DNA from: Beijerinckiaceae bacterium
GTDB lineage: Bacteria > Pseudomonadota > Alphaproteobacteria > Rhizobiales > Beijerinckiaceae
Assembly (NCBI GenBank): GCA_947454485.1
Contig: CANGJJ010000006.1
Coordinates: forward strand, 124,001 to 188,000
Reading direction: 5' to 3'
DNA length: 64,000 nt
The translations under genes and the position numbers were made by a program. Positions 1 through 64,000 of this stretch are shown here, piece by piece. The first letter of the stretch is position 1, and every line of letters begins with the position of its first letter. The notes under the pieces are model-generated. The model was not told the origin of the DNA, did not search any database, and was given only the letters and a program-made list of their open reading frames with translations.

Positions 1-585
1 CTGCGCCCAACCACCGGTGGGCGCGCCTGAGCGACCAATGCCCGCATTGCCATCAAAGCCAGCATCCAAATCACCGCGCGCCATCATCTCGACCAGCGAA
101 ACACCTTCGGGCGCGTGAATGACATTGGAGGGCAGCTGCAACTGGGTGACATGTTCTTCGTCATCGACGACCCATGTCACTTTGCTGGCATCGAGCCCAT
201 AGTCATCAATGAGAATGCCGCGCGTCCAAACACCCGTGGTGACGGAATAGGCACGCACACCTACGCGCTTTCCTTCCAGATCTTTGGGATGGCGAATACC
301 CGCCTCCGGGCGCACCAGCAAACCACCGTGGTGAAAGCGGCGGAAGATGAAGATCGGCAAAGCGACAAAGGGCGCACCATAGGCGCGCGCGATCATATAG
401 GTCGTGGGCGCAAGTTCGCAGACATCGAACTCAACCTGCCGCACCATGCGGCGGAAGGCGGCGATCTGCGGCTGCACACGGATGAACTCAGCCTCCACGC
501 CTTCGATTTCAATTTTGCCATTCAGCAAATCGGCTGTGTGGGGATAATCCGCAATCGCTAGAGTGAGGCGTAATTTCTGTGCCAT
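1..585 (-). CDS. 4,5-dihydroxyphthalate decarboxylase-like / binding-protein-fold protein, C-terminus beyond window
   Basis: The reading frame starts at the ATG complementary to 583-585 and stays open for 195 codons to the window edge, so the C-terminus is missing. The protein begins MAQKLRLTLA with no signal peptide. It contains the family blocks FDVCELAPTTYM and RRFHHGGLLVRP. These closely match two other proteins in this window (31782-32726 and 43508-44482): FDICEFNAPAYFM / RRFRHGFIFVNP in the first. The family has a periplasmic-binding-protein fold; its named member is Pht5, 4,5-dihydroxyphthalate decarboxylase, but many members are labelled ABC substrate-binding proteins. Lack of a leader favours a cytoplasmic role. 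It diverges from the TctC gene at 793 across a 207-base gap. The substrate is unknown. Confidence 0.8.
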   Translation of the reverse strand, partial: MAQKLRLTLAIADYPHTADLLNGKIEIEGVEAEFIRVQPQIAAFRRMVRQVEFDVCELAPTTYMIARAYGAPFVALPIFIFRRFHHGGLLVRPEAGIRHPKDLEGKRVGVRAYSVTTGVWTRGILIDDYGLDASKVTWVVDDEEHVTQLQLPSNVIHAPEGVSLVEMMARGDLDAGFDGNAGIGRSGAPTGGWAQ

Positions 586-792
586 ATTGTCCACCAATGT
601 CATCTTTGCCGCGATGGTAGGGGATCGAGCCCAAACGCGCTAGTGCGCGCCTCCCTCCAATGGCCGATGGGGTGGACCGCCTGCTCGAAAGCGATTAATC
701 ATCTCCAAGACAGCTGCAGCCAACTTTGGCGCGCAAGCACTGCGGCGCCGCCCTTGAGCGGTTCGCCCCAAAAGAACATTCGGGTGGGAACA

Positions 793-1776
793 ATGTCGTC
801 TTCCTCTATCTCTCGCCGACAGCTGATGGCTGGCTCTGCAGCCAGTGCTGCCCTCATGGCATCACCTGCAGCCATTGCGCAGCAATTTCCCACCAAGCCG
901 ATTCGTATCTTTCTGCCTTTTGCTGCGGGCGGCATTGGTGACATCACCTTCCGCCTTGTGACCGCCAAAGTGACAGAGCGTACGGGCATCCAATTCGTCA
1001 TCGAGAATCGTCCCGGTGCTGGTGGCATCAATTCGGCACTGGCGGGCAAACAAGCCCCGCCCGATGGCTATACGCTGGTGCAGATCGGCAATAGCTACAC
1101 GATCAGCGCCTCGCTCTTCAAAACGCTCCCCTATGATCTGGGCAAAGATTTCATGTCGGTCTCGATGCTGGCGCAGTTCGACATGCTGCTTGCCACCAGA
1201 GCCAATCACACGATCAACACTGTGGCCGATCTCGTCGCCATCGACCGCGCCAAACCGCGCACGCTCAACTTCGGAGCGATCTCGGCCGGCAGTACGCAAA
1301 ATCTTGCTGCCGATATGTTCCGCGCCACGATTGGCAGCGAAGCAACCGTCGTTCCATTCAAAAGCTCGCCCGAATTGATTCATGCACTCACGCGCGGCGA
1401 TATTGATGTCGGCTTTGACTATCTGGCCGCCTTCGCCGCTCCGCTGGCCGACAAGCAGCTCAAGCTCATCGCCTCTGCGGGTGAGAAGCGCAGCTCACTG
1501 ACCCCTGATACACCGACCGTCGCAGAGAGTGGCTGGCCGACCTATATCGTGACCTCATGGAATGGGGTTTCAGCACCTGTGGGTACGCCCAAAGAATTAA
1601 TCACCCTGCTCAACAAAGAAATTAGCGCTGTGCTGGCTCTGCAAGATACCAAAGACCGTTTCCGCCAGCTTGGCATGGAGACAGCTGAGAGCACACCCGA
1701 GGGAATGGATGAACGTCTGCGTGCCGATATGGCGCGTTGGCGCGAGGTAATCGGCAAGCTGGGCCTTGCCCAATAA
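793..1776 (+). CDS. TctC/Bug family tripartite tricarboxylate transporter binding protein
   Basis: This 327-residue protein is a periplasmic solute receptor of the tripartite tricarboxylate transporter class. The start at 793 is chosen because it gives a complete leader; upstream in-frame codons encode non-family sequence. The N-terminus carries SRRQLMAGSAA, a twin-arginine-like leader ending near AIAQQ. Family landmarks follow: YPTKPIRI-like strand (FPTKPIRIFLPF), AGGIGDI in the ligand loop, ENRPGAGG and PPDGYTL. No TctA or TctB membrane gene lies nearby. The LLM monooxygenase starts 41 bases downstream on the same strand, suggesting co-transcription and a shared substrate. The ligand cannot be deduced. 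Confidence 0.9.
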   Translation: MSSSSISRRQLMAGSAASAALMASPAAIAQQFPTKPIRIFLPFAAGGIGDITFRLVTAKVTERTGIQFVIENRPGAGGINSALAGKQAPPDGYTLVQIGNSYTISASLFKTLPYDLGKDFMSVSMLAQFDMLLATRANHTINTVADLVAIDRAKPRTLNFGAISAGSTQNLAADMFRATIGSEATVVPFKSSPELIHALTRGDIDVGFDYLAAFAAPLADKQLKLIASAGEKRSSLTPDTPTVAESGWPTYIVTSWNGVSAPVGTPKELITLLNKEISAVLALQDTKDRFRQLGMETAESTPEGMDERLRADMARWREVIGKLGLAQ

Positions 1777-1817
1777 TCTTCCGCAATTCTGACGACACGA
1801 CGACACAGGAACGCAAG

Positions 1818-3173
1818 ATGGACAAGACAACCAAGCGCCAAATGAAACTCTCGCTCTTCCTTACGGGCGATGGCAACTACCATATGGCAGGCTGGCGCTT
1901 GCCCGGGTCCAAAACCGATGGTGGTCAGAATATCGAACGCTGGGTTGAGGCAGCCCAAGCCATCGAGCGCGCCAAGCTGCATATGCTCTTCATTGCGGAT
2001 GCTGCGAGCCCTCCGGGTACGGATGATCTTGAAACGCTGAGCCTGACCTCGCGCATCGACCGTATGGATCCTGTTCCGATCCTCGCAGCCGTGTCCATGG
2101 TGACGAAAAATCTCGGTCTGGCCTCCACCATGACCACGACCTATCTCGAGCCTTACAATCTCGCGCGCTCCGTCGCCTCTCTCGATCATATTTCGGGGGG
2201 TCGCGCCGCCTGGAACATTGTGACCGGCAGCAACAAAGATGATGCGCTGCAGTTCAACCGTGATTCACATGTCCCCCATGCAGAACGCTATGAGCGCGCC
2301 GAAGAATTCGTCGATGTCGTGCGCGGCATCTGGGACAGCTATGATGATGATGCTTTCCCGCGCGACAAAGAATCCGGTGTCTATATGGACCCCAAGAAGG
2401 TTCATCTGCTCAACCATACGGGCAAATATTTCAAAGTGCGCGGCCCCTCTGCTGTGCCGCGCTCACCGCAAGGTCATCCCGTTCTCATTCAGGCTGGCTC
2501 ATCTGAGCCGGGCATGAACATCTCCGCGCGCGTGGCCGATGTCGTCTTCACCTCGCAACAGGTGCTGAAAAATGCGCAGGACTTTTACAACAATCTGAAG
2601 GGTCGCTGCGCCAATTACGGCCGCAAGCCCGAAGATCTTTTGGTCATGCCCGGCGCATTGTTGTTCCTGGGTGAGACTGAAAGCGAAGCGAAAGAAAAAT
2701 TCGACCAGCTCAATTCGCTCATTCCGCTGCGCGTTGCCATGCAGCGTTTGTCGGCCAATCTTGGTGGCATTGATCTGTCAAAATTCGATCTCGATGCGCC
2801 CATGCCCGATATCAAGGTCAATGATGCGCGCGTCAGCGCGGTGGAGAGCTATATCGCCATTTCGCGCCGCGAAGGCTTGACCCTGCGGCAGATGGCGATG
2901 CGCTCGGCTGCGGCCAAACATCACTGGACCTTGGTGGGCTCGGTGAAACAGGTCGCTGATGAACTCGAAGAGTGGTTCACCAATGGCGCGGCCGATGGGT
3001 TCAATATTCTGCCCAGCGATATGCCCGGCGCGGTGACGATGCTCACCACCAAACTGGTGCCCGAATTGCAGCGCCGTGGTCTCTTCCAGACCGAATATGC
3101 GGGCAAGACGCTGCGCGAAAATCTTGGCCTTCGTCGTCCGGCCGATTTGTCCACGCGCCAACGCGCTCTGTGA
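1818..3173 (+). CDS. NtaA/SnaA/DszA-type flavin-dependent monooxygenase (LLM class)
   Basis: This 451-residue protein is a luciferase-like monooxygenase that would use reduced FMN supplied by a separate reductase. The N-terminal block LSLFLTGDGNYHMAGWR and the later SLDHISGGRAAWNIVTG are typical of the nitrilotriacetate, pristinamycin and dibenzothiophene-sulfone monooxygenase group. The length fits (about 440-460). The ATG at 1818 follows an AGGA element; longer upstream frames overlap the TctC gene and lack family similarity. It forms the end of a two-gene unit with the TctC receptor and is followed by a strong terminator at 3198. The group cleaves C-N or C-S bonds in organic compounds; the actual substrate is unknown. 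The nearest reductase in the window is at 56968. Confidence 0.9.
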   Translation: MDKTTKRQMKLSLFLTGDGNYHMAGWRLPGSKTDGGQNIERWVEAAQAIERAKLHMLFIADAASPPGTDDLETLSLTSRIDRMDPVPILAAVSMVTKNLGLASTMTTTYLEPYNLARSVASLDHISGGRAAWNIVTGSNKDDALQFNRDSHVPHAERYERAEEFVDVVRGIWDSYDDDAFPRDKESGVYMDPKKVHLLNHTGKYFKVRGPSAVPRSPQGHPVLIQAGSSEPGMNISARVADVVFTSQQVLKNAQDFYNNLKGRCANYGRKPEDLLVMPGALLFLGETESEAKEKFDQLNSLIPLRVAMQRLSANLGGIDLSKFDLDAPMPDIKVNDARVSAVESYIAISRREGLTLRQMAMRSAAAKHHWTLVGSVKQVADELEEWFTNGAADGFNILPSDMPGAVTMLTTKLVPELQRRGLFQTEYAGKTLRENLGLRRPADLSTRQRAL

Positions 3174-3197
3174 TATTCGCGTCACAACAATGAATCA

Positions 3198-3226
3198 GAG
3201 CCGCCTTCGGGTGGCTCTTTTTTTTT
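3198..3226 (+). terminator. Rho-independent terminator after the monooxygenase
   Basis: An 8-base-pair stem (GAGCCGCC with GGTGGCTC, one G-U pair) closes a TTCG tetraloop and runs directly into nine T residues. It begins 25 bases after the stop of the LLM monooxygenase and would end the 793-3173 transcript. Confidence 0.9.
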
Positions 3227-3657
3227 CACATGACTCAGTCCTGTTCATGTTCTGTTCATGTTGGGCGTGTAAACTCTATCTTCCATTTTGAAGATCGAGA
3301 TTGCCGTGACCTTGCTTTTCCTGCTCCTCCTTGCCGCGCCCTTTTTGGCTCTGTATGCGCCCCAGCTCACGCTTGCTCAGGCGCGCCCTTTCCCTGCCTC
3401 GCGCATCGCCCTTGCCTCAAAGGGCGGTTTTCTGGCTGCCCAAAGCGGCGAAAGCGCCTTTCAAGGCAGATCCGCACTTGTGAGCGCAGGCCGGGAAGGC
3501 TATGCCTGCGACATGCATTTTGGCCGTAACGGCCTGTTGCCCCCGACCTTTGCCGCGAGCATGTCCGGGGCCCTCTTCCAACAGCGGCATCTTTGTCCGG
3601 GCGAATGGCCAATTGCGCCCACGGACACCTCCTCTCTCAAGGTCAGCTATCACCTCC
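3227..3657 (+). other. Helicase upstream region with an 11-base tandem repeat and a doubtful small reading frame
   Basis: This 431-base stretch between the terminator and the helicase contains a perfect tandem duplication of CTGTTCATGTT (3241-3251 and 3252-3262). A frame opening at a TTG at 3288 encodes a very hydrophobic start (MKIEIAVTLLFLLLLAAPF), resembling a leader or membrane anchor. That frame does not stop before 3908, so it would overlap the helicase by 250 bases in another frame. I cannot tell a small exported protein, perhaps with a frameshift, from a long helicase leader RNA. Long leaders are known for cold-shock DEAD-box genes. No recognised family. Confidence 0.4.
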
Positions 3658-5646
3658 ATGCCATTTCCTTCGACAAACCCCAGCCTGGAACGCGCCCTCG
3701 CTTCGCAGGGCTATGCAGAACCCACCTCCGTTCAGGCCGCCGTTCTCCAGCCCGAGGCGCTCGAGCGCGATTTGCTGGTCTCCGCACAGACAGGTTCGGG
3801 CAAGACTGTTGCCTATGGTCTGGCGCTCGCCTCCACTTTGCTGCAGGGCGAAGAGCGTATGCCGCAAGCTGGCGCACCGCTCGCCCTTGTTGTGGCGCCC
3901 ACGCGTGAATTGGCGATGCAGGTCCAGCGCGAGCTGATTTGGCTCTATGGCCCCGCAGGAACACGCGTTGCCGCCTGTATTGGTGGCATGGATGTGCGCC
4001 GCGAGGCGCGCGCCCTTGAAGATGGATGCCATATCGTCGTTGGCACACCCGGCCGTCTGCGCGACCATCTGGAGCGCGGTCGTCTCGACATTTCGGGCCT
4101 GCGCGCCGTTGTGCTCGACGAAGCCGATGAGATGCTCGATCTGGGCTTCCGCGAAGATATCGAATTCATTCTGGATGCGACGCCAGCTGAGCGCCGCACC
4201 CTGCTCTTCTCCGCCACCATTCCGCGCGACATTGCCAATCTCGCGCGCCGCTACCAGCGCGATGCCTTCCGCATTGATACGGTGGATCAGAGCCAGCCGC
4301 ATGGCGATATCGACTATCGCGCCATTCGCATTGCGCCCAATGAGATCGAACATGCCACGGTCAATGTGCTGCGCTATTTCCAGGCGCGCGGTGCCATCAT
4401 TTTCTGCCAGACGCGTGAGGCTGTGCGCCATCTTCATGCCAGCCTTCTGGAGCGTGGTTTTGCCGCTGTCGCGCTTTCGGGCGAATATTCGCAGAGCGAA
4501 CGCACACAGGCGCTACAATCTTTGCGCGATGGTCGCGCGCGTGTTTGCGTGGCGACCGACGTGGCCGCGCGCGGTATTGATCTGCCCAGCATTGAGCTGG
4601 TGATCCATGCCGAATTGCCCAATGACCGTGACACGCTTTTGCATCGCAGTGGCCGCACGGGCCGAGCAGGTCGCAAGGGTGTATGCGTATTGCTCGTTCC
4701 CTATACGCGCCGCCGCAAGGCTGAATCTTTGATCGGCAATGCGCGTGTGGATGTTGTGTGGAGTGGCCCGCCCACCGCCGAAGAGATCCGCCTGGCTGAC
4801 CAGCAGCGCATGAAGGATGATCCGATCTTCACCGATCCTACGACCGAAGAAGATCTCGTCCTCATCAAAATGCTCATGGCTGAGCGCACGGCAGAAGAGA
4901 TTGCTGGCGCTTTGGTGCGCATGTATCGCGGTCGCCTGCCTGCGCCAGAAGATCTTTATGATGCTGGCAGCGCGCCGGAGCGTGGCCCGCGCGAGCGGCC
5001 CGACAAGCGCGCCCGCGAAGAGCGCAAGAAGACCACCGAAATTCGCCAGCGCTATGGCGATGGTGAGGGTGAGGGAGAAGCCCGTCAGGACAAATCCTTC
5101 AACCGCCGCTCCACTGAGCCGATGGTGTGGTTCCGCATGAATGTGGGCCGCACCAACAATGCCGATCCCAAATGGATCGTGCCGGTAATCTGCCGTCTTG
5201 GTCATGTCACCAAGAATGAAATTGGCGTCATCAAGATTTTTGATCGCGAGACGAAATTCGAAATCATTGAATCGGTTGCCGCGCGCTTTGCAGCGTCAGT
5301 GCGTAAATCATCCAATGAAGAGAGTGTGAATATTCAGCCTGCCGCTGGTGCCATGCAGGAGATGAAAAAATATCTGCCCAAGACGGATCGCAGCCCGCGC
5401 CGCGATTATGATCCTGATGCCAAGCGCGCCCATGCGGGCGCTGGCAAGCCGCCCTTCAAGGGCGGTTTTCAGGATGGGCCGAAGGAGCCTCGCAAAGACT
5501 TCCAGCCCAAAGAGCACAAGCCCAAAGAACACCGCGCCAAGGAGCACCGCCCTGCAGAAGGCGGCGCGCCCTTCCGTCCCGGTGAGCAGCGCCCTGCTGG
5601 AGCTGGCAAGCCGTTCAAGAAAAAGAACCGCCCCGCGCGCGCCTAA
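3658..5646 (+). CDS. DEAD-box ATP-dependent RNA helicase with DbpA-type RNA-binding domain
   Basis: This 662-residue protein remodels RNA structure using ATP. All core motifs are present: Q-motif region YAEPTSVQ, Walker A AQTGSGKT (43-50), PTRELA, TPGRL, DEAD (154-157), SAT, IIFCQTR, ATDVAARGID and HRSGRTGRAG. A DbpA/CsdA-like RRM follows (MVWFRMNVGR through the EIIESVAARF region). The last about 80 residues are a basic low-complexity tail with repeated KPKEHR-type units, a likely disordered RNA-binding extension. The ATG at 3658 is chosen because family similarity begins immediately after it; an in-frame ATG at 3502 adds unrelated sequence. It resembles alphaproteobacterial helicases of ribosome assembly or cold adaptation. 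It is functionally unrelated to its catabolic neighbours. Confidence 0.95.
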   Translation: MPFPSTNPSLERALASQGYAEPTSVQAAVLQPEALERDLLVSAQTGSGKTVAYGLALASTLLQGEERMPQAGAPLALVVAPTRELAMQVQRELIWLYGPAGTRVAACIGGMDVRREARALEDGCHIVVGTPGRLRDHLERGRLDISGLRAVVLDEADEMLDLGFREDIEFILDATPAERRTLLFSATIPRDIANLARRYQRDAFRIDTVDQSQPHGDIDYRAIRIAPNEIEHATVNVLRYFQARGAIIFCQTREAVRHLHASLLERGFAAVALSGEYSQSERTQALQSLRDGRARVCVATDVAARGIDLPSIELVIHAELPNDRDTLLHRSGRTGRAGRKGVCVLLVPYTRRRKAESLIGNARVDVVWSGPPTAEEIRLADQQRMKDDPIFTDPTTEEDLVLIKMLMAERTAEEIAGALVRMYRGRLPAPEDLYDAGSAPERGPRERPDKRAREERKKTTEIRQRYGDGEGEGEARQDKSFNRRSTEPMVWFRMNVGRTNNADPKWIVPVICRLGHVTKNEIGVIKIFDRETKFEIIESVAARFAASVRKSSNEESVNIQPAAGAMQEMKKYLPKTDRSPRRDYDPDAKRAHAGAGKPPFKGGFQDGPKEPRKDFQPKEHKPKEHRAKEHRPAEGGAPFRPGEQRPAGAGKPFKKKNRPARA

Positions 5647-5654
5647 TGCATCAT

Positions 5655-5681
5655 CAGCGATGGGCTAAAAACCCATCGCTG
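5655..5681. other. Perfect hairpin in the helicase/GGT convergent junction
   Basis: CAGCGATGGG and CCCATCGCTG form a perfect 10-base-pair stem around a 7-base loop. The loop contains the TAG stop codon of the minus-strand gamma-glutamyltransferase-like gene, and one arm lies inside its coding sequence. Neither strand has a T-run after the stem, so it is not a classical intrinsic terminator. It may protect 3' ends or aid termination for both converging transcripts. Confidence 0.6.
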
Positions 5682-7254
5682 CACCATCGCTACGCGGATC
5701 GCTGGCGCCCTCGAATGAGCCATCAGCTCGGCGCACAATCGCACCTGCATGGCCCATCGTGCTGGTGAAAGCTGGCAGCAATTCCACCTTATGTCCCGCC
5801 GCGCGCAAAGCCTCGACAAGCTGCGGATCAAAACGGTTCTCAAGTTTCAGCGTCACGCTCTCCTCGCCCCATGTGCGGCCCAAGAGCCAACGCGGTGCAT
5901 CAAGCGCTGCCTGTAGCGGCTGACCAAACATCGCATAGCGCGAAAAGAGCGCCGCCTGCGTCTGCGGCTGGCCCTCACCGCCCATCGTGCCATAAACCAT
6001 CTGCCGCCCATCATCGAAATGCGCCATGGCAGGATTGAGCGTGTGAAACGGTTTGCGCGCAGGTCCCAAAGCGCGCGGCCCCTCGCCGCCCAGCACAAAA
6101 CTCGCCCCGCGATTTTGCCAGACAATACCGCTACCCGGCAAAACGCAGCCCGAGCCAAATTCAAAGAAGATGCTTTGAATGAAACTGACCGACAGACCCT
6201 TCTCATCCATCGCGCCCATCCACACCGTATCGCCTGCGCTGGCAGGTTGCGGCCATGGCAAAGCGAGGCGTCTGTCAATCCGCGCAGCAAGCCCATCAAG
6301 CACTACATCGCTCAAGAACTCTTCAGGCACAGTGCGCATGGAAGCTGGATCACCCACATGCGCATCCCGCAGCAAAAAGGCCTGTTTGGTGGCCTCGACG
6401 ATGCCATGAAGATGATCAAAGCTCTCGCCCTCTTTGACAGCGAGCCGATCAAACAAAGCCAAAATGATGAGCGAGGCGAGGCCCTGTGTGGGCGGGGGAA
6501 AATTATAAAGCCGCGCACCGCGCAAGCGAACCGTGAGCGCCGCCCGCAATTGCGCTTGATGTGCCGTTAAATCGCTGAGCGTGACAGGACTGCCGATGGC
6601 GGCCAGATCATGCGCCATCTCACGCGCCAAAGCGCCCTCATAAAAATCTTGCGTACCAGCTGAACCAATGCGCTGCAGTGTGCGCGCCAAAGCAGGCAGA
6701 CGCATCTGCGCGCCTTGCGCAGGGGCTGCGCCCTCAACCAAAAACACATCTGCAAAACCCGGCGCATCTTTCAATTCGCTCAGTTTGGCTAAGGTCAATT
6801 CATGCTGGCTCGCGCTGACAGGAAACCCATGTTCAGCCGACCAGACCGCATCTTCCACCAAACGCGCGAGCGGCAATTTGCCGCCCAATGTCGCGCTCAG
6901 GTCCAGCGCCTTGCCCCAACCTGAAACCGTGCCTGCAACCGTATTGGCAGCCAGCGGCCCACGTGTGGGAATGGTGCTGTAACCTTGCGCTGCATAAAGC
7001 GCTTGTGTGGCAGCAGCTGCCGCCCCTCCACAAGCATCAATCGCGACAGGCGCCGCGCCCTCTTGCGAGATCAGCCAGAAGCCATCACCGCCCAGCGAAT
7101 TCATATGCGGATAGACGACCGCAAGGCTTGCAGCCATCGCCACAGTGGCCTCGATAGCATTGCCACCCTCGCGCAAGATGCGCAGGCCCGCCTCGCTGGC
7201 AAGATGATGCGGCGCTGTCACCATGCCCCGGCGCGATTGGGGTGAATTCACCAT
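5665..7254 (-). CDS. Gamma-glutamyltransferase-like Ntn hydrolase (GGT family), no signal peptide
   Basis: This 529-residue member of the gamma-glutamyltranspeptidase/acylase family should self-cleave before a nucleophilic threonine. That residue is visible as Thr343 in GDTVWMGAMD, followed by the family block VSFIQS. GGDGFW and the C-terminal HTLNPAM segment are also typical. The ATG at 7254 has a GGAG element six bases upstream. A GTG at 7317 overlapping the preceding stop is an alternative that adds 21 residues. Neither form has a signal peptide, unlike classical periplasmic GGT, so a cytoplasmic amidase or acylase role is plausible. It is the last gene of the P450-GMC operon. Confidence 0.85.
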   Translation of the reverse strand: MVNSPQSRRGMVTAPHHLASEAGLRILREGGNAIEATVAMAASLAVVYPHMNSLGGDGFWLISQEGAAPVAIDACGGAAAAATQALYAAQGYSTIPTRGPLAANTVAGTVSGWGKALDLSATLGGKLPLARLVEDAVWSAEHGFPVSASQHELTLAKLSELKDAPGFADVFLVEGAAPAQGAQMRLPALARTLQRIGSAGTQDFYEGALAREMAHDLAAIGSPVTLSDLTAHQAQLRAALTVRLRGARLYNFPPPTQGLASLIILALFDRLAVKEGESFDHLHGIVEATKQAFLLRDAHVGDPASMRTVPEEFLSDVVLDGLAARIDRRLALPWPQPASAGDTVWMGAMDEKGLSVSFIQSIFFEFGSGCVLPGSGIVWQNRGASFVLGGEGPRALGPARKPFHTLNPAMAHFDDGRQMVYGTMGGEGQPQTQAALFSRYAMFGQPLQAALDAPRWLLGRTWGEESVTLKLENRFDPQLVEALRAAGHKVELLPAFTSTMGHAGAIVRRADGSFEGASDPRSDGAAMGF

Positions 7255-7313
7255 GCCTGTCTCCACAGTCTCAGAGCAAGCTGCCTGCAAGCGCGCATCC
7301 TGGCAAGAGCGGA

Positions 7314-9026
7314 TCACGCACCGCGCGCGATGAGATCGCTGATGCGCTCGGCGATCATGATGGTGGGCATATTGGTATTGGCGCAGGGGATGGTGGGCAT
7401 GATCGAGGCATCAGCAATGCGCAGGCCCTCAACCCCCAATACGCGCCCAGCAGAATCGCACACGCTCAAAGGATCGCTCATGGGCCCCATGCGGCAGGTG
7501 CCTGATGCATGCCAGACGCCGCCAGCGGCCTGCGTCAAAAAGCTGTCCATCATCCGCTCGTCAGCGAGCAAAGCATCCAAAGTCACACCGCGCGTGATGA
7601 CATCATGAATGAGCCGATTCCGCAGCGGTCCCGCCAGATCAAGCATGATGCCGAAGAGCGCGGTCTGAAACGCATTCATCGGACTGGGCGTTGAGATTTT
7701 ACGCACGCGGTCAGAGAAAGCCGCTGGAAAAGCGTGGCCCGTCACTGCGCGCATGGAACTGTCGGCAAAGACTTTTGCCGCCAAGCGAATGCCATCGGCA
7801 AGCCGCTGCCGGTCGCGCTCATCACTGAGCAAGCGAAAATCAACATCGGGCTCAGCACTGGGATCATGTGAGCGCAAGGAGACTTGCCCGCGCGAATAAG
7901 GCTTGTTCACCCAGACAAACAAAGTCGCCAAACGCTGGCCCACATGATGCCAAGCCGACTTGGCAACGATTGCCATATGCATATCGCCTTGCGGACAGTC
8001 ACCCAGCTGCGAGGAGAAACGCAGGCACGCCTGAATCTGATGGCGCGTCGCCTCATGCAAACGCGCATGGGGTTTGAGAAAGGCCGAGAGTGCCAGAGAG
8101 GGATGTTCCATCAAATTGCGCCCAACACCGGGGCTTGCCACCAGCGTCTGAACACCCGCGCGCGCCAGATCAACGCTCGGGCCAATGCCGCTGCGCATCA
8201 ACAAGGCGGGCGTATGGATGGCGCCGCAAGTCACAATCGTCTCGCGCGCGTCAATCAGCTGCAGGCCAGCAGGTGTTGCAATCTGCGCGCCCGTGACGCG
8301 CTTGTCTTTCAAGACAAGGCGCTGCGCGCTGGATTGCGACAGAATGATGAGATTGGGCCGCGCACGAACCTCGCGCGTGAGAAAAGCGAGCGAGACCGGC
8401 ACACGCCCACCATCATCAGCACTCGCAATAGCAACGGGGAAGATCCCATCTTCCCACACGCCATTTTGATCCTCACGTACCGCATGGCCTTGGCGCTGCA
8501 AGACCTCGCAAGCCGCCGCAATGAATGGCGTGCGGTCTTTGACTTTGGCGCGGCGCACGGGCAGCGGCCCCGTCTTGCCATGCAATGGCCCGTCAAAATC
8601 GCGATCTGACTCGATCTTGCGGAAGAAGGGCAGCACCTCCTCCCATGACCAGCCGGACAGACCCAGCGCCGCCCATTCATCATAATCGCTTGGTGCGCCG
8701 CGATTGGCCGCCATAGCATTGATGGCAGAACCACCGCCCATGACGCGCGCTTGTTCATAGCGGCGCGGGATACGTTTGGGCTCGGCATTGCGCGAGCCAA
8801 GCCCCATGAGCCCCGTGAGTTGCGGCCAGATAAAATGCGGATTGAGAAATGCCCGGCCCGGATAGCTGCTCGCAATATCAGCGGGCACATCGGCCTCGCT
8901 GATGTCAGGCCCAGCCTCGACCAACACCACTTTGCGCGTCGGATCTTCGCTCAAACGCGCAGCCAGAACACAGCCCGACGAGCCGCCACCCAGAATGAGA
9001 TAGTCGCAAGCCTCGATCATGCTCAT
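7314..9026 (-). CDS. GMC-family FAD-dependent oxidoreductase (choline dehydrogenase-like)
   Basis: This 570-residue flavoprotein oxidises an alcohol to an aldehyde or ketone. It has the N-terminal dinucleotide motif YLILGGGSSGCVLAARLSE, then ARVMGGGSAINAM, an FAD-contact GMC signature. The catalytic histidine region is VWHASGTCRMG near residue 500, and NTNMPTIMIAERI ends the FAD domain. The ATG at 9026 overlaps the stop of the upstream P450 as ATGA, arguing for translational coupling; another ATG lies six bases further in. The downstream GGT-like gene begins about 60 bases later. The context suggests the P450 hydroxylates a substrate that this enzyme then oxidises. The substrate is not known. 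Confidence 0.92.
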   Translation of the reverse strand: MSMIEACDYLILGGGSSGCVLAARLSEDPTRKVVLVEAGPDISEADVPADIASSYPGRAFLNPHFIWPQLTGLMGLGSRNAEPKRIPRRYEQARVMGGGSAINAMAANRGAPSDYDEWAALGLSGWSWEEVLPFFRKIESDRDFDGPLHGKTGPLPVRRAKVKDRTPFIAAACEVLQRQGHAVREDQNGVWEDGIFPVAIASADDGGRVPVSLAFLTREVRARPNLIILSQSSAQRLVLKDKRVTGAQIATPAGLQLIDARETIVTCGAIHTPALLMRSGIGPSVDLARAGVQTLVASPGVGRNLMEHPSLALSAFLKPHARLHEATRHQIQACLRFSSQLGDCPQGDMHMAIVAKSAWHHVGQRLATLFVWVNKPYSRGQVSLRSHDPSAEPDVDFRLLSDERDRQRLADGIRLAAKVFADSSMRAVTGHAFPAAFSDRVRKISTPSPMNAFQTALFGIMLDLAGPLRNRLIHDVITRGVTLDALLADERMMDSFLTQAAGGVWHASGTCRMGPMSDPLSVCDSAGRVLGVEGLRIADASIMPTIPCANTNMPTIMIAERISDLIARGA

Positions 9027-10219
9027 GCGTGGAAAGTCGCTGGCAAATGTTCGAGACCGCGAATGATATTGTTGAGATGCCATTCGGGCTTGCCCACTTC
9101 AATGCGCGAGACTTTACGCACCATCGCATCAAAGATGCAGTTGGCCTCCAGACGCGCCACAAATTGCCCCGCGCAATTATGTATGCCCATGCCAAAGGCC
9201 AGATGACCCACAGGATTGCGATTGGCGATGAAGCGCGTAGCCTCCGGCCAGCGGCGCTCATCGCGATTGGCCGAGCCATACATCAACAAAACCGGCGAGT
9301 CGGCGGGGATTGTGACACCCTCCACCTCGACATCGCGGCTTGTGACACGGCGCAAGAGCTGGATGGGGCTTTCCAGACGAATGCCTTCATTGAAAGCCTG
9401 CGGAATGAGCTTTGTATTGGCGCGCACCGCCTCCCATTGATCAGGGTGCTGGCCCAAAAACATGATCGTCGCGCTGATACCATTGATCGTCGTATCGAGC
9501 CCCGCCATCAAATAAGCAATCATCAAGGGGCCAGCCTGTTCGCGCGTAATATCGCCGCGATCTGCGGCTGCATAAATGGCAGCGCCCAGACTGCCCGGGC
9601 GCAAACGGCCCGGCTGTTCGAGTGATTTGATATAGGCGGTGACTTCAGGGAAGCGCCCGATGGAGCGCTTCACGCGGTCATTGTCGGGGCCAAAGAGATT
9701 GAAGCCCGCATCCGCCCAGCCCAGCAATTGGTCGCGCCCATCTTCGGGCAGGCCAATCAAATCGGCCATGACAATGAGCGGAAAGCGGCGCGAAAAATCG
9801 CGCACGGCGTCAAAGGAGCCAAGCGCCAAGACTTCATCGACCAAGGCATCGGCTTTGGCCTGAATATCAGGCTGCAATTCGCGCACGGCAACGAGCGACA
9901 GGCGCTCATTCAGAATGCTGCGGATCTTGGTGTGATAGGGCGGATCACTGGCAATGGGCGTACCTTTGCGGGTTTGGTTGCCGGGCTCGTAAAGTCCAAC
10001 GCCCTTGCCCGAAATATAAGTGACATGGTCTTCGAGCGCCTCGCGCACTTGCGTATAGCGCGGAAAGCCGAAGCACTGATGGCGGGTCAGGTAGACGACC
10101 GGCCCTGCCTCGCGCAGCATGTCATAGACCGCATAGGGGTCGCGTAGCTGATCGTCGGTGTACATATCAACGTCAAAGCTGGGAATGCCCGACAGATCGC
10201 GTGGCGTAGGCTTATTCAT
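9023..10219 (-). CDS. Cytochrome P450 monooxygenase (class I-like, soluble)
   Basis: This 398-residue soluble P450 shows the heme-binding loop FGMGIHNCAG with the thiolate Cys at 349. It has the I-helix AGLDTT with the acid-alcohol pair intact, and the K-helix E-x-x-R as EGIRLES. The ATG at 10219 follows AGGGGA at good spacing; an upstream extension to 10345 carries no P450 sequence. It heads an operon with a GMC oxidoreductase and a GGT-like protein, divergent from a TRAP transporter. No ferredoxin or ferredoxin reductase gene is nearby, so electrons must come from elsewhere. A catabolic hydroxylation is likely. Confidence 0.93.
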   Translation of the reverse strand: MNKPTPRDLSGIPSFDVDMYTDDQLRDPYAVYDMLREAGPVVYLTRHQCFGFPRYTQVREALEDHVTYISGKGVGLYEPGNQTRKGTPIASDPPYHTKIRSILNERLSLVAVRELQPDIQAKADALVDEVLALGSFDAVRDFSRRFPLIVMADLIGLPEDGRDQLLGWADAGFNLFGPDNDRVKRSIGRFPEVTAYIKSLEQPGRLRPGSLGAAIYAAADRGDITREQAGPLMIAYLMAGLDTTINGISATIMFLGQHPDQWEAVRANTKLIPQAFNEGIRLESPIQLLRRVTSRDVEVEGVTIPADSPVLLMYGSANRDERRWPEATRFIANRNPVGHLAFGMGIHNCAGQFVARLEANCIFDAMVRKVSRIEVGKPEWHLNNIIRGLEHLPATFHA

Positions 10220-10580
10220 CTCGTCCCCTGACTTGCTTGGCTGACCGCTTTCTTGAGGTGCGGTTCGAGGGCCAAAGTCACATCTGATCACAGCGCAACT
10301 TAGGCTCTTGCACCATAACTCTAGCATTGCCCCCCTGCACTGCAATGGCCTTCCTGCGCTCGTACCAAGCGAACAGGCTTGCTAAAACGTCGCAATGCAG
10401 CGAAACTCATTTGCGGTGCGGCATCACCATTTTGAGCCGCCTTGAATGCGGATTGACAGCGCCATGTTTAACAAATTGATTCCACTTGTCCTACGAATGC
10501 GGATTTACCATACTCGTCCCACAAAAGAGTCTCCGGCTCAGACGCACAGGTCTGAAAGCCGGGCCACGGAGGAAACGGGA
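10220..10580. promoter_or_regulatory. Divergent control region between the P450 operon and dctPQM
   Basis: These 361 bases hold no convincing gene. They should carry the promoters of both the P450 operon (minus) and the TRAP operon (plus). A TTGACA at 10453-10458 is a candidate -35 box for the plus strand, but the sequence 16-17 bases later (TTGATT) is a poor -10 box. I found no clear operator palindrome and no regulator gene beside it. Confidence 0.4.
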
Positions 10581-11612
10581 ATGTCTAAATCTACCATGAT
10601 GCGTCGCGCTCTTTGCGTTACGGCCCTCTCGGCCGTTATGGGGCTTTTCATTGGGGCGCAGTCACCTGCCGCCGCGCAAGCCATTACGATGAAGATCGGC
10701 ATGGTCACGATCAATGATCCGATCCATGACTTCTCCAAGCGCTTTGCCGAAGAGATCAACAAGCGCTCCAATGGCCGTATCAATGCGGAGGTCTATCCCG
10801 CTGGGCAGCTGGGCAAGGCCGCGCGCCAGATCGAAAATCTGCAGTTCGGCACGCAGGAAGTTTATGTCAGCCCGCCCGGCTTCCTCGCCGGCATCAACCC
10901 GGCCTTCACCACCGTGGATGCGCCCGGCATCTTCCGTGACATTCCCCATGCTCATGCGGTCGTCACGCAGCCTGCCTTCCGCAGCCACTTCCTTGATCTT
11001 GCCAAGAGCCGCGGCATTGTGGGCGTCTCGCTCTGGGCCTATGGCCCCACCGCTGTCGCAGCCTCAAAGCCCATCAAGACGATGGATCAGCTGAAGGGCC
11101 TCAAGGTCCGCATTCTGGCCTCCGAAATCGAGCGCTCGACTGTTGAGGCCATGGGCATGTCTGGCGTGCCGATGGATTTCACCGAAACGCTGCAGGCCAT
11201 TCAGAACGGCACGATTGATGGCACACGCACCAGCATGGTCGTCATGGGTGGCATGAAGTTCCAGAACACGGTCAAGAATGTGCTGCGCGACAATACGGGC
11301 ATCATCTTTACCGGCGCATGGGTCAGCAAGGGCTGGTTCGACAAACTGCCAAAAGATTTGCAGCAGGTCGTTCTGGATGTCGGCAGAGACCTCGACATGT
11401 TCGGCACCAAGATTTCGCAGGACTACGAACTTGCGACCGAGAAAGAATGGGCTGACGCTGGCGTCACCATCAGCAAACTCGATGCTGGCCAGCAGAAAGA
11501 GCTGTTTGCCCGCGTGTCTGGCATCGGCGACAAGCTGATGGCGAACAATCCGCGCACAGCTGAGACCTGGAAGCTGCTGCAGGCTGCTTTGAAGGCCGTC
11601 GACGCGAAGTAA
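10581..11612 (+). CDS. dctP: TRAP transporter solute-binding protein, DctP family
   Basis: This 343-residue periplasmic receptor delivers an organic acid to the DctQM membrane complex. A cleavable leader (MMRRALCVTALSAVMGLF to AAAQA) is followed by the DctP fold. Typical blocks are RINAEVYPAGQLG, KTMDQLKGLKVR with the ligand-binding Arg in KVR, and GTIDGTRTS. The ATG at 10581 has GGAGGAAAC just upstream. The gene is first in a complete dctP-dctQ-dctM operon. Being divergent from the P450-GMC-GGT operon hints that it imports that pathway's substrate. Ligand identity is not deducible, although TRAP ligands are generally carboxylates. Confidence 0.93.
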   Translation: MSKSTMMRRALCVTALSAVMGLFIGAQSPAAAQAITMKIGMVTINDPIHDFSKRFAEEINKRSNGRINAEVYPAGQLGKAARQIENLQFGTQEVYVSPPGFLAGINPAFTTVDAPGIFRDIPHAHAVVTQPAFRSHFLDLAKSRGIVGVSLWAYGPTAVAASKPIKTMDQLKGLKVRILASEIERSTVEAMGMSGVPMDFTETLQAIQNGTIDGTRTSMVVMGGMKFQNTVKNVLRDNTGIIFTGAWVSKGWFDKLPKDLQQVVLDVGRDLDMFGTKISQDYELATEKEWADAGVTISKLDAGQQKELFARVSGIGDKLMANNPRTAETWKLLQAALKAVDAK

Positions 11613-11672
11613 ACTTCATCTTGAGGTCGCCACTGCGAAAGCCGTGGCGACCATTTTGTCTGGACACAGATT

Positions 11673-12209
11673 ATGAATGACACCGCACAGACGGCCCCCG
11701 CCCCAAAACCGCAGATTGAGCGGTTCGGCGACAAGCTCAGCTATATTTGCAACTTTGCTGCCGCCATCGGGCTCATTGCCATCACCATTGTGAACGGCAT
11801 CAATGTGAGTGCGCGCTACTTCTTCGACTTCGCCTTTCCATGGGCCGAAGAGCTGATGCAATTCATCATGATCGCGATGATCTTTGCCGGCTGTGTCACC
11901 ATCACCTGGCGTCAGCTACATATTCGCATTGACCTGCTGCTTGAATCTTTCTCGCCCAAGCTGCGCCGAATCGTAAATGGCGCCGTCGCTTTGGTGAGCA
12001 TTGCCGCAATCCTCTATATCGATCAGGCAAGCTTTTCCATTGTGGAGAAACTCTATCAATTCGAGCAAGCGAGCCTTGCTTTGGAGATCCCGCTCTGGAT
12101 CCCGCAAATCTTTGTTGCTGGCGGCTTGTTGATGATGGCGGTGCTGATCTTTGTGCGCACTGCCCTTTCTTTCCTGCGCAGTCCCTCCGCTGATCAAGGT
12201 CACATCTGA
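11673..12209 (+). CDS. dctQ: TRAP transporter small membrane subunit, DctQ family
   Basis: This 178-residue protein has four predicted membrane helices: about residues 24-45, 55-75, 95-115 and 140-165. The family signature ARYFFDFAFPWAEEL falls after the first helix. It pairs with DctM to form the sodium-driven permease. It lies between dctP (60-base gap) and dctM (1-base gap), the standard operon order. The length is normal for DctQ. Confidence 0.92.
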   Translation: MNDTAQTAPAPKPQIERFGDKLSYICNFAAAIGLIAITIVNGINVSARYFFDFAFPWAEELMQFIMIAMIFAGCVTITWRQLHIRIDLLLESFSPKLRRIVNGAVALVSIAAILYIDQASFSIVEKLYQFEQASLALEIPLWIPQIFVAGGLLMMAVLIFVRTALSFLRSPSADQGHI

Positions 12210-12210
12210 T

Positions 12211-13491
12211 ATGACTGCTGCATTCGCACTTGCCCTTCCGGTTCTTCTGCTCGCATTCGGTCAGCCGATCTTCCTCGTCTTTCTGACGGCCGCCGTCGTC
12301 TTCGCCTTTGCCTTCCTGCCCATGATTCCGCCCGAGGCATTGCATACGGCGGTCTTTGGCAGTCTCGATAATTTCGCACTGCTTGCTGTGCCGCTCTTCA
12401 TCTATGCGGGCGACATTATGGCGCGCGGCGGCATCGCCAAACGCATCATCGAGCTCATCATGACGATTGTGGGCCGTATTCGCGGCTCACTCGCGGTTGC
12501 CACCATCGCATCGGCCTCAGCTTTTGGCGCCATGTCGGGCTCAAGCGTGGCTTGCGTAGCAGCCATTGGCAAACTCACCCTGCCCTCGCTCGAAAAGGCA
12601 GGCTATGGCCGCACCTTCTCAGTGAGCATGATTACCGCGACCGGCGTGATTGACGCGATCATTCCGCCCTCAATCCCGATGATTATCTATGCGGTCACTG
12701 CGCAGCAGCCGGTCAATCTCCTTTTCACCGCAGGCATTCTGCCCGGCATTCTCGTCGCCATGGCTCTCTCGGCCTATGTGATGGTACGCGCCCATGTGCA
12801 GGTCATTCCGCTGGGCGAGCCCATGCAGCGCGCGGTCGTTTGGGCCGCCTTCAAAAATTCAATCTGGGCGCTCTTTGCTCCCGTCGTCATTCTGGGCGGC
12901 ATTTATGGCGGCATCTTCACCGCCACAGAAGCGGCCGGCATCGCCTGCATCTATGCCATCGTTGTCTCAGTCTTCATCTACCGCGAATTGTCGTGGAAGG
13001 AGCTGTGGGACATTACGATGGAGTCCTCTGCTCTGGTTGGTCAGATCATGATCATCGTGGCGGCAGCGGGCGCCTATTCCTGGCTCATCACCACCAGCGG
13101 CTTCCCGGCCAAGCTCGTCGCCTTTGTCGATGGGCTGGGCCTTGCCACCTGGTCCTTGCTACTCGTCATCAATATCATGCTGCTCTTCGTGGGCAGTGTG
13201 CTCGAGCCGCCTGCCGCCATCCTGCTGCTGACGCCTTTGCTGACGCCCATCGCGAACAAAGCGGGCATTGATCCCATTCACTTCGGCTTGATCGTCTGCG
13301 TCAATCTGGCGGTAGGCATGTTCATGCCGCCCTTCGGGCTGAACCTCTTCGCATCCAATGCGCTGTTCAGAACGCCGCTCCCCTCGCTCTATCGCGGCGT
13401 CACGCCCTTCCTCATCATCTATATGGGCCTGCTGGTGCTGATCACTTATGTGCCAGCCATCACACTCTGGCCCCTGCAGATGATGCGCTAG
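12211..13491 (+). CDS. dctM: TRAP transporter large permease subunit, DctM family
   Basis: This 426-residue, very hydrophobic protein has about 12 membrane helices. It carries family blocks PLFIYAGDIMARGGIAKR, SAFGAMSGSSVA and PPSIPMIIYAV. It forms the ion-coupled transport channel with DctQ. The ATG at 12211 begins one base after the dctQ stop, while an upstream in-frame start would overlap dctQ heavily. Its TAG stop shares the tetranucleotide CTAG with the stop of the convergent ABC permease gene, leaving no intergenic space. Confidence 0.94.
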   Translation: MTAAFALALPVLLLAFGQPIFLVFLTAAVVFAFAFLPMIPPEALHTAVFGSLDNFALLAVPLFIYAGDIMARGGIAKRIIELIMTIVGRIRGSLAVATIASASAFGAMSGSSVACVAAIGKLTLPSLEKAGYGRTFSVSMITATGVIDAIIPPSIPMIIYAVTAQQPVNLLFTAGILPGILVAMALSAYVMVRAHVQVIPLGEPMQRAVVWAAFKNSIWALFAPVVILGGIYGGIFTATEAAGIACIYAIVVSVFIYRELSWKELWDITMESSALVGQIMIIVAAAGAYSWLITTSGFPAKLVAFVDGLGLATWSLLLVINIMLLFVGSVLEPPAAILLLTPLLTPIANKAGIDPIHFGLIVCVNLAVGMFMPPFGLNLFASNALFRTPLPSLYRGVTPFLIIYMGLLVLITYVPAITLWPLQMMR

Positions 13492-14270
13492 CTCTTCCAG
13501 CGTGAGAAATGTGTCTCGGCGCGTCTGACCATTTCATTCAAGGCAATCGCCATAACGGCGAGAACCGAGATGAGCCCCAGAAGACGCGTCGGGTCAAAAG
13601 ACTGAGTGAACATGCTGGTGAAATGGCCAATGCCTGCGGTTGAGACATAAAGCTCAGCCAGCAAAACTCCCAGCAATACGCCCGTCATGCCAAGCCGCAG
13701 ACCCGCAAAGAAGCTCGGGATCATATGCGGGAAAATCACATAGCGCAGAATATGCCAGCGGCTCGCCCCCATGGAGCGCGCGCTCGTCATGAGCACGGGT
13801 TTGAGATTTTGCACACCTGCCACAATGGTCAGGATGATCGGGAACATGCCATGCGTCACGCCAAAAGCGATCTTGGAGGGCGCACCGATGCCAAAATACA
13901 GAATGAAGAGCGGCAGGATCGTGATCTGCGGAATTCCATAGAGGAGCAAAATGATCGGCATGAAAGAGCGGCGCGCGAAAGTCCCAAGCCCGACCGACAA
14001 GCCTATGACAAGGCCTATGACAACGGAGATCGCAAAGGCAATCGAGAGTTCAAACAGGGTCAGCCACAACGCATCAGGCACACCTTTGGTACCAAAAACG
14101 CGACCGATTTCCCCATAAACGCGGCTCGGCGGCGACAAGAACATTTTGTCGACAAAGAAGCGCGCAGCGATCTCCCAGGCCAGAAAGAACAGACCCAGCG
14201 TCAGCAGCTGTGACCAGCGCGGATGCTTTTGCATGAAGCTCAAAATGGGACGAGGGCCTGTCATCGCCAT
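13488..14270 (-). CDS. ABC transporter permease, NitT/TauT (SsuC) family, second of two
   Basis: This 260-residue membrane protein has about six helices. The EAA loop has the form ARSMGASRWHILRYVIFP, the contact site for the ATPase. It overlaps the upstream permease gene by 10 bases, so the two are co-translated. Classical members of this family form homodimers from one gene; two unequal permease genes with a single ATPase imply a heterodimeric channel. The same arrangement recurs at 30222-31759. The substrate is presumably the ligand of the two binding proteins encoded upstream (15906-17833). Confidence 0.92.
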   Translation of the reverse strand: MAMTGPRPILSFMQKHPRWSQLLTLGLFFLAWEIAARFFVDKMFLSPPSRVYGEIGRVFGTKGVPDALWLTLFELSIAFAISVVIGLVIGLSVGLGTFARRSFMPIILLLYGIPQITILPLFILYFGIGAPSKIAFGVTHGMFPIILTIVAGVQNLKPVLMTSARSMGASRWHILRYVIFPHMIPSFFAGLRLGMTGVLLGVLLAELYVSTAGIGHFTSMFTQSFDPTRLLGLISVLAVMAIALNEMVRRAETHFSRWKS

Positions 14271-15049
14271 GACGTGCCTTTCTTCTCAAGCCAGGAGACG
14301 AGTTGATTGAGCGTGGCGGCTATGCCGATGACAAAGACGATATAGGCAAACATGCGCGCCATCTCCATCGCCTCAGCCAGATGCACGATGCGATGTCCCA
14401 AGCCCGCAAGAGACGCAATCGTCTCGCTACCAATGATCGAGAAGAGCGCAACGGTGAAGCCCATGCGCAGACCCGTCAGGATCACAGGGAAGGCCCCGGG
14501 GACGAGAACATAGCGCACCAACATAGTGGGGCTGGCACCCATCGAGCGCGCGGCCGTTACATAGACTTTCTCAACACTGATAAAGCCCGCAATCGTATTC
14601 AGTACGATGGGAAAGAAACTGATCGTGGCGCCCAGAGCGATCTTGGAGGGCGCACCCAGACCGAAGAACAAAACATAGAGCGGCAAAAACAGAATGATCG
14701 GCACCGCATAGACAGCGGCGATCAAAGGTTCAAAAACCTTCACCAGCGCTGGCGACAGACTGACCAGAAAACCGATGATGAGACCCAGCGAAAGGGAGAT
14801 GGCAAAGGCTGCACCCAGCTCGCTCAAGGTCAAAACGAGATCAGGCCAGAACTCGCCAGAACGCAAAATATCTGCCAGCTCAACGAAGACGAGCTGCGGT
14901 TTGGGCAACAGAAGCGGATTGACGCCCCAATGGTTCGTGGCGAAATACCATAGGCCACCCAGCGCCACGACGAAGGAGAGCTGCACCGCACGGCTCGCCA
15001 TTTTTTCGCGCTTGGTAGCTGGCAGGATCGAGCCGTGAAAACCGCTCAT
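14261..15049 (-). CDS. ABC transporter permease, NitT/TauT (SsuC) family, first of two
   Basis: This 262-residue integral membrane protein has a SsuC/TauC-like fold and the EAA loop TAARSMGASPTMLVRYVLVP. It follows the ATPase gene with a one-base TGATG overlap and precedes the second permease with a 10-base overlap. It is clearly homologous to its neighbour but divergent enough for an asymmetric dimer. The likely role is uptake of a small organic solute, consistent with the NMT1-type binding proteins of this operon. Confidence 0.92.
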   Translation of the reverse strand: MSGFHGSILPATKREKMASRAVQLSFVVALGGLWYFATNHWGVNPLLLPKPQLVFVELADILRSGEFWPDLVLTLSELGAAFAISLSLGLIIGFLVSLSPALVKVFEPLIAAVYAVPIILFLPLYVLFFGLGAPSKIALGATISFFPIVLNTIAGFISVEKVYVTAARSMGASPTMLVRYVLVPGAFPVILTGLRMGFTVALFSIIGSETIASLAGLGHRIVHLAEAMEMARMFAYIVFVIGIAATLNQLVSWLEKKGTSWR

Positions 15050-15882
15050 CAGAAGCCCCCGCCCCGCGAGCCAAGATCAACTGTCTTGCGGATCTCGTCA
15101 TGGAGGAGATCGTAAAGCTCATTGCGCAGACGCGTGAACTTCTCTGCCGTCATGAAAGAGGGCTTGCGCGGATGGGCTTCATCCACATTGATCACTTGCT
15201 TGATACGGCCCGGACGCGCGGAGAAGACGGCCACGCGATCAGCCAGAAAGACTGCTTCGCCCAGACTATGGGTCACAAAGATGATCGTCTTGCGTGTGCG
15301 CGACAAGAGAACCGACAGATCTTCGCCCAGCACCATGCGTGTCTGCTCATCCAACGCACCGAAGGGCTCGTCCATCAACAAGACCGGCGTATCAAGACTC
15401 AAAGCGCGGGCAAGCGCCGCGCGTTGACGCATACCACCTGACAATTGACCGGGATAATGATTGGCAAATTCCATCAGGCCGACAGCCTTCAGGCTTTGCT
15501 GCGCGCGGTCTTCATGTTCGCTCTTGGCGACACCCTGAAACAACATGCCAAGGCGAATATTTTCGATGATCGTATTCCAGGGAAAGAGCGCGTTCTCCTG
15601 AAACACATAAGCGATCTCATGCGGCATCGGCCCGTCAACACGCTTGCCGCAGACATCAACGTGACCTTGCGCGGGATTGAGCAAGCCGCCAATCACATTC
15701 AGCAAAGTGCTTTTGCCACAACCCGACGGGCCAATCAGCGCAAGCAATTCACCACGATAAATATCCATCGTGGTTTCTTGCAGCGCCTTGACATGTTTGG
15801 CATCACCGCTCTCGCCAAAATGATGCGCCACGCCGTGAATGCTCACCGCGACTTGATCGACTGTCTGATTTTGCATGGACAC
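15049..15882 (-). CDS. ABC transporter ATP-binding protein, NitT/TauT (SsuB) family
   Basis: This 277-residue ATPase has Walker [10 protein letters not shown], the Q-loop [10 protein letters not shown], the signature LSGGMRQR, Walker B VLLMDEP and the switch histidine in VTHSL. A GTG at 15882 is used here; an ATG at 15876 is nearly as good and neither ribosome site is strong. It energises the two adjacent permeases. It is strikingly similar to the ATPase at 29428-30225, sharing LGEDLS, KTI-FVTHSL, AVF-ADR and a C-terminal LL-DEIRK block. The two cassettes are therefore probably paralogous. Confidence 0.94.
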
Positions 15883-15905
15883 GTCAGTTCATTCCAATCC
15901 GTCGC

Positions 15906-16868
15906 TCACTTCGGCAGCATGGCTTCCGTGAAGAGCTTGGTCATGTCGGTTTCGGTCTTCAAGATTTCCAGCTCGACGAGCGAGCGCGACAAAAGAGACA
16001 GAGCTTTGTCATCGAATTTGCCAGTATCCGAGAACATCGGCATCAATTCGTCATAAACCTGGGCGGTGATCTCCTCGTCCTTGTCGGTGACCTCGGCGGC
16101 AATTTTCACCGTCTCCGCCTTATTGTTGCGCATGAAGCGGATTGTCTCAAACCAACCTTCGAGGAAAGCCTTCACCGCAGCCGGCTTCTCGGCAATGATC
16201 TTGTCGGTGCCGAAGATCACATGGATGTGGAAATCTTTGATATCCGTGAAGCGCACGAGAATGCGCCCCTCACCCAGCTTCACCAGCTGCAGCGCATTGC
16301 CAATATCCATGATCGCGCCATCAATATCGCCGCGCTTCATGGCAGCAATCTGCCCGGGCATCGCTCCCATGGGCTTAATGTCGATTCCCTTCGGTCCCCA
16401 ACCCTGACGACGCGCGGTTTCGCTGACAAGGAAATAAGTGAGCGAGCCCGGCGTGGAGACGCTGATCTTCTTGTCTTTCAAATCAGCAACAGTCTTGGGA
16501 CCATCTGGGCGCACGACAATGGCGAGCAGCAAAGGGGGACCCGCCATAGCTGCAACGCCTTTCACAGGCGAGCCCTTGGCGATGAAGCCAAGGCCGGGGC
16601 CAGAGCCCAGCATCAAATCAACACCGCCAGCAGCAGCAGCCTGCTGCATCTTCGCGTCGCCTGCAAAGGCGATGGATTCCACATCGAGCCCGCGCGATTT
16701 GAAGAAGCCCTTGCGCATACCAATATCGAGCGGCACGAAAGAGAAAGCCTCCGGCACTGCCTTGCCGACGCGCAAAGGCGTTTGCGCCTGTGCGCTGGCA
16801 AGAGTGAGCGCTGCACCGAGCAGCGCACCCATGGCACAGGTCAGAACATTGCGAATGGAATGGGCCAT
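15906..16868 (-). CDS. NMT1/SsuA-type ABC substrate-binding protein (copy 2 of a tandem pair)
   Basis: This 320-residue exported receptor has leader MAHSIRNVLTCAMGALLGAA ending near ASAQA. The mature part has FVPLDIGMRKGFFKSRGLDVE and GDAKMQQAAAAGGVDLMLGSG, typical of nitrate/taurine/thiamine-precursor binding proteins. The ATG at 16868 is preferred over 16883 because AAGGAGG lies six bases before it. It is a tandem paralogue of 16880-17833, sharing the pattern VGKA--EAFSFVP-DIG and a closing MTKL-TE-LLPK. Two receptors for one channel suggest either broad specificity or two related ligands. Confidence 0.9.
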   Translation of the reverse strand: MAHSIRNVLTCAMGALLGAALTLASAQAQTPLRVGKAVPEAFSFVPLDIGMRKGFFKSRGLDVESIAFAGDAKMQQAAAAGGVDLMLGSGPGLGFIAKGSPVKGVAAMAGPPLLLAIVVRPDGPKTVADLKDKKISVSTPGSLTYFLVSETARRQGWGPKGIDIKPMGAMPGQIAAMKRGDIDGAIMDIGNALQLVKLGEGRILVRFTDIKDFHIHVIFGTDKIIAEKPAAVKAFLEGWFETIRFMRNNKAETVKIAAEVTDKDEEITAQVYDELMPMFSDTGKFDDKALSLLSRSLVELEILKTETDMTKLFTEAMLPK

Positions 16869-16879
16869 GCGTGCCTCCT

Positions 16880-17833
16880 TCATTTCGGGAGCAGAGTTTC
16901 GGTATAGAGCTTGGTCATGTCAGGCTCAGTGGGCAATGTCTTCAGCTCGACAAACGACTTTGCCAAAACATCAAGTGCTTTGGGATTAAATCGCCCGTCA
17001 TTGGAGAACATCGGCATCAGCTCATCATAAATAGCAGACGCGAGCTCAACATCGGTTCCCATCACCTCAGCGGCGATCTCGATGGTCTTGGCCTTGTTGG
17101 TGCGCATGAAGGCAATGGTTTCGAACCAGCCCTCAATGAATGAGGTTACAGCTTTGGGCTTGTCGGCAATCACCTTGTTGGTGGCGAACATCACATGGAC
17201 GTGGAAATCACCAACCGCATCGCCAAAGCGCGCCAGAATGCGCCCTTCACCCGACTTCACATAATTGAGCGCTGTCGCAATATCGACGACTGCCCCATCA
17301 ATGCCTTTGGATTTCACGGCCGCAAGGCGCGCGGCATTCTCGCCAATGCCAACGACCTTGATCGCGCCAAGGCCCCAGCCTTGTTTCACCGCGATCTGAT
17401 TGACGAGCCATTGTGTGACGGAGCCTACGCCCGACACACCGATCGTCTTACCATTCAGATCAGCTGGATTTTGAATCGTCGTGCCATTGGGAACGATGAG
17501 GGCGAACAAAAGAGGCGGGCCTGCAAAAGCTGCCACAGCTTTGATCGGTGCACCTTTGACGATGAAGGCCATGCCCGGACCAGAGGCGAGCGACAGATCA
17601 ATCGCATCAGCCGCCATAGCCTGCTGCAAACGTGCATCGCCTGAGAAGCTTGCGATCTCGACATTCAGATTGCGCTTTTTGAAAAAGCCCATCTGCACGC
17701 CAATATCGACAGGGACGAAGGAGAAAGCCTCACGCCCAGCCTTGCCAACGCGCAACAAATCTTGCGCAAGCGCGCAAGATGACATCAGCCCGATGGCTAA
17801 AAGAGTGGCGCATGCACGACGCATCAGATTCAT
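16880..17833 (-). CDS. NMT1/SsuA-type ABC substrate-binding protein (copy 1 of a tandem pair)
   Basis: This 317-residue receptor has a short leader (MNLMRRACATLLAIGLM to CALAQ). The fold matches its tandem partner, with SFVPVDIGVQMGFFKKRNLNVE and GDARLQQAMAADAIDLSLASG. A GGGAGG element five to six bases before the ATG at 17833 supports the start. It lies 76 bases downstream of hyuB and upstream of the second receptor, so hydantoinase-type enzymes, receptors and transporter likely form one transcript. A third relative with the same GDAR-QQAM-ADAID block is at 34691. Confidence 0.9.
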   Translation of the reverse strand: MNLMRRACATLLAIGLMSSCALAQDLLRVGKAGREAFSFVPVDIGVQMGFFKKRNLNVEIASFSGDARLQQAMAADAIDLSLASGPGMAFIVKGAPIKAVAAFAGPPLLFALIVPNGTTIQNPADLNGKTIGVSGVGSVTQWLVNQIAVKQGWGLGAIKVVGIGENAARLAAVKSKGIDGAVVDIATALNYVKSGEGRILARFGDAVGDFHVHVMFATNKVIADKPKAVTSFIEGWFETIAFMRTNKAKTIEIAAEVMGTDVELASAIYDELMPMFSNDGRFNPKALDVLAKSFVELKTLPTEPDMTKLYTETLLPK

Positions 17834-17909
17834 CGCGACCTCCCTGCTCGCCCGAAGGCGACTGCCGCGCGGGTTAACCCCGCTGCGGCGTCTTGTTATG
17901 AGCCTCAGC

Positions 17910-19649
17910 TCATCCAGCCATCATACTACGCTGACGCTTGGTAGCTTCAAGATCAACTTCGCGCTTGGCGTTCAAAACCACGCCATAATCGCGCAGCGCG
18001 ACCTCGGCCGAGATGAACTCTTCGACCACATCACGGCGCACCAACTCAGGCTCGCGCTCAAGCGGATTGCCCCAGCCACCACCGCCACCCGTGCGGGTGA
18101 TGGCTTCGGCGCCAATCGGCACCTGCACATGGGCGCCGCGCGCGGGGGTGAAATCGCTCTCACCCGGCAGACGCAGCAGATAACCACCCGCCTCGCCCGG
18201 CTTGCCATTCCACAGACCCCACGGCGGGCATTTGGCGCGCTTGGTATGTTCGAAATTCCAGCGACCCTCGACCAGATTGCGCACGCGCATATCAAGGCCC
18301 AGACCACCGCGATGCTTGCCCGCACCACAGCTGTCCATACGCAATGCGCGTTCTTCAACCAGCACCGGACATTTCAGCTCGATGCCCTCGATGGAGCCGT
18401 TGCGCACATCGCCCTGGCACACAGAGACCGTGCCAGATTCGCCGTCTTCGGTTGGGCGTCCGCCCCAGCCGCCGCCTTCGAGGCTTTGCACCACGAAGCG
18501 CTTGCCCGTTTGCGGATGCACACCGAAGAACACGACCGCACCACCCAGCAGACCATGATGGCCAGCGGGCACGCGATCAGGCATGGCAGGAGCCAGCGCT
18601 GTCACGATGCAATCCACCACAGTGGGGATCACCGCACTCCAGCCAGACATGGGCGCAGGAAAACGCGCCATCATGATATTGCCTTCGGGGATGATAACAT
18701 CCAGCGCACGGAACGAACCTTCGTTCACAGCTTCCAGAGGTGCTGTGAGTGCCTTATAAGCGACGCGCGCACCAGCCAGAGTGCGCGAATTGATTGCCGC
18801 TTTGCGCTCACCCGAACTACCCGACAGATCAATCGTCATATGGCCGTTCTTGATGGTGACTTTGGCGTGAACCTTGACGGGATCATCCTTCACAAGACCA
18901 TCGTCGTCGAGCGCCCCGGCAGCTTCATAAACGCCATCAGGAAGCTTGGCGACAATGTTGCGGCATTTCTGTTCGGTCTCAGCGAAGATCTTGTCGATCG
19001 CGCCCAGCACCGTCTCCTTGCCATATTTGGTGAACAATTCGTCGAGACGCTTGGTGCCCAGACGGCAGGCCGCCATTTGCGACTTCATGTCCCCCAAAGA
19101 TGACTCGGGGAAGCGGATATTGTCCTTGAGGATGCGATACATCTTCTCGTCAAGAACACCTTCTTCATAGATCTTGATCTGATCGAGCTGCAGACCTTCC
19201 TGCCACGGATCAGCCACGGTCGGGCCCGCACCAAAGCCGGTACTCATACCGCCAATGTCAATCCAATGCGCGCGTACCATGGTGAACATGATCAACTCGC
19301 CCTTGAAGAAATAGGGCATGTAGATGACGATATTGTTCAGATGCTGGCCTGCGACCGCCTGATGGTTGGTGATGATGACATCGCCCGGTTTGAACCCGTC
19401 TTTGCCATAGCGCTTCATGCCATCAACAATGATGACACCCAGATCAGCGACAAAGTGCGAGACACCGCCGACATTCTGACTGATCAGATCGCCATTGGGG
19501 GCGAGCAGCGCAGTACAGAAGTCACGCACCTCATAGATCATCATATTGTAAGAGGTACGCTGCAAATCGGCCGCCATTTCATTGGCGACAGCTGGCAAGG
19601 CATTGCGGATGACTTCCAGCGTGACGGGATCGAGTTTCGGTCCGGTCAT
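17910..19649 (-). CDS. hyuB: Hydantoinase B / oxoprolinase family subunit
   Basis: This 579-residue protein is the B subunit of ATP-dependent N-methylhydantoinase, 5-oxoprolinase, caprolactamase or acetone/acetophenone carboxylase-type enzymes. The start region DPVTLEVIRNALPAVANEMA and GDVIITN are family hallmarks. A glycine-rich C-terminal block RTGGGGGWGNP is also typical. Its ATG overlaps the hyuA stop as ATGA. HyuA and HyuB form a complex that opens a cyclic amide or carboxylates a ketone using ATP. Linkage to a NitT-type ABC system in the same orientation suggests the substrate is imported. Which family reaction applies is not determined. Confidence 0.92.
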   Translation of the reverse strand: MTGPKLDPVTLEVIRNALPAVANEMAADLQRTSYNMMIYEVRDFCTALLAPNGDLISQNVGGVSHFVADLGVIIVDGMKRYGKDGFKPGDVIITNHQAVAGQHLNNIVIYMPYFFKGELIMFTMVRAHWIDIGGMSTGFGAGPTVADPWQEGLQLDQIKIYEEGVLDEKMYRILKDNIRFPESSLGDMKSQMAACRLGTKRLDELFTKYGKETVLGAIDKIFAETEQKCRNIVAKLPDGVYEAAGALDDDGLVKDDPVKVHAKVTIKNGHMTIDLSGSSGERKAAINSRTLAGARVAYKALTAPLEAVNEGSFRALDVIIPEGNIMMARFPAPMSGWSAVIPTVVDCIVTALAPAMPDRVPAGHHGLLGGAVVFFGVHPQTGKRFVVQSLEGGGWGGRPTEDGESGTVSVCQGDVRNGSIEGIELKCPVLVEERALRMDSCGAGKHRGGLGLDMRVRNLVEGRWNFEHTKRAKCPPWGLWNGKPGEAGGYLLRLPGESDFTPARGAHVQVPIGAEAITRTGGGGGWGNPLEREPELVRRDVVEEFISAEVALRDYGVVLNAKREVDLEATKRQRSMMAG

Positions 19650-21685
19650 GACAGGCCTCCTACCGTGATGATCAATTCACCTGTGTCAGCGACGGTGCAG
19701 ACATCGCCTGCAAACATCACAGTGGTTGTTCCATGTTCCTGCACAATCGCAGGGCCGCTGAAGGTCGCGCCAGCGGGCAGGCTTTCGCGCTCATAAACGG
19801 GGCAGACAACCGGCTTGTTGGGATCGTCGAGATAGACCGTACGGCTGCGCACAGCCTTGGCCTCCAGCGACTTGGCAATGGTGGGGAAAGCCAGCGGTAC
19901 GCGCTTGCCAACCGCCGCCACACGCACATTCACCACCTCGACCGGCTCGTCGGGCGAGGAGTGTGAATAGCGATGCTCGTACAGAGCATCGAAAGCTTTG
20001 CGGATCGCCTGACGATCACCAGCCTCGAGCATCTTTGCATCCACATTGACCGAGAGTGTGAACTCCTGGCCGACATAGCGGATGTCGAGCTGCGTCTGCA
20101 CTTCGGCATTGGCCTGGAAGCGCAAGCTAGCACTCGCCTCTTGGCCCATCTCCGCAAGAACGCTCCTCAAACGTGTGAAGTCGAGCTTTTGCAAATCAGC
20201 GTAGAAGGTGCGCACGAAGTCATGACGCTCATCAGCCAGCAACATGCCCAACGCAGAGAAATGCGATGGAAAGAGCGGAATGATGACCTTGGGGATATAA
20301 AGCTCACGCGCAATCGCCAGCACATGCAGCGGACCTGCACCACCCGACGCAAAGAGTGCAAAATCACGCGGATCATAGCCCTTCTCCACCGACACTTCGC
20401 GCACAGCGAGCGCCATTTTGGAGACGGCAATATCGATGATGGCCTTGGCGGCCTCCATCGCATTCATACCCAGCGGCTTGGCAATCACGCGATCAATACC
20501 CGCGCGCGCGCCCTCAGCATCAAGCTGCATCGTGCCGCCAAGGAAGTTGTCGGGATCAAGACGACCCAGCACAACATTGGCATCCGTGATGGTCGGCTCA
20601 GTGCCACCGATGCGATAGCAAATCGGACCGGGCGCAGCACCAGCACTGGTCGGACCAACCTTCAGCGCACCGATCTCATCAATCCATGCAATCGAGCCAC
20701 CACCGGTGCCCACTTCCACCACATCAATCATCGGCAGCATGACGGGATCGCCGCTGGCATAGCCACCGACATAATAGCCGGGTGCCAAAGTCGGCTCACC
20801 GTCTTTCACAAGGCTCGCTTTCGCCGTTGTGCCACCCATGTCGAAGGAGATCACATCGGCAAGCTCAAGCACCTGACCAAAGCGCGCCGCTGCAATAATG
20901 CCGCCAACAGGGCCTGATTCCATCATCGCCACAGGGCGCGAGGTCGCAACCGCAGGGGTCATCACGCCGCCATTGGAACGCATGATGGACAGATTGCCCT
21001 TGAAGCCGACCTTCGACAGATTGGCCTCGAGGCTCGACACATAACCACCAACCTTCGGGCCGATATAAGCATTCACCACCGTCGTCGACATGCGCTCATA
21101 TTCGCGATATTCGCGCAGAATCTCATGCGAGAGCGACAGATAAGTGCCAGGCATTTCGCGCGCCACAGCAGCGCCCACAGCCTTTTCTTCATCAGGATTG
21201 ATATAGGAGTGGAGCAAGCAAACCGCGACAGCCTCGCAGCCCTCTGCCTTCAGATGCGCAATCGCTTCAGCGACCGACGCAGGATCCAGCGGCTCATGCA
21301 CATCGCCAGAGGCCAGTAAGCGGCCATTGACTTCGCGCGTCAGTGAACGGGGCACCAGCGGGCGATGGCGATGGAAGAAGAGATTATAGGCTTCAGGACG
21401 ATTGCCGCGGCCAATGGCGTAAACATCGCGTGTGCCGCGTGTCACGATGAGGCCCGTCTTGGCGCCCTTGCGCTCAATCAGCGTGTTGATCGCGGTTGTG
21501 GAACCGTGAATCAGTTCTGAGATCTGCTCAATCGAGATCCCGCTCTTGTTCAGGCAGTCAATAATGCCCTGCACGAGATTGCCCGGCGTTGTGAGGCTCT
21601 TTGCTTGCAAGAAGCGCTTAGCCTGCGTGTCAAAGCCGATCAGATCCGTGAAGGTACCGCCGATGTCGATAGCAACGACAATCAC
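19646..21685 (-). CDS. hyuA: Hydantoinase A / oxoprolinase family subunit
   Basis: This 679-residue ATP-binding subunit has the actin-like phosphate loop DIGGTFTD at residues 7-14. Further landmarks are HGSTTAINTLIERKGAKTGL, ISFDMGGTTAKA and FASGGAGPLHV, all conserved in HyuA/acetone carboxylase beta. It starts with GTG at 21685 preceded by GGAGGAGAGG. It is the first gene of the minus-strand operon running to 13488. Upstream lies a LysR gene in the opposite direction, with a 22-base palindrome in the shared spacer, indicating LysR control. Confidence 0.93.
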   Translation of the reverse strand: MIVVAIDIGGTFTDLIGFDTQAKRFLQAKSLTTPGNLVQGIIDCLNKSGISIEQISELIHGSTTAINTLIERKGAKTGLIVTRGTRDVYAIGRGNRPEAYNLFFHRHRPLVPRSLTREVNGRLLASGDVHEPLDPASVAEAIAHLKAEGCEAVAVCLLHSYINPDEEKAVGAAVAREMPGTYLSLSHEILREYREYERMSTTVVNAYIGPKVGGYVSSLEANLSKVGFKGNLSIMRSNGGVMTPAVATSRPVAMMESGPVGGIIAAARFGQVLELADVISFDMGGTTAKASLVKDGEPTLAPGYYVGGYASGDPVMLPMIDVVEVGTGGGSIAWIDEIGALKVGPTSAGAAPGPICYRIGGTEPTITDANVVLGRLDPDNFLGGTMQLDAEGARAGIDRVIAKPLGMNAMEAAKAIIDIAVSKMALAVREVSVEKGYDPRDFALFASGGAGPLHVLAIARELYIPKVIIPLFPSHFSALGMLLADERHDFVRTFYADLQKLDFTRLRSVLAEMGQEASASLRFQANAEVQTQLDIRYVGQEFTLSVNVDAKMLEAGDRQAIRKAFDALYEHRYSHSSPDEPVEVVNVRVAAVGKRVPLAFPTIAKSLEAKAVRSRTVYLDDPNKPVVCPVYERESLPAGATFSGPAIVQEHGTTTVMFAGDVCTVADTGELIITVGGLS

Positions 21686-21777
21686 ACGCCTCTCCTCCCC
21701 TTGAGCGCCCTTCGGCGCGAATTGACGCCAGACTGCGTGTGCAGAGGGGCAAGATCAATGGGGTTGGTGGCTTGCAT

Positions 21778-21799
21778 CATATAGCCATATGACTATATG
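21778..21799. promoter_or_regulatory. 22-base palindrome, candidate LysR operator between hyuA and lysR
   Basis: CATATAG and CTATATG are perfect 7-base arms around an 8-base spacer. The spacer itself centres on CATATG, sharing the same dyad axis. Only one base pair of the 22 is mismatched. It sits 24 bases before the LysR-type start codon and 93 bases before the hyuA start. That is the usual place for a LysR family recognition and autoregulation site. Confidence 0.65.
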
Positions 21800-21822
21800 G
21801 TTTGCGCAAGGAGCCCTCGTCC

Positions 21823-22710
21823 ATGATCGAAGCCAGTCCGCGCCGCCTTCTTGTCTTTAAAAGCGTCGTAGATTTGGGCGGCTTTAATGCGGCGGCTGAC
21901 CGGCTGGGCATCGCGCAGCCCTCTGTGGGCGCGCATGTGAAGGCGCTGGAGCGTCAAGCGGGCCAAGCCCTGCTCATGCGCCATCGCGGCACCAAGCCCC
22001 AGCTCACCGAGGCTGGGCGCATCGTCTATACAATGGCTGTGGATGTCATTCGCCTGAGCGAAGAAGCCTCGATGCGGCTGGCCAATATGAAGGCGCAGCA
22101 AACACGCGAAGTGGTCATTGCGGCCCATCGTGATTTGGCCGTGTCTTTCCTGCCGCCCTATCTCAGCCGCTTCTCTAAAAAACATCCGCGCTCGCGCATC
22201 GTCACGCGCATCGGCACGATTGAAGATGTGCTCGCCCTTGTGGAGAGTGGCACGGTTCAACTGGGCCTCTTGCTCAGCTCCGGCCCCGTTCAGGGCCTGC
22301 AATCGCAGATTGTGGGACAAGAGCCACTGCATCTGGTTGTGGGCCAGCACCATCCGCTCGCGCGCAGCAAAAACATCACCGCCGCTGATCTGCGCAAACA
22401 GCCTTTCGTGACGGGCCTACGAGATTCGCGCTATTTCCAGATGGTGGATCGCGCGCTGCGCTCCATCGGCATGGTGGATTATTCCGTCGCACTTGAGCTA
22501 CAGGAATCAGCCTCTGTGCGCGAGGCCGTGCGTCACGGCCCCTCCATTGCTTGCCTGCCGGGCTGTACCTGCGAGGGCGATCTCAATGCGGGTACATTGG
22601 TCTCGCTTGATCTGGCAAAGCCGCTCACGCCTCTGCAAATCCGCTGCGTCTATGGGGCGGAACCAAGTCCCGTGGCGCAGCGCTTTATAGATGTGTTGCG
22701 CAGCGCCTAA
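21823..22710 (+). CDS. LysR family transcriptional regulator
   Basis: This 295-residue protein has an N-terminal winged helix-turn-helix at about residues 5-64 (VDLGGFNAAADRLGIAQPSV and LTEAGR). The C-terminal co-inducer domain follows (QLGLLLSSGP, EPLHLVVGQHHPLA). The ATG at 21823 has AAGGAG nine bases upstream. It is divergent from the hyuAB-ABC operon and probably activates it when a substrate-derived inducer is bound. Its stop codon overlaps that of the convergent M24-like gene by three bases. Confidence 0.93.
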   Translation: MIEASPRRLLVFKSVVDLGGFNAAADRLGIAQPSVGAHVKALERQAGQALLMRHRGTKPQLTEAGRIVYTMAVDVIRLSEEASMRLANMKAQQTREVVIAAHRDLAVSFLPPYLSRFSKKHPRSRIVTRIGTIEDVLALVESGTVQLGLLLSSGPVQGLQSQIVGQEPLHLVVGQHHPLARSKNITAADLRKQPFVTGLRDSRYFQMVDRALRSIGMVDYSVALELQESASVREAVRHGPSIACLPGCTCEGDLNAGTLVSLDLAKPLTPLQIRCVYGAEPSPVAQRFIDVLRSA

Positions 22711-23690
22711 AGACCGGGCGGCCAGAAGAGATTCTCACGCGGCCCCTCACCCTCGACACAAAGCGAGGACCAGCGCGCGCCGTGATGTTCAATGGCCACT
22801 TGCACAAGCCCACCCTGCGCAGGCAGCTCATCGGGGAAGGCGACACGATTGACATAGGCCGATGTAGCGGGCGCTTTGGCCAACTGCGCTTTCACCTGCG
22901 GCGCAACAGCTGCAATATCGCCCATGACAAAATCCCCATAGGCCCAATAACCATTCACCCGGATCGCGAGCGCCACAGGTAAAGCGCCTGCAATGGCCGC
23001 AGGTGCATCGGGCAAGCTGCAGGGACGACCCCAAGGCTTGCGCGCAACACGCAAACGCAGATCCTGCGCCTCCAATGCATAGGCAAAGCGCTCAGTCTTC
23101 AAGACCAGATCAAGCAAATCACCCCCTGTGCGCGCATGAGACACCATATGATCGGCGGTGAGTTGCAACAGGCGCGCACTGGCGCGCACAGCTATGATGT
23201 CAGCCAGATCTCCTGCGCGCAGGGCTTGCAGGTCCCCATCAAGCGCAACCATAGCGCCCGCTGCTTTCTCGATCTCAGCCCAATCGCCCAGCAATGCACT
23301 CGCCCCTGCGATGATTCCGACTTTGCGCTGTGCCTGCGGCTCGAGCCAAGCACTGACTTCTTTGCCAAGTCCTTTGAGCGCGGCCACCTGCGTCACCCAA
23401 GTCAGGCGCTCGGCAGAAGGCTTCATGCCCGGCCCGCCCGAGAACAAAAGGCGCGGCTCAGTCTCGAGTGTGACCAGCATCAAGGCAGGGCCGAGCTTGG
23501 GGGTGAAATTGGCAAACCAGCCCAGAGCTGCATGGTCAAAGACATTGCCATAGATGATGACATGGGTGAGCTGACGCGCGCGCATCAGATCACGCAAGCG
23601 CGCCAAGCGCTCCTCATAGACGGAGCGCGGCGTCACACTGGCATGAAAATCATAAGGGCCGGTGGGCAGAGAGATCGAGGGCATCAACAT
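22707..23690 (-). CDS. M24/creatinase-like protein with degenerate C-terminal domain
   Basis: This 327-residue protein has a creatinase-type N-terminal domain (YEERLARLRDLMRARQLTHV to GGPGMKP). The shortened C-terminal half shows no aspartate/histidine/glutamate metal-ligand pattern of pitta-bread peptidases. It follows the fuller M24 gene at 23694 with a 3-base gap, and an AGGGGG element inside that gene precedes its ATG. It may be a non-catalytic partner subunit. It could also be a divergent enzyme with its own chemistry; I do not recognise a specific family name. Confidence 0.6.
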   Translation of the reverse strand: MLMPSISLPTGPYDFHASVTPRSVYEERLARLRDLMRARQLTHVIIYGNVFDHAALGWFANFTPKLGPALMLVTLETEPRLLFSGGPGMKPSAERLTWVTQVAALKGLGKEVSAWLEPQAQRKVGIIAGASALLGDWAEIEKAAGAMVALDGDLQALRAGDLADIIAVRASARLLQLTADHMVSHARTGGDLLDLVLKTERFAYALEAQDLRLRVARKPWGRPCSLPDAPAAIAGALPVALAIRVNGYWAYGDFVMGDIAAVAPQVKAQLAKAPATSAYVNRVAFPDELPAQGGLVQVAIEHHGARWSSLCVEGEGPRENLFWPPGL

Positions 23691-23693
23691 GGT

Positions 23694-24812
23694 TCAAACC
23701 CCCTTGGCAATGGCGAGCGCAGACGTCTTCTGGCTCAAAATCTCAAAGCCCGACTGCGTACAAACCACCGGCTCACCGCACATCATATAGCCTGTCTCTG
23801 GCAAGAATTGGTTGGGATGCACCATGAAGAGCATGCCACGCTGCAGCAGCGTATCATTATCAACCGACACATCGCCGGGCGCAGTGGAGCCGCACCCAAG
23901 TCCATGACCGCGACGACGAATGAAGGGCGGGCGCGAATATTGCGCATAACCACGTTCAGACAAATTATCGTCAATCGCCGCGCAAACATCGCCCAAACGC
24001 GCCCCCGGTTTCACGCGCGAAATGCCCTCATGCATGGCCGCCACAAGGAGGGGATATTTCTCTTCCACGATGGGTTGCGCAGCGCCAATGGCGACCGTGC
24101 GGCAGATCTGCGTGAATTGCCCTTCAACGCTGGGAGACAATTCGCAGAGCAGCAAATCGCCCTTTTCAATGCGGCGCTCACTCGACGGCATCACCGCATC
24201 CTGACGCGGGCCGCAATTGAGCATAAGGAAACTGTCATTGGCACCCAATGAGCGCATGTAAAGATTGACCTCAATGGCCAGATCACATTCGCGCATGCCC
24301 ATGCGCACATAATCAAGCAGATAGGCATAGCCTTGCTCGGCAATAAAGGTGGCGCGTCGCGCAGCTGCCAGTTCCTCAACCGTCTTGGCCGCTGTCGCAT
24401 CATAAAAAGCCCGATCAACCTGCGGCCCCTCAACCACAGACTGCACGGCGCGCGCGAGCGGCAAAGCCGCGTCTTGCAGGCCCACAAGCCCTATCTTGCC
24501 GGAGCCGATGAAGGCCCCAAGATCATTCAGCAGATGGCGCGACAAAGTGCGTGAAGAAAATCCAAGCCCCGCCACCGCATCTTCTTCATCAGCAGAGGCA
24601 AGAAGGCGTATCTCACCCGTACGCTCAAGCGCGATGAGCGCAGGACCCACCGAGCGATAGCCCACCAGATGAGCGACAGGATTATCAAGATCGATCATGT
24701 GATGGCCATTGCCAATCAGCACCAATCGGTCGAGCTTCAACTCAGCGATGAGCTCTATGACAGAATTCAGCCTGTCCTTGCGCGTCAAAGTCACAGCACC
24801 ATCCTCACTCAT
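23694..24812 (-). CDS. M24 family peptidase / creatinase-like hydrolase, metal ligands replaced
   Basis: This 372-residue protein has creatinase N-domain plus pitta-bread C-domain organisation. The family block RGHGLGCG, about residue 305, provides the conserved histidine. Expected dinuclear metal ligands look substituted: GDLLLCELSP replaces the usual aspartate segment, QFTQICRTV the second, and HPNQ and GEPVVCT the C-terminal glutamates. Metal-free members of this fold include creatinase and ectoine hydrolase, so hydrolysis of a small C-N compound is plausible. The start is ATG 24812 (TGATG overlap with the amidohydrolase); GTG 24815 is the alternative. Confidence 0.75.
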   Translation of the reverse strand: MSEDGAVTLTRKDRLNSVIELIAELKLDRLVLIGNGHHMIDLDNPVAHLVGYRSVGPALIALERTGEIRLLASADEEDAVAGLGFSSRTLSRHLLNDLGAFIGSGKIGLVGLQDAALPLARAVQSVVEGPQVDRAFYDATAAKTVEELAAARRATFIAEQGYAYLLDYVRMGMRECDLAIEVNLYMRSLGANDSFLMLNCGPRQDAVMPSSERRIEKGDLLLCELSPSVEGQFTQICRTVAIGAAQPIVEEKYPLLVAAMHEGISRVKPGARLGDVCAAIDDNLSERGYAQYSRPPFIRRRGHGLGCGSTAPGDVSVDNDTLLQRGMLFMVHPNQFLPETGYMMCGEPVVCTQSGFEILSQKTSALAIAKGV

Positions 24813-25792
24813 CACAGCGACAGGCCAAACAGGCGCGCTGCATTTTCACCCACAATCGCATCGCGCATCTCTTGCGGCAGTTTGGACGCGCGCTCGACAA
24901 AATCGAGCGGGTTCCACTCACCAAAAGGATAATCGGTTGCCAAAATGATCCGCGAAGGATCAACTTTCAGTGCGAGATATTCCAACATGTCCGGATTGAA
25001 CAAAACGGAATCATAATAGAAGCTGTTCAGATAAGAGCTGAAGTCGCCCTTCAAATGCGATCCTGCAAGGCCCGTGCGATACATATGGTCATGGCGACCT
25101 GCATAGAAGGGAATATAGCCCCCGCCATGCGCGACAACGATTTTGATCTTGGGGCACTCATCCATCACGCCATCATAGACGAGGGATGAGATAGCGAATG
25201 TCTCTTCCAAGGGCTGACCGACCGAGATCATCAGCTTGTTACGCATCATTTTGGCATCTTCATTGCCAGCAGGATGAATGAACACCACCGCACCCAAAGC
25301 CTCAGCCTTGCGCCAGAAGGGGCGCAGCCGTTCATCGCCCAGATCAATGCCATTCACATTGGAGCCGATGACGACGCCCTTCAGCTTCAAATCGCCCATC
25401 ACCCGTTCAAGCTCTTTCAAAGCCAGATCCATCGCCTGCAAGGGCAAGGATCCGATACCGATGAAGCGGTCAGGATGTTTTGCGACAAGCTCAGCCACAT
25501 GCTCATTGCTGCGCTGGTCAAGACGCAGCGCCAGCTCTGGCTCAAGCGGATAGGTGCATTGCTGCAAGATCGAGGGGCTGAGCACCTGCATATCAAGCCG
25601 CATCTTGTCCATGTCACGCAGGCGCACCGACAGATCCGTCATACGCTCCATATGCGCTGGCGCAACCGCCTGCGCACCAAGGCCCATCGCCTGCTGCATC
25701 TTGTTATAGAGCGAGGCCCCCATTGTGGCCTCAAGCACATCAGGCAAGGTGAAATGAGCGTGGAAGTCGATGATCCGGCGCGGCTTCGACAT
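24812..25792 (-). CDS. Amidohydrolase-2 family protein (ACMSD/LigW-type decarboxylase or hydratase)
   Basis: This 326-residue TIM-barrel metalloenzyme has N-terminal H-x-H as FHAHF, then HPAG, VAHGGG and a closing ATDYPFG aspartate. This pattern is typical of aminocarboxymuconate-semialdehyde decarboxylase, gamma-resorcylate decarboxylase and oxalomesaconate hydratase relatives. The ATG at 25792 shares one base with the TctC stop (TAATG), favouring it over an upstream in-frame start at 25834. It lies in an operon of TctC, this gene and two M24-like genes. The exact reaction is not resolvable, but a carboxylated ring or ring-cleavage product is a reasonable substrate. Confidence 0.88.
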   Translation of the reverse strand: MSKPRRIIDFHAHFTLPDVLEATMGASLYNKMQQAMGLGAQAVAPAHMERMTDLSVRLRDMDKMRLDMQVLSPSILQQCTYPLEPELALRLDQRSNEHVAELVAKHPDRFIGIGSLPLQAMDLALKELERVMGDLKLKGVVIGSNVNGIDLGDERLRPFWRKAEALGAVVFIHPAGNEDAKMMRNKLMISVGQPLEETFAISSLVYDGVMDECPKIKIVVAHGGGYIPFYAGRHDHMYRTGLAGSHLKGDFSSYLNSFYYDSVLFNPDMLEYLALKVDPSRIILATDYPFGEWNPLDFVERASKLPQEMRDAIVGENAARLFGLSL

Positions 25793-26757
25793 TACTGCGC
25801 CTCCACGCCGATGGACTGAATATGGCCCTTCCACAGATCATATTGCTTGGCAACGAAACTGCGGAACTCGGCCTGACTCATCGGCATGGGTTCAATATTG
25901 CGGGTGGCCAGACGCTTTTGCATCGCTGGATCTTTCAACATCGCTTGGGAGAGTTGATGCAGACGGTCAATGATGGGCTGGGGTGTCGCAGCTGGCGCGA
26001 CAACGCCAAGCCATGTGCTCACCAGAAAATTCGGCATACCAGCTTCGGGCGCTGAAGGCACATCGGGCAGATAGGCAAGACGTTTGTTGGCCGCTGCCAC
26101 CAAGACGCGAATAGTCCCACCATCAATGCCAGCCTGCAGATCACCGACCGAGCTTGCGATCATCGCGATACGCCCCGCCATCAATTCAGCCACGGCAGGC
26201 TGCGCCCCACGAAAGGGCACATGGACCATATTGAGCCCGGCTTGATGTGCGAACAAAGCAGCTGACAAATGCGGCAGCGAGCCAACACCAGCCGAGCCAT
26301 AGTCAAAGCCGCCGGGCTTTTGTTTGGCCAGCGCGATGAATTCGGCGAGGTTCTTCGCCGGCAGCTGCGAATTGATGGCGATGAATTGCGGCGCCTCCAC
26401 CAGCGAACTCACCAAAGCCAGATCTTTGGTGACATCGAGCGGCATCTGCTTTTGTACGAAGGGGCTGATGACGAGGCTACCTGAGATCGTCACAGCAATC
26501 GTATAGCCATCAGGATCGGCCTTGGCGACAACGCCAAGGGCTGGCACGCCAGCGGCCCCGGTACGGTTTTCGACAATCGCCTGCTGGCCTGTCTCGCGCG
26601 TGATAAAGTCTGCAAGATAGCGCGCGCCTTCATCAACAATGCCGCCGGGCGCAAAGCCAACGAGAATACGGATCGGTTTGGAGGGATAGTCCTGCGCTAT
26701 GGCCGGAGCCATCCCCAAGGCCAGCGCCGCCACGCAGACAGCTGCACGAAATATCAT
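25792..26757 (-). CDS. TctC/Bug family binding protein
   Basis: This 321-residue exported receptor has leader MIFRAAVCVAALALGMAPA ending at AIAQ. The mature start is DYPSKPIRILVGFAPGG, followed by VENRTGAAG and DPDGYTI. The ATG at 26757 has GGGGAGGA five bases ahead; the upstream ATG at 26775 lacks such a site. It is first in a four-gene minus operon with an amidohydrolase and two M24-like proteins. It is divergent from a second amidohydrolase at 26894. No TctAB genes are present. Confidence 0.92.
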   Translation of the reverse strand: MIFRAAVCVAALALGMAPAIAQDYPSKPIRILVGFAPGGIVDEGARYLADFITRETGQQAIVENRTGAAGVPALGVVAKADPDGYTIAVTISGSLVISPFVQKQMPLDVTKDLALVSSLVEAPQFIAINSQLPAKNLAEFIALAKQKPGGFDYGSAGVGSLPHLSAALFAHQAGLNMVHVPFRGAQPAVAELMAGRIAMIASSVGDLQAGIDGGTIRVLVAAANKRLAYLPDVPSAPEAGMPNFLVSTWLGVVAPAATPQPIIDRLHQLSQAMLKDPAMQKRLATRNIEPMPMSQAEFRSFVAKQYDLWKGHIQSIGVEAQ

Positions 26758-26862
26758 TCTATCCTCCCCGTTCATTTGGCGCGAAGCTTAGTCAAACCCC
26801 CGCCCTTGTCGAGTGCCCTGCCTTCAAGTTTGGGGCTGACTGTGATAAATGAGGCTCAAAGC

Positions 26863-26893
26863 CCGCCCTTGAATGGGCGGCGGAGGAACGCCC
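26863..26893 (+). promoter_or_regulatory. Alternative hairpins around the ribosome site of the 26894 amidohydrolase
   Basis: CCGCCC (26863-26868) can pair with GGGCGG (26875-26880) directly upstream of the GGAGGA ribosome site. The same GGGCG can instead pair with CGCCC at 26889-26893, enclosing the ribosome site. The two folds exclude each other, so translation could be switched by RNA folding. This is suggestive only, in a GC-rich background. Confidence 0.3.
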
Positions 26894-27913
26894 ATGCATA
26901 TTATCGATTCGCATTTTCATTGGTGGCCGCGCCCGATCTTTGAGGCGCTGTGCAAGCGCACCAGCGTGCCGCTCGCCAAGCCCAATGACAAAGGCTGCTA
27001 CACCTGTGTGCTGCAGGATGGGCCGGATTATGTGATGAATCTTTGGCCCGAATGGTTTGATCTCGATGACCAGTTCGCGCATATGGACAAACTCGGCCAT
27101 CAGGTTGATGCGGTCGGCTCCATCGGTCCTTTCTCCGTTTATTTCTCTGCTCTGCCGGAAGCTGAAGGGCGCGATCTTGCCATTCAATGGAATGAAGAGA
27201 TGGCGGCCGCCCAGCGCCGTTATCCCGGCCGCTTCTGGGGCAGCGCGGCCATTCCCTTCCAGAGCGAGAAAGTCGCAATGGATGTGCTCGATGATGCGAT
27301 CAATCGCCTTGGCCTGATGGGCGTCAATCTGCCTGGCTCCATCGGCGCTGATCCGCGTATTGATCAAGACCGCATGCAATCTTTCTATGCACGCTGCGCT
27401 GAGCTTGATCTACCGATCTTCCTCCATCCCACCGATGCTGTCTTTAACCATATGCTCGATGGTTATAATGGCGCGCTGCATCTCTCACTCGGCCGCGTCA
27501 TGGAAGTCAGCGTTGCGGCCATGCGCCTTGTGTTGTCGGGCACGATGGAGCGTCACCCCAATCTCAAGATCGTCATGTCGCATACGGGCGGCGCTTTGCC
27601 CTATCAATCAGGCCGTATGGACAAGAATACGCGCGCAGCCCAGTTGCCGCGCCCTGCCAGCGAATATATCCGCCGCATGTATACAGACACTGTCACGCCC
27701 CATTCAGCGGGCATGCGCTTTGCCATCGACTATTACGGCATCGACCGTGTGATGTATGGCACGGACTATCCCTGCTGGGATCCTTCAGCCTGTTTGCGCT
27801 TTATCGAAGAATTGCAACTGAGCGAGGCAGACCAAGCCAAGCTCTTCCGCGATAATGCGCGGCGCATTCTCAATCTCAAAAGCCCGGCCAGCGCGCAGGC
27901 AGCGGCTGAATAA
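26894..27913 (+). CDS. Amidohydrolase-2 family protein (decarboxylase/hydratase-like)
   Basis: This 339-residue barrel enzyme opens with MHIIDSHFHWWP, giving the H-x-H metal pair near residues 7-9. It has FLHPTD, VMSHTGGALPY and a final GTDYPCW aspartate. It belongs to the same superfamily as 24812-25792 but is only distantly similar. The ATG at 26894 has GGAGGA seven bases upstream. It begins the plus-strand series leading through MmgE/PrpD to the ABC/monooxygenase operon. A role in decarboxylating or hydrating a ring-derived acid is inferred. Confidence 0.88.
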   Translation: MHIIDSHFHWWPRPIFEALCKRTSVPLAKPNDKGCYTCVLQDGPDYVMNLWPEWFDLDDQFAHMDKLGHQVDAVGSIGPFSVYFSALPEAEGRDLAIQWNEEMAAAQRRYPGRFWGSAAIPFQSEKVAMDVLDDAINRLGLMGVNLPGSIGADPRIDQDRMQSFYARCAELDLPIFLHPTDAVFNHMLDGYNGALHLSLGRVMEVSVAAMRLVLSGTMERHPNLKIVMSHTGGALPYQSGRMDKNTRAAQLPRPASEYIRRMYTDTVTPHSAGMRFAIDYYGIDRVMYGTDYPCWDPSACLRFIEELQLSEADQAKLFRDNARRILNLKSPASAQAAAE

Positions 27914-27999
27914 AGCCAATCGCCTATAAGATTGTAGCCGCCTGCCCCATTGCCCTGCGCCCCCATGCGCAGCACTCTGGTGCCGTGTGAGACTCGCCC

Positions 28000-29325
28000 A
28001 TGAAAGAAACCAGCATGAATCTGATGCGGCAACTGGCCCATTTCGTTGTTGAGGGCGATATCGCCACTCTGCCAACGCTTGATCGCGATATTCTGCGTCG
28101 TCATGCCTGCGATATCGCCATTGCGCGTGTTCTGGGTGGTCATTGCGAAGAGGGCCAGCATCTGCGCAGCGTCTTTGCGGGCGCTGGTGCTGAAGGCATA
28201 GCGGGCATCGCTGGCCTTGTGCGCATGACGGAGATGGATGACATCCACACGGGTGCCAATACAACACCAAGCTCGGTGAGTGTGCCGGTTGCCTTCTGCC
28301 TGTCTGCACAAAGCCCCTGTGATCCGCGCGTGGTGGAAAATGCGATCTATGTTGGCACCGAACTCATGGTGCGCTTTGGCAAGGCCATGGATGGCGCCAA
28401 AGCCTTGTTCCAGGGCTTTTGGCCCACACGGTCCAGCGCGGCTTTGGGTGCTTGCGCTGTAGCCTGCCGCATCTGGGGCTTGAGCGTCGAGCGCACGGAA
28501 GAAGCGCTGTCACTTGCCGTCATGACGAGCGCGGGCAAAAGCGGCCGCTTCTTGCGCGAGCCTTCGGGTCGCTGGATTGTCTTTGCCAATGCAGTTGCCA
28601 CAGGCCTGCGTATGGCAGAGGCCGCACGTCATGGCTTTAATGGAGCCGAAAATTCCCCCGATGGCGAATGGATCGCCACCGCCTTCGGCCTTGCCTTCGA
28701 TCAAGCCGAGCTGACGCGTGATCTTGGGCAGCACAGCATCTTCCCTGAATTGTCGATGAAGCCCTATGCAACAGCGCGTCAGGCTCTGGGTGCCACAGAG
28801 GCCATGCGGCATTTGATGAGCACAGGCCTTGAGCCGAGCCAGATTACCAAAGTGATGGCGCGTGTGCCGACCTCGCACAAAGCCATGATCAGCCAGCCGC
28901 TGAATGCCAAAGTGCGCGGCTCTGCCTTTGTCAGCGGCGCAGCGCAGATCGCCACCGCCGCGCTCTTGCCCGATGACCTTTACGACGTCGAGCGCCGCAA
29001 TGTGCTGACCAATGGCGCCATCGCTGAACTTGCCGCACGCGTAGAGATCATCGGCGAGCCGAGGCTCGATGCCGAATTCCCCGCCATCTGGGCGGCTGAG
29101 ATTGAGGTCGAGACCAAGGGCGAAACTTTACGGCACGCGGTCCGCGATGCGCTGGGCTCTCCCGGCAACCGCATGGTTGAAGCTGATCTTGAAGACAAAG
29201 CCCGCCGCGCTCTGCAATGGTTCGGTCAAGCTGAGCGCAGCGCCAGCATCGTGGCCCTCAGCCGCGACATGTTCACCCAGCCCAAGGCGATGCAGGCCAT
29301 GGCCGATCTCTTCCTCAATGGCTGA
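28000..29325 (+). CDS. MmgE/PrpD family protein
   Basis: This 441-residue protein belongs to the 2-methylcitrate dehydratase (PrpD) / iminodisuccinate epimerase fold. Supporting blocks are the LARHACDIAIARVLGG-like N-terminal helix region, the FWPTRSSAALGACAVACRIWGL segment and KPYATARQA in the second domain. Such enzymes dehydrate or epimerise small carboxylic acids. The start is either 28000 or the ATG at 28015; neither has a strong ribosome site. It lies 86 bases after the amidohydrolase on the same strand, and about 100 bases before the ABC operon, with an AT-rich inverted repeat between. Confidence 0.85.
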   Translation: MKETSMNLMRQLAHFVVEGDIATLPTLDRDILRRHACDIAIARVLGGHCEEGQHLRSVFAGAGAEGIAGIAGLVRMTEMDDIHTGANTTPSSVSVPVAFCLSAQSPCDPRVVENAIYVGTELMVRFGKAMDGAKALFQGFWPTRSSAALGACAVACRIWGLSVERTEEALSLAVMTSAGKSGRFLREPSGRWIVFANAVATGLRMAEAARHGFNGAENSPDGEWIATAFGLAFDQAELTRDLGQHSIFPELSMKPYATARQALGATEAMRHLMSTGLEPSQITKVMARVPTSHKAMISQPLNAKVRGSAFVSGAAQIATAALLPDDLYDVERRNVLTNGAIAELAARVEIIGEPRLDAEFPAIWAAEIEVETKGETLRHAVRDALGSPGNRMVEADLEDKARRALQWFGQAERSASIVALSRDMFTQPKAMQAMADLFLNG

Positions 29326-29336
29326 TATATTCAACC

Positions 29337-29373
29337 AATAAAATCGATTTTGTTGATCGAAACCGATTTTATT
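29337..29373. promoter_or_regulatory. AT-rich inverted repeat, candidate operator of the 29.4-36.4 kb operon
   Basis: AATAAAATCG (29337-29346) and CGATTTTATT (29364-29373) are perfect 10-base arms separated by 17 bases. The left arm also belongs to a perfect 12-base palindrome AAAATCGATTTT (29340-29351). The element stands out from its GC-rich surroundings and lies 55-90 bases before the first ABC gene. The GntR protein encoded at the end of the operon is the obvious candidate binder. Confidence 0.55.
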
Positions 29374-29427
29374 TGACTCAGGCAGGCCCCGCCGCAAAGA
29401 TCCACCCAACAAATAGGGGAGGACGCG

Positions 29428-30225
29428 GTGTTGCAGGACTCGAAAACCCGCATGGCCTTGTCGGTGGGGCAACTCACCCAGACATTCCAGTCGCGCGGCG
29501 AAAGCCGGACAGTCTTGAGCGATATCTCGCTCGACATCCGCGAAGGCGAAGTCCTGTGCCTGCTCGGCCCCTCAGGTTGCGGCAAGAGCACCTTGCTCAA
29601 CATCTTCGGCGGCTTTCTCACACCCGGAACCGGCATTGCCAAATGCGGCGATGACCCCATCACTGGCCCGCGCCCAGGCGACATCGCCTTCGTCTTTCAA
29701 GAAAGCGTCCTGTTCCCTTGGGCCACCGTCATAGAGAATATGGAGACCGCGCTCGAATTTCGCGGCGTCCCCAAAGCCCAGCGCCGCGAAAAAGCGATGA
29801 CCTATCTCGCGCAGGTTGGCGTTGATGAATTTGCGCAGCACTATCCCGGCCAAATCTCCGGCGGCATGAAACAGCGCGTGGCTCTGGCCGCAGCACTGAG
29901 TCTTGAGACGCCCATCCTGCTGATGGACGAGCCCTTCGCGGCGCTCGATGAACAAACGCGCATGGTTCTGGGTGAAGATCTTTCGCGGCTGCTCACACAA
30001 ACCAAAAAGACCATCGTCTTCGTCACGCATAGCCTCAACGAGGCTGTCTTTATGGCAGATCGTATTGTCGTACTCACAGCCCGCCCCGGTCGCATCAAGG
30101 GCATTATCAGCGTTGATGAGCCCCATCCCCGCTCGCCTGACTTCATGACGTCAGATTCATTCTCGGCCATTCGCCGCGATGTCTATTCCTTGCTGCGCGA
30201 TGAAATCCGCAAGGCGGACGCATGA
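29428..30225 (+). CDS. ABC transporter ATP-binding protein, NitT/TauT (SsuB) family
   Basis: This 265-residue ATPase has Walker [11 protein letters not shown]-loop VFQESVLFPW, signature ISGGMKQR, Walker B ILLMDEP and VTHSL. The GTG start at 29428 follows GGGGAGGA. It is the first gene of an operon whose next seven genes have small gaps or ATGA overlaps, and it overlaps the permease gene by 4 bases. It is a close paralogue of the ATPase at 15049-15882, so two related uptake systems exist in this window. Confidence 0.94.
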   Translation: MLQDSKTRMALSVGQLTQTFQSRGESRTVLSDISLDIREGEVLCLLGPSGCGKSTLLNIFGGFLTPGTGIAKCGDDPITGPRPGDIAFVFQESVLFPWATVIENMETALEFRGVPKAQRREKAMTYLAQVGVDEFAQHYPGQISGGMKQRVALAAALSLETPILLMDEPFAALDEQTRMVLGEDLSRLLTQTKKTIVFVTHSLNEAVFMADRIVVLTARPGRIKGIISVDEPHPRSPDFMTSDSFSAIRRDVYSLLRDEIRKADA

Positions 30226-31001
30226 GCACACAGGCCACCAAAGATCAGAGCCAAGCCCGCAGCCACTTTGATCGTGGCGTGCAGCTGGGATTCATTCTGC
30301 TTCTGCTCGGCCTTTGGTATGCTGTCACAGCTTTTGGCTATGTCAGCAAATTGCTTCTCCCAAGCCCGCAATCGGTCGTGCAGGAACTCAGCGGCCTGCT
30401 GACCAAAAGCGACTTCTGGTTTGATGTGTGGATCACACTCACCAGCATCATTCAGGCCTATGGACTAGCAGTTGTGGCGGGAGTCGTTCTGGGCAGCCTG
30501 ATCGGCCAAAGCAAATTTGCTTATGATGTGTTCCAGCCCATCTTTGCAGGGGCTTTCGCTATCCCCCTCATCATCATCTATCCGATGATCCTTTATTTAG
30601 CTGGCATTGGCCCGCTCTCGAAGATCCTGTTCGGCGCCATCTATGGATTTCTGCCCGTCGCCCTCGCCGCCATGTCGGCCTTTGCGAATGTGCCGGCCAA
30701 ATGGCGACGCTATGCCGCCACGCTCACCACCAATCAATGGCTGGTGACGCGGCGTGTGCTCATCCCCGCGGCTATTCCTGAATTGCTCAGCGGCTTGCGC
30801 ATCAGCTATGTCGTCACCTTCGCCTCTGTCATTGCAGGCGAGATGATCGCCGCTTTCGCAGGTCTTGGCCGTGTCATCTCCTATAATGCCGAAGTGCTCG
30901 AACCAGCGCGCATGTATGCCGCCATCATGGTCGTCATTGCCTTCGCGGCACTGGTGAACAGCCTGATGTCTCGCCTCCAGCCACGGAGCGAGCGCGCATG
31001 A
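30222..31001 (+). CDS. ABC transporter permease, NitT/TauT (SsuC) family, first of two
   Basis: This 259-residue membrane protein has about six helices and an EAA-type loop (YAATLTTNQWLVTRRVLIP) that is more divergent than usual. ATGA overlaps join it to the ATPase upstream and the second permease downstream. With the latter it should form a heterodimeric channel fed by the binding protein at 34691. The imported solute is probably an aromatic or other organic acid given the enzymes co-encoded. Confidence 0.92.
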   Translation: MSTQATKDQSQARSHFDRGVQLGFILLLLGLWYAVTAFGYVSKLLLPSPQSVVQELSGLLTKSDFWFDVWITLTSIIQAYGLAVVAGVVLGSLIGQSKFAYDVFQPIFAGAFAIPLIIIYPMILYLAGIGPLSKILFGAIYGFLPVALAAMSAFANVPAKWRRYAATLTTNQWLVTRRVLIPAAIPELLSGLRISYVVTFASVIAGEMIAAFAGLGRVISYNAEVLEPARMYAAIMVVIAFAALVNSLMSRLQPRSERA

Positions 31002-31759
31002 CCTACCCACAAAAAGTCTGGGCCTGCCGCCTTCTGGTTTGCGCTGCCTTGATTGGCGCGCTCGAAGCAGGCGCGCATATGATCGGGGCTGCGAGCGATC
31101 TTCTGCCACCGCCCAGCGTCGTTGTGGCTGATCTGCCCGCGCTCCTCGCCGATCCCAAAGTCGAACTGGCTATCTTCACGCTGATCAAACAGCTGCTGAT
31201 TGCCTTTGCCTGCTCGATCCTGTTTGGCGCCTTGCTCGGCTATGGCGTGGCAGCCTGGCAGCGCATCGAGCGCATCACTTTGCCCATCGTGCTGCTCGTC
31301 TATTCAATCCCGCAAATCACCGTTCTGCCAGTCTTCGTCCTCTGCTTTGGACTCGGCTCAGGCTCCAAGATTGCCTTTGGCATTTCCCATGGCATCTTCC
31401 CCATTGCGCTGGGCGTCATCTCGGGCATACAAAAATCGCGCGCCAATCCGATCTATCTGCGCTGGGCCGATTCACTGGGCGCATCACGTTCGCAAAAACT
31501 CACAGCGATCTTGCTGCCGCAAGCTGTCGGATCGGTCTGCACAGGTGTGCGCCTGTCTATGGCCACCACCTTGCTCGGCGTTCTGCTGGCTGACCTTTAT
31601 GTCTCGGACAATGGCGTTGGCTATTTCATCAAATTCTACACCGACACGCAGCAAGGCCCGCGCTTGTTTGGCCTTGTCGTCATTCTGGCCATGGCTGCTG
31701 TGATCATCAATTCGGCTGTCGGACGCTTTGAGCGTTACGCTGGCCGCTGGATGCTTTGA
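30998..31759 (+). CDS. ABC transporter permease, NitT/TauT (SsuC) family, second of two
   Basis: This 253-residue permease has about six membrane helices and the loop ADSLGASRSQKLTAILLP. It resembles the permease at 13488-14270 (shared pattern YSIPQITVLP versus YGIPQITILP, then SKIAFG and HG-FPI), supporting paralogy of the two ABC cassettes. It overlaps the first permease by ATGA. The next gene, Pht5-like, follows after 22 bases. Confidence 0.92.
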   Translation: MTYPQKVWACRLLVCAALIGALEAGAHMIGAASDLLPPPSVVVADLPALLADPKVELAIFTLIKQLLIAFACSILFGALLGYGVAAWQRIERITLPIVLLVYSIPQITVLPVFVLCFGLGSGSKIAFGISHGIFPIALGVISGIQKSRANPIYLRWADSLGASRSQKLTAILLPQAVGSVCTGVRLSMATTLLGVLLADLYVSDNGVGYFIKFYTDTQQGPRLFGLVVILAMAAVIINSAVGRFERYAGRWML

Positions 31760-31781
31760 CACTATAGAAGGGGAGAAACCT

Positions 31782-32726
31782 ATGCGCCCACGTCTGACTG
31801 TTGCCTGCGGCGAATATGAAATTCTGCGGGCGCTCAAAGAGGGCAAGGTGAAAGTGGAGGGCGTTGACCTCGACTTCGACACCAAGCTCGGCCCCAAAGA
31901 TCGCCACTGGAAAATGGCGAAGGAGAATTATTTCGACATTTGCGAATTCAATGCGCCTGCCTATTTCATGGCGCGTGATCGTGGTGTGAAATGGAATGCC
32001 CTGCCTGTCTTTTCGCATCGGCGCTTCCGTCACGGCTTTATCTTCGTCAACCCCAAGAGCGGCATCACCGAGCCCAAGCAACTCATCGGCAAGAAAGTGG
32101 GCGGCACCAATTTCCAGCCTGCTGGCAATATCTGGGTGCGCGGCGTGCTCGAAGAAGAATATGGCGTGCCCCATGACTCCATCCATTGGTTCACCGAGCG
32201 CGGCGAAGATATCGACTTTGAGCCCCATCCCGGCCTCAAGATCACCCGCCTGCGCGACGACCAAGATCTTGATCAAATGCTCATGAATGGTGAGCTCGAT
32301 GCGCTGATTGAGCCCGAGTTCCCCGAGCCTTTCATGGAGGGCGATCCGCGCATGGTGCGCTTGTTTGCGGATCATGAGAGTGTTGAGCGCGATTATTTCC
32401 GTCGCACCGGCATCTTCCCCATCATGCATGTGACCGTCATCAAGCAGGAATGGGTGGACCAATATCCTTGGTTGCCGCGCGCACTGATGGAGGCCTTTAA
32501 CGAGTCAAAGCGCATTGCGATGGAGAAGCTCGACAATCCGCGCATCGTGCCACTCGCATGGTGGGCAGCGGCTTGGGAAAATCAAAAGCGCGTCTTGGGC
32601 AAAGACCCGTGGGAATATGGCCTCACACCCAAGAACCGCAACAATCTGCAGAAGCTCATTCACTATACGAAGATGCAGGGCCTCATCAGCCGCGAATTCT
32701 CCGTCGACGAAATGTTCGTGGAATAG
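31782..32726 (+). CDS. 4,5-dihydroxyphthalate decarboxylase-like (PBP-fold) protein
   Basis: This 314-residue protein begins MRPRLTVACGEYEILRAL without a signal peptide. The family blocks are FDICEFNAPAYFM, RRFRHGFIFVNP and ALIEPEFPEP. The ATG at 31782 has GAAGGGGAG ahead. The operon already encodes an exported receptor at 34691, so this leaderless protein is better explained as a cytoplasmic enzyme of the Pht5 type. It directly precedes an aromatic-ring FAD monooxygenase, which fits a decarboxylation plus hydroxylation pair. The alternative is a binding protein with an unrecognised export route. Confidence 0.82.
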   Translation: MRPRLTVACGEYEILRALKEGKVKVEGVDLDFDTKLGPKDRHWKMAKENYFDICEFNAPAYFMARDRGVKWNALPVFSHRRFRHGFIFVNPKSGITEPKQLIGKKVGGTNFQPAGNIWVRGVLEEEYGVPHDSIHWFTERGEDIDFEPHPGLKITRLRDDQDLDQMLMNGELDALIEPEFPEPFMEGDPRMVRLFADHESVERDYFRRTGIFPIMHVTVIKQEWVDQYPWLPRALMEAFNESKRIAMEKLDNPRIVPLAWWAAAWENQKRVLGKDPWEYGLTPKNRNNLQKLIHYTKMQGLISREFSVDEMFVE

Positions 32727-32737
32727 CGGAGCGGATC

Positions 32738-34459
32738 ATGGCCTATCAGGAGCAGGCACGCAGCCCCGCACGCAGCGGCGGGCCACAGAAGCTGGGGGAG
32801 TTCGTCTATCCGACCTATCCCTATGTGGCCCCGCCTGAGATTGCTGCTGGCAAAGCAGGGCGCAGCCCTGTCGTTGTTGTGGGTGGTGGCATGGTGGGGC
32901 TCACCATCGCCATCGACATTGCGCGCAAGGGCGTCGCCTGCATCCTGATTGATGACAATGATACGGTGAGCGCGGGCTCGCGCTCTATCGCTCAGGCGCG
33001 CCGCACGATGGATATCTGGTCGCGGCTTGGTTGCGCTGAGCCCATGGTCGCCAAGGGCGTGTCGTGGAACAAGGGACACACCCATTATCGCGACAATTGC
33101 GTTCTGTCTTTTGAGGTCTTCCCCGAAGGTGGCGCGCGCTTTCCCTCTTTCACCAGTCTCGCGCAATATTATGTCGAGCACTATCTGGTCGAGCGTGCGG
33201 CCGCGCAGCCCAATCTGCAACTGCGCTGGCGCAACCGTTTGACGGGAGCCTCAGTCAAGACGGATGGCGTCTTGCTTGAGATCGACACACCCGATGGAGC
33301 CTATCAGATCCATGCTGATTGGGTCGTAGCCGCCGATGGTGCGCGCTCGGCCATGCGTCGACATCTCGGTCTCGATTTCAAAGGCAATCGCCTGAAAGAT
33401 AAATTTGTCATTGCCGATGTGCGCGTCCATGCGGATCTGCCCAATGAGCGCAACTATTGGTTCGAGCCACCCTTCTATGATGGCAATTCTGTTTTGCGCG
33501 TGCCGCAATCTGATTCCATCTGGCGGATCGACTGGCAGATCGATCCTGATGCGGATGTCACCCAAGAGCTTGCGCCCGACAATGTGCAAGCGCGCCTCAA
33601 ACGCATCTTTGGAGGGCAGACCCAATTCGAAGCTGAATGGGTCAGCACCTACACGTCCGAACATCGCTTGATGGACAATTTCCGCCATGGCCGCACACTC
33701 TTTGTCGGTGATGCCGCCCATCAGCTCTCGCCTTTTGGCGGCGGGCGTGGCGGCAATTCGGGCGTGCAAGATGCCGACAATCTCGCGTGGAAGCTCTGCG
33801 CTGTGATCAAAGGCCAAGCACAGGATGCCTTGCTCGATAGCTATGATCCTGAACGGCGCACCATCGCCATTCGCAATATCGCCGACTCCATGAAGTCGAC
33901 TGAATTCATCACCCCCAAAAGCACCCATTCGCTCGGCCTGCGCACTGCTGTCTTGCAGCTTGCCAATGCCGCCCCCTTCGCCAAGGCCTATGTGAATACG
34001 GGACGCTTCGCAGTCTGGCCGGTTCTGGAGAATTCACCGCTCTCCATTCCTGATACAGAGTCCTTCAGCGACAGCGCGAGACCCGGAACGCCCGCGCTTG
34101 ATTGCCTATTGAGCGCGCAGGATGGGAAAAGCCTCTGGCTGTCGGACCAGATTGGCGATGCCTTCACCCTGGTCATTTATGGCGATGAAGAGACGGTCAA
34201 AGTCGCTCGGCAAAAAGCTGAAGCTATTACGCAGAACATCTTCCCGCTACGCATCGTCGCCGTGACTGACAAGGCCTCTGCGCTCTCGCTCGGCGATCCG
34301 AAGGGTAGCTTTGCGGCGCAATATGATGCGCGGGCTGGAACAGCCTATCTCTTCCGTCCTGATCAACATGTGCTCGCCCGTTGGCGCGCCTGCGATCTCA
34401 GCAAAGTAGAAGCCGCCATGTTGAAAGCTTTGTGGCGCACAGCGGAGATACAGGCATGA
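32738..34459 (+). CDS. FAD-dependent aromatic hydroxylase (class A flavoprotein monooxygenase)
   Basis: This 573-residue flavoprotein resembles MhpA/PheA-type ring hydroxylases. It has the dinucleotide motif VVVGGGMVGLTIA near residue 46, the DGARS motif, and the FAD-contact block LFVGDAAHQLSPFGGGRGG. A thioredoxin-like C-terminal region ends in RPDQHVLARWR, a hallmark of the phenol/3-HPP hydroxylase group. ATG 32738 follows a GGAG element. It overlaps the DUF2783-like gene as ATGA. It should use NAD(P)H and oxygen to hydroxylate a phenolic acid; the precise substrate is unknown. Confidence 0.92.
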   Translation: MAYQEQARSPARSGGPQKLGEFVYPTYPYVAPPEIAAGKAGRSPVVVVGGGMVGLTIAIDIARKGVACILIDDNDTVSAGSRSIAQARRTMDIWSRLGCAEPMVAKGVSWNKGHTHYRDNCVLSFEVFPEGGARFPSFTSLAQYYVEHYLVERAAAQPNLQLRWRNRLTGASVKTDGVLLEIDTPDGAYQIHADWVVAADGARSAMRRHLGLDFKGNRLKDKFVIADVRVHADLPNERNYWFEPPFYDGNSVLRVPQSDSIWRIDWQIDPDADVTQELAPDNVQARLKRIFGGQTQFEAEWVSTYTSEHRLMDNFRHGRTLFVGDAAHQLSPFGGGRGGNSGVQDADNLAWKLCAVIKGQAQDALLDSYDPERRTIAIRNIADSMKSTEFITPKSTHSLGLRTAVLQLANAAPFAKAYVNTGRFAVWPVLENSPLSIPDTESFSDSARPGTPALDCLLSAQDGKSLWLSDQIGDAFTLVIYGDEETVKVARQKAEAITQNIFPLRIVAVTDKASALSLGDPKGSFAAQYDARAGTAYLFRPDQHVLARWRACDLSKVEAAMLKALWRTAEIQA

Positions 34460-34668
34460 CCCTCTCCATAGACAAAGTTCCACCGGGATTTCCCGTTGAT
34501 GATATCTATGCGCGTTTGGTCGCGATGGGCGCAGAGCGCTCGGATGACGACGCGCGCGCGATGCTCTCAGCCTTAGTGCTGGTTTTGATCAACCAGATCG
34601 CAGACCCGCAAAGGGTCTTTGCGGCCATCGATCTCGTCGAGACTGCGTTCAAAGATAAAAATCCATAA
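34456..34668 (+). CDS. Small DUF2783-like protein
   Basis: This 70-residue protein (MTLSIDKVPPGFPVDDIYAR at its N-terminus) is acidic and predicted helical with no cysteines or membrane segment. The helix LSALVLVLINQIADP is the most conserved-looking part. I recall DUF2783 proteins as about 70 residues and often beside flavoprotein hydroxylases, which this matches in size, style and position. Its ATG overlaps the hydroxylase stop (ATGA), implying coupled translation in fixed ratio. It may assist the hydroxylase, but no function is established from sequence. Confidence 0.65.
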   Translation: MTLSIDKVPPGFPVDDIYARLVAMGAERSDDDARAMLSALVLVLINQIADPQRVFAAIDLVETAFKDKNP

Positions 34669-34690
34669 GAACAAAGTGAGGGAGGACATT

Positions 34691-35653
34691 ATGAAAAACA
34701 TGTTCAAGGCATTCGCACTCACAACCATGCTTGGCCTGTCACTCGTGATGCAGGCGAGCGCACAGGCGGCCGAAACAGTCCGCGTCGCATCCTCGGCCGC
34801 CGTGTGCTTTTGCTTCCTGCCTGCCGCCTTTGGCACTGAACTTGGGATCTGGGAGAAATATGGCATCACGGTTGATCTGAAATCCATGGCGGGCGATGCG
34901 CGCGTGCAGCAGGCCATGGTCGCAGATGCAATCGACATCGGCCTTGGCAGCGGCCCCGGCATTGGAGCGCTGAGCAAAGGCGTGCCTGCCAAAGCAGTCG
35001 CGGCCATCATGTATCGCCCTGCTGGCATGGCGCTCATCACCAAGCCAGACTCTGCGATCAAGAGCGCTGCAGATCTCAAGGGCAAGAAAATTGGCGTGAC
35101 GACGGGTGGTTCACTCACTGAATGGCTGGCGCGCCGGGCGGGCACAGGTGCTGGTCTTGCGTTGAAGGATTTTCAGGTCGTGCCGCTGGGCGATTTGAGC
35201 AGCAACACCGCGGCCATGTTGTCAGGCTCCACCGATGCAATGGTCTATGGGTCTGAAGCTGGCTTTGCCATGCAGGTCAAAGGCACGGGCCGCGTTGTGG
35301 CAACCTTTGATTCCATCGTGCCGCATTTCGTCGCTCATACGATCTTCGTGACGGACAAATTCCGCTCACAAAAGCCCGAACTCACCAAAAACTTCCTGAA
35401 GGGCTGGCTCGAGATCATCACCTATATGCGCAACAATAAAGAAGCGACGGTGGACTTTGCCAGCAAGCAGCTCAACCTGCCCAAGGATGTGGCCTCCATG
35501 ATCTATGACGTCAATCTTCCCCAGTTCACGCGCGACGGACAGTTCCCCGACGCAGCTCTGGAGATCTTGAACGAGTCCTTCGTCGAGCTTGGCATCTTGC
35601 CCGCCAAGGTCGATGTGAAGGCCCTCATTGATACGCGCTTCCTTCCCAACTAA
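34691..35653 (+). CDS. NMT1/SsuA-type ABC substrate-binding protein
   Basis: This 320-residue exported receptor has leader MKNMFKAFALTTMLGLSLVM ending at AQAAE. The mature protein has FLPAAFGTELGIWEKYGITV and GDARVQQAMVADAIDIGLGSG. The last block nearly matches the receptors at 15906 and 16880. ATG 34691 has GGAGGAC upstream. It is encoded after the hydroxylase in the same operon as the 29428-31759 ABC proteins and is their natural partner. Confidence 0.92.
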   Translation: MKNMFKAFALTTMLGLSLVMQASAQAAETVRVASSAAVCFCFLPAAFGTELGIWEKYGITVDLKSMAGDARVQQAMVADAIDIGLGSGPGIGALSKGVPAKAVAAIMYRPAGMALITKPDSAIKSAADLKGKKIGVTTGGSLTEWLARRAGTGAGLALKDFQVVPLGDLSSNTAAMLSGSTDAMVYGSEAGFAMQVKGTGRVVATFDSIVPHFVAHTIFVTDKFRSQKPELTKNFLKGWLEIITYMRNNKEATVDFASKQLNLPKDVASMIYDVNLPQFTRDGQFPDAALEILNESFVELGILPAKVDVKALIDTRFLPN

Positions 35654-35673
35654 GGGGCCCAAGGACAGTACAG

Positions 35674-36390
35674 ATGGCAGATGCAGCCCGCCAAACCATG
35701 CAGAGCCTGACGGAGGGGGTCTATCTCTCCCTCCGCCGCGATCTGCTGTCCTGCAAGATCAAGCCTGGCGAGAAGTTGAAGATCAACGAGATCGCTTTGC
35801 GCCTTGGCGTCAATGCCAGTGGCATTCGCGAAGCGCTCTCGCGCCTGACCTCTGAGGGCCTGGTGGCAATGGAGGTACAGCGCGGCTTTCGCGCTGCGCC
35901 CGTCTCGATCACCGATCTGCGTGACCTGACCAAGACGCGCATACAAATCGAGACGCTCTGTTTTGAGACAGCACTTGCGCATGGTGATGTGGACTGGGAA
36001 GCGCACATCGTGTCAGCTTTCCACAAACTCAGCCATCTACCAGAGTTCGAGCGGATCAATGGCCAAGACTGCGTCAACGATGTGTGGATGAAGGCCCATG
36101 GCAATTTTCACCAAGCCCTCGTCTCGGCCTGCGACAGCGCTTGGCTGATGAAAATGCGAAGCTCCCTCTATGTGCAGTCAGAGCGCTATCGCCAACTCTC
36201 CGTCCCCTTCCGCCTCGAAGCGGAGCGCGCGCCCTATATCAAGGCACAAGAGGATGAGCACCGCATTTTGATGGAAGCCGCGCTGAAACGTGATCTTGCA
36301 ACCATCACTGATATTCTGGATGCGCATTTCGGTCGTACTGCGCAATTCGTCGAAGCCCTTGCCAGCGATATTGCCTTCTTAAGCGAGTAA
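35674..36390 (+). CDS. GntR family transcriptional regulator, FadR/FCD subfamily
   Basis: This 238-residue regulator has an N-terminal winged helix (VYLSLRRDLLSCKIKPGEKL and LGVNASGIREALSRLTSEGL, residues about 15-70). The C-terminal all-helical FCD domain has histidines for a metal site (HGNFHQAL, EDEHR). ATG 35674 lies 20 bases after the receptor stop, so it is the last gene of the operon and probably represses it until a carboxylate ligand binds. The inverted repeat at 29337-29373 is a candidate target. Confidence 0.92.
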   Translation: MADAARQTMQSLTEGVYLSLRRDLLSCKIKPGEKLKINEIALRLGVNASGIREALSRLTSEGLVAMEVQRGFRAAPVSITDLRDLTKTRIQIETLCFETALAHGDVDWEAHIVSAFHKLSHLPEFERINGQDCVNDVWMKAHGNFHQALVSACDSAWLMKMRSSLYVQSERYRQLSVPFRLEAERAPYIKAQEDEHRILMEAALKRDLATITDILDAHFGRTAQFVEALASDIAFLSE

Positions 36391-36397
36391 CGCAGGC

Positions 36398-37201
36398 CTA
36401 AAGCTCGACATCAACTGCCTCTTGCGAACGCCGCTCGGCCAACTTTTGGGCAACCATATCGCGTATCTCGACCAAGGGCGGCAGTAAGCTCTTCACTGCC
36501 TCGCTTTCGCTCACTGCTGAAGCTGCAAAAGTCACACCCAGCGCGCCAAGTGAACCAAGCGGCCCGCGTAGGGCGACCGCGATCGTATTGGTATGGCCAA
36601 AGAAGCCGGGCGGGCGCAGTGCGTAACCGGTCTTGCGCACAGCCGCCACGCGCGCGGCGACATTCTTTGGCTCCAGCACAAGGGCATCCATCGGATCGCC
36701 CGAATTGCGCAGCGTCGTCAGAACGCCTTGCACGCCCGCATCATCAAGCGAGGCGAGATAGGCCAGCCCCAAAGACGTATGCAGCACGGGGAGACGAAGC
36801 CCAACTTTCGCTCCATCAAAATCCCATGGGCTTGCACGACGCGTTGTGTCACGCAGCAACATGCGGCCAAATTCATAAGTGGCAAAATCCGTCGGCCAGA
36901 CGAGTTGCTTTTGCAACCGATCCAGAAAAGGCTCAACAAGTTCGGTCAGCCAATCCTGATCGCGATAGCCCACACTCAAATGAAGCACCTGACTGGTGAG
37001 CCTGTATGAGGCACCGCGCGCCTCGCGCTTCACATAACCATCCTGTTCTAACGTATCGAGAATACGATAGAGCGCGGGCCGCGAGATGCGGCTCATACGG
37101 CTGATCTCCAAGACCGAGGCGTGGCCTTTGCGGTTCAACGCGCGCAAAACTTCCATGGCACGAGAAACCGTCCGCAGCGTGCCTTTCAGCTTTTGCTCCA
37201 C
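36398..37201 (-). CDS. IclR family transcriptional regulator
   Basis: This 267-residue protein has an N-terminal HTH (TVSRAMEVLRALNRKGHASV, ISRPALYRILDTLEQDGYV) and a C-terminal effector domain (RLPVLHTSLGLAYLA, GFFGHTNTIAVALRGP). The GTG at 37201 is chosen because AGGAGGG lies six bases upstream and HTH similarity starts right after it. A longer start at 37237 would cross the operator. It is divergent from the eight-gene operon starting at 37473. A perfect 17-base palindrome lies just upstream of its own ribosome site, suggesting autoregulation and control of the divergent operon. Confidence 0.93.
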   Translation of the reverse strand: MEQKLKGTLRTVSRAMEVLRALNRKGHASVLEISRMSRISRPALYRILDTLEQDGYVKREARGASYRLTSQVLHLSVGYRDQDWLTELVEPFLDRLQKQLVWPTDFATYEFGRMLLRDTTRRASPWDFDGAKVGLRLPVLHTSLGLAYLASLDDAGVQGVLTTLRNSGDPMDALVLEPKNVAARVAAVRKTGYALRPPGFFGHTNTIAVALRGPLGSLGALGVTFAASAVSESEAVKSLLPPLVEIRDMVAQKLAERRSQEAVDVEL

Positions 37202-37211
37202 GGCACCCTCC

Positions 37212-37228
37212 TGTCCGCAGAGCGGACA
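37212..37228. promoter_or_regulatory. Perfect 17-base palindrome, candidate IclR operator
   Basis: TGTCCGC (37212-37218) and GCGGACA (37222-37228) flank AGA as perfect 7-base arms. The length and short spacer fit IclR-family operators. It abuts the ribosome site of the IclR gene and lies 245 bases before the first gene of the divergent operon. It therefore most directly explains autoregulation. Confidence 0.65.
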
Positions 37229-37472
37229 ACAGCTCAACGCTCACTCGCCAGTTCCGGCAATTCATTCATAGTAGACGACAGCTGCGCACCAAAGCGCAAC
37301 ATAGAAAACAGGGAGGAGATCTTGGGCGCGCCACAGTCGCGATTCCCAAAAAGCGAGATTGTGCCCGCAAGCGACGCAATCGGATACGCACACTGCCTTG
37401 CCTGCAAACTTCAATCATTTTCGACCCTTCGATGAGCCGTGCCGTGGACTGACCTTCCAACCGGAGTGCGCG

Positions 37473-38504
37473 ATGAGACGGAACACCATTTCTCGACAAT
37501 GCATCAGGTTGCTGGCCCTCGCCTGCCTGATCGCGCTCGCCCCCTCCTCTCATGCTCAAGCCCCCAGCAGTTACACTGGCAAGCAGCTGACCATTGCGCT
37601 CGGATATGGCACCGGCGGCACCTATTACACTTATGCAAAATTAATGGCGGACCATCTTGGACAATTCGTTGATGGCAAGCCCAATGTGCTGGTGCAATCC
37701 ATGCCCGGCGCTGGCGGAGTGCGCATGCTCAATGCCGCCGCAAAATTGATGAGCGGCGATGGCACACAGCTCTTTGTCCCGCCCGACACAATGGTGATCA
37801 GCCAGACGATTTCCAAAGAAGGTGGTCAATTCGACGCGCGCAAGTTTCACTATCTGGCAACGATCAACCAGCAGAACAATGTATTCGTCGCGCGGCGCGA
37901 TTCTGCCACAACGATGGACGATCTGAAGACGCGCGAGATCATTGTCGGCCATTCAGGCATCGGATCAGCGGGCCATATCGTTCCATCGATTGCCAAAGAC
38001 ATTCTGGGTCTCAAGCTGAAACTCATCGCGGGATATGAAGGATCGCGCGATGCCATTCTTGCTATGGAGCGCGGTGAAATAGATGCCGCCATCTTTGGTT
38101 GGGAAACCTGGGAACAGGCAGTGCCTCATTGGTTCAAGGGCGAGAATTCTTTCGCTGTTGCCTTGTTCCAGACAGGCTATCGTCGCGAGACCGCCCTTCC
38201 CGATGTGCCGCTGTTGCGCGACATGGCCAAAGGCGATGACCGCGCCCTAGTTGAACTCTCCGATACACAAGTGATTTTGGGGCGCAGCATCGCCCTGCCG
38301 CCGAGCGCGTCCAAATCGCTCGTTGAACAGTTCCGCAAAAGAGTCGCCAAAATGGTCGCTGACCCAGAGTTTCAGCATGACGCAGAGCGCAGACGCCTCA
38401 TTCTCAATCCACTGTCAGGCCCTGAACTGCAATCGGCCATCGACAAAGCCATCAGCGCCCCTTCACCCGCCCTCATCGCACGGGCGAAAAGCCTGCTTCA
38501 GTAA
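37473..38504 (+). CDS. TctC-like binding protein, divergent subclass
   Basis: This 343-residue exported protein has leader MRRNTISRQCIRLLALACLI to SHAQA. The mature part begins YTGKQLTIALGYGTGGTYYT, then QSMPGAGGVRMLNAAA. It matches the divergent TctC-like group seen also at 39380, 45723 and 51742, which share a Y-GK-I opening and an AMERGE-[VI][DE] motif. ATG 37473 follows a GGAG element. It is first in the operon 37473-45717. The 271-base spacer to the IclR gene should hold the promoter. Confidence 0.88.
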   Translation: MRRNTISRQCIRLLALACLIALAPSSHAQAPSSYTGKQLTIALGYGTGGTYYTYAKLMADHLGQFVDGKPNVLVQSMPGAGGVRMLNAAAKLMSGDGTQLFVPPDTMVISQTISKEGGQFDARKFHYLATINQQNNVFVARRDSATTMDDLKTREIIVGHSGIGSAGHIVPSIAKDILGLKLKLIAGYEGSRDAILAMERGEIDAAIFGWETWEQAVPHWFKGENSFAVALFQTGYRRETALPDVPLLRDMAKGDDRALVELSDTQVILGRSIALPPSASKSLVEQFRKRVAKMVADPEFQHDAERRRLILNPLSGPELQSAIDKAISAPSPALIARAKSLLQ

Positions 38505-38524
38505 CAAAGACACGGGAGACCGCC

Positions 38525-39358
38525 ATGGATGACCAGAGCACCAAAACCCCATATCGCTCCTTGAGCGTCAAAAAATGCAGCCCTCATGTGGGCGCGGAGA
38601 TCGGCAATATTGATCTCACCCGACCCTTAAATGATCTGGAATTGTCAGAACTGAAGCGCGCCTTCACGGAACATGGTGTGCTCTTCTTCCGCAATCAGAA
38701 GATCAGCTTTGATGACCATGCGCGGCTCGGTGAATATTTTGGCCCGCTTGGCTCTCATGTCGGCAAAAAGACAAATAGCAAGCCAAGCGATGATCCGCGC
38801 ATTCGTCTCTTCCATTTTGATGAGAAGAGCGAGCGCATCTCAGGCAATGTCTGGCACACGGATCAGTCCTGCGCACCTCACCCCCCGCTCGGCAGCATTC
38901 TCTACATGCATACAATCCCGCCCGATGGCGGTGGCGACACGATGTTTTCGAGCATGTATGCCGCCTATGATGCCTTGTCGGATCGGATGAAAGACTATCT
39001 TGAGGGCCTGACCGCCATGCATGATGGCGTGCCGACCTTTGGCGACGGCACACCACGCGCCATTCATCCCGTCATCGTTCGCCATCCCGAAAGCGGTCGC
39101 AAACTTCTCTACGTCAATGAGAGTTTCACCACCTATATGCTGGGTGTACCGCATCACGAAGGGCTCGGAGTCCTGCGCATGCTCTATGCACATGTGCAAA
39201 AGCCTGAGTTTTGCTTCCGCTTCCGCTGGGAACCTCATTCGATTGCCTTCTGGGACAATCGTTGCATGCAGCACTATGCCACCGACGACTACTGGCCGAA
39301 TGTTCGTTCTGGATATCGCGTCCAGATCGAAGGCGTCGTGCCACCCAAAGCACCATAA
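38525..39358 (+). CDS. TauD/TfdA family iron(II)/2-oxoglutarate-dependent dioxygenase
   Basis: This 277-residue cytoplasmic oxygenase has the metal pair His111-x-Asp113 in WHTDQS and the distal His250 in MQHYA. A 2-oxoglutarate-binding arginine lies in RSGYRVQ near 265. The family includes taurine and 2,4-D dioxygenases, which hydroxylate next to a heteroatom and release sulfite or a phenol. ATG 38525 follows GGGAG. Gaps of about 20 bases place it between two TctC-like receptors. A side-chain or ether cleavage yielding a hydroxylated aromatic acid is a plausible role. Confidence 0.92.
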   Translation: MDDQSTKTPYRSLSVKKCSPHVGAEIGNIDLTRPLNDLELSELKRAFTEHGVLFFRNQKISFDDHARLGEYFGPLGSHVGKKTNSKPSDDPRIRLFHFDEKSERISGNVWHTDQSCAPHPPLGSILYMHTIPPDGGGDTMFSSMYAAYDALSDRMKDYLEGLTAMHDGVPTFGDGTPRAIHPVIVRHPESGRKLLYVNESFTTYMLGVPHHEGLGVLRMLYAHVQKPEFCFRFRWEPHSIAFWDNRCMQHYATDDYWPNVRSGYRVQIEGVVPPKAP

Positions 39359-39379
39359 CGAGAAAGCAACGGGCAGATC

Positions 39380-40402
39380 ATGATCGCACGCCATCCCCTC
39401 AGCGCGCTTCATGCAGGACTGATCTGCCTGTTGCTCCTCGTCAGCGCGAGCACTGGTCGCGCCAATGACTTTTATGCAGGCAAAACGATCAATCTTTATG
39501 TCGGCTTTGATGCTGGCGGCGGCTATGATCTTTACGCGCGCCTCATCAGCCGCCACCTCGCGCGCTTTCTTCCCGGCGATCCAAAGATTGTTGTGCAAAA
39601 TATGCCGGGTGCTGCTGGCCTGCGCGTTGCCAATTATCTCTATCGTGTTGCCCCTCAAGACGGCACAGCATTGGGCCTTGCTGCTGAATCCATTGCGTTG
39701 GAACAAGCACTGCAGGGTGCTGGCACAGAATATGACGCGAGCAAGCTCAATTGGGTTGGCCGTGTCGCACCCAGCGCCTCCATCACTTTTACTTGGCACA
39801 CATCAAAAACCAAGACTTTCGAGGATGCTCGCCGCAATGAGACCGTGATCGGCGCAACAGGGGTCACAGGCATTACGAGTTATACGCCACGCGCGCTCAA
39901 CCGCCTTGCCAAATCGCAGTTCAAGCTCATCACCGGCTATAGCGGCTCTTCCAGTGTCTTGCTGGCGATGGAGCGCGGCGAAGTCGAAGGGGGATTTGCG
40001 ATCTGGCCCGAATTTGCCAAGCAAAAGCCAGACTGGATCTCGGGCAAAAAGATCAACGTGCTCTACATCGTCGCAGGCAAACGCGCGCCAGAACTACCAG
40101 ATGTCCCAACCACGGATGAGCTTGGCACCAACGAGACAGCCAACAAAGTTCTGCGCTTTCTCGCCAGCACGACTGAAATTGGTCGCGCCATCTTTACCAC
40201 ACCCAATATACCAGCCGATCGGCTAGACCTCTTGCGCAAAGCTTTCATGGAAATGACGCGCGACCAAGAGTTTCGCCGCGATGCAGAACAAGCCGGCCTG
40301 CAGATCGATGCTTTGCCAGGCGATATTCTGCAGGCGCAGGTCACCAGTATCATCACCTCTCCAAAGAGCATTATCGACGAAGCGAAAGCTGCGCGCGACT
40401 AG
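39380..40402 (+). CDS. TctC-like binding protein, divergent subclass
   Basis: This 340-residue receptor has a leader (LHAGLICLLLLVSASTGRA). The mature start is NDFYAGKTINLYVGFDAGGG, followed by QNMPGAAGLRVANYLYRVAP. The closest local relatives are 45723-46748 and 51742-52752, which share FYxGKTI and AP-DGT. It is the second receptor of the IclR-linked operon, so two receptors of one class are expressed with the same enzymes. No membrane partner is encoded here. Confidence 0.9.
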   Translation: MIARHPLSALHAGLICLLLLVSASTGRANDFYAGKTINLYVGFDAGGGYDLYARLISRHLARFLPGDPKIVVQNMPGAAGLRVANYLYRVAPQDGTALGLAAESIALEQALQGAGTEYDASKLNWVGRVAPSASITFTWHTSKTKTFEDARRNETVIGATGVTGITSYTPRALNRLAKSQFKLITGYSGSSSVLLAMERGEVEGGFAIWPEFAKQKPDWISGKKINVLYIVAGKRAPELPDVPTTDELGTNETANKVLRFLASTTEIGRAIFTTPNIPADRLDLLRKAFMEMTRDQEFRRDAEQAGLQIDALPGDILQAQVTSIITSPKSIIDEAKAARD

Positions 40403-40440
40403 TCGAGCAAAAGCGCAAGCCAGAAGACAGGACGGTTCCT

Positions 40441-41490
40441 ATGAAATTCGGCATTCAATACTTCCCCGTTCGCGGTGCCAAAGATGATGCTGTCGCTTAT
40501 TTTCGCGAGTCGCTTGAGCTCGCCGTCGAGGCCGAGCGACTGGGATTTAACCATGCCCGCATCGTTGAACATTATTTCCACCGCTATGGTGGCTACACGC
40601 CCAATCCCCTCCTTTTTCTTTCCGCCCTCTCCCAACGCACCACGCATCTTCGTCTGGTCACAGGCGCTGTTCTGCCGGTCTTCAACAATCCACTAAAACT
40701 GGCAGGCGAGATCGCGATGGTCGATGCACTGTCAGAAGGTCGGCTTGAGGTTGGCATTGCGCGCGCGTTTTTGCCCCATGAATTTCGCCGCTTCGGCATT
40801 TCGACAGATGAATCACAAGCGCGGTTTCGTGAGGGAATCGAGCAACTGCATCTCCTTTTGACGCAAGAGCGCGCAACCCATAAAGGGCAATTCCACTCAT
40901 TCGAGAATGTGCAGTCCCTTCCCCGCCCGACACAAAAACCGCGTCCAAAATTCTATGTCGCTGCGACTCAGAGCCCGGAGACATTTGAATTTGCGGGACG
41001 TGAAGGCCATGCGCTGATGGCTATTCCACTGGGAAGCATCAAGCCATTGCTGGAAATCTATCGTAAAGCATGGCGCGATGCAGGCCATCCCGGCAATGGG
41101 GATGTCATGGTCGCTTTCCATATGCTCTGCCACGAAGACGAGCAGCGTGCCCGGGACATCGCCCGCGATCCCTTTAATGATTATTTCGATGCGCTCAATG
41201 AATGCGCCAGCGAATGGGTCGATGGCGCTGAGTCGAAAGACTATGTCGGCTACAAACAATCGATGCAGAAAATCAAAAGCGTGAGCATGGAATCACAGAT
41301 CGAAACAGGCGGGGCCTGGATTGGAACCCCCGATACGATCAAAGCCACGATCCGCAAATGTATCGACATGATTGGCCCATTCGAACAGGCCTCCGTTCAG
41401 GTCAATTTTGGTCATGTGCCCTTCACAGATGCCATGGCCTCGTTGCGCCTGTTCTGCAAAGAGGTCCTGCCCTCATTCCGCGACGCCTGA
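40441..41490 (+). CDS. Luciferase-like (LLM) flavin-dependent monooxygenase
   Basis: This 349-residue single-domain protein starts MKFGIQYFPVRG and has the LLM blocks AERLGFNHARIVEHYF, RLVTGAVLPVFNNPLKLAGE and SEGRLEVGIARAFLP. It would use reduced FMN to oxidise a small molecule. It is not of the NtaA type at 1818; it resembles the alkanal/alkanesulfonate monooxygenase branch. ATG 40441 follows AGGAC. It is fourth in the IclR-linked operon. A flavin reductase must come from elsewhere, for example 56968. Confidence 0.9.
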   Translation: MKFGIQYFPVRGAKDDAVAYFRESLELAVEAERLGFNHARIVEHYFHRYGGYTPNPLLFLSALSQRTTHLRLVTGAVLPVFNNPLKLAGEIAMVDALSEGRLEVGIARAFLPHEFRRFGISTDESQARFREGIEQLHLLLTQERATHKGQFHSFENVQSLPRPTQKPRPKFYVAATQSPETFEFAGREGHALMAIPLGSIKPLLEIYRKAWRDAGHPGNGDVMVAFHMLCHEDEQRARDIARDPFNDYFDALNECASEWVDGAESKDYVGYKQSMQKIKSVSMESQIETGGAWIGTPDTIKATIRKCIDMIGPFEQASVQVNFGHVPFTDAMASLRLFCKEVLPSFRDA

Positions 41491-41513
41491 TCCAATATTT
41501 TCGGGAGGATTGA

Positions 41514-42488
41514 ATGAAACAGAAGAACCTGGTTCGCTGTGCCGGCATCGCCCTTTCACTCATCATCAGCTCATCATCCTTTGCGCAAGAGACTTTGCGC
41601 ATGGCCGTTGGCCAAGGCATTCCCTTTGATACGGCCATTCCCATCGCTGCTGTCAAAGCTGGCATATTCAAAAAGCACGGACTCGATATTGAGCTGATCA
41701 TCACCAGCGGCGGCGGTGAGACTTTGCAGGCCGTCATCTCAGGCAGCGTCGATATTGGTATTGCTGCGGGTACAACCGGTGTTCTGGGCGCATTCTCGAA
41801 AGGCGCTCCGATCCGCATCATTTCATCCACAGCAACCGGCGTGGACGACACATTCATTTATGTGCCGACCAATTCGCCCATCAAAACCGCGAAAGATATT
41901 GACGGCAAGACTGTCGCCTTCTCCACCGTAGGGGCCTCGACTTACACAACAGTGACCGGCATTTCGGACCATTACAAAGTGAAGCCAAAATATGTCGCCA
42001 CTGGCAGCATACCGGCTACTTATTCGACAACCATGTCGGGACAAGTGGATGTAGGCTGGGGCGCGGTCCCCTTTGGCATCCAAGAACAGCGCGACGGAAA
42101 AATTCGCGTCCTTGCTTGGGGCTCTGATGCCGAGCGCACACGCGACCAGACATTGCGCGTCAATATCACCAATGCTGCCGTTCTCGACAAACGCAAAGAG
42201 GCTCTGAAGAAGTTCATGAGCGCCTATTATGAAGCGCTCGATTGGGCCTATAGTTCGCCGGACGTTTTGAAGATCGTCTCCGAGACTTTCTCCATCCCCG
42301 CTGACATTATCGACGAGACGCGCACGAACCACACGACGCGCCGCATGACGCAACTTGGCGAGGTCAAAGGCATCGAGCAGTCCATGCAAGATGCGATCGA
42401 GTTCAAATATATGAGCGCACCGCTCACCAAAGAACAGCGTGCCGAGCTCGTCCAGATCGACGCTCTGCGTCCGCCAGCCAAACCTTGA
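41514..42488 (+). CDS. NMT1/SsuA-type ABC substrate-binding protein
   Basis: This 324-residue exported receptor has leader MKQKNLVRCAGIALSLIISS ending at SFAQE. The PBP fold shows AAVKAGIFKKHGLDIELI and SGSVDIGIAAGTTG. ATG 41514 has GGGAGG ahead. It is more distant from the 15906/16880/34691 group than they are from each other. Its operon contains no ABC ATPase or permease, so it must dock to a channel encoded elsewhere, possibly the NitT-type systems at 13.5-16 or 29.4-31.8 kb. Confidence 0.9.
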   Translation: MKQKNLVRCAGIALSLIISSSSFAQETLRMAVGQGIPFDTAIPIAAVKAGIFKKHGLDIELIITSGGGETLQAVISGSVDIGIAAGTTGVLGAFSKGAPIRIISSTATGVDDTFIYVPTNSPIKTAKDIDGKTVAFSTVGASTYTTVTGISDHYKVKPKYVATGSIPATYSTTMSGQVDVGWGAVPFGIQEQRDGKIRVLAWGSDAERTRDQTLRVNITNAAVLDKRKEALKKFMSAYYEALDWAYSSPDVLKIVSETFSIPADIIDETRTNHTTRRMTQLGEVKGIEQSMQDAIEFKYMSAPLTKEQRAELVQIDALRPPAKP

Positions 42489-42498
42489 GGAACAGGCC

Positions 42499-43503
42499 AT
42501 GACGCAAGATTACGCTGAGCTGCGGCAGGCATGGAAGGCAGCCAATCTGTCGCCCCTCTGGGAGAGTACGACAGCGCATAAGCCGCCACCACGCCCCGAT
42601 CCCGCCCTGCATTGGGGATGGGACCATCTGCGCCCGCTGCTCGAGAGCGCGATGAAGGTCACATCACCCGAGGCTGTAGAGCGGCGCGTACTCTTGCTCG
42701 TCACACCCCATCCACGCGATGCAGATGATGAGGCAACCGCGCGCACTTTGGCAGCAGGCATTCAAATGCTGCTACCGGGTGAGCGCGCGCGCCCGCATCG
42801 CCACACGATGAATGCCTTGCGCTTCGTATTGGAGGGATCGGGCGCCACGACGCTGGTCGATGGAAAAGCCTGCCCAATGGACGTGGGCGATCTGATCCTC
42901 ACGCCTGCATGGACCTGGCATGAACATCAGCACACAGGAACAGAGCCAACTATGTGGCTCGACGTGCTTGATGTGCCCTTGCATCTCTGGCTCGGCAATG
43001 TCGCCTTCCAACCCGGCCCCATCAATGATGCGCCTGTTACGACGCCCGACGCCGCCTTTAGTGCCGCCAATGTCGTCCCCGTGATGCAGGCTGTTGGGGC
43101 ACCCCATTCACCGGTCTTTCGCTACCCTTATGCAGATGCAGTGCGCGCACTTCGACATGCGCCCGTCTTGGACGATGGCACCCGGCAGGTGCGCTATGCC
43201 AATCCGCTCACAGGCGGCAGCGCGATGTGCCTGATGGATGCACTGTTGATGCAGATCGAGAAAGGGCGCCCCAGCCGCCCGGTCCTCACCAACAGCAATT
43301 CGGTTTTCTGCGTCACTGAAGGCGAAGGCGAAAGCCAGATTGGCGGCAAAACCATTCGTTGGCGGCCGAAAGATATTTTCAGCGTCCCGCAGCATAATCC
43401 TTGCCGTCACACAGCCTTCTCGGAAACCGCGCGCCTTTTGCGCGTCAGCGACCGCGATGCCTTGAACCGCCTCGGCATCCTCAAAGAAAAAATCAGCGAG
43501 TGA
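42499..43503 (+). CDS. Gentisate 1,2-dioxygenase-like bicupin ring-cleavage enzyme
   Basis: This 334-residue two-cupin protein matches gentisate/1-hydroxy-2-naphthoate dioxygenases in length and layout. The N-terminal cupin carries the iron ligands His100 and His102 (RPHRHTM) and His141 or His143 (WTWHEHQH). The second cupin (VTEGEGES to VPQHNPCRH) is also well kept. Such enzymes cleave gentisate with oxygen to maleylpyruvate. ATG 42499 follows GAGGAAC. It is the best evidence that the IclR-linked operon degrades an aromatic acid; salicylate-type substrates are possible alternatives. Confidence 0.88.
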   Translation: MTQDYAELRQAWKAANLSPLWESTTAHKPPPRPDPALHWGWDHLRPLLESAMKVTSPEAVERRVLLLVTPHPRDADDEATARTLAAGIQMLLPGERARPHRHTMNALRFVLEGSGATTLVDGKACPMDVGDLILTPAWTWHEHQHTGTEPTMWLDVLDVPLHLWLGNVAFQPGPINDAPVTTPDAAFSAANVVPVMQAVGAPHSPVFRYPYADAVRALRHAPVLDDGTRQVRYANPLTGGSAMCLMDALLMQIEKGRPSRPVLTNSNSVFCVTEGEGESQIGGKTIRWRPKDIFSVPQHNPCRHTAFSETARLLRVSDRDALNRLGILKEKISE

Positions 43504-43507
43504 GACA

Positions 43508-44482
43508 ATGGCTGACGTGAAACTTTCCTTCGGGTGTGGCTGGTATGATCGTATTGAGCCACTGCGCAACAAGACAGTGGTGCCGGAAGGTATCGATCTT
43601 GAGATTGAAACGATCGAGGACCCCCGCCTTCTGTTTGATCGACTCTCCGGCAAGGGAGATTTTGATCTCGCCGAATTATCTATGTCCGAATATGTCGCCA
43701 TGACCGCGGCAGGCACTTCTCCTTATATGGCCCTGCCCGTTTGGACTTCACGCGCCTTTCGTCACAGCTTCATCTGCATCAACACCAACGCCGGGATTAC
43801 AAGCCCCAAAGATCTGGAAGGTCGCCGCATTGGTGTGCCTCTCCACACAATGAGTGCTGCCATCTGGTGTCGCGGCGCATTGCGTGATGACTATGGCGTC
43901 GATCTATCAAAGGTCACATGGGTAGAGGGCGCAATGGAACATGCAGGCCTTCACGGTACCGCACGTGATCATCACCTCGCGGTACCCACTACAATCACGC
44001 ACAATCTTAGCCAATATTCCCTGAGCGAACTTCTGGATCGAGGCGAGATTGACGCTACTCTTGGCGCGCTGATGCCCACCAATTTTGGCACATCCCAAAA
44101 TATCAAACGCCTCTTTCCCAATTACCGTGCGGTTGAGATCGCCTCTTATCAAAAGACCGGCGTCCATCCGATCATGCACCTGGTCGTGATCCGCAAATCA
44201 GCCCTTGAGAAGCATCGCTGGATCATTGACCCGCTGATGGAGGCCTTCACCAAGGCCAAGGATCTTGCGATGGCACGCTTGTTCTATACAGGCGCACTTC
44301 GCTCCATGCTGCCAATGCTTCATGCCGAAGTTGACGAGACACGTCGCATTTTCGGCGACGACCCCTGGCCGGATGGTGTTGAGAAAAATTTGCGCACGCT
44401 CGACCGTCTCATCACTTATATGATGGATGATGGCATCATCACGCGGCGCCCCTCCTATGATGAATTGTTCCTGATGACATGA
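43508..44482 (+). CDS. 4,5-dihydroxyphthalate decarboxylase-like (PBP-fold) protein
   Basis: This 324-residue protein begins MADVKLSFGCGWYDRIEPL and has no signal peptide. The family blocks are FDLAELSMSEYVAM, RAFRHSFICINT and LEGRRIGVPLH. It follows the gentisate-dioxygenase-like gene by 4 bases and overlaps the P450 gene as ATGA. Placement between a ring dioxygenase and a P450, plus lack of export, supports a cytoplasmic decarboxylase-type role. A binding-protein function cannot be excluded from sequence. Confidence 0.83.
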   Translation: MADVKLSFGCGWYDRIEPLRNKTVVPEGIDLEIETIEDPRLLFDRLSGKGDFDLAELSMSEYVAMTAAGTSPYMALPVWTSRAFRHSFICINTNAGITSPKDLEGRRIGVPLHTMSAAIWCRGALRDDYGVDLSKVTWVEGAMEHAGLHGTARDHHLAVPTTITHNLSQYSLSELLDRGEIDATLGALMPTNFGTSQNIKRLFPNYRAVEIASYQKTGVHPIMHLVVIRKSALEKHRWIIDPLMEAFTKAKDLAMARLFYTGALRSMLPMLHAEVDETRRIFGDDPWPDGVEKNLRTLDRLITYMMDDGIITRRPSYDELFLMT

Positions 44483-45717
44483 GGGCTGCGATGATTTCGA
44501 CCGACGGGCTCGATCCTGCCAAGATTAGCCAGATCAACTTGGGAGGAGCCGAGCTGAAAGCCAATGCGCGTCAGGTTCTGCTCGGCTGGGCCTCGAACCC
44601 GCCCTTCTACATTCTCAACAATGGACCGCCGCAAGTCATCGTAGGCCGCTATGGGGATGTGCAGGAAGTCTTCACAGACCCAGTGCGATTCTCCTCTGTC
44701 GTGCCGCGCGGTAAGGGCTATGAGCAATTTGACCGCTTCCTTGGCAGTCAATTCATCACGCAGATGGATGGTGAACAACATGCGCGGTTGCGTCGCTTGT
44801 TGATGTCCGCTTTCACACCCAAACGCCTTGCTCAACTTGAAACGCGCGCCGTCGAACTCATATCGGCTCTGCTCGACCGTATAGAGGCCAATGGGCCAGA
44901 GTTTGACGCCATGAACCACTATGGCGCACAGCTCGTCGTGGCCGTGTTGCTGACAGCCATGATGAATCTCGACGAAGACCAGCGCGCCGCTGTGCTGGGC
45001 TTTCAAGAGGTACAATCCCTCATGACCGCGATGCGACCGGGAGATGCTTTCCCTCAAGAAGTCCTGGACGCTCATCAGCGTATGGCTGATGTCATTCAGC
45101 ATCTGATTGATGAACGGCGTGCCAAACCCCATTCGGATTTTCTGGCCGACCTTGTCGCAGCACGCGACGAGGGCGACCGTCTCAGCGACCGCGAATTGTT
45201 TGACACTATCTTTGGTACTGCAGGCGCGCTTGCCACTTTGCCCCGTTCCAGTTCGGGTAGCATTCACATGCTCTACACCCATCGGGATCAATTGCAGCAG
45301 GTGATGGATAACCCTTCGCTCGTGCCGCAAACGGTGGAGGAGTGCCTGCGCATCGCCAGCAATGGCTATTTCACATTCCCACGCGTGGCCACCTGCGACA
45401 CACAGGTGGGTGGCACCGAAATTCGCAAGGGCATGATCGTGCGACCCTCACCTCAGGCAGCCAATTACGATCCAACCGTCTTTACTGATCCCCTCAAATT
45501 CGACATTCACCGCAACCCCAAACGCATCATGTCCTTTGGGGCAGGCCCGCATCATTGCATCGGCCACGCTCTTGGTCGCATGACATTGCAGATCGCTCTG
45601 CGCTCGCTCATCACACGCTTCCCAAAAGCCCATCTTGTAGATCCCCATTTCGTACCGGAATATGGGGGCGCAACTGGTGAGCTGAGAATGAAGGCGCTAC
45701 CCATGCGTATCGCCTGA
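44479..45717 (+). CDS. Cytochrome P450 with altered I-helix
   Basis: This 412-residue P450 has the heme loop FGAGPHHCIG with thiolate Cys360 and the K-helix EECLRI. The I-helix that usually reads AG-x-(D/E)-T appears as GALAT (249-253), so the acidic residue of the proton-relay pair looks replaced by Ala252 while Thr253 stays. That could mean peroxide-driven or non-standard chemistry. The ATG overlaps the previous stop (ATGA). It ends the IclR-linked operon and converges on the TctC-like gene at 45723 with five bases between stops. Confidence 0.9.
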   Translation: MRAAMISTDGLDPAKISQINLGGAELKANARQVLLGWASNPPFYILNNGPPQVIVGRYGDVQEVFTDPVRFSSVVPRGKGYEQFDRFLGSQFITQMDGEQHARLRRLLMSAFTPKRLAQLETRAVELISALLDRIEANGPEFDAMNHYGAQLVVAVLLTAMMNLDEDQRAAVLGFQEVQSLMTAMRPGDAFPQEVLDAHQRMADVIQHLIDERRAKPHSDFLADLVAARDEGDRLSDRELFDTIFGTAGALATLPRSSSGSIHMLYTHRDQLQQVMDNPSLVPQTVEECLRIASNGYFTFPRVATCDTQVGGTEIRKGMIVRPSPQAANYDPTVFTDPLKFDIHRNPKRIMSFGAGPHHCIGHALGRMTLQIALRSLITRFPKAHLVDPHFVPEYGGATGELRMKALPMRIA

Positions 45718-45722
45718 GCATA

Positions 45723-46748
45723 TTATCGCGCGGAGACCTCCATCGCAGCCTGCGTCCGACGGATCACATCTTGCGGCGTAGCAAGAACTTCTCGAACAGC
45801 CGTCTGCATCTGCGCGCCCGACATAGGGTCTATATCAATCGCCATGCGCTGCGCCTCGGCGAGAAAGTCTGCATCAAGCATCGTTGCATCAAAGGCGCTG
45901 CGTAAAATAGAGAGCCTCTCCTGCGGAACGCCAGGCGGTGCAGCCAGCGGCCTGCTCAAGGCTGTGGTGAGTGACAAAAACCTCGCGACAGCGGCTTTGT
46001 CGGGCTCTTGCGCGACCAAGTCCTGGAACAGAGGCACTTGAGGCAAATCGCGATCTTTCTTGATGCCAATTTGGATGAGCGGCACCAAGCGACCATCCGC
46101 CACGGCTTGCGGAAGCGTCGATTTATAGCTGCCCCAAGTATTGGTGCCGCGTCCATCAATCTCTTGCCGCTCCATCGCCAGATTGAGCGCACCACCGCCA
46201 TCATAGCCATAGACGACCTTGAACTTCGTTCCCAGCAACGCATTATAGACGGTCGGAATCTGCGCATCAGGCGCACCCACGCCTGTGGAGCCGAGCACGA
46301 TTTGAATGCGCTTGGCCTCCTCCAGCGTTTTGGCTTTTGCCATATGCCAGACGGCCGTCACATTGGGCGCTTGTGAAAAATTACCCAGCCAACTGAGATC
46401 GGCCAAGGAGGCTTGCATACCCGATTGGCCCGTAGGCTCATGCACCATCAAACCCTGTCCGATGAGCGTCAAAAACGTACCATCACGCGGCGCGATACGC
46501 GCTGCATGATTGAACGCCGTCAGCCCACCAGCGCCCGGTTGATTCATAATGACGATGGCGGGATTGCCCGGCACATGCCGACCAAAATGACGTGCGAAGA
46601 GACGGATCAAAGTGTCATAGCCACCGCCCACACCTGCATGAGTGGAGATGGTGATCGTCTTGCCTGCATAAAAATCTGCCGCATTCGCAGTGGGGGCGCT
46701 CCAACTCAATCCGAGCGCCGCCACAAGAACACCGAACAACCCGCGCAT
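45723..46748 (-). CDS. TctC-like binding protein, divergent subclass
   Basis: This 341-residue receptor has leader MRGLFGVLVAALGLSWSAP to ANAAD. The mature opening is FYAGKTITISTHAGVGGGYD, followed by NQPGAGGLTAFNHAARIAP. ATG 46748 shares one base with the stop of the upstream isomerase-like gene (TGATG), so the two are translationally coupled. That pairing suggests the ligand is related to maleate-like or arylmalonate-like acids. Confidence 0.9.
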   Translation of the reverse strand: MRGLFGVLVAALGLSWSAPTANAADFYAGKTITISTHAGVGGGYDTLIRLFARHFGRHVPGNPAIVIMNQPGAGGLTAFNHAARIAPRDGTFLTLIGQGLMVHEPTGQSGMQASLADLSWLGNFSQAPNVTAVWHMAKAKTLEEAKRIQIVLGSTGVGAPDAQIPTVYNALLGTKFKVVYGYDGGGALNLAMERQEIDGRGTNTWGSYKSTLPQAVADGRLVPLIQIGIKKDRDLPQVPLFQDLVAQEPDKAAVARFLSLTTALSRPLAAPPGVPQERLSILRSAFDATMLDADFLAEAQRMAIDIDPMSGAQMQTAVREVLATPQDVIRRTQAAMEVSAR

Positions 46749-47488
46749 CAGTCTTCGGCCACCAAACGACCCAGTGATGAGGCCAAATGATAGGGGCCGA
46801 GCTTTGCTTTTAGATGTTTGGCCGCGCCCCAAATCACAGCTTGATTGGAATTCACCACCGGCTTGCCGATGGCCTCTTCCAATGCAGCGATGGCCTCAAT
46901 CTGCGTCGTATTTGTGCAGGACAAGAAGAAACCATCAGCTTCGGGCACATCATGTTTGCGCGCCAGTTCCACCCATTCTTGCGGTGTGATCTTGGCATAG
47001 TCCGCACCAGAGCCGCCATAGCCAAGGGCCACATCCCCGACCGTCTCGATGCCGACTTCGCCAAGATAGCGCACCGCATCTTTATTGGAACGATAGGGGC
47101 TGATGACCACGACCTTTTTCATATTGAGGGCGCGCATGGCCTCAACCACAAGACCAATGGTCGAGAAAGTGGGGCGCGATGTCGCCTGCGCAATCTTGGA
47201 CAAGACGCGCTGATCTCCCTCAACGCCTTCCTTCATGGATGTACCGGTACAATGAAAGACGATGGCGTCAGGATCCGCATCCATCAACAAATCCGTCGCC
47301 TGTTCGATACGAGGCTCCAGATCGCTCAATGTTAGTTGAGGATTTCCAGCAATGCGTGCACGCATCACATGGATCGCCATTCCATCGGGCGCATATTTGT
47401 TGAACTGCGGCTCACTCATCGTATTCACTGCAGGGATGATGAGCCCGAGCCTCAGGCTGAGGGGTTGGTAGTCAGCAATTGCGCTCAT
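46748..47488 (-). CDS. Maleate cis-trans isomerase / Asp-Glu racemase superfamily protein
   Basis: This 246-residue protein has two catalytic-type cysteines, Cys80 in FHCTGTSM and Cys191 in LSCTNT. Maleate isomerases and related racemases use such a pair; arylmalonate decarboxylase has one. The N-terminal RLGLIIPAVNTMSEP is typical of the maleate isomerase branch. ATG 47488 has GGGAGGA upstream. It heads a two-gene minus operon with a TctC-like receptor. Maleate arises in some gentisate and nicotinate routes, which would link it to the ring-cleavage gene at 42499. Confidence 0.87.
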   Translation of the reverse strand: MSAIADYQPLSLRLGLIIPAVNTMSEPQFNKYAPDGMAIHVMRARIAGNPQLTLSDLEPRIEQATDLLMDADPDAIVFHCTGTSMKEGVEGDQRVLSKIAQATSRPTFSTIGLVVEAMRALNMKKVVVISPYRSNKDAVRYLGEVGIETVGDVALGYGGSGADYAKITPQEWVELARKHDVPEADGFFLSCTNTTQIEAIAALEEAIGKPVVNSNQAVIWGAAKHLKAKLGPYHLASSLGRLVAED

Positions 47489-47627
47489 GGCGTCCTCCCG
47501 AAGGTATTGAACCCAGTCTAGCCCATCACTCCTGGCAATCAAGGCTCGCCTTGTGCTTGCCTTTTGCGGTGATCTGGATTGAACTAACGAAAAGCTGCCA
47601 AAGAGCAGCCTTGTTTGGGAGGACATC

Positions 47628-48590
47628 ATGCGTCGCAGTTTCTTGCGCTTTGTAGCTTGCGCTCTGGCAACAGCATCTCTCAGCGCACCGCTTCACGCTG
47701 CAGACTGGCCGCAAGATCGGGCCATTCGCATCATCGTCCCCTTTGAACCTGCTGGCTTGGTCGATATCATTGGGCGCATTCTTGCCGATCAATTGTCACG
47801 CGAACTCGGCCAATCAGTCGTGGTGGAGAATCGTGGCGGCGCTGGAGGCAAGAATGGGTCGTTGCAGGCCATGCGCGCGCCAGCTGACGGATATACGCTA
47901 CTCTTGTCGGGCCTTGCCTCGCATGTCATCGCGCCTCTGACCTCTGATCCCAAGCCCTATGATGGCGTCAAAGACTTCACGCATATCGCCTATCTCAGTG
48001 GCCCACCCATGGTAGTTGCTGTCTCAGGTAAGAGCGACATCACTTCATTCGCCGATATAATCGCCAAAGCCAAAGAGTCGAAGGTTGATGGCTATGCATC
48101 AGCCGGCGTCGGTACTTTGAGCTATATCATCATGGAGTCGGTTCTGAAGGCGAACAAAGCCTCGATCCCACATGTGCCTTACAACACAGCTGCACTGAAC
48201 GACATTATCGCAGGCCGGGTGCCAGTTGGCGTTTTCAGTTACGGCCCTGTTGCAGCGCAAGCAGCCTCTGGCACGATGCGCATGGTTGCTCTTTCGACAG
48301 CACAGCGTCATCCGGGGGCCGCCTCCGTGCCCACGCTCAAAGAGCTTGGCTATGACGTGGTCGCGCCCAGCTGGGTCGCATTGTCTGCGCCCGCCGGCCT
48401 TGATCCTGCAATTGTGCAAAAGCTCAATGCGGCGACCAATCGCATTTTGGGTCATGAAGAGGTCAAGAAGCGTCTGTTCGAAGACGCCATTGCCATTGAA
48501 CTCATGTCACCGGCGCAGACAGCGGCGTTCGTTGCAAGCGAAACCACGGCTTGGACAGGCCGCATGAAATCCATGGGCATGATCAAATAG
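47628..48590 (+). CDS. TctC/Bug family binding protein
   Basis: This 320-residue exported receptor has leader MRRSFLRFVACALATASLSA to LHAAD. The mature part has WPQDRAIRIIVPFEPAG, VENRGGAGG and APADGYTLL. ATG 47628 has GGGAGGAC ahead. It is divergent from the isomerase-like gene over 139 bases and followed on the same strand by another TctC gene after 85 bases. Ligand and membrane partners are unknown. Confidence 0.92.
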   Translation: MRRSFLRFVACALATASLSAPLHAADWPQDRAIRIIVPFEPAGLVDIIGRILADQLSRELGQSVVVENRGGAGGKNGSLQAMRAPADGYTLLLSGLASHVIAPLTSDPKPYDGVKDFTHIAYLSGPPMVVAVSGKSDITSFADIIAKAKESKVDGYASAGVGTLSYIIMESVLKANKASIPHVPYNTAALNDIIAGRVPVGVFSYGPVAAQAASGTMRMVALSTAQRHPGAASVPTLKELGYDVVAPSWVALSAPAGLDPAIVQKLNAATNRILGHEEVKKRLFEDAIAIELMSPAQTAAFVASETTAWTGRMKSMGMIK

Positions 48591-48675
48591 GACCGACCCT
48601 GGACGGCCTCTGGCCCTTATCTTGTCATGATCAGATCAGCATGGCATGAAAGTCCCATGGAAGTGGGAGATACTC

Positions 48676-49662
48676 ATGTTGAAATCTATGCGCATCGCTG
48701 CAGCGCTCATGGTCACGGGCTTTGGCGTGCTCACGCCTGCGATCTCACAAGAGGCCTATCCCTCCAAAACAATCAATCTCGTCCTGCCCCTCGCTGCTGG
48801 CACCGGCATGGACAGCCTGCTGCGCATCTATGCGGATGAACTGCAGACTGCGCTCGGCAAGCCCGTCGTTGTGCGCAACGAAACGGGGGCGTCCTTCTTG
48901 ATGGCACCCCAGAGCGTTGCCCGCTCAGTCCCTGATGGACACACTTTGCTGGCAACCGTAAGCCCGACGCTCGTCATCAGTCCGAATTATTTCAAGCAAA
49001 TCCCCTATGATCCCGATAAGGACTTTGTCCCAATCGCGGCTTATGTGCAGTCCCCCTTCATTCTGGTCGCAAGCGCCAAGTCTGGCATCAAGACTGCGCA
49101 AGATATGTTGCGTGTGGCCAAGGAAAAGAAGGGCGCGCTCAATTACGCCACCTTTGGCGTTGGCACACAGCAGAGCCTTGCCTTTGAAGCTTTGAAACAA
49201 CGCTATGGTTTTGAGATGCAGGAAGTGCCCTATCGCGCGACCCAGCAAATCCTGACAGATGTCAGCAATGGTGATGTGCAGCTCGCCTTCGTCGAAACAG
49301 CTGCGTCGCAAGCCATGATCAATGAGGGCAAGCTTCAACCGCTCGCTGTGACATCGAAGGGGCGCCTCGGCCTCTATCCCAATGTCCCAACTTTGGGTGA
49401 GGCACTGGGCGCTGCGGATCTGGATGTTGTGGCTTGGCACATTCTGCTGGCACCTGCGCAAACGCCGCCCGACGTGCTCGAGATCATCAAGAAGCAGACC
49501 AGCATCATCACTGCAAAGCCGCGCTTTACAGAGTTGGCAGCCAATCTCGGTCTGATTGTGCAGACACCACAGAGCTCAGACGAGATCCGCAAGATGCTTG
49601 AGAGCGAGCGTCAGCGCTGGGGCATCGTGCTGGAAAAGGCAGGCCTCAAGCATTCACGCTGA
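48676..49662 (+). CDS. TctC/Bug family binding protein
   Basis: This 328-residue receptor has leader MLKSMRIAAALMVTGFGVL to AISQE. The mature start AYPSKTINLVLPLAAGTGMD is followed by RNETGAS, where most relatives have ENRPGAG, and VPDGHTLL. ATG 48676 has GGGAGA upstream; an ATG at 48688 is a weaker option. It is the second of a tandem pair and its 3' end lies 15 bases from the convergent alpha/beta hydrolase. The altered ligand-loop residues suggest a different ligand from its neighbour. Confidence 0.92.
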   Translation: MLKSMRIAAALMVTGFGVLTPAISQEAYPSKTINLVLPLAAGTGMDSLLRIYADELQTALGKPVVVRNETGASFLMAPQSVARSVPDGHTLLATVSPTLVISPNYFKQIPYDPDKDFVPIAAYVQSPFILVASAKSGIKTAQDMLRVAKEKKGALNYATFGVGTQQSLAFEALKQRYGFEMQEVPYRATQQILTDVSNGDVQLAFVETAASQAMINEGKLQPLAVTSKGRLGLYPNVPTLGEALGAADLDVVAWHILLAPAQTPPDVLEIIKKQTSIITAKPRFTELAANLGLIVQTPQSSDEIRKMLESERQRWGIVLEKAGLKHSR

Positions 49663-49677
49663 GGCCCGACCATCGCG

Positions 49678-50559
49678 TCACCCCATCAAGGGCGAGGGAA
49701 AAAACTTCTCCAACCAGCCCTTGATGATGGCACGGGTGCGCGGGGCATTGTCCGGTGAGAGCGGGAAATGGGACGTACCCGACATCATCATCAGCTCGGT
49801 ATTGGAGCCAGCTTTTTCAAACATGCGCAGCGATTGCTCTGAAGGGGTCACGCTGTCATTGGCCATGTGAAAGAGCAGCAGAGGACGTGGCGAAATATTG
49901 CCGACCACATCTTCTGCACGAAAGTCGTTCATGCTCTGCGCTGTCTCAACAGGCACTTCCATCAGAGACTTCGGCGAAAGATTCTTGCGCAGATGTTCAG
50001 GGATCGGCACGACATCAAACCGCGAGACCCACATGCTCTCGCCTGTGGCCTCACGATGACGACGACCATCTTCCAAAAGCTTTGTGAAGCGCGCCCAAGC
50101 CTCAGGTGTGGGATGCTGACCACGGAACTTGCGCTCGCCATGACCCCAGCCACATGAAGAGACGACGCAGGCCACGCGCTCATCTATGCCTGCTGTATAG
50201 ACAGCGACAGCTGCACCAAAACTGTGACCAATCACGCCAATGCGCGCAGAATCAATCTCGGGCAAGCTGGCAAGAAAAGTCAGCGCGTTCTTTGTGTCGG
50301 CAACCTGATCAAAGCATCGGATCTGCCCCTTGGCGCCTTCACTCGTGCCGCAACCGCGCATATCAAAACGGAAAGCCGCATAGCCAAAGTCCTCGATCAT
50401 CCGCGCTTGCAGCTCGGCATGTGAGTCGTCTTTGGAACCTGCAAAACCGTGCAAAACGAGAAATGCAGGAAGCTTGCCATTGGCTGGACGCTTCTCAGGC
50501 AGGTGCAAGATCCCTGCGAGCTTCAAACCGTCAGATTGAAACGTATAAGCCTGTTCCAC
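49678..50559 (-). CDS. Alpha/beta-fold hydrolase (esterase-like)
   Basis: This 293-residue cytoplasmic protein has the nucleophile elbow GHSFG with Ser113. The oxyanion-loop region is VLHGFAGSK, and likely acid and histidine residues lie in HMANDSVTP and GTSHF. It resembles short-acyl or cinnamoyl-type esterases (Hydrolase_4). The GTG start at 50559 follows AGGGGGAC. It diverges from the metallo-beta-lactamase-fold gene. An ester or lactone substrate linked to its neighbours is possible, but there is no specific evidence. Confidence 0.9.
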   Translation of the reverse strand: MEQAYTFQSDGLKLAGILHLPEKRPANGKLPAFLVLHGFAGSKDDSHAELQARMIEDFGYAAFRFDMRGCGTSEGAKGQIRCFDQVADTKNALTFLASLPEIDSARIGVIGHSFGAAVAVYTAGIDERVACVVSSCGWGHGERKFRGQHPTPEAWARFTKLLEDGRRHREATGESMWVSRFDVVPIPEHLRKNLSPKSLMEVPVETAQSMNDFRAEDVVGNISPRPLLLFHMANDSVTPSEQSLRMFEKAGSNTELMMMSGTSHFPLSPDNAPRTRAIIKGWLEKFFPSPLMG

Positions 50560-50591
50560 GCAGTCCCCCTGCTAGTCTCGACATATTGCTA

Positions 50592-50613
50592 TTTTCGCAA
50601 GTTGTAGCGAAAA
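50592..50613. promoter_or_regulatory. Inverted repeat between hydrolase and metallo-beta-lactamase-fold genes
   Basis: TTTTCGC (50592-50598) and GCGAAAA (50607-50613) form perfect 7-base arms around 8 bases in the divergent spacer. It begins 33 bases upstream of the hydrolase start. It may be an operator; no regulator gene is adjacent. Confidence 0.4.
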
Positions 50614-50667
50614 GCGACCTCCCATGCAATTTGAACCAGAGATTTCAAACCTCCAAGCATCAGGCGT

Positions 50668-50695
50668 TTGACAGAAGGTGCTTAGTCTTTATTCT
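50668..50695 (+). promoter_or_regulatory. Candidate sigma-70 promoter for the metallo-beta-lactamase-fold gene
   Basis: TTGACA (50668-50673) is followed after 16 bases by TATTCT (50690-50695). This is a full -35 box and a 4-of-6 -10 box, placed 42 bases before the ATG at 50737. Confidence 0.45.
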
Positions 50696-50736
50696 TCGCA
50701 CACAGAGGCCGCCAGAGCCCATCGGGGGAGTAAACC

Positions 50737-51705
50737 ATGCCACTTGATCGTCGCAGACTCGTTTTGTCAGCCGGCATTACCAGCGCCGCCTTCGCACTCG
50801 ATGGGCCTTTGGCGCTTTTCCCCGCCGCGCAAGCCGCACAGTTCAACAATACGACTGAGCCCAGTGTTCGCCGTTTCAAGGTCGGCGAAATTGAATGTAT
50901 CGCGGTCAATGACGGCCTGTGGGAACGTGAGCACGCGGAAGATTTCATCGCCAATGCCAGCGTGGCTGACACAAAGAAGGCGCTCGAAGCTGGCGGCATG
51001 GATCCCGCGCGCATCTCCATGGCGATGACGGTGATGATCGTGAAGACCGGTGGCAAGACCTATCTGATTGACACCGGCACGGGCGGCGAAGTGGTGAAGA
51101 CGGCGGGCACTCTGCTCAATAGCTTGAAGCTGGCTGGCATCACGCCGGAACAAATTGACGGCATTCTCCTCACCCATTTCCATGCCGATCACATCTACGG
51201 CATGATGGTAGGCAAGACAGACGAGCGAATCTTCCCCAATGCGCAAATGATCATGTCAGAAACCGAGTTCAATTATTGGACACAACCCGACATTTTCAAA
51301 GAACAGCCCGAGCGTCGTCACTCCTATATTCGCCGCATCCATAGCTTCTTCCCCAAATGGAAGAATATGTGCACGCTCGTAGCAGGAGAAAAAGATGTGC
51401 TGCCAGGCGTGCGCATCATTCCCGCTTTTGGCCATTCACCCGGCCATAGCGCGTTTCATATTTCATCCGGCAAGGACCAATTCTTCTATCTGGGTGACAC
51501 CGCCAATATTCAGGCACTCTTCGTGCCCAATCCGCAGTGGCATGTGTTCTATGATCAGGATGGTGCTGTAGCTGAGGCCTCGCGTCGCAAGCTTTTTGAT
51601 CGCGTTGTCGCCGAAGGCGCTATTGCCTGCTGCACACATTTTGCCTGGCCCTCGATGGGCAAGATTAGCAAGGACGGCAAAAGCTACGCTTACACGGCTG
51701 TGTGA
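50737..51705 (+). CDS. Exported metallo-beta-lactamase-fold hydrolase
   Basis: This 322-residue enzyme has a twin-arginine-like leader (LDRRRLVLSAG to AAQAAQF) indicating export in folded form. All zinc ligands are visible: H147, H149, D151 and H152 in THFHADH, the histidine in HSPGH, the aspartate in LGDTAN and a C-terminal CTHFAW. The type resembles lactonase or aryl-ester-cleaving members rather than true beta-lactamases. GGGGGAG precedes the ATG. A periplasmic lactonase or esterase role near a large set of periplasmic receptors is inferred. Confidence 0.9.
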   Translation: MPLDRRRLVLSAGITSAAFALDGPLALFPAAQAAQFNNTTEPSVRRFKVGEIECIAVNDGLWEREHAEDFIANASVADTKKALEAGGMDPARISMAMTVMIVKTGGKTYLIDTGTGGEVVKTAGTLLNSLKLAGITPEQIDGILLTHFHADHIYGMMVGKTDERIFPNAQMIMSETEFNYWTQPDIFKEQPERRHSYIRRIHSFFPKWKNMCTLVAGEKDVLPGVRIIPAFGHSPGHSAFHISSGKDQFFYLGDTANIQALFVPNPQWHVFYDQDGAVAEASRRKLFDRVVAEGAIACCTHFAWPSMGKISKDGKSYAYTAV

Positions 51706-51741
51706 GCGTAGATCCCCCCTCACCCTGCAAGCCAGGACTGA

Positions 51742-52752
51742 TTATTCGCTATAAACAGCCTTGAGGCGCTGCGTCAGCGCCTCAGGCAAAGCACCCAGAT
51801 TGTGGCTTAGCTGCTGGAGCTCCTCGCCCTTCATGGGCGACAGACCCAGACGCATCTGCGTCAACTCGTCGCGAAACTCTTTGTCCGTCATCGTCGCATC
51901 AAAGGCACGGCGCAGCGCTTCCACGCGCTCGGCTGGAACTTTTGGCGTGGTGAAAAAGGATGTCCCAACTTCGGTTGCTGAAACAAGTGCAGCAAGGATC
52001 TGCTTGTCCTCATACTTACGCGCAAGCTCAATCACCGTCGGCACGTCAGATAGATCAGGATGACGATTAAGACCGAATTGAACGAGAATCCGAATCTTCT
52101 TATTCGCGAGCCAATCAGGATGCGCGACCTTGAGCGCTTCCCAAGCCGTGTTGTGGCCCTCAACCTCGCCGCGCTCGACGGCAAGCATCGCTTCATTCGT
52201 TCCCTTATAGCCCATCACGAGCTTGAATTTGTAACCCAGCAAACGATTCATGACAGTGGGATAGATCGACACGGTTGAACCTGCGCCCGTGCCCGCCAGT
52301 ACTGTCTCGCGGGTCAAAACATCCTCGACTTTCATCACTGGCACAGCATCGCTCACAAAGATCATATTGATGAGCGGATTGATCCGGCCAATCCAGTTGA
52401 ACTGTGCCGTATCAAAGCGAACGCCCTGCACGCCCATCTTTTGTTCAAGCGAAAGGGTGGGCGCGCCGATAGACAGGACCGTGCCATCTTGAGGCGCGAC
52501 AGAATAAACATGAGCCGCCGCTTGGAAACTCCCAGCCCCTGGCATATTGCGTGCGACGACCTGCGGCTGTCCGGGAATATGCTTGCCCATATGACGCGCC
52601 AGCGCGCGCGCATAGGCATCATTGCTACCACCCGTCGTAAAGCCAATGATGAGGTCGATGGTCTTGCCACGATAAAAATCCGCAACGCTTTGCGCTTGAG
52701 CCTGCGCGCTGACGAATATCAAGGCCAGCGCGGCCATCATGGGCTTCCACAT
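51742..52752 (-). CDS. TctC-like binding protein, divergent subclass
   Basis: This 336-residue receptor has leader MWKPMMAALALIFVSAQAQA. The mature opening is FYRGKTIDLIIGFTTGGSND, then RNMPGAGSFQAAAHVYSVAP. The ATG at 52752 is used with GGGGGAG eight bases ahead; a GTG directly before it is possible. It is divergent from the TctC gene at 52903 and convergent with the metallo-beta-lactamase-fold gene. It belongs with the group at 37473, 39380 and 45723. Confidence 0.9.
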   Translation of the reverse strand: MWKPMMAALALIFVSAQAQAQSVADFYRGKTIDLIIGFTTGGSNDAYARALARHMGKHIPGQPQVVARNMPGAGSFQAAAHVYSVAPQDGTVLSIGAPTLSLEQKMGVQGVRFDTAQFNWIGRINPLINMIFVSDAVPVMKVEDVLTRETVLAGTGAGSTVSIYPTVMNRLLGYKFKLVMGYKGTNEAMLAVERGEVEGHNTAWEALKVAHPDWLANKKIRILVQFGLNRHPDLSDVPTVIELARKYEDKQILAALVSATEVGTSFFTTPKVPAERVEALRRAFDATMTDKEFRDELTQMRLGLSPMKGEELQQLSHNLGALPEALTQRLKAVYSE

Positions 52753-52902
52753 CACAGATCTCCCCCACAGTCTTGTTCGCTTTTATCGAGCAGCGTTAGA
52801 GCGAGTGTAATCAGCTGAAACGCCCGGCGCCAGCCCCCTGGGCTGACAGGCCATGCGAGCAAGGGTAAACTGAGCCAAATCTCATTGGGGAAGGCTCTGA
52901 CC

Positions 52903-53877
52903 ATGCATCGTCGTACTCTGCTCTCAGGCATCGCGGCAGGATTGATTCTCGCACAGGCGAATGTGCAGGCTCAGGAGACCTATCCCAACAAGCCCATCAA
53001 GCTCGTGATCCCCTCATCCCCCGGCGGCGTGCATGATATCATCGCGCGTCTGTGGGCAGACAAGATGCAAGACGGGCTCGGTACTGTCTATGTTGAAAAC
53101 AAATCGGGCGCTGGCAGCATTATCGGCACGGTTGAAGTCGCACGCGCGCAACCTGACGGCTATACGCTCCTTCTGGGCAGCAACACTACCCATGTTCTAG
53201 CCCCACTGCAGCAGACCAATATCGCCTTTCATCCTATCAATGATTTTGAATTGGCCAGCGTCTTTGCAACCACCTCACTCGCCTTGCTGGTCAAGGCGGA
53301 CCTGCCCGTCAAGAATGTGCAAGAGTTGATTGCTTTGGCCAAGAAAGAGCCCAACAAACTCTCTTACGCCCATGCGGGTCTTGGCACGTCCACCCATGTC
53401 ACAGCAGAATTGTTCAAGAAGGTCGCAGGCAATCTCGACATTGTGCCAGTTCCCTATCGTGGCATGGGACCAGCTATGTTGGATGTCGTGTCCGGTCGCG
53501 TCGATGTAATGTTTGCTAATATCACAGCGCAGATCGTCGAGTTTCACACCAGCGGCAAGATGCGCATGATCGCTGTCACCGCGCCCGAACGCATCGACAT
53601 CGTGCCGCAAATTGCAACCGTGCATGAGCAAGGCCTTGCAGGCTTTGCATCCCAGAGCTTCTTTGGCCTTTATGCACCTGCAAAAACACCCGCTCCCATC
53701 GTCGCCCGCATCAATGAATTGACGGAGAAGGCGCTCGCTGATGAGACCTTCCGCAAAAAGCTTGCCGATGCGGGCTATGAGCCCTTGCGCGGTATGTCGC
53801 CCGCCAAATCGGCCGCTTATATGAAGGCCGAGATCGACAAATGGCGGCCCATCATGGCCTCGATCGAGCAGAAATAA
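52903..53877 (+). CDS. TctC/Bug family binding protein
   Basis: This 324-residue receptor has leader MHRRTLLSGIAAGLILAQA with a twin-arginine-like HRRTLLSG. The mature part has YPNKPIKLVIPSSPGG, VENKSGAGS and PDGYTLLLG. The ATG at 52903 has AAGG about 11 bases upstream. It is a single-gene unit closed by the strong terminator at 53901. The substrate is unknown. Confidence 0.92.
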   Translation: MHRRTLLSGIAAGLILAQANVQAQETYPNKPIKLVIPSSPGGVHDIIARLWADKMQDGLGTVYVENKSGAGSIIGTVEVARAQPDGYTLLLGSNTTHVLAPLQQTNIAFHPINDFELASVFATTSLALLVKADLPVKNVQELIALAKKEPNKLSYAHAGLGTSTHVTAELFKKVAGNLDIVPVPYRGMGPAMLDVVSGRVDVMFANITAQIVEFHTSGKMRMIAVTAPERIDIVPQIATVHEQGLAGFASQSFFGLYAPAKTPAPIVARINELTEKALADETFRKKLADAGYEPLRGMSPAKSAAYMKAEIDKWRPIMASIEQK

Positions 53878-53900
53878 GCAAGCCTCCAACAAAGCCAAAG

Positions 53901-53927
53901 CGCCCCGCTTCCGAAGTGGGGCGTTTT
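53901..53927 (+). terminator. Rho-independent terminator after the 52903 TctC gene
   Basis: CGCCCCGCTT pairs with AAGTGGGGCG (10 base pairs, one G-U) around a CCG loop, followed by TTTT. It begins 24 bases after the stop codon. Confidence 0.88.
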
Positions 53928-54031
53928 GCTTTGGTGAAGCAGAGATTGCACTTGAAGATAGAGAGCCCCCTCGCCTAACCTGTCACAAACACGCGGGCCC
54001 CTGTTCGGCCCAGCGGAATTAGGAGCGAAGA

Positions 54032-55000
54032 ATGTCCAAGTTGAGCCGCCAGATTGCAGGCCTGTTTGTTGCTGCTTGTTGTGCAGCAAGCTCCATGAGC
54101 TCGGCACTGGCACAAAGCCGCACCATCAAGCTCATTATACCGCTCTCCGCTGGTGGCCCGAATGACACGGTTGGCCGTTTGGCCGCTGAGCATATTACAC
54201 GCAATCAGGGCGTGACGATGATCGTCGAAAATCGCCCGGGTGCCGGCAGCGTCATCGGCACAGAAGTGGTCGCGCGCTCGGCCCCTGACGGTAATACCTT
54301 GCTGATGGCGGCAGGCTCATTCCTCGTCAATCCGCATATCAAAAAGCTGAGCTATGATCCGCTCACAAGCTTCGAGCCCATTTGCTATCTCGCGCGCTCG
54401 CCTCATCTCATCGTAACCCCCGCATCGTCTCCCTATAAAACCTTTCAAGAGCTGATTGCCGCAGCCAAGCAACGCCCGGGCGAGCTGATGTTCGCAGCCA
54501 ATGGACCTGGCACATCGCAGCATATCGAGCTGGAGATGATGAAGGCGGCAACAGGCGCCAATATCACCTTCGTGCCATTCACGGGGGACTCTCCAACACT
54601 GAATGCACTGCTCGGCGACCAGATTTCGGTTGGCATCGTCGATCTACTCACCGCCTATGAATATGTGAAGATTGGCAAGCTGCGCGTGCTGGCTGTTGGC
54701 ACACCAGAGCGTCTCAACAAATTGCCCGATGTGCCGAGTGTCGCTGAACTCGGCTTCCCCGGCGCTGACTGGGCTGGAACGCTCGGTGTCGTTGCGCCTG
54801 CTGGGACACCCAAGGATAAAGTTGAACAGCTGATCGGCTGGTTCAAAGCTGCGATCAATGCACCCGATGTATTGGCCCGTTTCGATCAGCTGGGGCTCTA
54901 TCCGATGGGTCTGTGCGGCGCTGATTATGGTAATTATATGCGCACGAAATTCGATGAGAATGGCCGCGTGATCCGCGCCTCAAGCATCAAGGCCGAATAG
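54032..55000 (+). CDS. TctC/Bug family binding protein
   Basis: This 322-residue receptor has leader MSKLSRQIAGLFVAACCAAS to SALAQ. The mature start RTIKLIIPLSAGGPND leads to VENRPGAGS and APDGNTLL. The C-terminal part, PMGLCGADYGNYMRTKF, fits a Bug C-lobe. ATG 54032 follows AGGAG. It lies 40 bases before a Tat-exported FMN hydroxyacid dehydrogenase, so the receptor may recognise the same 2-hydroxy acid or its product. Confidence 0.92.
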   Translation: MSKLSRQIAGLFVAACCAASSMSSALAQSRTIKLIIPLSAGGPNDTVGRLAAEHITRNQGVTMIVENRPGAGSVIGTEVVARSAPDGNTLLMAAGSFLVNPHIKKLSYDPLTSFEPICYLARSPHLIVTPASSPYKTFQELIAAAKQRPGELMFAANGPGTSQHIELEMMKAATGANITFVPFTGDSPTLNALLGDQISVGIVDLLTAYEYVKIGKLRVLAVGTPERLNKLPDVPSVAELGFPGADWAGTLGVVAPAGTPKDKVEQLIGWFKAAINAPDVLARFDQLGLYPMGLCGADYGNYMRTKFDENGRVIRASSIKAE

Positions 55001-55040
55001 GTCCACACACAAGAGCGCGAACTAACAAATGGGGGGAAGC

Positions 55041-56258
55041 ATGGAGAGGTCTCGCAGATCTGTTCTGGCAGGCGGAGCAGCCGCTCTGTGCAGCCTCGCG
55101 ACATCAACGGCTTTTGCGCAAGCTGCGCGCCCCCAAAGCGGCGAGGAAATGACGCGACCCGATATTGCTTATGAAGGCAGTAAGGCGCGCAAAAAGCTCT
55201 CGATCGTCAATCTTCTTGAGCTTGAACCCGAAGCCAAAAAAATCCTGCCCGATGGCGGCTTCCAATATATCGCCAGCGGATCTGGCGCAAATTGGACGCG
55301 CGAAGAAAACATGCGCGCCTTTCAAGACATACGTATTGAGCCACAATCATTGTCAGGAGTCAGCAAGGTTGATCTGAAGACGACAATCCTCGGCTCTGAA
55401 CTCTCGATGCCTATATTTATTCCACCTATGGGCAGCCACGGCCTTGCGCATGTTATGAAAGAGGAGGCTGCATCACGCGCCGCCCATGCGGTCGGCACTT
55501 TAATGACGACCTCCACACAGTCCAATCTCAGCATGGAAGAAATCGCAAGCTTCAATCCGGGACCCAAATGGTTCCAGATCTATGTGCCTAGTGACCGTGG
55601 CTATTTGCGTGAATTGTGTCAGCGCGCAAAGGCAGCCGGCTATAGCGCCGTCGCACCGACAATCGACAATAACTACGCCTATCCACGCGAAGAGAATATC
55701 CGCAACTCGTTCCGCCCGCCCGCTTCGCTCGGCAAAGGCAATATGCCGCGCAGCATTGCAGACCCCAAAGAAGCAGCGCGTGTTTTTGATGAACGCAAGC
55801 GTGATCTCAATTGGGATGATCTCGACTTCATCAAGAAAGAATTCGGTGGTCCTGTGATCGTCAAGGGCGTCATGTCGCCTAAAGTTGCCGATATGGCCTG
55901 CAAACGCGGCATGGATGCTGTCTATGTGTCCAACCATGGAGGCCGCGCTTTTGACGGCGTTGAAGCCTCCATCCACGCCTTGCCACGCATTGCAGAGAGC
56001 GTCGCAGGGCGTTTGCCTATCATTTTCGACAGCGGCGTACGGCGCGGCACGGATGTGTTCAAGGCCCTTGCGCTGGGCGCAACAGTTGTGGGCTGCGGCC
56101 GCCCTGTGTTCTTTGGCGTGGCGCTCGGCGGCGCGGAGGGCGCACAAAGCGTACTGGAATATATGCGCGACAATTTGACGTTGGTGATGCGCCTTGCCGG
56201 AACCGCGCGGGTTGCTGACATCAACAAAGACTATTTGGTGCCGATGCGCCGGACTTGA
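55041..56258 (+). CDS. Tat-exported FMN-dependent alpha-hydroxyacid dehydrogenase/oxidase
   Basis: This 405-residue flavoprotein is related to lactate dehydrogenase LldD, glycolate oxidase and mandelate dehydrogenase. The catalytic histidine is in VSNHGGRAFDG and the phosphate/FMN block in DSGVRRGTDVFKAL. The N-terminal Tyr region is FQYIASGSG and TQSNLS lies on the barrel. Unusually it has a twin-arginine leader (SRRSVLAGGAA to AFAQA), implying folded export with FMN. ATG 55041 follows GGGGGGAA closely; ATG 55029 is the alternative. It would oxidise a 2-hydroxy acid in the periplasm, paired with the preceding TctC receptor. Confidence 0.9.
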   Translation: MERSRRSVLAGGAAALCSLATSTAFAQAARPQSGEEMTRPDIAYEGSKARKKLSIVNLLELEPEAKKILPDGGFQYIASGSGANWTREENMRAFQDIRIEPQSLSGVSKVDLKTTILGSELSMPIFIPPMGSHGLAHVMKEEAASRAAHAVGTLMTTSTQSNLSMEEIASFNPGPKWFQIYVPSDRGYLRELCQRAKAAGYSAVAPTIDNNYAYPREENIRNSFRPPASLGKGNMPRSIADPKEAARVFDERKRDLNWDDLDFIKKEFGGPVIVKGVMSPKVADMACKRGMDAVYVSNHGGRAFDGVEASIHALPRIAESVAGRLPIIFDSGVRRGTDVFKALALGATVVGCGRPVFFGVALGGAEGAQSVLEYMRDNLTLVMRLAGTARVADINKDYLVPMRRT

Positions 56259-56282
56259 GCGGCAGGCTTTGCCTGCGACTGA

Positions 56283-56849
56283 TCAAGCTTTCGATTGAAC
56301 CAGAAAGGCGATGAGGCTGAGTGTGCGCTCGCCTGAGACAGTCAGTTTCGACATGACCTGACGGAGCGTCTTGAAATCGTCCTCGCTCAGAGGCTCAAAG
56401 AGTGAGTCATTGGAGGGGACCTGTATGGGCTGCAACTGAACAAGCTTGCGGCGCGCAGCAGGTGTGATCGACAAGAGAACCCGGCGACGATCCACCGGGT
56501 TGGACTTTTTGGCGACAAGCCCTGCCGCCACCAGCTTGTTGACCTCGATAGTCACAAAAGCTCCGCTCCAGTGCAGCTGTTCAGCAAGCTGGTTGATCCC
56601 CAGTTCCGGCGACTGGTCGCTCAGCCGCGCTATAGCCATCAGAATCGAATATTGCGTACCCGACAGGCCAATAGCCTGACCGAGACGGTTGCGCACATCG
56701 TGGATAATGGAGGAAAAGGCGAGCAGATCATGGACCAGATCGCGAAACTCACTGTCTGACCCAGCCGCCAGAAGCTCAGGACGAGACACAGTCAGGGGAA
56801 GACCGCCCTTTGAAGGGTCCAAAGCCTTTTTCGCCTTCGCAACCGGCAT
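56283..56849 (-). CDS. MarR family transcriptional regulator
   Basis: This 188-residue protein has a MarR winged helix (LGINQLAEQLHWSGAFVTIE, then VDRRRVLLSITPAARRKL). The basic N-terminal extension MPVAKAKKALDPSKGG is longer than usual. ATG 56849 follows AAGGGAAG; upstream in-frame sequence lacks family similarity and crosses the operator area. It is divergent from the flavin reductase/HpaB operon. HpaR of hydroxyphenylacetate operons is a MarR protein in a comparable position, so repression relieved by an aromatic effector is the likely mode. Confidence 0.92.
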   Translation of the reverse strand: MPVAKAKKALDPSKGGLPLTVSRPELLAAGSDSEFRDLVHDLLAFSSIIHDVRNRLGQAIGLSGTQYSILMAIARLSDQSPELGINQLAEQLHWSGAFVTIEVNKLVAAGLVAKKSNPVDRRRVLLSITPAARRKLVQLQPIQVPSNDSLFEPLSEDDFKTLRQVMSKLTVSGERTLSLIAFLVQSKA

Positions 56850-56909
56850 TCTGCTTCCCTTATGTTTGCACTGCAAAACTATTGCCGAATATTCCGGCAA
56901 GCAAGAGTC

Positions 56910-56953
56910 TTGACCAAAGCTAGCTATCAAAATAGCTTTGGTTCAAAGCTATC
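56910..56953 (+). promoter_or_regulatory. MarR-type operator overlapping the flavin reductase promoter
   Basis: CCAAAGCTA (56914-56922) and TAGCTTTGG (56933-56941) are perfect 9-base inverted arms. Inside them AGCTAT-N4-ATAGCT (56922-56937) is a second nested palindrome. A third half-site AAGCTATC follows at 56946-56953. A TTGACC -35-like box (56910-56915) and TAGCTT 17 bases on (56933-56938) bracket the operator, so a bound dimer would block RNA polymerase. TAGCTATC recurs upstream of the liv-type operon (63552-63559). Confidence 0.65.
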
Positions 56954-56967
56954 TCTTAGGCGAGCTG

Positions 56968-57510
56968 ATGCGAGACGAGTCTGCCCCTCATCCCCCCATC
57001 GACCCACGCGCCCTTCGCAATGCGCTGGGACAGTTCGCGACAGGGGTCGCCATCGTCACGGCCCCAGGCCTCGATGGGCAAGATGTAGGAATGACGATCT
57101 CCTCATTCAATTCCGTCTCGCTGGATCCACCGCTCCTACTCTTCTCGATTGCTCGTAACGCTCACTCGCTTGCTACGCTTGAGGTCGCGGGACGGATTGG
57201 CATCAATATTTTGTCGAGCGCACAAGAAGACCTGTCATCGCGCTTCGCCCGTGCGGGCACGGAAAAATGGAAAGACTGCACACGGGCTGTCGATGAGCAT
57301 GGCGCCCCCTTGATCGAAGGCGCCCTCGCACATTTTGAATGTGCGCCCTATGCGCAACATGATGGCGGAGACCATGTGATTTTCGTCGTGCGTGTTTTAC
57401 GCTTCGCGACACCCCATGACGCAGAGCCCCTTATTTTCTTCAAAGGCAAATATCGCTCGGTGACTGGACTACCGATGCCGGGCGAGACACAGATGGAGAG
57501 CCACTCATGA
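56968..57510 (+). CDS. Flavin reductase (HpaC/DIM6-like) component
   Basis: This 180-residue FMN/FAD reductase has the family start LRNALGQFATGVAIVT, then GMTISSFNSVSLDPPLLLFS and the C-terminal GKYR. It would use NAD(P)H to supply reduced flavin to the HpaB-type oxygenase, whose ATG overlaps its stop (ATGA). The ATG at 56968 follows AGGCGAG; an earlier in-frame start at 56938 lies in the operator. It could also serve the reductase-less LLM oxygenases at 1818 and 40441. Confidence 0.92.
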   Translation: MRDESAPHPPIDPRALRNALGQFATGVAIVTAPGLDGQDVGMTISSFNSVSLDPPLLLFSIARNAHSLATLEVAGRIGINILSSAQEDLSSRFARAGTEKWKDCTRAVDEHGAPLIEGALAHFECAPYAQHDGGDHVIFVVRVLRFATPHDAEPLIFFKGKYRSVTGLPMPGETQMESHS

Positions 57511-58991
57511 TCAAGAACGGCCAGCAGCATCTCGAAAGCCTGCGTGACGGGCGCACCATCTATCTCGACGGCAAGCTCGTCGATGACGCCACAACACATC
57601 CTGCTTACAAAGGCGCCATCGCCTCCGTCGGCAAGATGTTCGATTTCCACTCGAAGCCTGAGAACCGAGATCTCATGACCTTCGAGACAGAGACCGGCAC
57701 GACCGCCAATCGCATTTGGCAGCTACCCAAGAGCTATGAAGACCTGACCAAGCGTCGCGCCGGCCTTGAGGCTTGGACCTCACTGCATGGCGGCTTCCTT
57801 GGCCGCGCCCCTGATCATGTCGCATCCTGCCTATCGGGCATGTATATGGGTCTCGATGTTTTCGAAGCGTATGACAAAGAGCGCGCGGGAAAGTTGGCGG
57901 ATTATTATCGCTACGCCCGCGACAACGACCTTTACCTGACCTATGTGATCATCAACCCGCAGGCTGATCGCTCCAAAAATGCCGCTGAGCAGCAAGACCC
58001 CTTCTTGTCAGCTGGCATTGTGGATCGTGATGCAGAAGGCGTAACGATCCGCGGCGCCAAGATGCTCGCCACCGGCGGCATTATGGCCAATGAAGTCTTC
58101 GTGACCTGCATTCAGCCGCTTGCGCCCGGCGAAGAGCGTTACGCGATCTCCTTTGCCATTCCGATGAATACAAAGGGACTCAAGATCCTCTCGCGCAAAT
58201 CCTATGAAGCCAGCGCGGATTCGGTCTTCGACAATCCACTCGCCAGTCGCTTCGATGAGAACGATGCGGTTCTGTATTTCGATGATGTGAAGGTTCCGTG
58301 GGATCGCATCTTCGGTATTGATGATCGCGACATCATTGCCAAACAGTTCCACGGCACCCCTGCCCATGTCTATCAGAACTATCAGGCGCAGATCCGCCTC
58401 TCGGTGAAGCTGAAATTCTTGCTGGGCATCGCGCATCGCACGACACAGGTGAATGGCACGACGAATTTCCCGCAGGTGAAGGAGATGCTCGGCCAGCTCG
58501 CCGCCGAAGCCTCCATGATCGACGCCTTTGTTCATGCAATGGAGGTCAAGGGTACCTATTACGGTCCCTATTATGTGCCCGACAAGCACACGCTCTATGC
58601 CGCACAGACAATGGCCCAGCAGCTCTATTCAAAATTCATCACCTCGATGCGCGAATTGGCTGGCGGCGGCGTCATTATGCTGCCCTCTTCCGTGCATGAT
58701 TTCGGCAATCCCGAGATTGGCCGCATCATCGGCAAGACTCAGCAGTCGCCTGTGGCCAATGCTGAGGACCGCGTGAAGTTCTTCAAACTGGCTTGGGATG
58801 CGATTGGCTCTGAATTCGCCTCGCGTCACACGCAATATGAAATGTTCTATGCGGGCGCGAGCTTCGTGGTGAAGAATCACGCCTATCGCACTTATAATTG
58901 GGCGCAGTCAGAGGGCATGCTCAACACCATGCTCGACAGCTATAAGCTGGAAGACGAGGTCAGCCGCAGCTATGCGCAAGCGGCTGAATAA
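57507..58991 (+). CDS. HpaB-type flavin-dependent aromatic hydroxylase
   Basis: This 494-residue protein belongs to the 4-hydroxyphenylacetate 3-monooxygenase large-component family. Blocks include LESLRDGRTIYLDGKLVDD at the N-terminus, TYVIINPQADRSKN for the flavin region, and FDDVKVPWDRIF. The C-terminal ELAGGGVIMLPSS is also typical. It uses reduced flavin and oxygen to ortho-hydroxylate a phenol or phenolic acid. Coupled translation with the reductase makes a complete two-component system. It is followed by a strong terminator. Substrate may differ from 4-hydroxyphenylacetate since no homoprotocatechuate genes accompany it. Confidence 0.92.
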   Translation: MIKNGQQHLESLRDGRTIYLDGKLVDDATTHPAYKGAIASVGKMFDFHSKPENRDLMTFETETGTTANRIWQLPKSYEDLTKRRAGLEAWTSLHGGFLGRAPDHVASCLSGMYMGLDVFEAYDKERAGKLADYYRYARDNDLYLTYVIINPQADRSKNAAEQQDPFLSAGIVDRDAEGVTIRGAKMLATGGIMANEVFVTCIQPLAPGEERYAISFAIPMNTKGLKILSRKSYEASADSVFDNPLASRFDENDAVLYFDDVKVPWDRIFGIDDRDIIAKQFHGTPAHVYQNYQAQIRLSVKLKFLLGIAHRTTQVNGTTNFPQVKEMLGQLAAEASMIDAFVHAMEVKGTYYGPYYVPDKHTLYAAQTMAQQLYSKFITSMRELAGGGVIMLPSSVHDFGNPEIGRIIGKTQQSPVANAEDRVKFFKLAWDAIGSEFASRHTQYEMFYAGASFVVKNHAYRTYNWAQSEGMLNTMLDSYKLEDEVSRSYAQAAE

Positions 58992-59010
58992 TTCGCCTTA
59001 ATCGCATGAC

Positions 59011-59040
59011 AAAGGGCGGCTCAATCGAGCCGCCCTTTTT
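59011..59040 (+). terminator. Strong Rho-independent terminator after the HpaB-type gene
   Basis: AAAGGGCGGCTC and GAGCCGCCCTTT form a perfect 12-base-pair stem with an AATC loop, ending in five Ts. The A-rich left flank means it could also act on the converging liv-type transcript. Confidence 0.92.
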
Positions 59041-59055
59041 GTTGGCACTCAAGAA

Positions 59056-59075
59056 CGGGCCAGAATTCTGGCCCG
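59056..59075. terminator. Perfect 20-base palindrome, probable terminator of the liv-type operon
   Basis: CGGGCCAGAATTCTGGCCCG is self-complementary over its whole length. It lies 23 bases beyond the stop of the binding-protein gene on the minus strand and is followed there by TTCTTG, a weak U-tract. It is placed between two convergent operons, so a termination role is likely. A protein-binding site is less likely. Confidence 0.5.
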
Positions 59076-59098
59076 CTCCATTGATACAAGCAGACGCT

Positions 59099-60265
59099 TT
59101 ACTTCGGCATCCGTGTGTCCAGCAGCGTCCACTTGCCGCTTTTCACTTCCAAAATATAGACGGGCTTTACCGCATCGCCATCGGTGAAGGAGATGGCTCC
59201 TTCGAGCAGCGGCAAATTGCGAATCTTTGCGAGCGCATCACGCACCGCTTCGCGCTCTTGCTTCAACTTGCCCGCGTCGCCTGTAGCCTTGGCATTGTTC
59301 ATCGCCTCAGCATAAAGATAGACGATGTCATAGACGGATGCGTCAAACTGGTTGGGCTCATTGCGTGGCAGACCAGCGGCGGTGGCGCGCTTGGCAAATT
59401 CTGCGGTGAAGGCGCGGGTCTTTTCATTCACTTCGGGGAAGAAAGTCGTGCCGATGGTGAGCGTCTCACCAGCGCCTGCCATGCGCTTGGGCAATTCAGG
59501 ATCGGCAATGGTCGTGCCGCCAACGATGCGGGTGTTGACGCCCTGACGCTTCAGCTCCTTGGCCAAATTCACAGCGCCTTCGGGCGGCGAGCCAAGGCCC
59601 ACAACGTCAGGAGCCATCTGCTTGATCTGCGCAACCTGCGGGGACAGATCGAAAGCTGCATATTGGAAGTCGACAGAGCCCTTCAGCGCCACATTGAACT
59701 TGGTGAACATTTCGGGGATCACGGCCGTGCCAATCGACTTCGACACAACGTCATCGGATGCGAAAACGGACGCACCTGTTGCAGCAGGCAGATTCTTTGC
59801 CTTGATCGAGGCGAAAACCTCCTCGATCACTTTGCCTTCATCGGTCGTATTGCGGAAGCCATAAGTGAAGCCCTTGGTCAGGCCGGGTGCGGAAGATGCC
59901 ATCGACATCTGTGCAACGCCTTCGCGCTCACCCACAGGGAAGGTGGTGCGTACTTCTGACGACGAGAAAGGACCAATCACGCCCAGCACACCATCATCCT
60001 GCGCGAAACGACGCAGGGCAGTGGTGGCCTGCTTGGGGTCGCCCGATGTGTCGAATTTCACAACCTTAATCATCTTGCCATTGATGCCGCCCTTCTTGTT
60101 GATCTCTTCGACAGCAAGATCGACAGCAATTTCATTCGTATTCGCAAGACTGACATAAGGCCCGCTCTTGGCCATCATATAACCCAGCACAAGATCGCCC
60201 GCCAAAGCCGAACTTGTCTGCAAAGCGGCTGCAACCGCCAGTGTAAGAATGGGAAGCTTTTTCAT
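59099..60265 (-). CDS. Branched-chain-amino-acid-type ABC substrate-binding protein (LivK-like)
   Basis: This 388-residue receptor has leader MKKLPILTLAVAAALQTSSA. The mature opening GDLVLGYMMAKSGPYVSL leads to NEIAVDLAVEEINKKGGING, the Peripla_BP_6 hallmark. ATG 60265 follows AGAGGAG; a TTG at 60271 is unlikely. It is the last gene of the operon livH-livM-livG-livF-livK. Such systems also carry aromatic acids in alphaproteobacteria, which would suit the neighbouring HpaB-type hydroxylase. Confidence 0.92.
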   Translation of the reverse strand: MKKLPILTLAVAAALQTSSALAGDLVLGYMMAKSGPYVSLANTNEIAVDLAVEEINKKGGINGKMIKVVKFDTSGDPKQATTALRRFAQDDGVLGVIGPFSSSEVRTTFPVGEREGVAQMSMASSAPGLTKGFTYGFRNTTDEGKVIEEVFASIKAKNLPAATGASVFASDDVVSKSIGTAVIPEMFTKFNVALKGSVDFQYAAFDLSPQVAQIKQMAPDVVGLGSPPEGAVNLAKELKRQGVNTRIVGGTTIADPELPKRMAGAGETLTIGTTFFPEVNEKTRAFTAEFAKRATAAGLPRNEPNQFDASVYDIVYLYAEAMNNAKATGDAGKLKQEREAVRDALAKIRNLPLLEGAISFTDGDAVKPVYILEVKSGKWTLLDTRMPK

Positions 60266-60286
60266 AACCAACTCCTCTTCGAGATC

Positions 60287-61006
60287 TCAGGTTGACGCTT
60301 CGCCCAAATAGGCTTCCTGCAGCCGAGGATCCGCAGCCAAAGTTTGCGGATCTCCGGACATCATCACGCGACCAAGCTCCAGCACTGTCGCACTATGAGC
60401 GACAGCGAGGGCCTTGCCTGCATTCTGCTCGACCAGCAGAACAGACAATCCATCGCGGTTCAATTCTTTGATGAGATCGAACACCTTCGTCACGAACAGT
60501 GGCGAGAGGCCCAACGAAGGCTCATCCAGCATCATGACTTTGGGGCGCGCGAGCATGGCCCGGCCAATGGCCAGCATCTGCTGTTCGCCGCCTGACAGGC
60601 AAGAGGCGAGCAGATTGCGACGCGAGCCCAGATTGGGAAAGCGCTCGTAGATGCCTTCGATCTCTTTCTTGATCTGCACCATATCGCGGCGCAGATGCGC
60701 GCCAAGGAGCAGATTTTCTTCAATCGTCAGGGAGATTGCGATACGTCGCCCTTCGGGTACCAGAACAATGCCACGCGCAATCCGCTCATGCGCGGCGAGT
60801 TTTGTCACATCCTGACCATTAAAGATCATCGAGCCGCTTTGGCTTGGCGTTGCGCCCAGCACGGCCCGTAACAATGTACTTTTGCCCGCGCCATTGGCAC
60901 CCAGCACGGTGACAATTTCGCCCTCACGCAAAGACAGGCTCACACCACTGAGTGCCTCAACACGTCCGTAGCGCACACACAGATCGCAGACGCTGAGGAA
61001 AGTCAT
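60287..61006 (-). CDS. livF: ABC transporter ATPase, LivF-like
   Basis: This 239-residue ATPase has Walker A GANGAGKST, the LivF-type LVPEGRRI Q-loop region, signature LSGGEQQ and Walker B VMMLDEPSLGL. Its ATG at 61006 starts one base after the livG stop, so an upstream in-frame start at 61042 is rejected. With LivG it powers the LivHM channel. Confidence 0.94.
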   Translation of the reverse strand: MTFLSVCDLCVRYGRVEALSGVSLSLREGEIVTVLGANGAGKSTLLRAVLGATPSQSGSMIFNGQDVTKLAAHERIARGIVLVPEGRRIAISLTIEENLLLGAHLRRDMVQIKKEIEGIYERFPNLGSRRNLLASCLSGGEQQMLAIGRAMLARPKVMMLDEPSLGLSPLFVTKVFDLIKELNRDGLSVLLVEQNAGKALAVAHSATVLELGRVMMSGDPQTLAADPRLQEAYLGEAST

Positions 61007-61007
61007 G

Positions 61008-61766
61008 TCAGGCCTCCTCTTCCGTGCCCAGATAGGCGTCACGCACAGCCTTGCTCTTTTGCACCTGCGCCAATGTGCCTTCTGCTATTTTCTGACCGAA
61101 ATTGAGCACCACGACATGTTCGCAAATCGAATCCACGAAATGCATATCGTGTTCGACAATCACCAGCGTGACGCCTTTGGCCTTCAGCGCTTTAAGATCA
61201 TCGCGCAGCGCATTGGTCTCTGTGGGATTGAGACCAGCTGCAGGCTCATCAAGCAGCAGTACACTCGCGCCTGCCAAAGTCGCGCGCACAAGATCAACGC
61301 GCTTGCGCACACCGTAAGGCAGCGCACTCACCGCAGAATGCGCAAAGTCAGCCAGACCGCATTGGTCAAGCGCCTCCAAAGCATCGCGCTTCCAACGATG
61401 ACCGGGAATGAGACGGTAAGGCGTGAGAAGATCCGCCAACCGATTGGCGCGGATATGCTGCCCGACCAAGAGATTGTCGAGCACCGACAAATGCGCCATC
61501 AAGCGAATATTCTGAAAGGATCGTGCGACCCCTGTGCCGATACGCAAACGTGAGCGCATCCGGGTCACATCTATACCATTGGCCAAAATCGTGCCGGCAT
61601 CGACGGGATAAACGCCTGTCACGAGATTGAAGACCGTTGTCTTGCCTGCACCATTAGGTCCAATCAGCGCAGTCGCAAGGCCCTTGGGCGCCTCAAAAGA
61701 CAGATCTGCAATCGCCTGCACACCAGCGAATGATTTCGACAGATTGGTAATGACCAGCGCGCTCAT
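61008..61766 (-). CDS. livG: ABC transporter ATPase, LivG-like
   Basis: This 252-residue ATPase has Walker A GPNGAGKTT, the LivG-typical GVARSFQNIRL, a signature altered to LPYGVRKR, Walker B VLLLDEPAAGLNP and the switch VEHDM. These features place it in the LivG rather than LivF group. It overlaps the livM stop by one base (TGATG). The length is normal. Confidence 0.94.
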   Translation of the reverse strand: MSALVITNLSKSFAGVQAIADLSFEAPKGLATALIGPNGAGKTTVFNLVTGVYPVDAGTILANGIDVTRMRSRLRIGTGVARSFQNIRLMAHLSVLDNLLVGQHIRANRLADLLTPYRLIPGHRWKRDALEALDQCGLADFAHSAVSALPYGVRKRVDLVRATLAGASVLLLDEPAAGLNPTETNALRDDLKALKAKGVTLVIVEHDMHFVDSICEHVVVLNFGQKIAEGTLAQVQKSKAVRDAYLGTEEEA

Positions 61767-62608
61767 CAGACCTTTCCTCCATTGGGGCGTTTTCTAAACG
61801 CAGCAAAGAGAGAGGTTGTGATGAGACCTTGCGGGCGCACCGCCATGAAGACGATGATGAAGAAGGCGAAGATCGCATAGCGCCACTCAGCACTCGCACG
61901 CAGGAGCTCAGGCGCAAGAGTGAAGAACATCGCACCGACCAGCGGCCCAAACACGGTCTGCGTACCACCGAACAAAACAAACAACACCGGGAAGACACTG
62001 AGCATCACATTGAAGTGCTGCGCCTCGATGAAATTATAGGAGTGGCCATAAAGCGCGCCGCCAAATCCTGCGATGGCTGCACCAATCGCAAAGGCCGCTG
62101 CTTGAATGCTGCGCACCGAAATGCCCATCAAGTCTGAGACCGTGGAGTCGCTCTTCACCGAAGTCAGATAAAGCGCAAAGCGTGTCGTCGAGAGCAGCAT
62201 CACAAAGAGCATCACGCCGGCGGTTGCCATGAAGATGACGGCAGGGGCTGCATAGGAGGCGACAGGATAGCCTGCCGCACCGCCCACGACTTCCAGATTG
62301 AGAAAGACAGCGGCAATCACCTGGCCCAGCGCAAATGTTGCCATCGCGAGATAGATGCCATGGGTGCGCAAAACCGGAATACCAATGACAAGACCGATGA
62401 TGCATGACGAGGCAGAGCCAACTGCCACCGCTGGCCAAATCGACCAGCCCATTTCATTCGTCAGGAAAGCCGCTGCATAAGCACCAATGGCCATGAAGCC
62501 CGCAATGCCAAGATTGAGCTGACCTGCAGCCATGGGCAGATAAACGGCATAGGCAGCGATGATATTAAAGCAGAGCGTGACAAGAACGCCGGTGAGATAA
62601 CCACTCAT
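61766..62608 (-). CDS. livM: ABC transporter permease, LivM-like
   Basis: This 280-residue permease has about eight to nine membrane helices and LivM blocks AGQLNLGIAGFMAIGAY and GIPVLRTHGIYLAMATFALG. The loop AGFGGALYGH contacts the ATPases. The ATG at 62608 shares one base with the livH stop; a GTG three bases earlier is possible. It is second in the operon. Confidence 0.93.
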   Translation of the reverse strand: MSGYLTGVLVTLCFNIIAAYAVYLPMAAGQLNLGIAGFMAIGAYAAAFLTNEMGWSIWPAVAVGSASSCIIGLVIGIPVLRTHGIYLAMATFALGQVIAAVFLNLEVVGGAAGYPVASYAAPAVIFMATAGVMLFVMLLSTTRFALYLTSVKSDSTVSDLMGISVRSIQAAAFAIGAAIAGFGGALYGHSYNFIEAQHFNVMLSVFPVLFVLFGGTQTVFGPLVGAMFFTLAPELLRASAEWRYAIFAFFIIVFMAVRPQGLITTSLFAAFRKRPNGGKV

Positions 62609-63480
62609 CACAGCTTCTCCCGTGACGGCGGCTGACCAATAAGGCCTTGCGGTCGCAGGATCAGGATGAGTAGCAAAAGCCCATAGGCGCTGATATTCAC
62701 AAAGTTCGCGCCAACCGTTGAGATGGTCAGCACTTCAACAAGTCCGATCAACAAACCGCCGAGCACTGCACCCCAGATCGACCCCATGCCGCCAACGATC
62801 ATGGCAGCGACGCCTTTGAAGCCCACGCCCTCTCCCATGAAGGGCGAGACCTGCTGATAGTTCACCGCGAACAACAAACCTGCAGAAGAGGCCAGCAAAG
62901 CGCTACCAACAAAGAGGCGCGGCACCAGCGTCCCCATATTAACGCCCATCAACAAAGCCGTTTCGCGGCTTTCAGCGACTGTTCGGATCTGCCGACCAGT
63001 ATTGGTGCGCGACAAAAACCACGACAGCCACACAACCAGTAGCACGGAGAGGGCCATGGAGATGAGCTGTGCAATGCCAATCACAAGGCCGCCGAAACGC
63101 AGATTCATGTCAGCGAGCAGGGCCGGAAAGGACTGCTGATCCGAGCCAAAACGAACCAGCATGAGATTTTCAAGAAGAACGAGAAAACCAAGAGAAGAGA
63201 CAAGCGGCGTCTCGGGGTCAGAGCCCTGCATCGGGCGATAGGCAAAACGCTCCACCGCCAAGGCAATGAGCGCTGCAGCCCCAAGGGCGCCCCCGAAGGC
63301 CAGCGGCCAAGGCAGACCCAAACGAAGCCCGCCAAAGGCCACCATACCGCCAATCATGAACAGGCCGGGGATGGAGAAATTGAGGAAGTTCAGCACCCCA
63401 ATCGCCAAGGTAAAAGCAACCGCCACAAGCATATAAATGGCGCTCAGCATCAGTCCGTTGACGATCTGTTGTGTCAGCAT
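62608..63480 (-). CDS. livH: ABC transporter permease, LivH-like
   Basis: This 290-residue permease has about eight helices and begins MLTQQIVNGLMLSAIYMLVA, the usual LivH opening. Later blocks are AVERFAYRPMQGSDPETPLV and GGMGSIWGAVLGGLLIG. The ATG at 63480 is chosen on similarity, though a GTG at 63513 has a slightly better AGG element. It is first in the operon; the candidate MarR-type site lies 58 bases or more upstream. Confidence 0.92.
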   Translation of the reverse strand: MLTQQIVNGLMLSAIYMLVAVAFTLAIGVLNFLNFSIPGLFMIGGMVAFGGLRLGLPWPLAFGGALGAAALIALAVERFAYRPMQGSDPETPLVSSLGFLVLLENLMLVRFGSDQQSFPALLADMNLRFGGLVIGIAQLISMALSVLLVVWLSWFLSRTNTGRQIRTVAESRETALLMGVNMGTLVPRLFVGSALLASSAGLLFAVNYQQVSPFMGEGVGFKGVAAMIVGGMGSIWGAVLGGLLIGLVEVLTISTVGANFVNISAYGLLLLILILRPQGLIGQPPSREKL

Positions 63481-63882
63481 CCCGTGCGCCCAAACCCACC
63501 CTTGTGCGCCCACCGCCTGTCGCAGCGGACTCGATATTTAGCTAAGCGTATTAGCTATCTATCTTGGCTTCAAGATGAGATTTCGGGCAGGAAGAGGGAT
63601 GCTGAAACTGACCATTTCCAGCTTTTTGGGGAGAAAGTGGCGATTACCGAACGGCTCTTATTGCAGCAGCAAAGGGGAAAATTTGAGCAAATCAAAAGCG
63701 GGCTGCCAATACCGAATATCGCGCGATAACCCTAAATGGCGGCGTATAGTCGCCACTAATATTGGCGCACAAACGCCCTGAGTACTGACGAGTGAGTGAT
63801 TTACGTTTATCCTGCCAGGAGCAATCGCAGTGAACGGGCTGAAGAGCAAACGCAGATTTGCCCCGCCTTGGGAGGAACAGCC
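63481..63882. promoter_or_regulatory. Divergent spacer between the liv-type operon and the last TctC gene
   Basis: These 402 bases hold no gene I can support; short frames in it match nothing known and have no ribosome sites. It must contain the liv-type promoter (see 63538-63573) and that of the TctC gene. GGCG(N6)CGCC at 63741-63754 is a weak dyad of unknown meaning. Confidence 0.4.
63538..63573 (-). promoter_or_regulatory. Candidate liv-type promoter with MarR-like operator
   Basis: On the minus strand TTGAAG (63573-63568) is followed after 17 bases by TACGCT (63550-63545). The spacer holds GATAGCTA, the complement of TAGCTATC (63552-63559). Around it AGCTAA-N5-TTAGCT (63540-63556) is a perfect inverted repeat. 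The same octamer lies in the spacer of the flavin reductase promoter at 56921-56928, suggesting both are bound by the MarR protein encoded at 56283. Confidence 0.5.
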
Positions 63883-64000
63883 ATGAAGACCCGCCTTTTC
63901 GTCTTGAGTCTTGCTGCCGCCTGCCTTGCCTATGGTGCAGCAGCCCAGACCTTTCCCACGCGGCCCCTGCGGGTTGTCGTGCCATGGCCGGTCGCAGGTG
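63883..64000 (+). CDS. TctC/Bug family binding protein, N-terminus only
   Basis: The frame opens at ATG 63883 after GGGAGGAAC and runs off the window after 39 codons. It encodes a leader (MKTRLFVLSLAAACLAYGAA) followed by QTFPTRPLRVVVPWPVAGG, the standard TctC mature start. It is the eleventh TctC-type gene in the window. It is divergent from the liv-type operon. Confidence 0.85.
   Translation, partial: MKTRLFVLSLAAACLAYGAAAQTFPTRPLRVVVPWPVAG

Follow-up and report, generated by a model that had tools for sequence, protein, structure and literature searches.

The window, a 64,000-nucleotide stretch from the genome of a soil bacterium, carries eight genes on the same strand (37473-45717), with an IclR gene divergent from them. 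Gene families were assigned with Pfam and NCBIfam profiles and with PDB sequence matches; none of the NCBIfam matches listed for the operon proteins reaches its cut-off. The features are:

36398..37201, minus strand: IclR-family regulator, GTG start with GGAGG upstream; PF09339 (41.3 bits) and PF01614 (27.8 bits), both above cut-off
37212..37228, unstranded: putative IclR operator, TGTCCGC-AGA-GCGGACA, 10 nt ahead of the IclR start
37473..38504, plus strand: TctC-like 1, divergent periplasmic receptor; signal peptide by eye
38525..39358, plus strand: TauD/TfdA-type iron/2-oxoglutarate oxygenase; PF02668, 215 bits
39380..40402, plus strand: TctC-like 2, divergent periplasmic receptor; PF03401, 26.2 bits against a cut-off of 27
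40441..41490, plus strand: luciferase-like FMN monooxygenase (LLM), core gene; PF00296, 200.2 bits
41514..42488, plus strand: NMT1/SsuA-type periplasmic receptor; PF09084, 84.9 bits
42499..43503, plus strand: gentisate/salicylate-dioxygenase-like bicupin (GDO), core gene; TIGR02272, 238.7 bits (cut-off 442.1), and PDB alignments
43508..44482, plus strand: Pht5-like (4,5-dihydroxyphthalate-decarboxylase-like) protein; PDB 9jp7, 6e-54; no signal peptide by eye
44479..45717, plus strand: cytochrome P450, core gene; PF00067, 116.7 bits

The intergenic gaps are, in order, 20, 21, 38, 23, 10, 4, and -4 nt, the last being a 4-nt ATGA overlap between the Pht5-like and P450 genes. The coordinates thus bear out the tight spacing of the original prediction (gaps of 4 to 38 nt and a final ATGA overlap) as well as the divergent IclR gene. 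Judged from the sequence, the eight genes form one operon layout. None of the eight encodes a flavin reductase, a P450 redox partner, a maleylpyruvate isomerase, or an FAH-family hydrolase. The claim that the operon has receptors but no transporter also holds; an ABC ATPase and two permeases lie at 29428-31759, 6 to 8 kb upstream and outside the operon.

The best PDB match of the LLM is RslO1 of rishirilide biosynthesis (7bip; residues 1-346, 1.3e-80), an FMN-dependent luciferase-like monooxygenase. The LLM is well above the PF00296 cut-off of 27.9 bits, and 25 of its 29 NCBIfam subfamily matches are listed, all below cut-off. In the available part of PMC8093152, RslO1 is a proposed epoxide former that works with a flavin reductase. 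RslO1 is a biosynthetic enzyme from Streptomyces, whereas the window LLM is paired with a putative ring-cleaving dioxygenase and has no reductase in its operon.

The GDO aligns over its full length, and matches in fold, with PDB entries 2d40, 3bu7, and 2phd. The HxH...H iron ligands of the first cupin are kept (H100, H102, and H141, aligned to 2d40 and 2phd), as are the Arg/His/Asp positions of the family. These iron ligands place the GDO in the gentisate/salicylate dioxygenase superfamily, and cleavage of a hydroxy-aromatic acid ring is its putative function. It shares the bicupin fold and residues of the gentisate, salicylate, and 5-aminosalicylate 1,2-dioxygenases but falls far below the equivalog cut-offs, both that of gentisate 1,2-dioxygenase given above and that of the 5-aminosalicylate enzyme MabB (NF049978; 158.3 bits, cut-off 650). 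The window GDO also differs in having an alanine where characterized relatives carry an aromatic residue: Ala85 stands at the position of Trp104 in SDO and of a tyrosine in the Escherichia coli GDO.

The P450 exceeds the PF00067 cut-off of 22.8 bits and keeps both the ExxR motif (EECLR) and the heme-cysteine motif (FGAGPHHCIG). However, Ala252 occupies the I-helix acid position, where glutamate stands in three of three profile alignments to solved P450s. There is no Asp or Glu in this motif stretch in the window protein or in 12 other orthologue rows. By these alignments, the clade is missing the I-helix acid that typical monooxygenase P450s carry as part of an acid-alcohol pair.

We then compared the operon with 120 partly redundant homologous loci, consisting of 20 regions of relatives, 80 named LLM loci, and 20 further regions, some of them identical places. 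The LLM loci were kept from 184 relatives found with an alignment of six LLM orthologues; a contig profile search with the single GDO protein as query confirmed 0 relatives. The full eight-gene order was absent from all 120 loci, 96 of which are at least 9.3 kb and therefore long enough to show all eight genes. The fullest other loci are L111, with IclR, LLM, GDO, and P450, and L088 (which coincides with L047), where LLM, P450, NMT1, and a 36% identical Pht5-like gene occur together. The original prediction named an order confined to this strain as a refuting outcome; the complete order was indeed seen in this genome only, but the LLM/GDO/P450 core recurs elsewhere.

Of the 80 named loci, 16 have a GDO in the LLM flanks (0.8 to 1.0 expected) and 5 have an orthologous P450 there (0.3 expected). 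The expected counts give an order-of-magnitude check: they derive from relatives with GDO matches, not from the 80 loci's own genomes, and use different thresholds. The remaining 64 loci have no GDO within the flanking DNA examined. Distances among the LLMs correlate with those among the GDOs (Mantel r=0.57, p=0.0006, n=14). On the GDO tree, LLM linkage is not one clade and needs 10 changes against a shuffle mean of 15.0. One entry there, L010, is labeled as having no linkage because the locus is short; its GDO gene sits about 4.2 kb from an LLM in L033/L085. Shared descent could account for part of the linkage.

The core order LLM > GDO > P450 is identical in the window and in L111, a Xanthobacteraceae MAG locus in which an IclR gene is divergent from LLM-GDO-P450-TctC. 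The same 7-3-7 element lies just ahead of the L111 IclR start. The L111 IclR is 53% identical to the window IclR, and its GDO is only 33 to 35% identical to the window GDO. L111 comes from a distant relative, has the same kind of putative switch site, and is the one locus outside this genome that links regulator and core.

In the window, TctC-like 1, TauD, and TctC-like 2 precede the core, and NMT1 and the Pht5-like gene lie between core genes; these five look like local additions to the core. The operon is probably a local mosaic around LLM-GDO-P450. An FAH-family gene accompanies LLM and GDO in L081 and L092 (by Pfam), L129 (by clustering), and L046 and L160 (by eye), and the window's own genome has 12 FAH-family matches, one clustered with another GDO. 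Strain H3SJ34-1, which has LLM-GDO and a P450 (L070), did not grow in its describers' aromatic-degradation test, for which they show no data.

The regulator scores closest to IclR regulators of aromatic pathways, yet below their cut-offs: 89.3 bits with the PcaR/PcaU/PobR NCBIfam model (cut-off 284.75) and 170.1 bits with PRK09834, which we take to be MhpR (cut-off 251). The "perfect 17-base palindrome" of the original prediction has perfect 7-bp arms; strictly, it is not a perfect palindrome, because the AGA center is asymmetric. We consider 37212-37228 a probable IclR operator from its sequence and position. In the 3.29-Mb genome there is a single exact copy of the 14-base pattern; when up to two mismatches are allowed, the pattern has 27 sites and the control 37. 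The pattern is also rare across the order, with 24 sites in 23 of the 397 genomes searched; the reversed control occurs in 11 genomes. Only the window's own site, among the 23 pattern loci examined, adjoins an IclR match (E<=1e-4). The pattern alone thus defines no regulon, and we dropped it as a regulon finder. No IclR match was found in the other 50 genomes of the genus (E<=1e-55) or in 396 other genomes of the order (E<=1e-65).

Among the added genes, TauD exceeds the PF02668 cut-off, matches PDB 3pvj (1.3e-52), and by eye has H111-x-D113, H250, and R265. The NMT1 receptor is above the PF09084 cut-off of 20.5 bits. TctC-like 1 has no Pfam match at E<=0.001 and a weak TIGR02122 match (35.2 bits, cut-off 84.35). 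The TctC-like label stands insofar as the two proteins are homologous to each other (phmmer, ~4e-52), but neither reaches the Pfam TctC cut-off. In the available text of PMC5994714, orphan TTT/Bug receptors are expanded in Rhodoplanes and Bordetella, with many receptors and few membrane partners. Receptors that lack a dedicated transporter are known as an expanded group; the window differs in having three receptors in one putative catabolic operon, with TctC-like 1 and 2 divergent. The Pht5-like protein matches 9jp7 over its full length (residues 3-321), like a Pht5-type 4,5-dihydroxyphthalate decarboxylase, and has weak receptor-type (NMT1) Pfam matches. Unlike Pht5-type systems, it is one of 12 matches in its own genome, itself counted, and has no phthalate dioxygenase in its operon. 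Kinship and fold connect it with the decarboxylase; decarboxylation is putative.

With moderate confidence, we read the eight genes as a single operon under IclR control that would break down an aromatic acid oxidatively. The acid is most likely an ortho-hydroxy-carboxylate of the salicylate/gentisate type; the substrate and the step order are inferred. In this scheme, the IclR protein would sense the aromatic acid, and the receptors would bind it and pass it to membrane parts encoded elsewhere. The P450 and/or TauD would cut off a substituent, the ring would be hydroxylated or epoxidized by the LLM together with a flavin reductase encoded elsewhere, and the Pht5-like protein would remove a carboxylate. 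The GDO would open the ring, and an FAH-family hydrolase from elsewhere would split the product. Several points weigh against this reading: L111 alone ties regulator to core outside this genome, 64 of the 80 LLM loci have no GDO in their examined flanks, the operon has no flavin reductase, P450 redox partner, isomerase, or FAH gene, no listed NCBIfam match reaches its cut-off, strain H3SJ34-1 did not grow, and some of the linkage may reflect common ancestry. The predicted regulated aromatic-oxidation operon fits the nearest IclR models, the GDO residues, the LLM-GDO linkage, and the FAH genes in some relatives. Its eight-step route is not supported as such: the order is found nowhere else in the searched loci, and recurrence is confined to LLM, GDO, and P450 and does not extend to TauD, the receptors, or the Pht5-like gene. 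The ether or side-chain cleavage and the decarboxylation proposed in it are candidate steps. A classical gentisate operon comprises a dioxygenase, an isomerase, and an FAH hydrolase. The window operon resembles it in its GDO-like gene, and in some relatives LLM-GDO has an FAH-family or GST gene as a neighbor; in the window, LLM and P450 take the place of isomerase and FAH.

Two units could instead be adjacent by chance, TctC-TauD-TctC and LLM-to-P450, with separate substrates and control. None of the compared loci shows the first three genes together alongside the core, the longest gap lies directly ahead of LLM, and TauD neighbors differ in the four contexts viewed (L154-L157, 59 to 61% identity) among 19 genomes with a match. 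However, 38 nt is still operon-like, and a promoter scan, although weak (one promoter-like site against 5.2 in shuffles), placed no site in that gap; the terminator scan gave 11 sites against 10.0 in shuffles, and neither scan is informative. LLM-GDO-P450 in L111 directly follows an IclR gene and element of the same kind, and this connects the divergent regulator with the distal genes. We consider chance adjacency unlikely.

Sulfur scavenging from an aromatic sulfonate is very unlikely. In that case the SsuA-like NMT1, TauD, and LLM would desulfonate, and the P450 and GDO would degrade the ring. The best match of NMT1 is indeed SsuA_fam (74.8 bits), and that of TauD is the taurine dioxygenase model NF007104 (225 bits), but both are below cut-off (163.5 and 313). 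The LLM, nearest to RslO1, reaches 34.8 bits with alkanesulfonate monooxygenase (cut-off 518.2), SsuB/C/E are absent from the operon, and the recurring LLM partner is GDO, with a TauD gene close to the LLM at one of the 80 loci. We regard as least probable a tailoring set for a secondary metabolite, to which RslO1 as a polyketide-tailoring enzyme, the natural-product P450s among the best NCBIfam matches of the P450 (all below cut-off), and LLM homologues in Moorena and Okeania would point. There are no assembly-line genes among the 50 window proteins scanned; the receptors and the putative ring-opening dioxygenase suggest uptake and breakdown, as do FAH-family, Rieske, and amidohydrolase genes near LLM in relatives.

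Returning to aromatic-acid catabolism, we tentatively propose, as a possibility that may well prove wrong, an undescribed, recurring alphaproteobacterial module for opening aromatic rings. An RslO1-like FMN monooxygenase would be the standing partner of a bicupin dioxygenase (with a widened pocket in the window's branch), often with a P450 whose missing I-helix acid would imply substrate-assisted or peroxide-like activation. The pair would have co-diversified over several GDO branches, under IclR or MarR, with varied receptors and trimming enzymes. Among the papers listed, and so far as their available text extends, none links LLM genes and gentisate; one paper that mentions both does not connect them. 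Should the LLM-GDO(-P450) core prove to be a real pathway, it would be a recurring pair (16 of 80 LLM loci) without a substrate described in the searched literature. The P450 clade, lacking the I-helix acid, is mechanistically unusual and accessible to experiment, and the repeat ahead of the IclR gene offers a direct handle on the inducer. If the pathway is real, a function could be assigned to some of the numerous LLMs and gentisate-dioxygenase-like cupins in soil Alphaproteobacteria.

The operon of eight co-directional genes with a divergent IclR gene was borne out, with gaps of 20, 21, 38, 23, 10, 4 and -4 nt between successive genes. The proposed gene families held in comparisons with Pfam, NCBIfam and the PDB. 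None of the NCBIfam matches shown for the operon proteins reached its cut-off. Therefore, the substrate is not given by homology alone. The assembly (3.29 Mb, 20 contigs) belongs to one GTDB genus with Terripilifer ovatus H3SJ34-1 (Roseiarcaceae bacterium, JARHVB010000023.1), which its describers report as isolated from coking-plant soil (PMC11936349). Around the operon, the window holds the following genes:

28000-36390, upstream cluster similar in style to the operon: MmgE/PrpD, ABC ATPase, two permeases, FAD_binding_3 hydroxylase, NMT1-type receptor, GntR regulator
31728-32726, second Pht5-like gene, within that upstream cluster
9023-10345, minus strand, second P450, with a GMC oxidoreductase and a gamma-glutamyltranspeptidase (region 5665-13491)
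5665-13491, TRAP DctP and DctM genes adjoining the second P450 group
45723-56258, 3' of the operon: divergent TctC-like gene, arylmalonate-decarboxylase/Asp-Glu-racemase-like gene, five TctC genes over cut-off, FMN-dependent dehydrogenase
57507-58991 and 1737-3173, HpaB-type 4-hydroxyphenylacetate 3-hydroxylase homologue and second luciferase-like monooxygenase

The original prediction proposed a search for the same gene order elsewhere, and this order was absent from all 120 loci compared (some of which coincide; 96 had sufficient length to show it). Among 101 genomes searched, own genome included, the gentisate-dioxygenase-like bicupin (GDO; E<=1e-30) occurred in 63, the NMT1-type receptor (E<=1e-60) in 45, TauD (E<=1e-60) in 19, the luciferase-like FMN monooxygenase (LLM; E<=1e-100) in 15 and the P450 (E<=1e-50) in 10. 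The Pht5-like protein (E<=1e-90) occurred in 23 of 61, own genome again included.

We found that LLM and GDO, at some loci with the P450, recur together. The sample was the best 80 of 184 LLM loci, with 1.08 Mb of DNA flanking LLM. Sixteen flanks carried a GDO homologue against 0.8-1.0 expected from the GDO match density in relatives with at least one match (Poisson P <1e-13), and five carried an orthologous P450 (57-64% identity; a sixth at 27% was set aside) against 0.3 expected (P ~2e-5), the 80 loci not being independent. A Pht5-like gene (29-39%) lay in 6/80 flanks, and IclR, NMT1 and TauD (33%) in one each. Fifteen of the 16 GDO-linked loci entered a distance test, with L110, a near copy of L109, omitted; collapsing LLMs more than 80% identical left 12 of the 15. 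LLM and GDO distances gave r=0.78 (n=20) before collapsing and r=0.57 (p=0.0006, n=14, window and L046 included) afterward, with shared species history still in both figures.

At the T. ovatus locus (L070), LLM and GDO share a 4-nt overlap, with the P450 and a TctC gene divergent. At L046, the genes run GDO, FAH-like, LLM, receptor and aldolase-like, and a P450 lies divergent; the FAH, receptor and aldolase assignments were made by eye. This set may be the most complete form of the pathway. The compact set (5734-15306, genome G032) also has a divergent SDR-like gene and an FAD-hydroxylase-like gene, both by eye. LLM homologues of about 55% identity occur in Moorena, Okeania and Symplocastrum (L139, L144, L146, L119); the DNA compared beside them held no GDO at E<=1e-20.

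The inverted repeat TGTCCGC-AGA-GCGGACA, a probable IclR operator, lies 10 nt upstream of the IclR GTG and adjoins the GGAGG of that gene. At L111, a Xanthobacteraceae MAG locus (JAIESI010000099.1), an IclR gene (53% identical) is divergent to the LLM-GDO-P450-TctC genes, with TGTCCGC-CAG-GCGGACA positioned 4 nt upstream of the likely ATG of that IclR gene. As the motif itself derives from the window, the comparison with L111 was a test set in advance. The pattern has 24 sites in 397 genomes, and we estimate its chance in the ~110-base intergenic stretch of L111 at the order of 1e-6, assuming ~4.3 Mb per genome. The window IclR had no match in 50 other genomes of the genus (E<=1e-55) or in 396 further genomes of the order (E<=1e-65). 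Therefore, the link between regulator and core outside the window genome rests on one locus, L111. The L111 GDO is only 33-35% identical and belongs to the other deep GDO branch.

GDO keeps H100, H102 and H141 and the Arg, His and Asp positions of the family. Its Ala85 occupies the position of SDO Trp104 and the E. coli GDO Tyr. When 47 GDO rows are divided at their deepest split, the 26 grouping with the window have Ala, Ser, Cys, Thr or Asn at this position, and the remaining 21 have Val (7), Phe (6), Tyr (4), His (3) or Ala (1). LLM-linked GDOs fall on both sides.

The solved chain nearest to the window LLM is RslO1, for which epoxide formation with a flavin reductase has been proposed (PMC8093152). 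A profile alignment of the P450 to three solved P450s matches Ala252 to the acid position and Thr253 to the alcohol position, and the I-helix motif stretch contains neither Asp nor Glu in the window protein or in 12 other rows of its clade. The P450s of L111 and of the L046/L052/L163/L164 group may also have lost the Thr, depending on the alignment. Residues 3-321 of the Pht5-like protein match 9jp7. The genome has 12 Pht5-like matches, one of them immediately 3' of a Rieske alpha/beta pair assigned by eye (L167, contig 6, 7932-10752). This placement would suit a decarboxylase without proving one, and L167 is a better place for judging whether these proteins have that role.

Besides the divergent TctC-like proteins in or beside the operon, at least six of 50 window proteins scanned passed the TctC cut-off. 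These many receptors resemble the expansions described, with few membrane partners, in Rhodoplanes and Bordetella (PMC5994714). A loose first look for NMT1 gave up to 130 candidates in one genome of the genus, 22 of which were scored. Several NMT1-type matches in relatives of the genus, G008, G039 and G045 among them, have one in-frame stop, hinting at birth and death in the expanded family. The NMT1 receptor could draw on the ABC ATPase and the two permeases encoded at 29428-31759.

The operon layout, the gene linkage, the probable operator and the active-site residues can be read from the sequences; we infer the following reactions and their order as the likeliest. The receptors would help uptake of an acid through shared membrane parts, and IclR would respond to it. 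P450 and/or TauD would trim the substrate, LLM would oxygenate it, the Pht5-like protein would decarboxylate it, and GDO would open the ring. A FAH-family enzyme would then hydrolyze the product. The genome has 12 FAH-family matches, one clustered with another GDO. A second gentisate-like cluster of this genome (L150, contig 12, 5199-15720; GDO at 37001 + locus position) comprises FAH-family, aldolase-like, NMT1, GDO, further receptor and GST-like genes, partly by eye. H3SJ34-1 carries LLM-GDO and a P450, and its describers report that it did not grow in their tests, with data not shown and the compounds for this strain not listed (PMC11936349). This account counts against the simplest substrates or points to unmet conditions.

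A search of the open-access literature, with subscription papers mostly outside it, returned no cluster with both an LLM and a gentisate-type dioxygenase. We conclude that the operon, whose core has no description that we found in that literature, is probably aromatic-catabolic and is built round genes that recur together.
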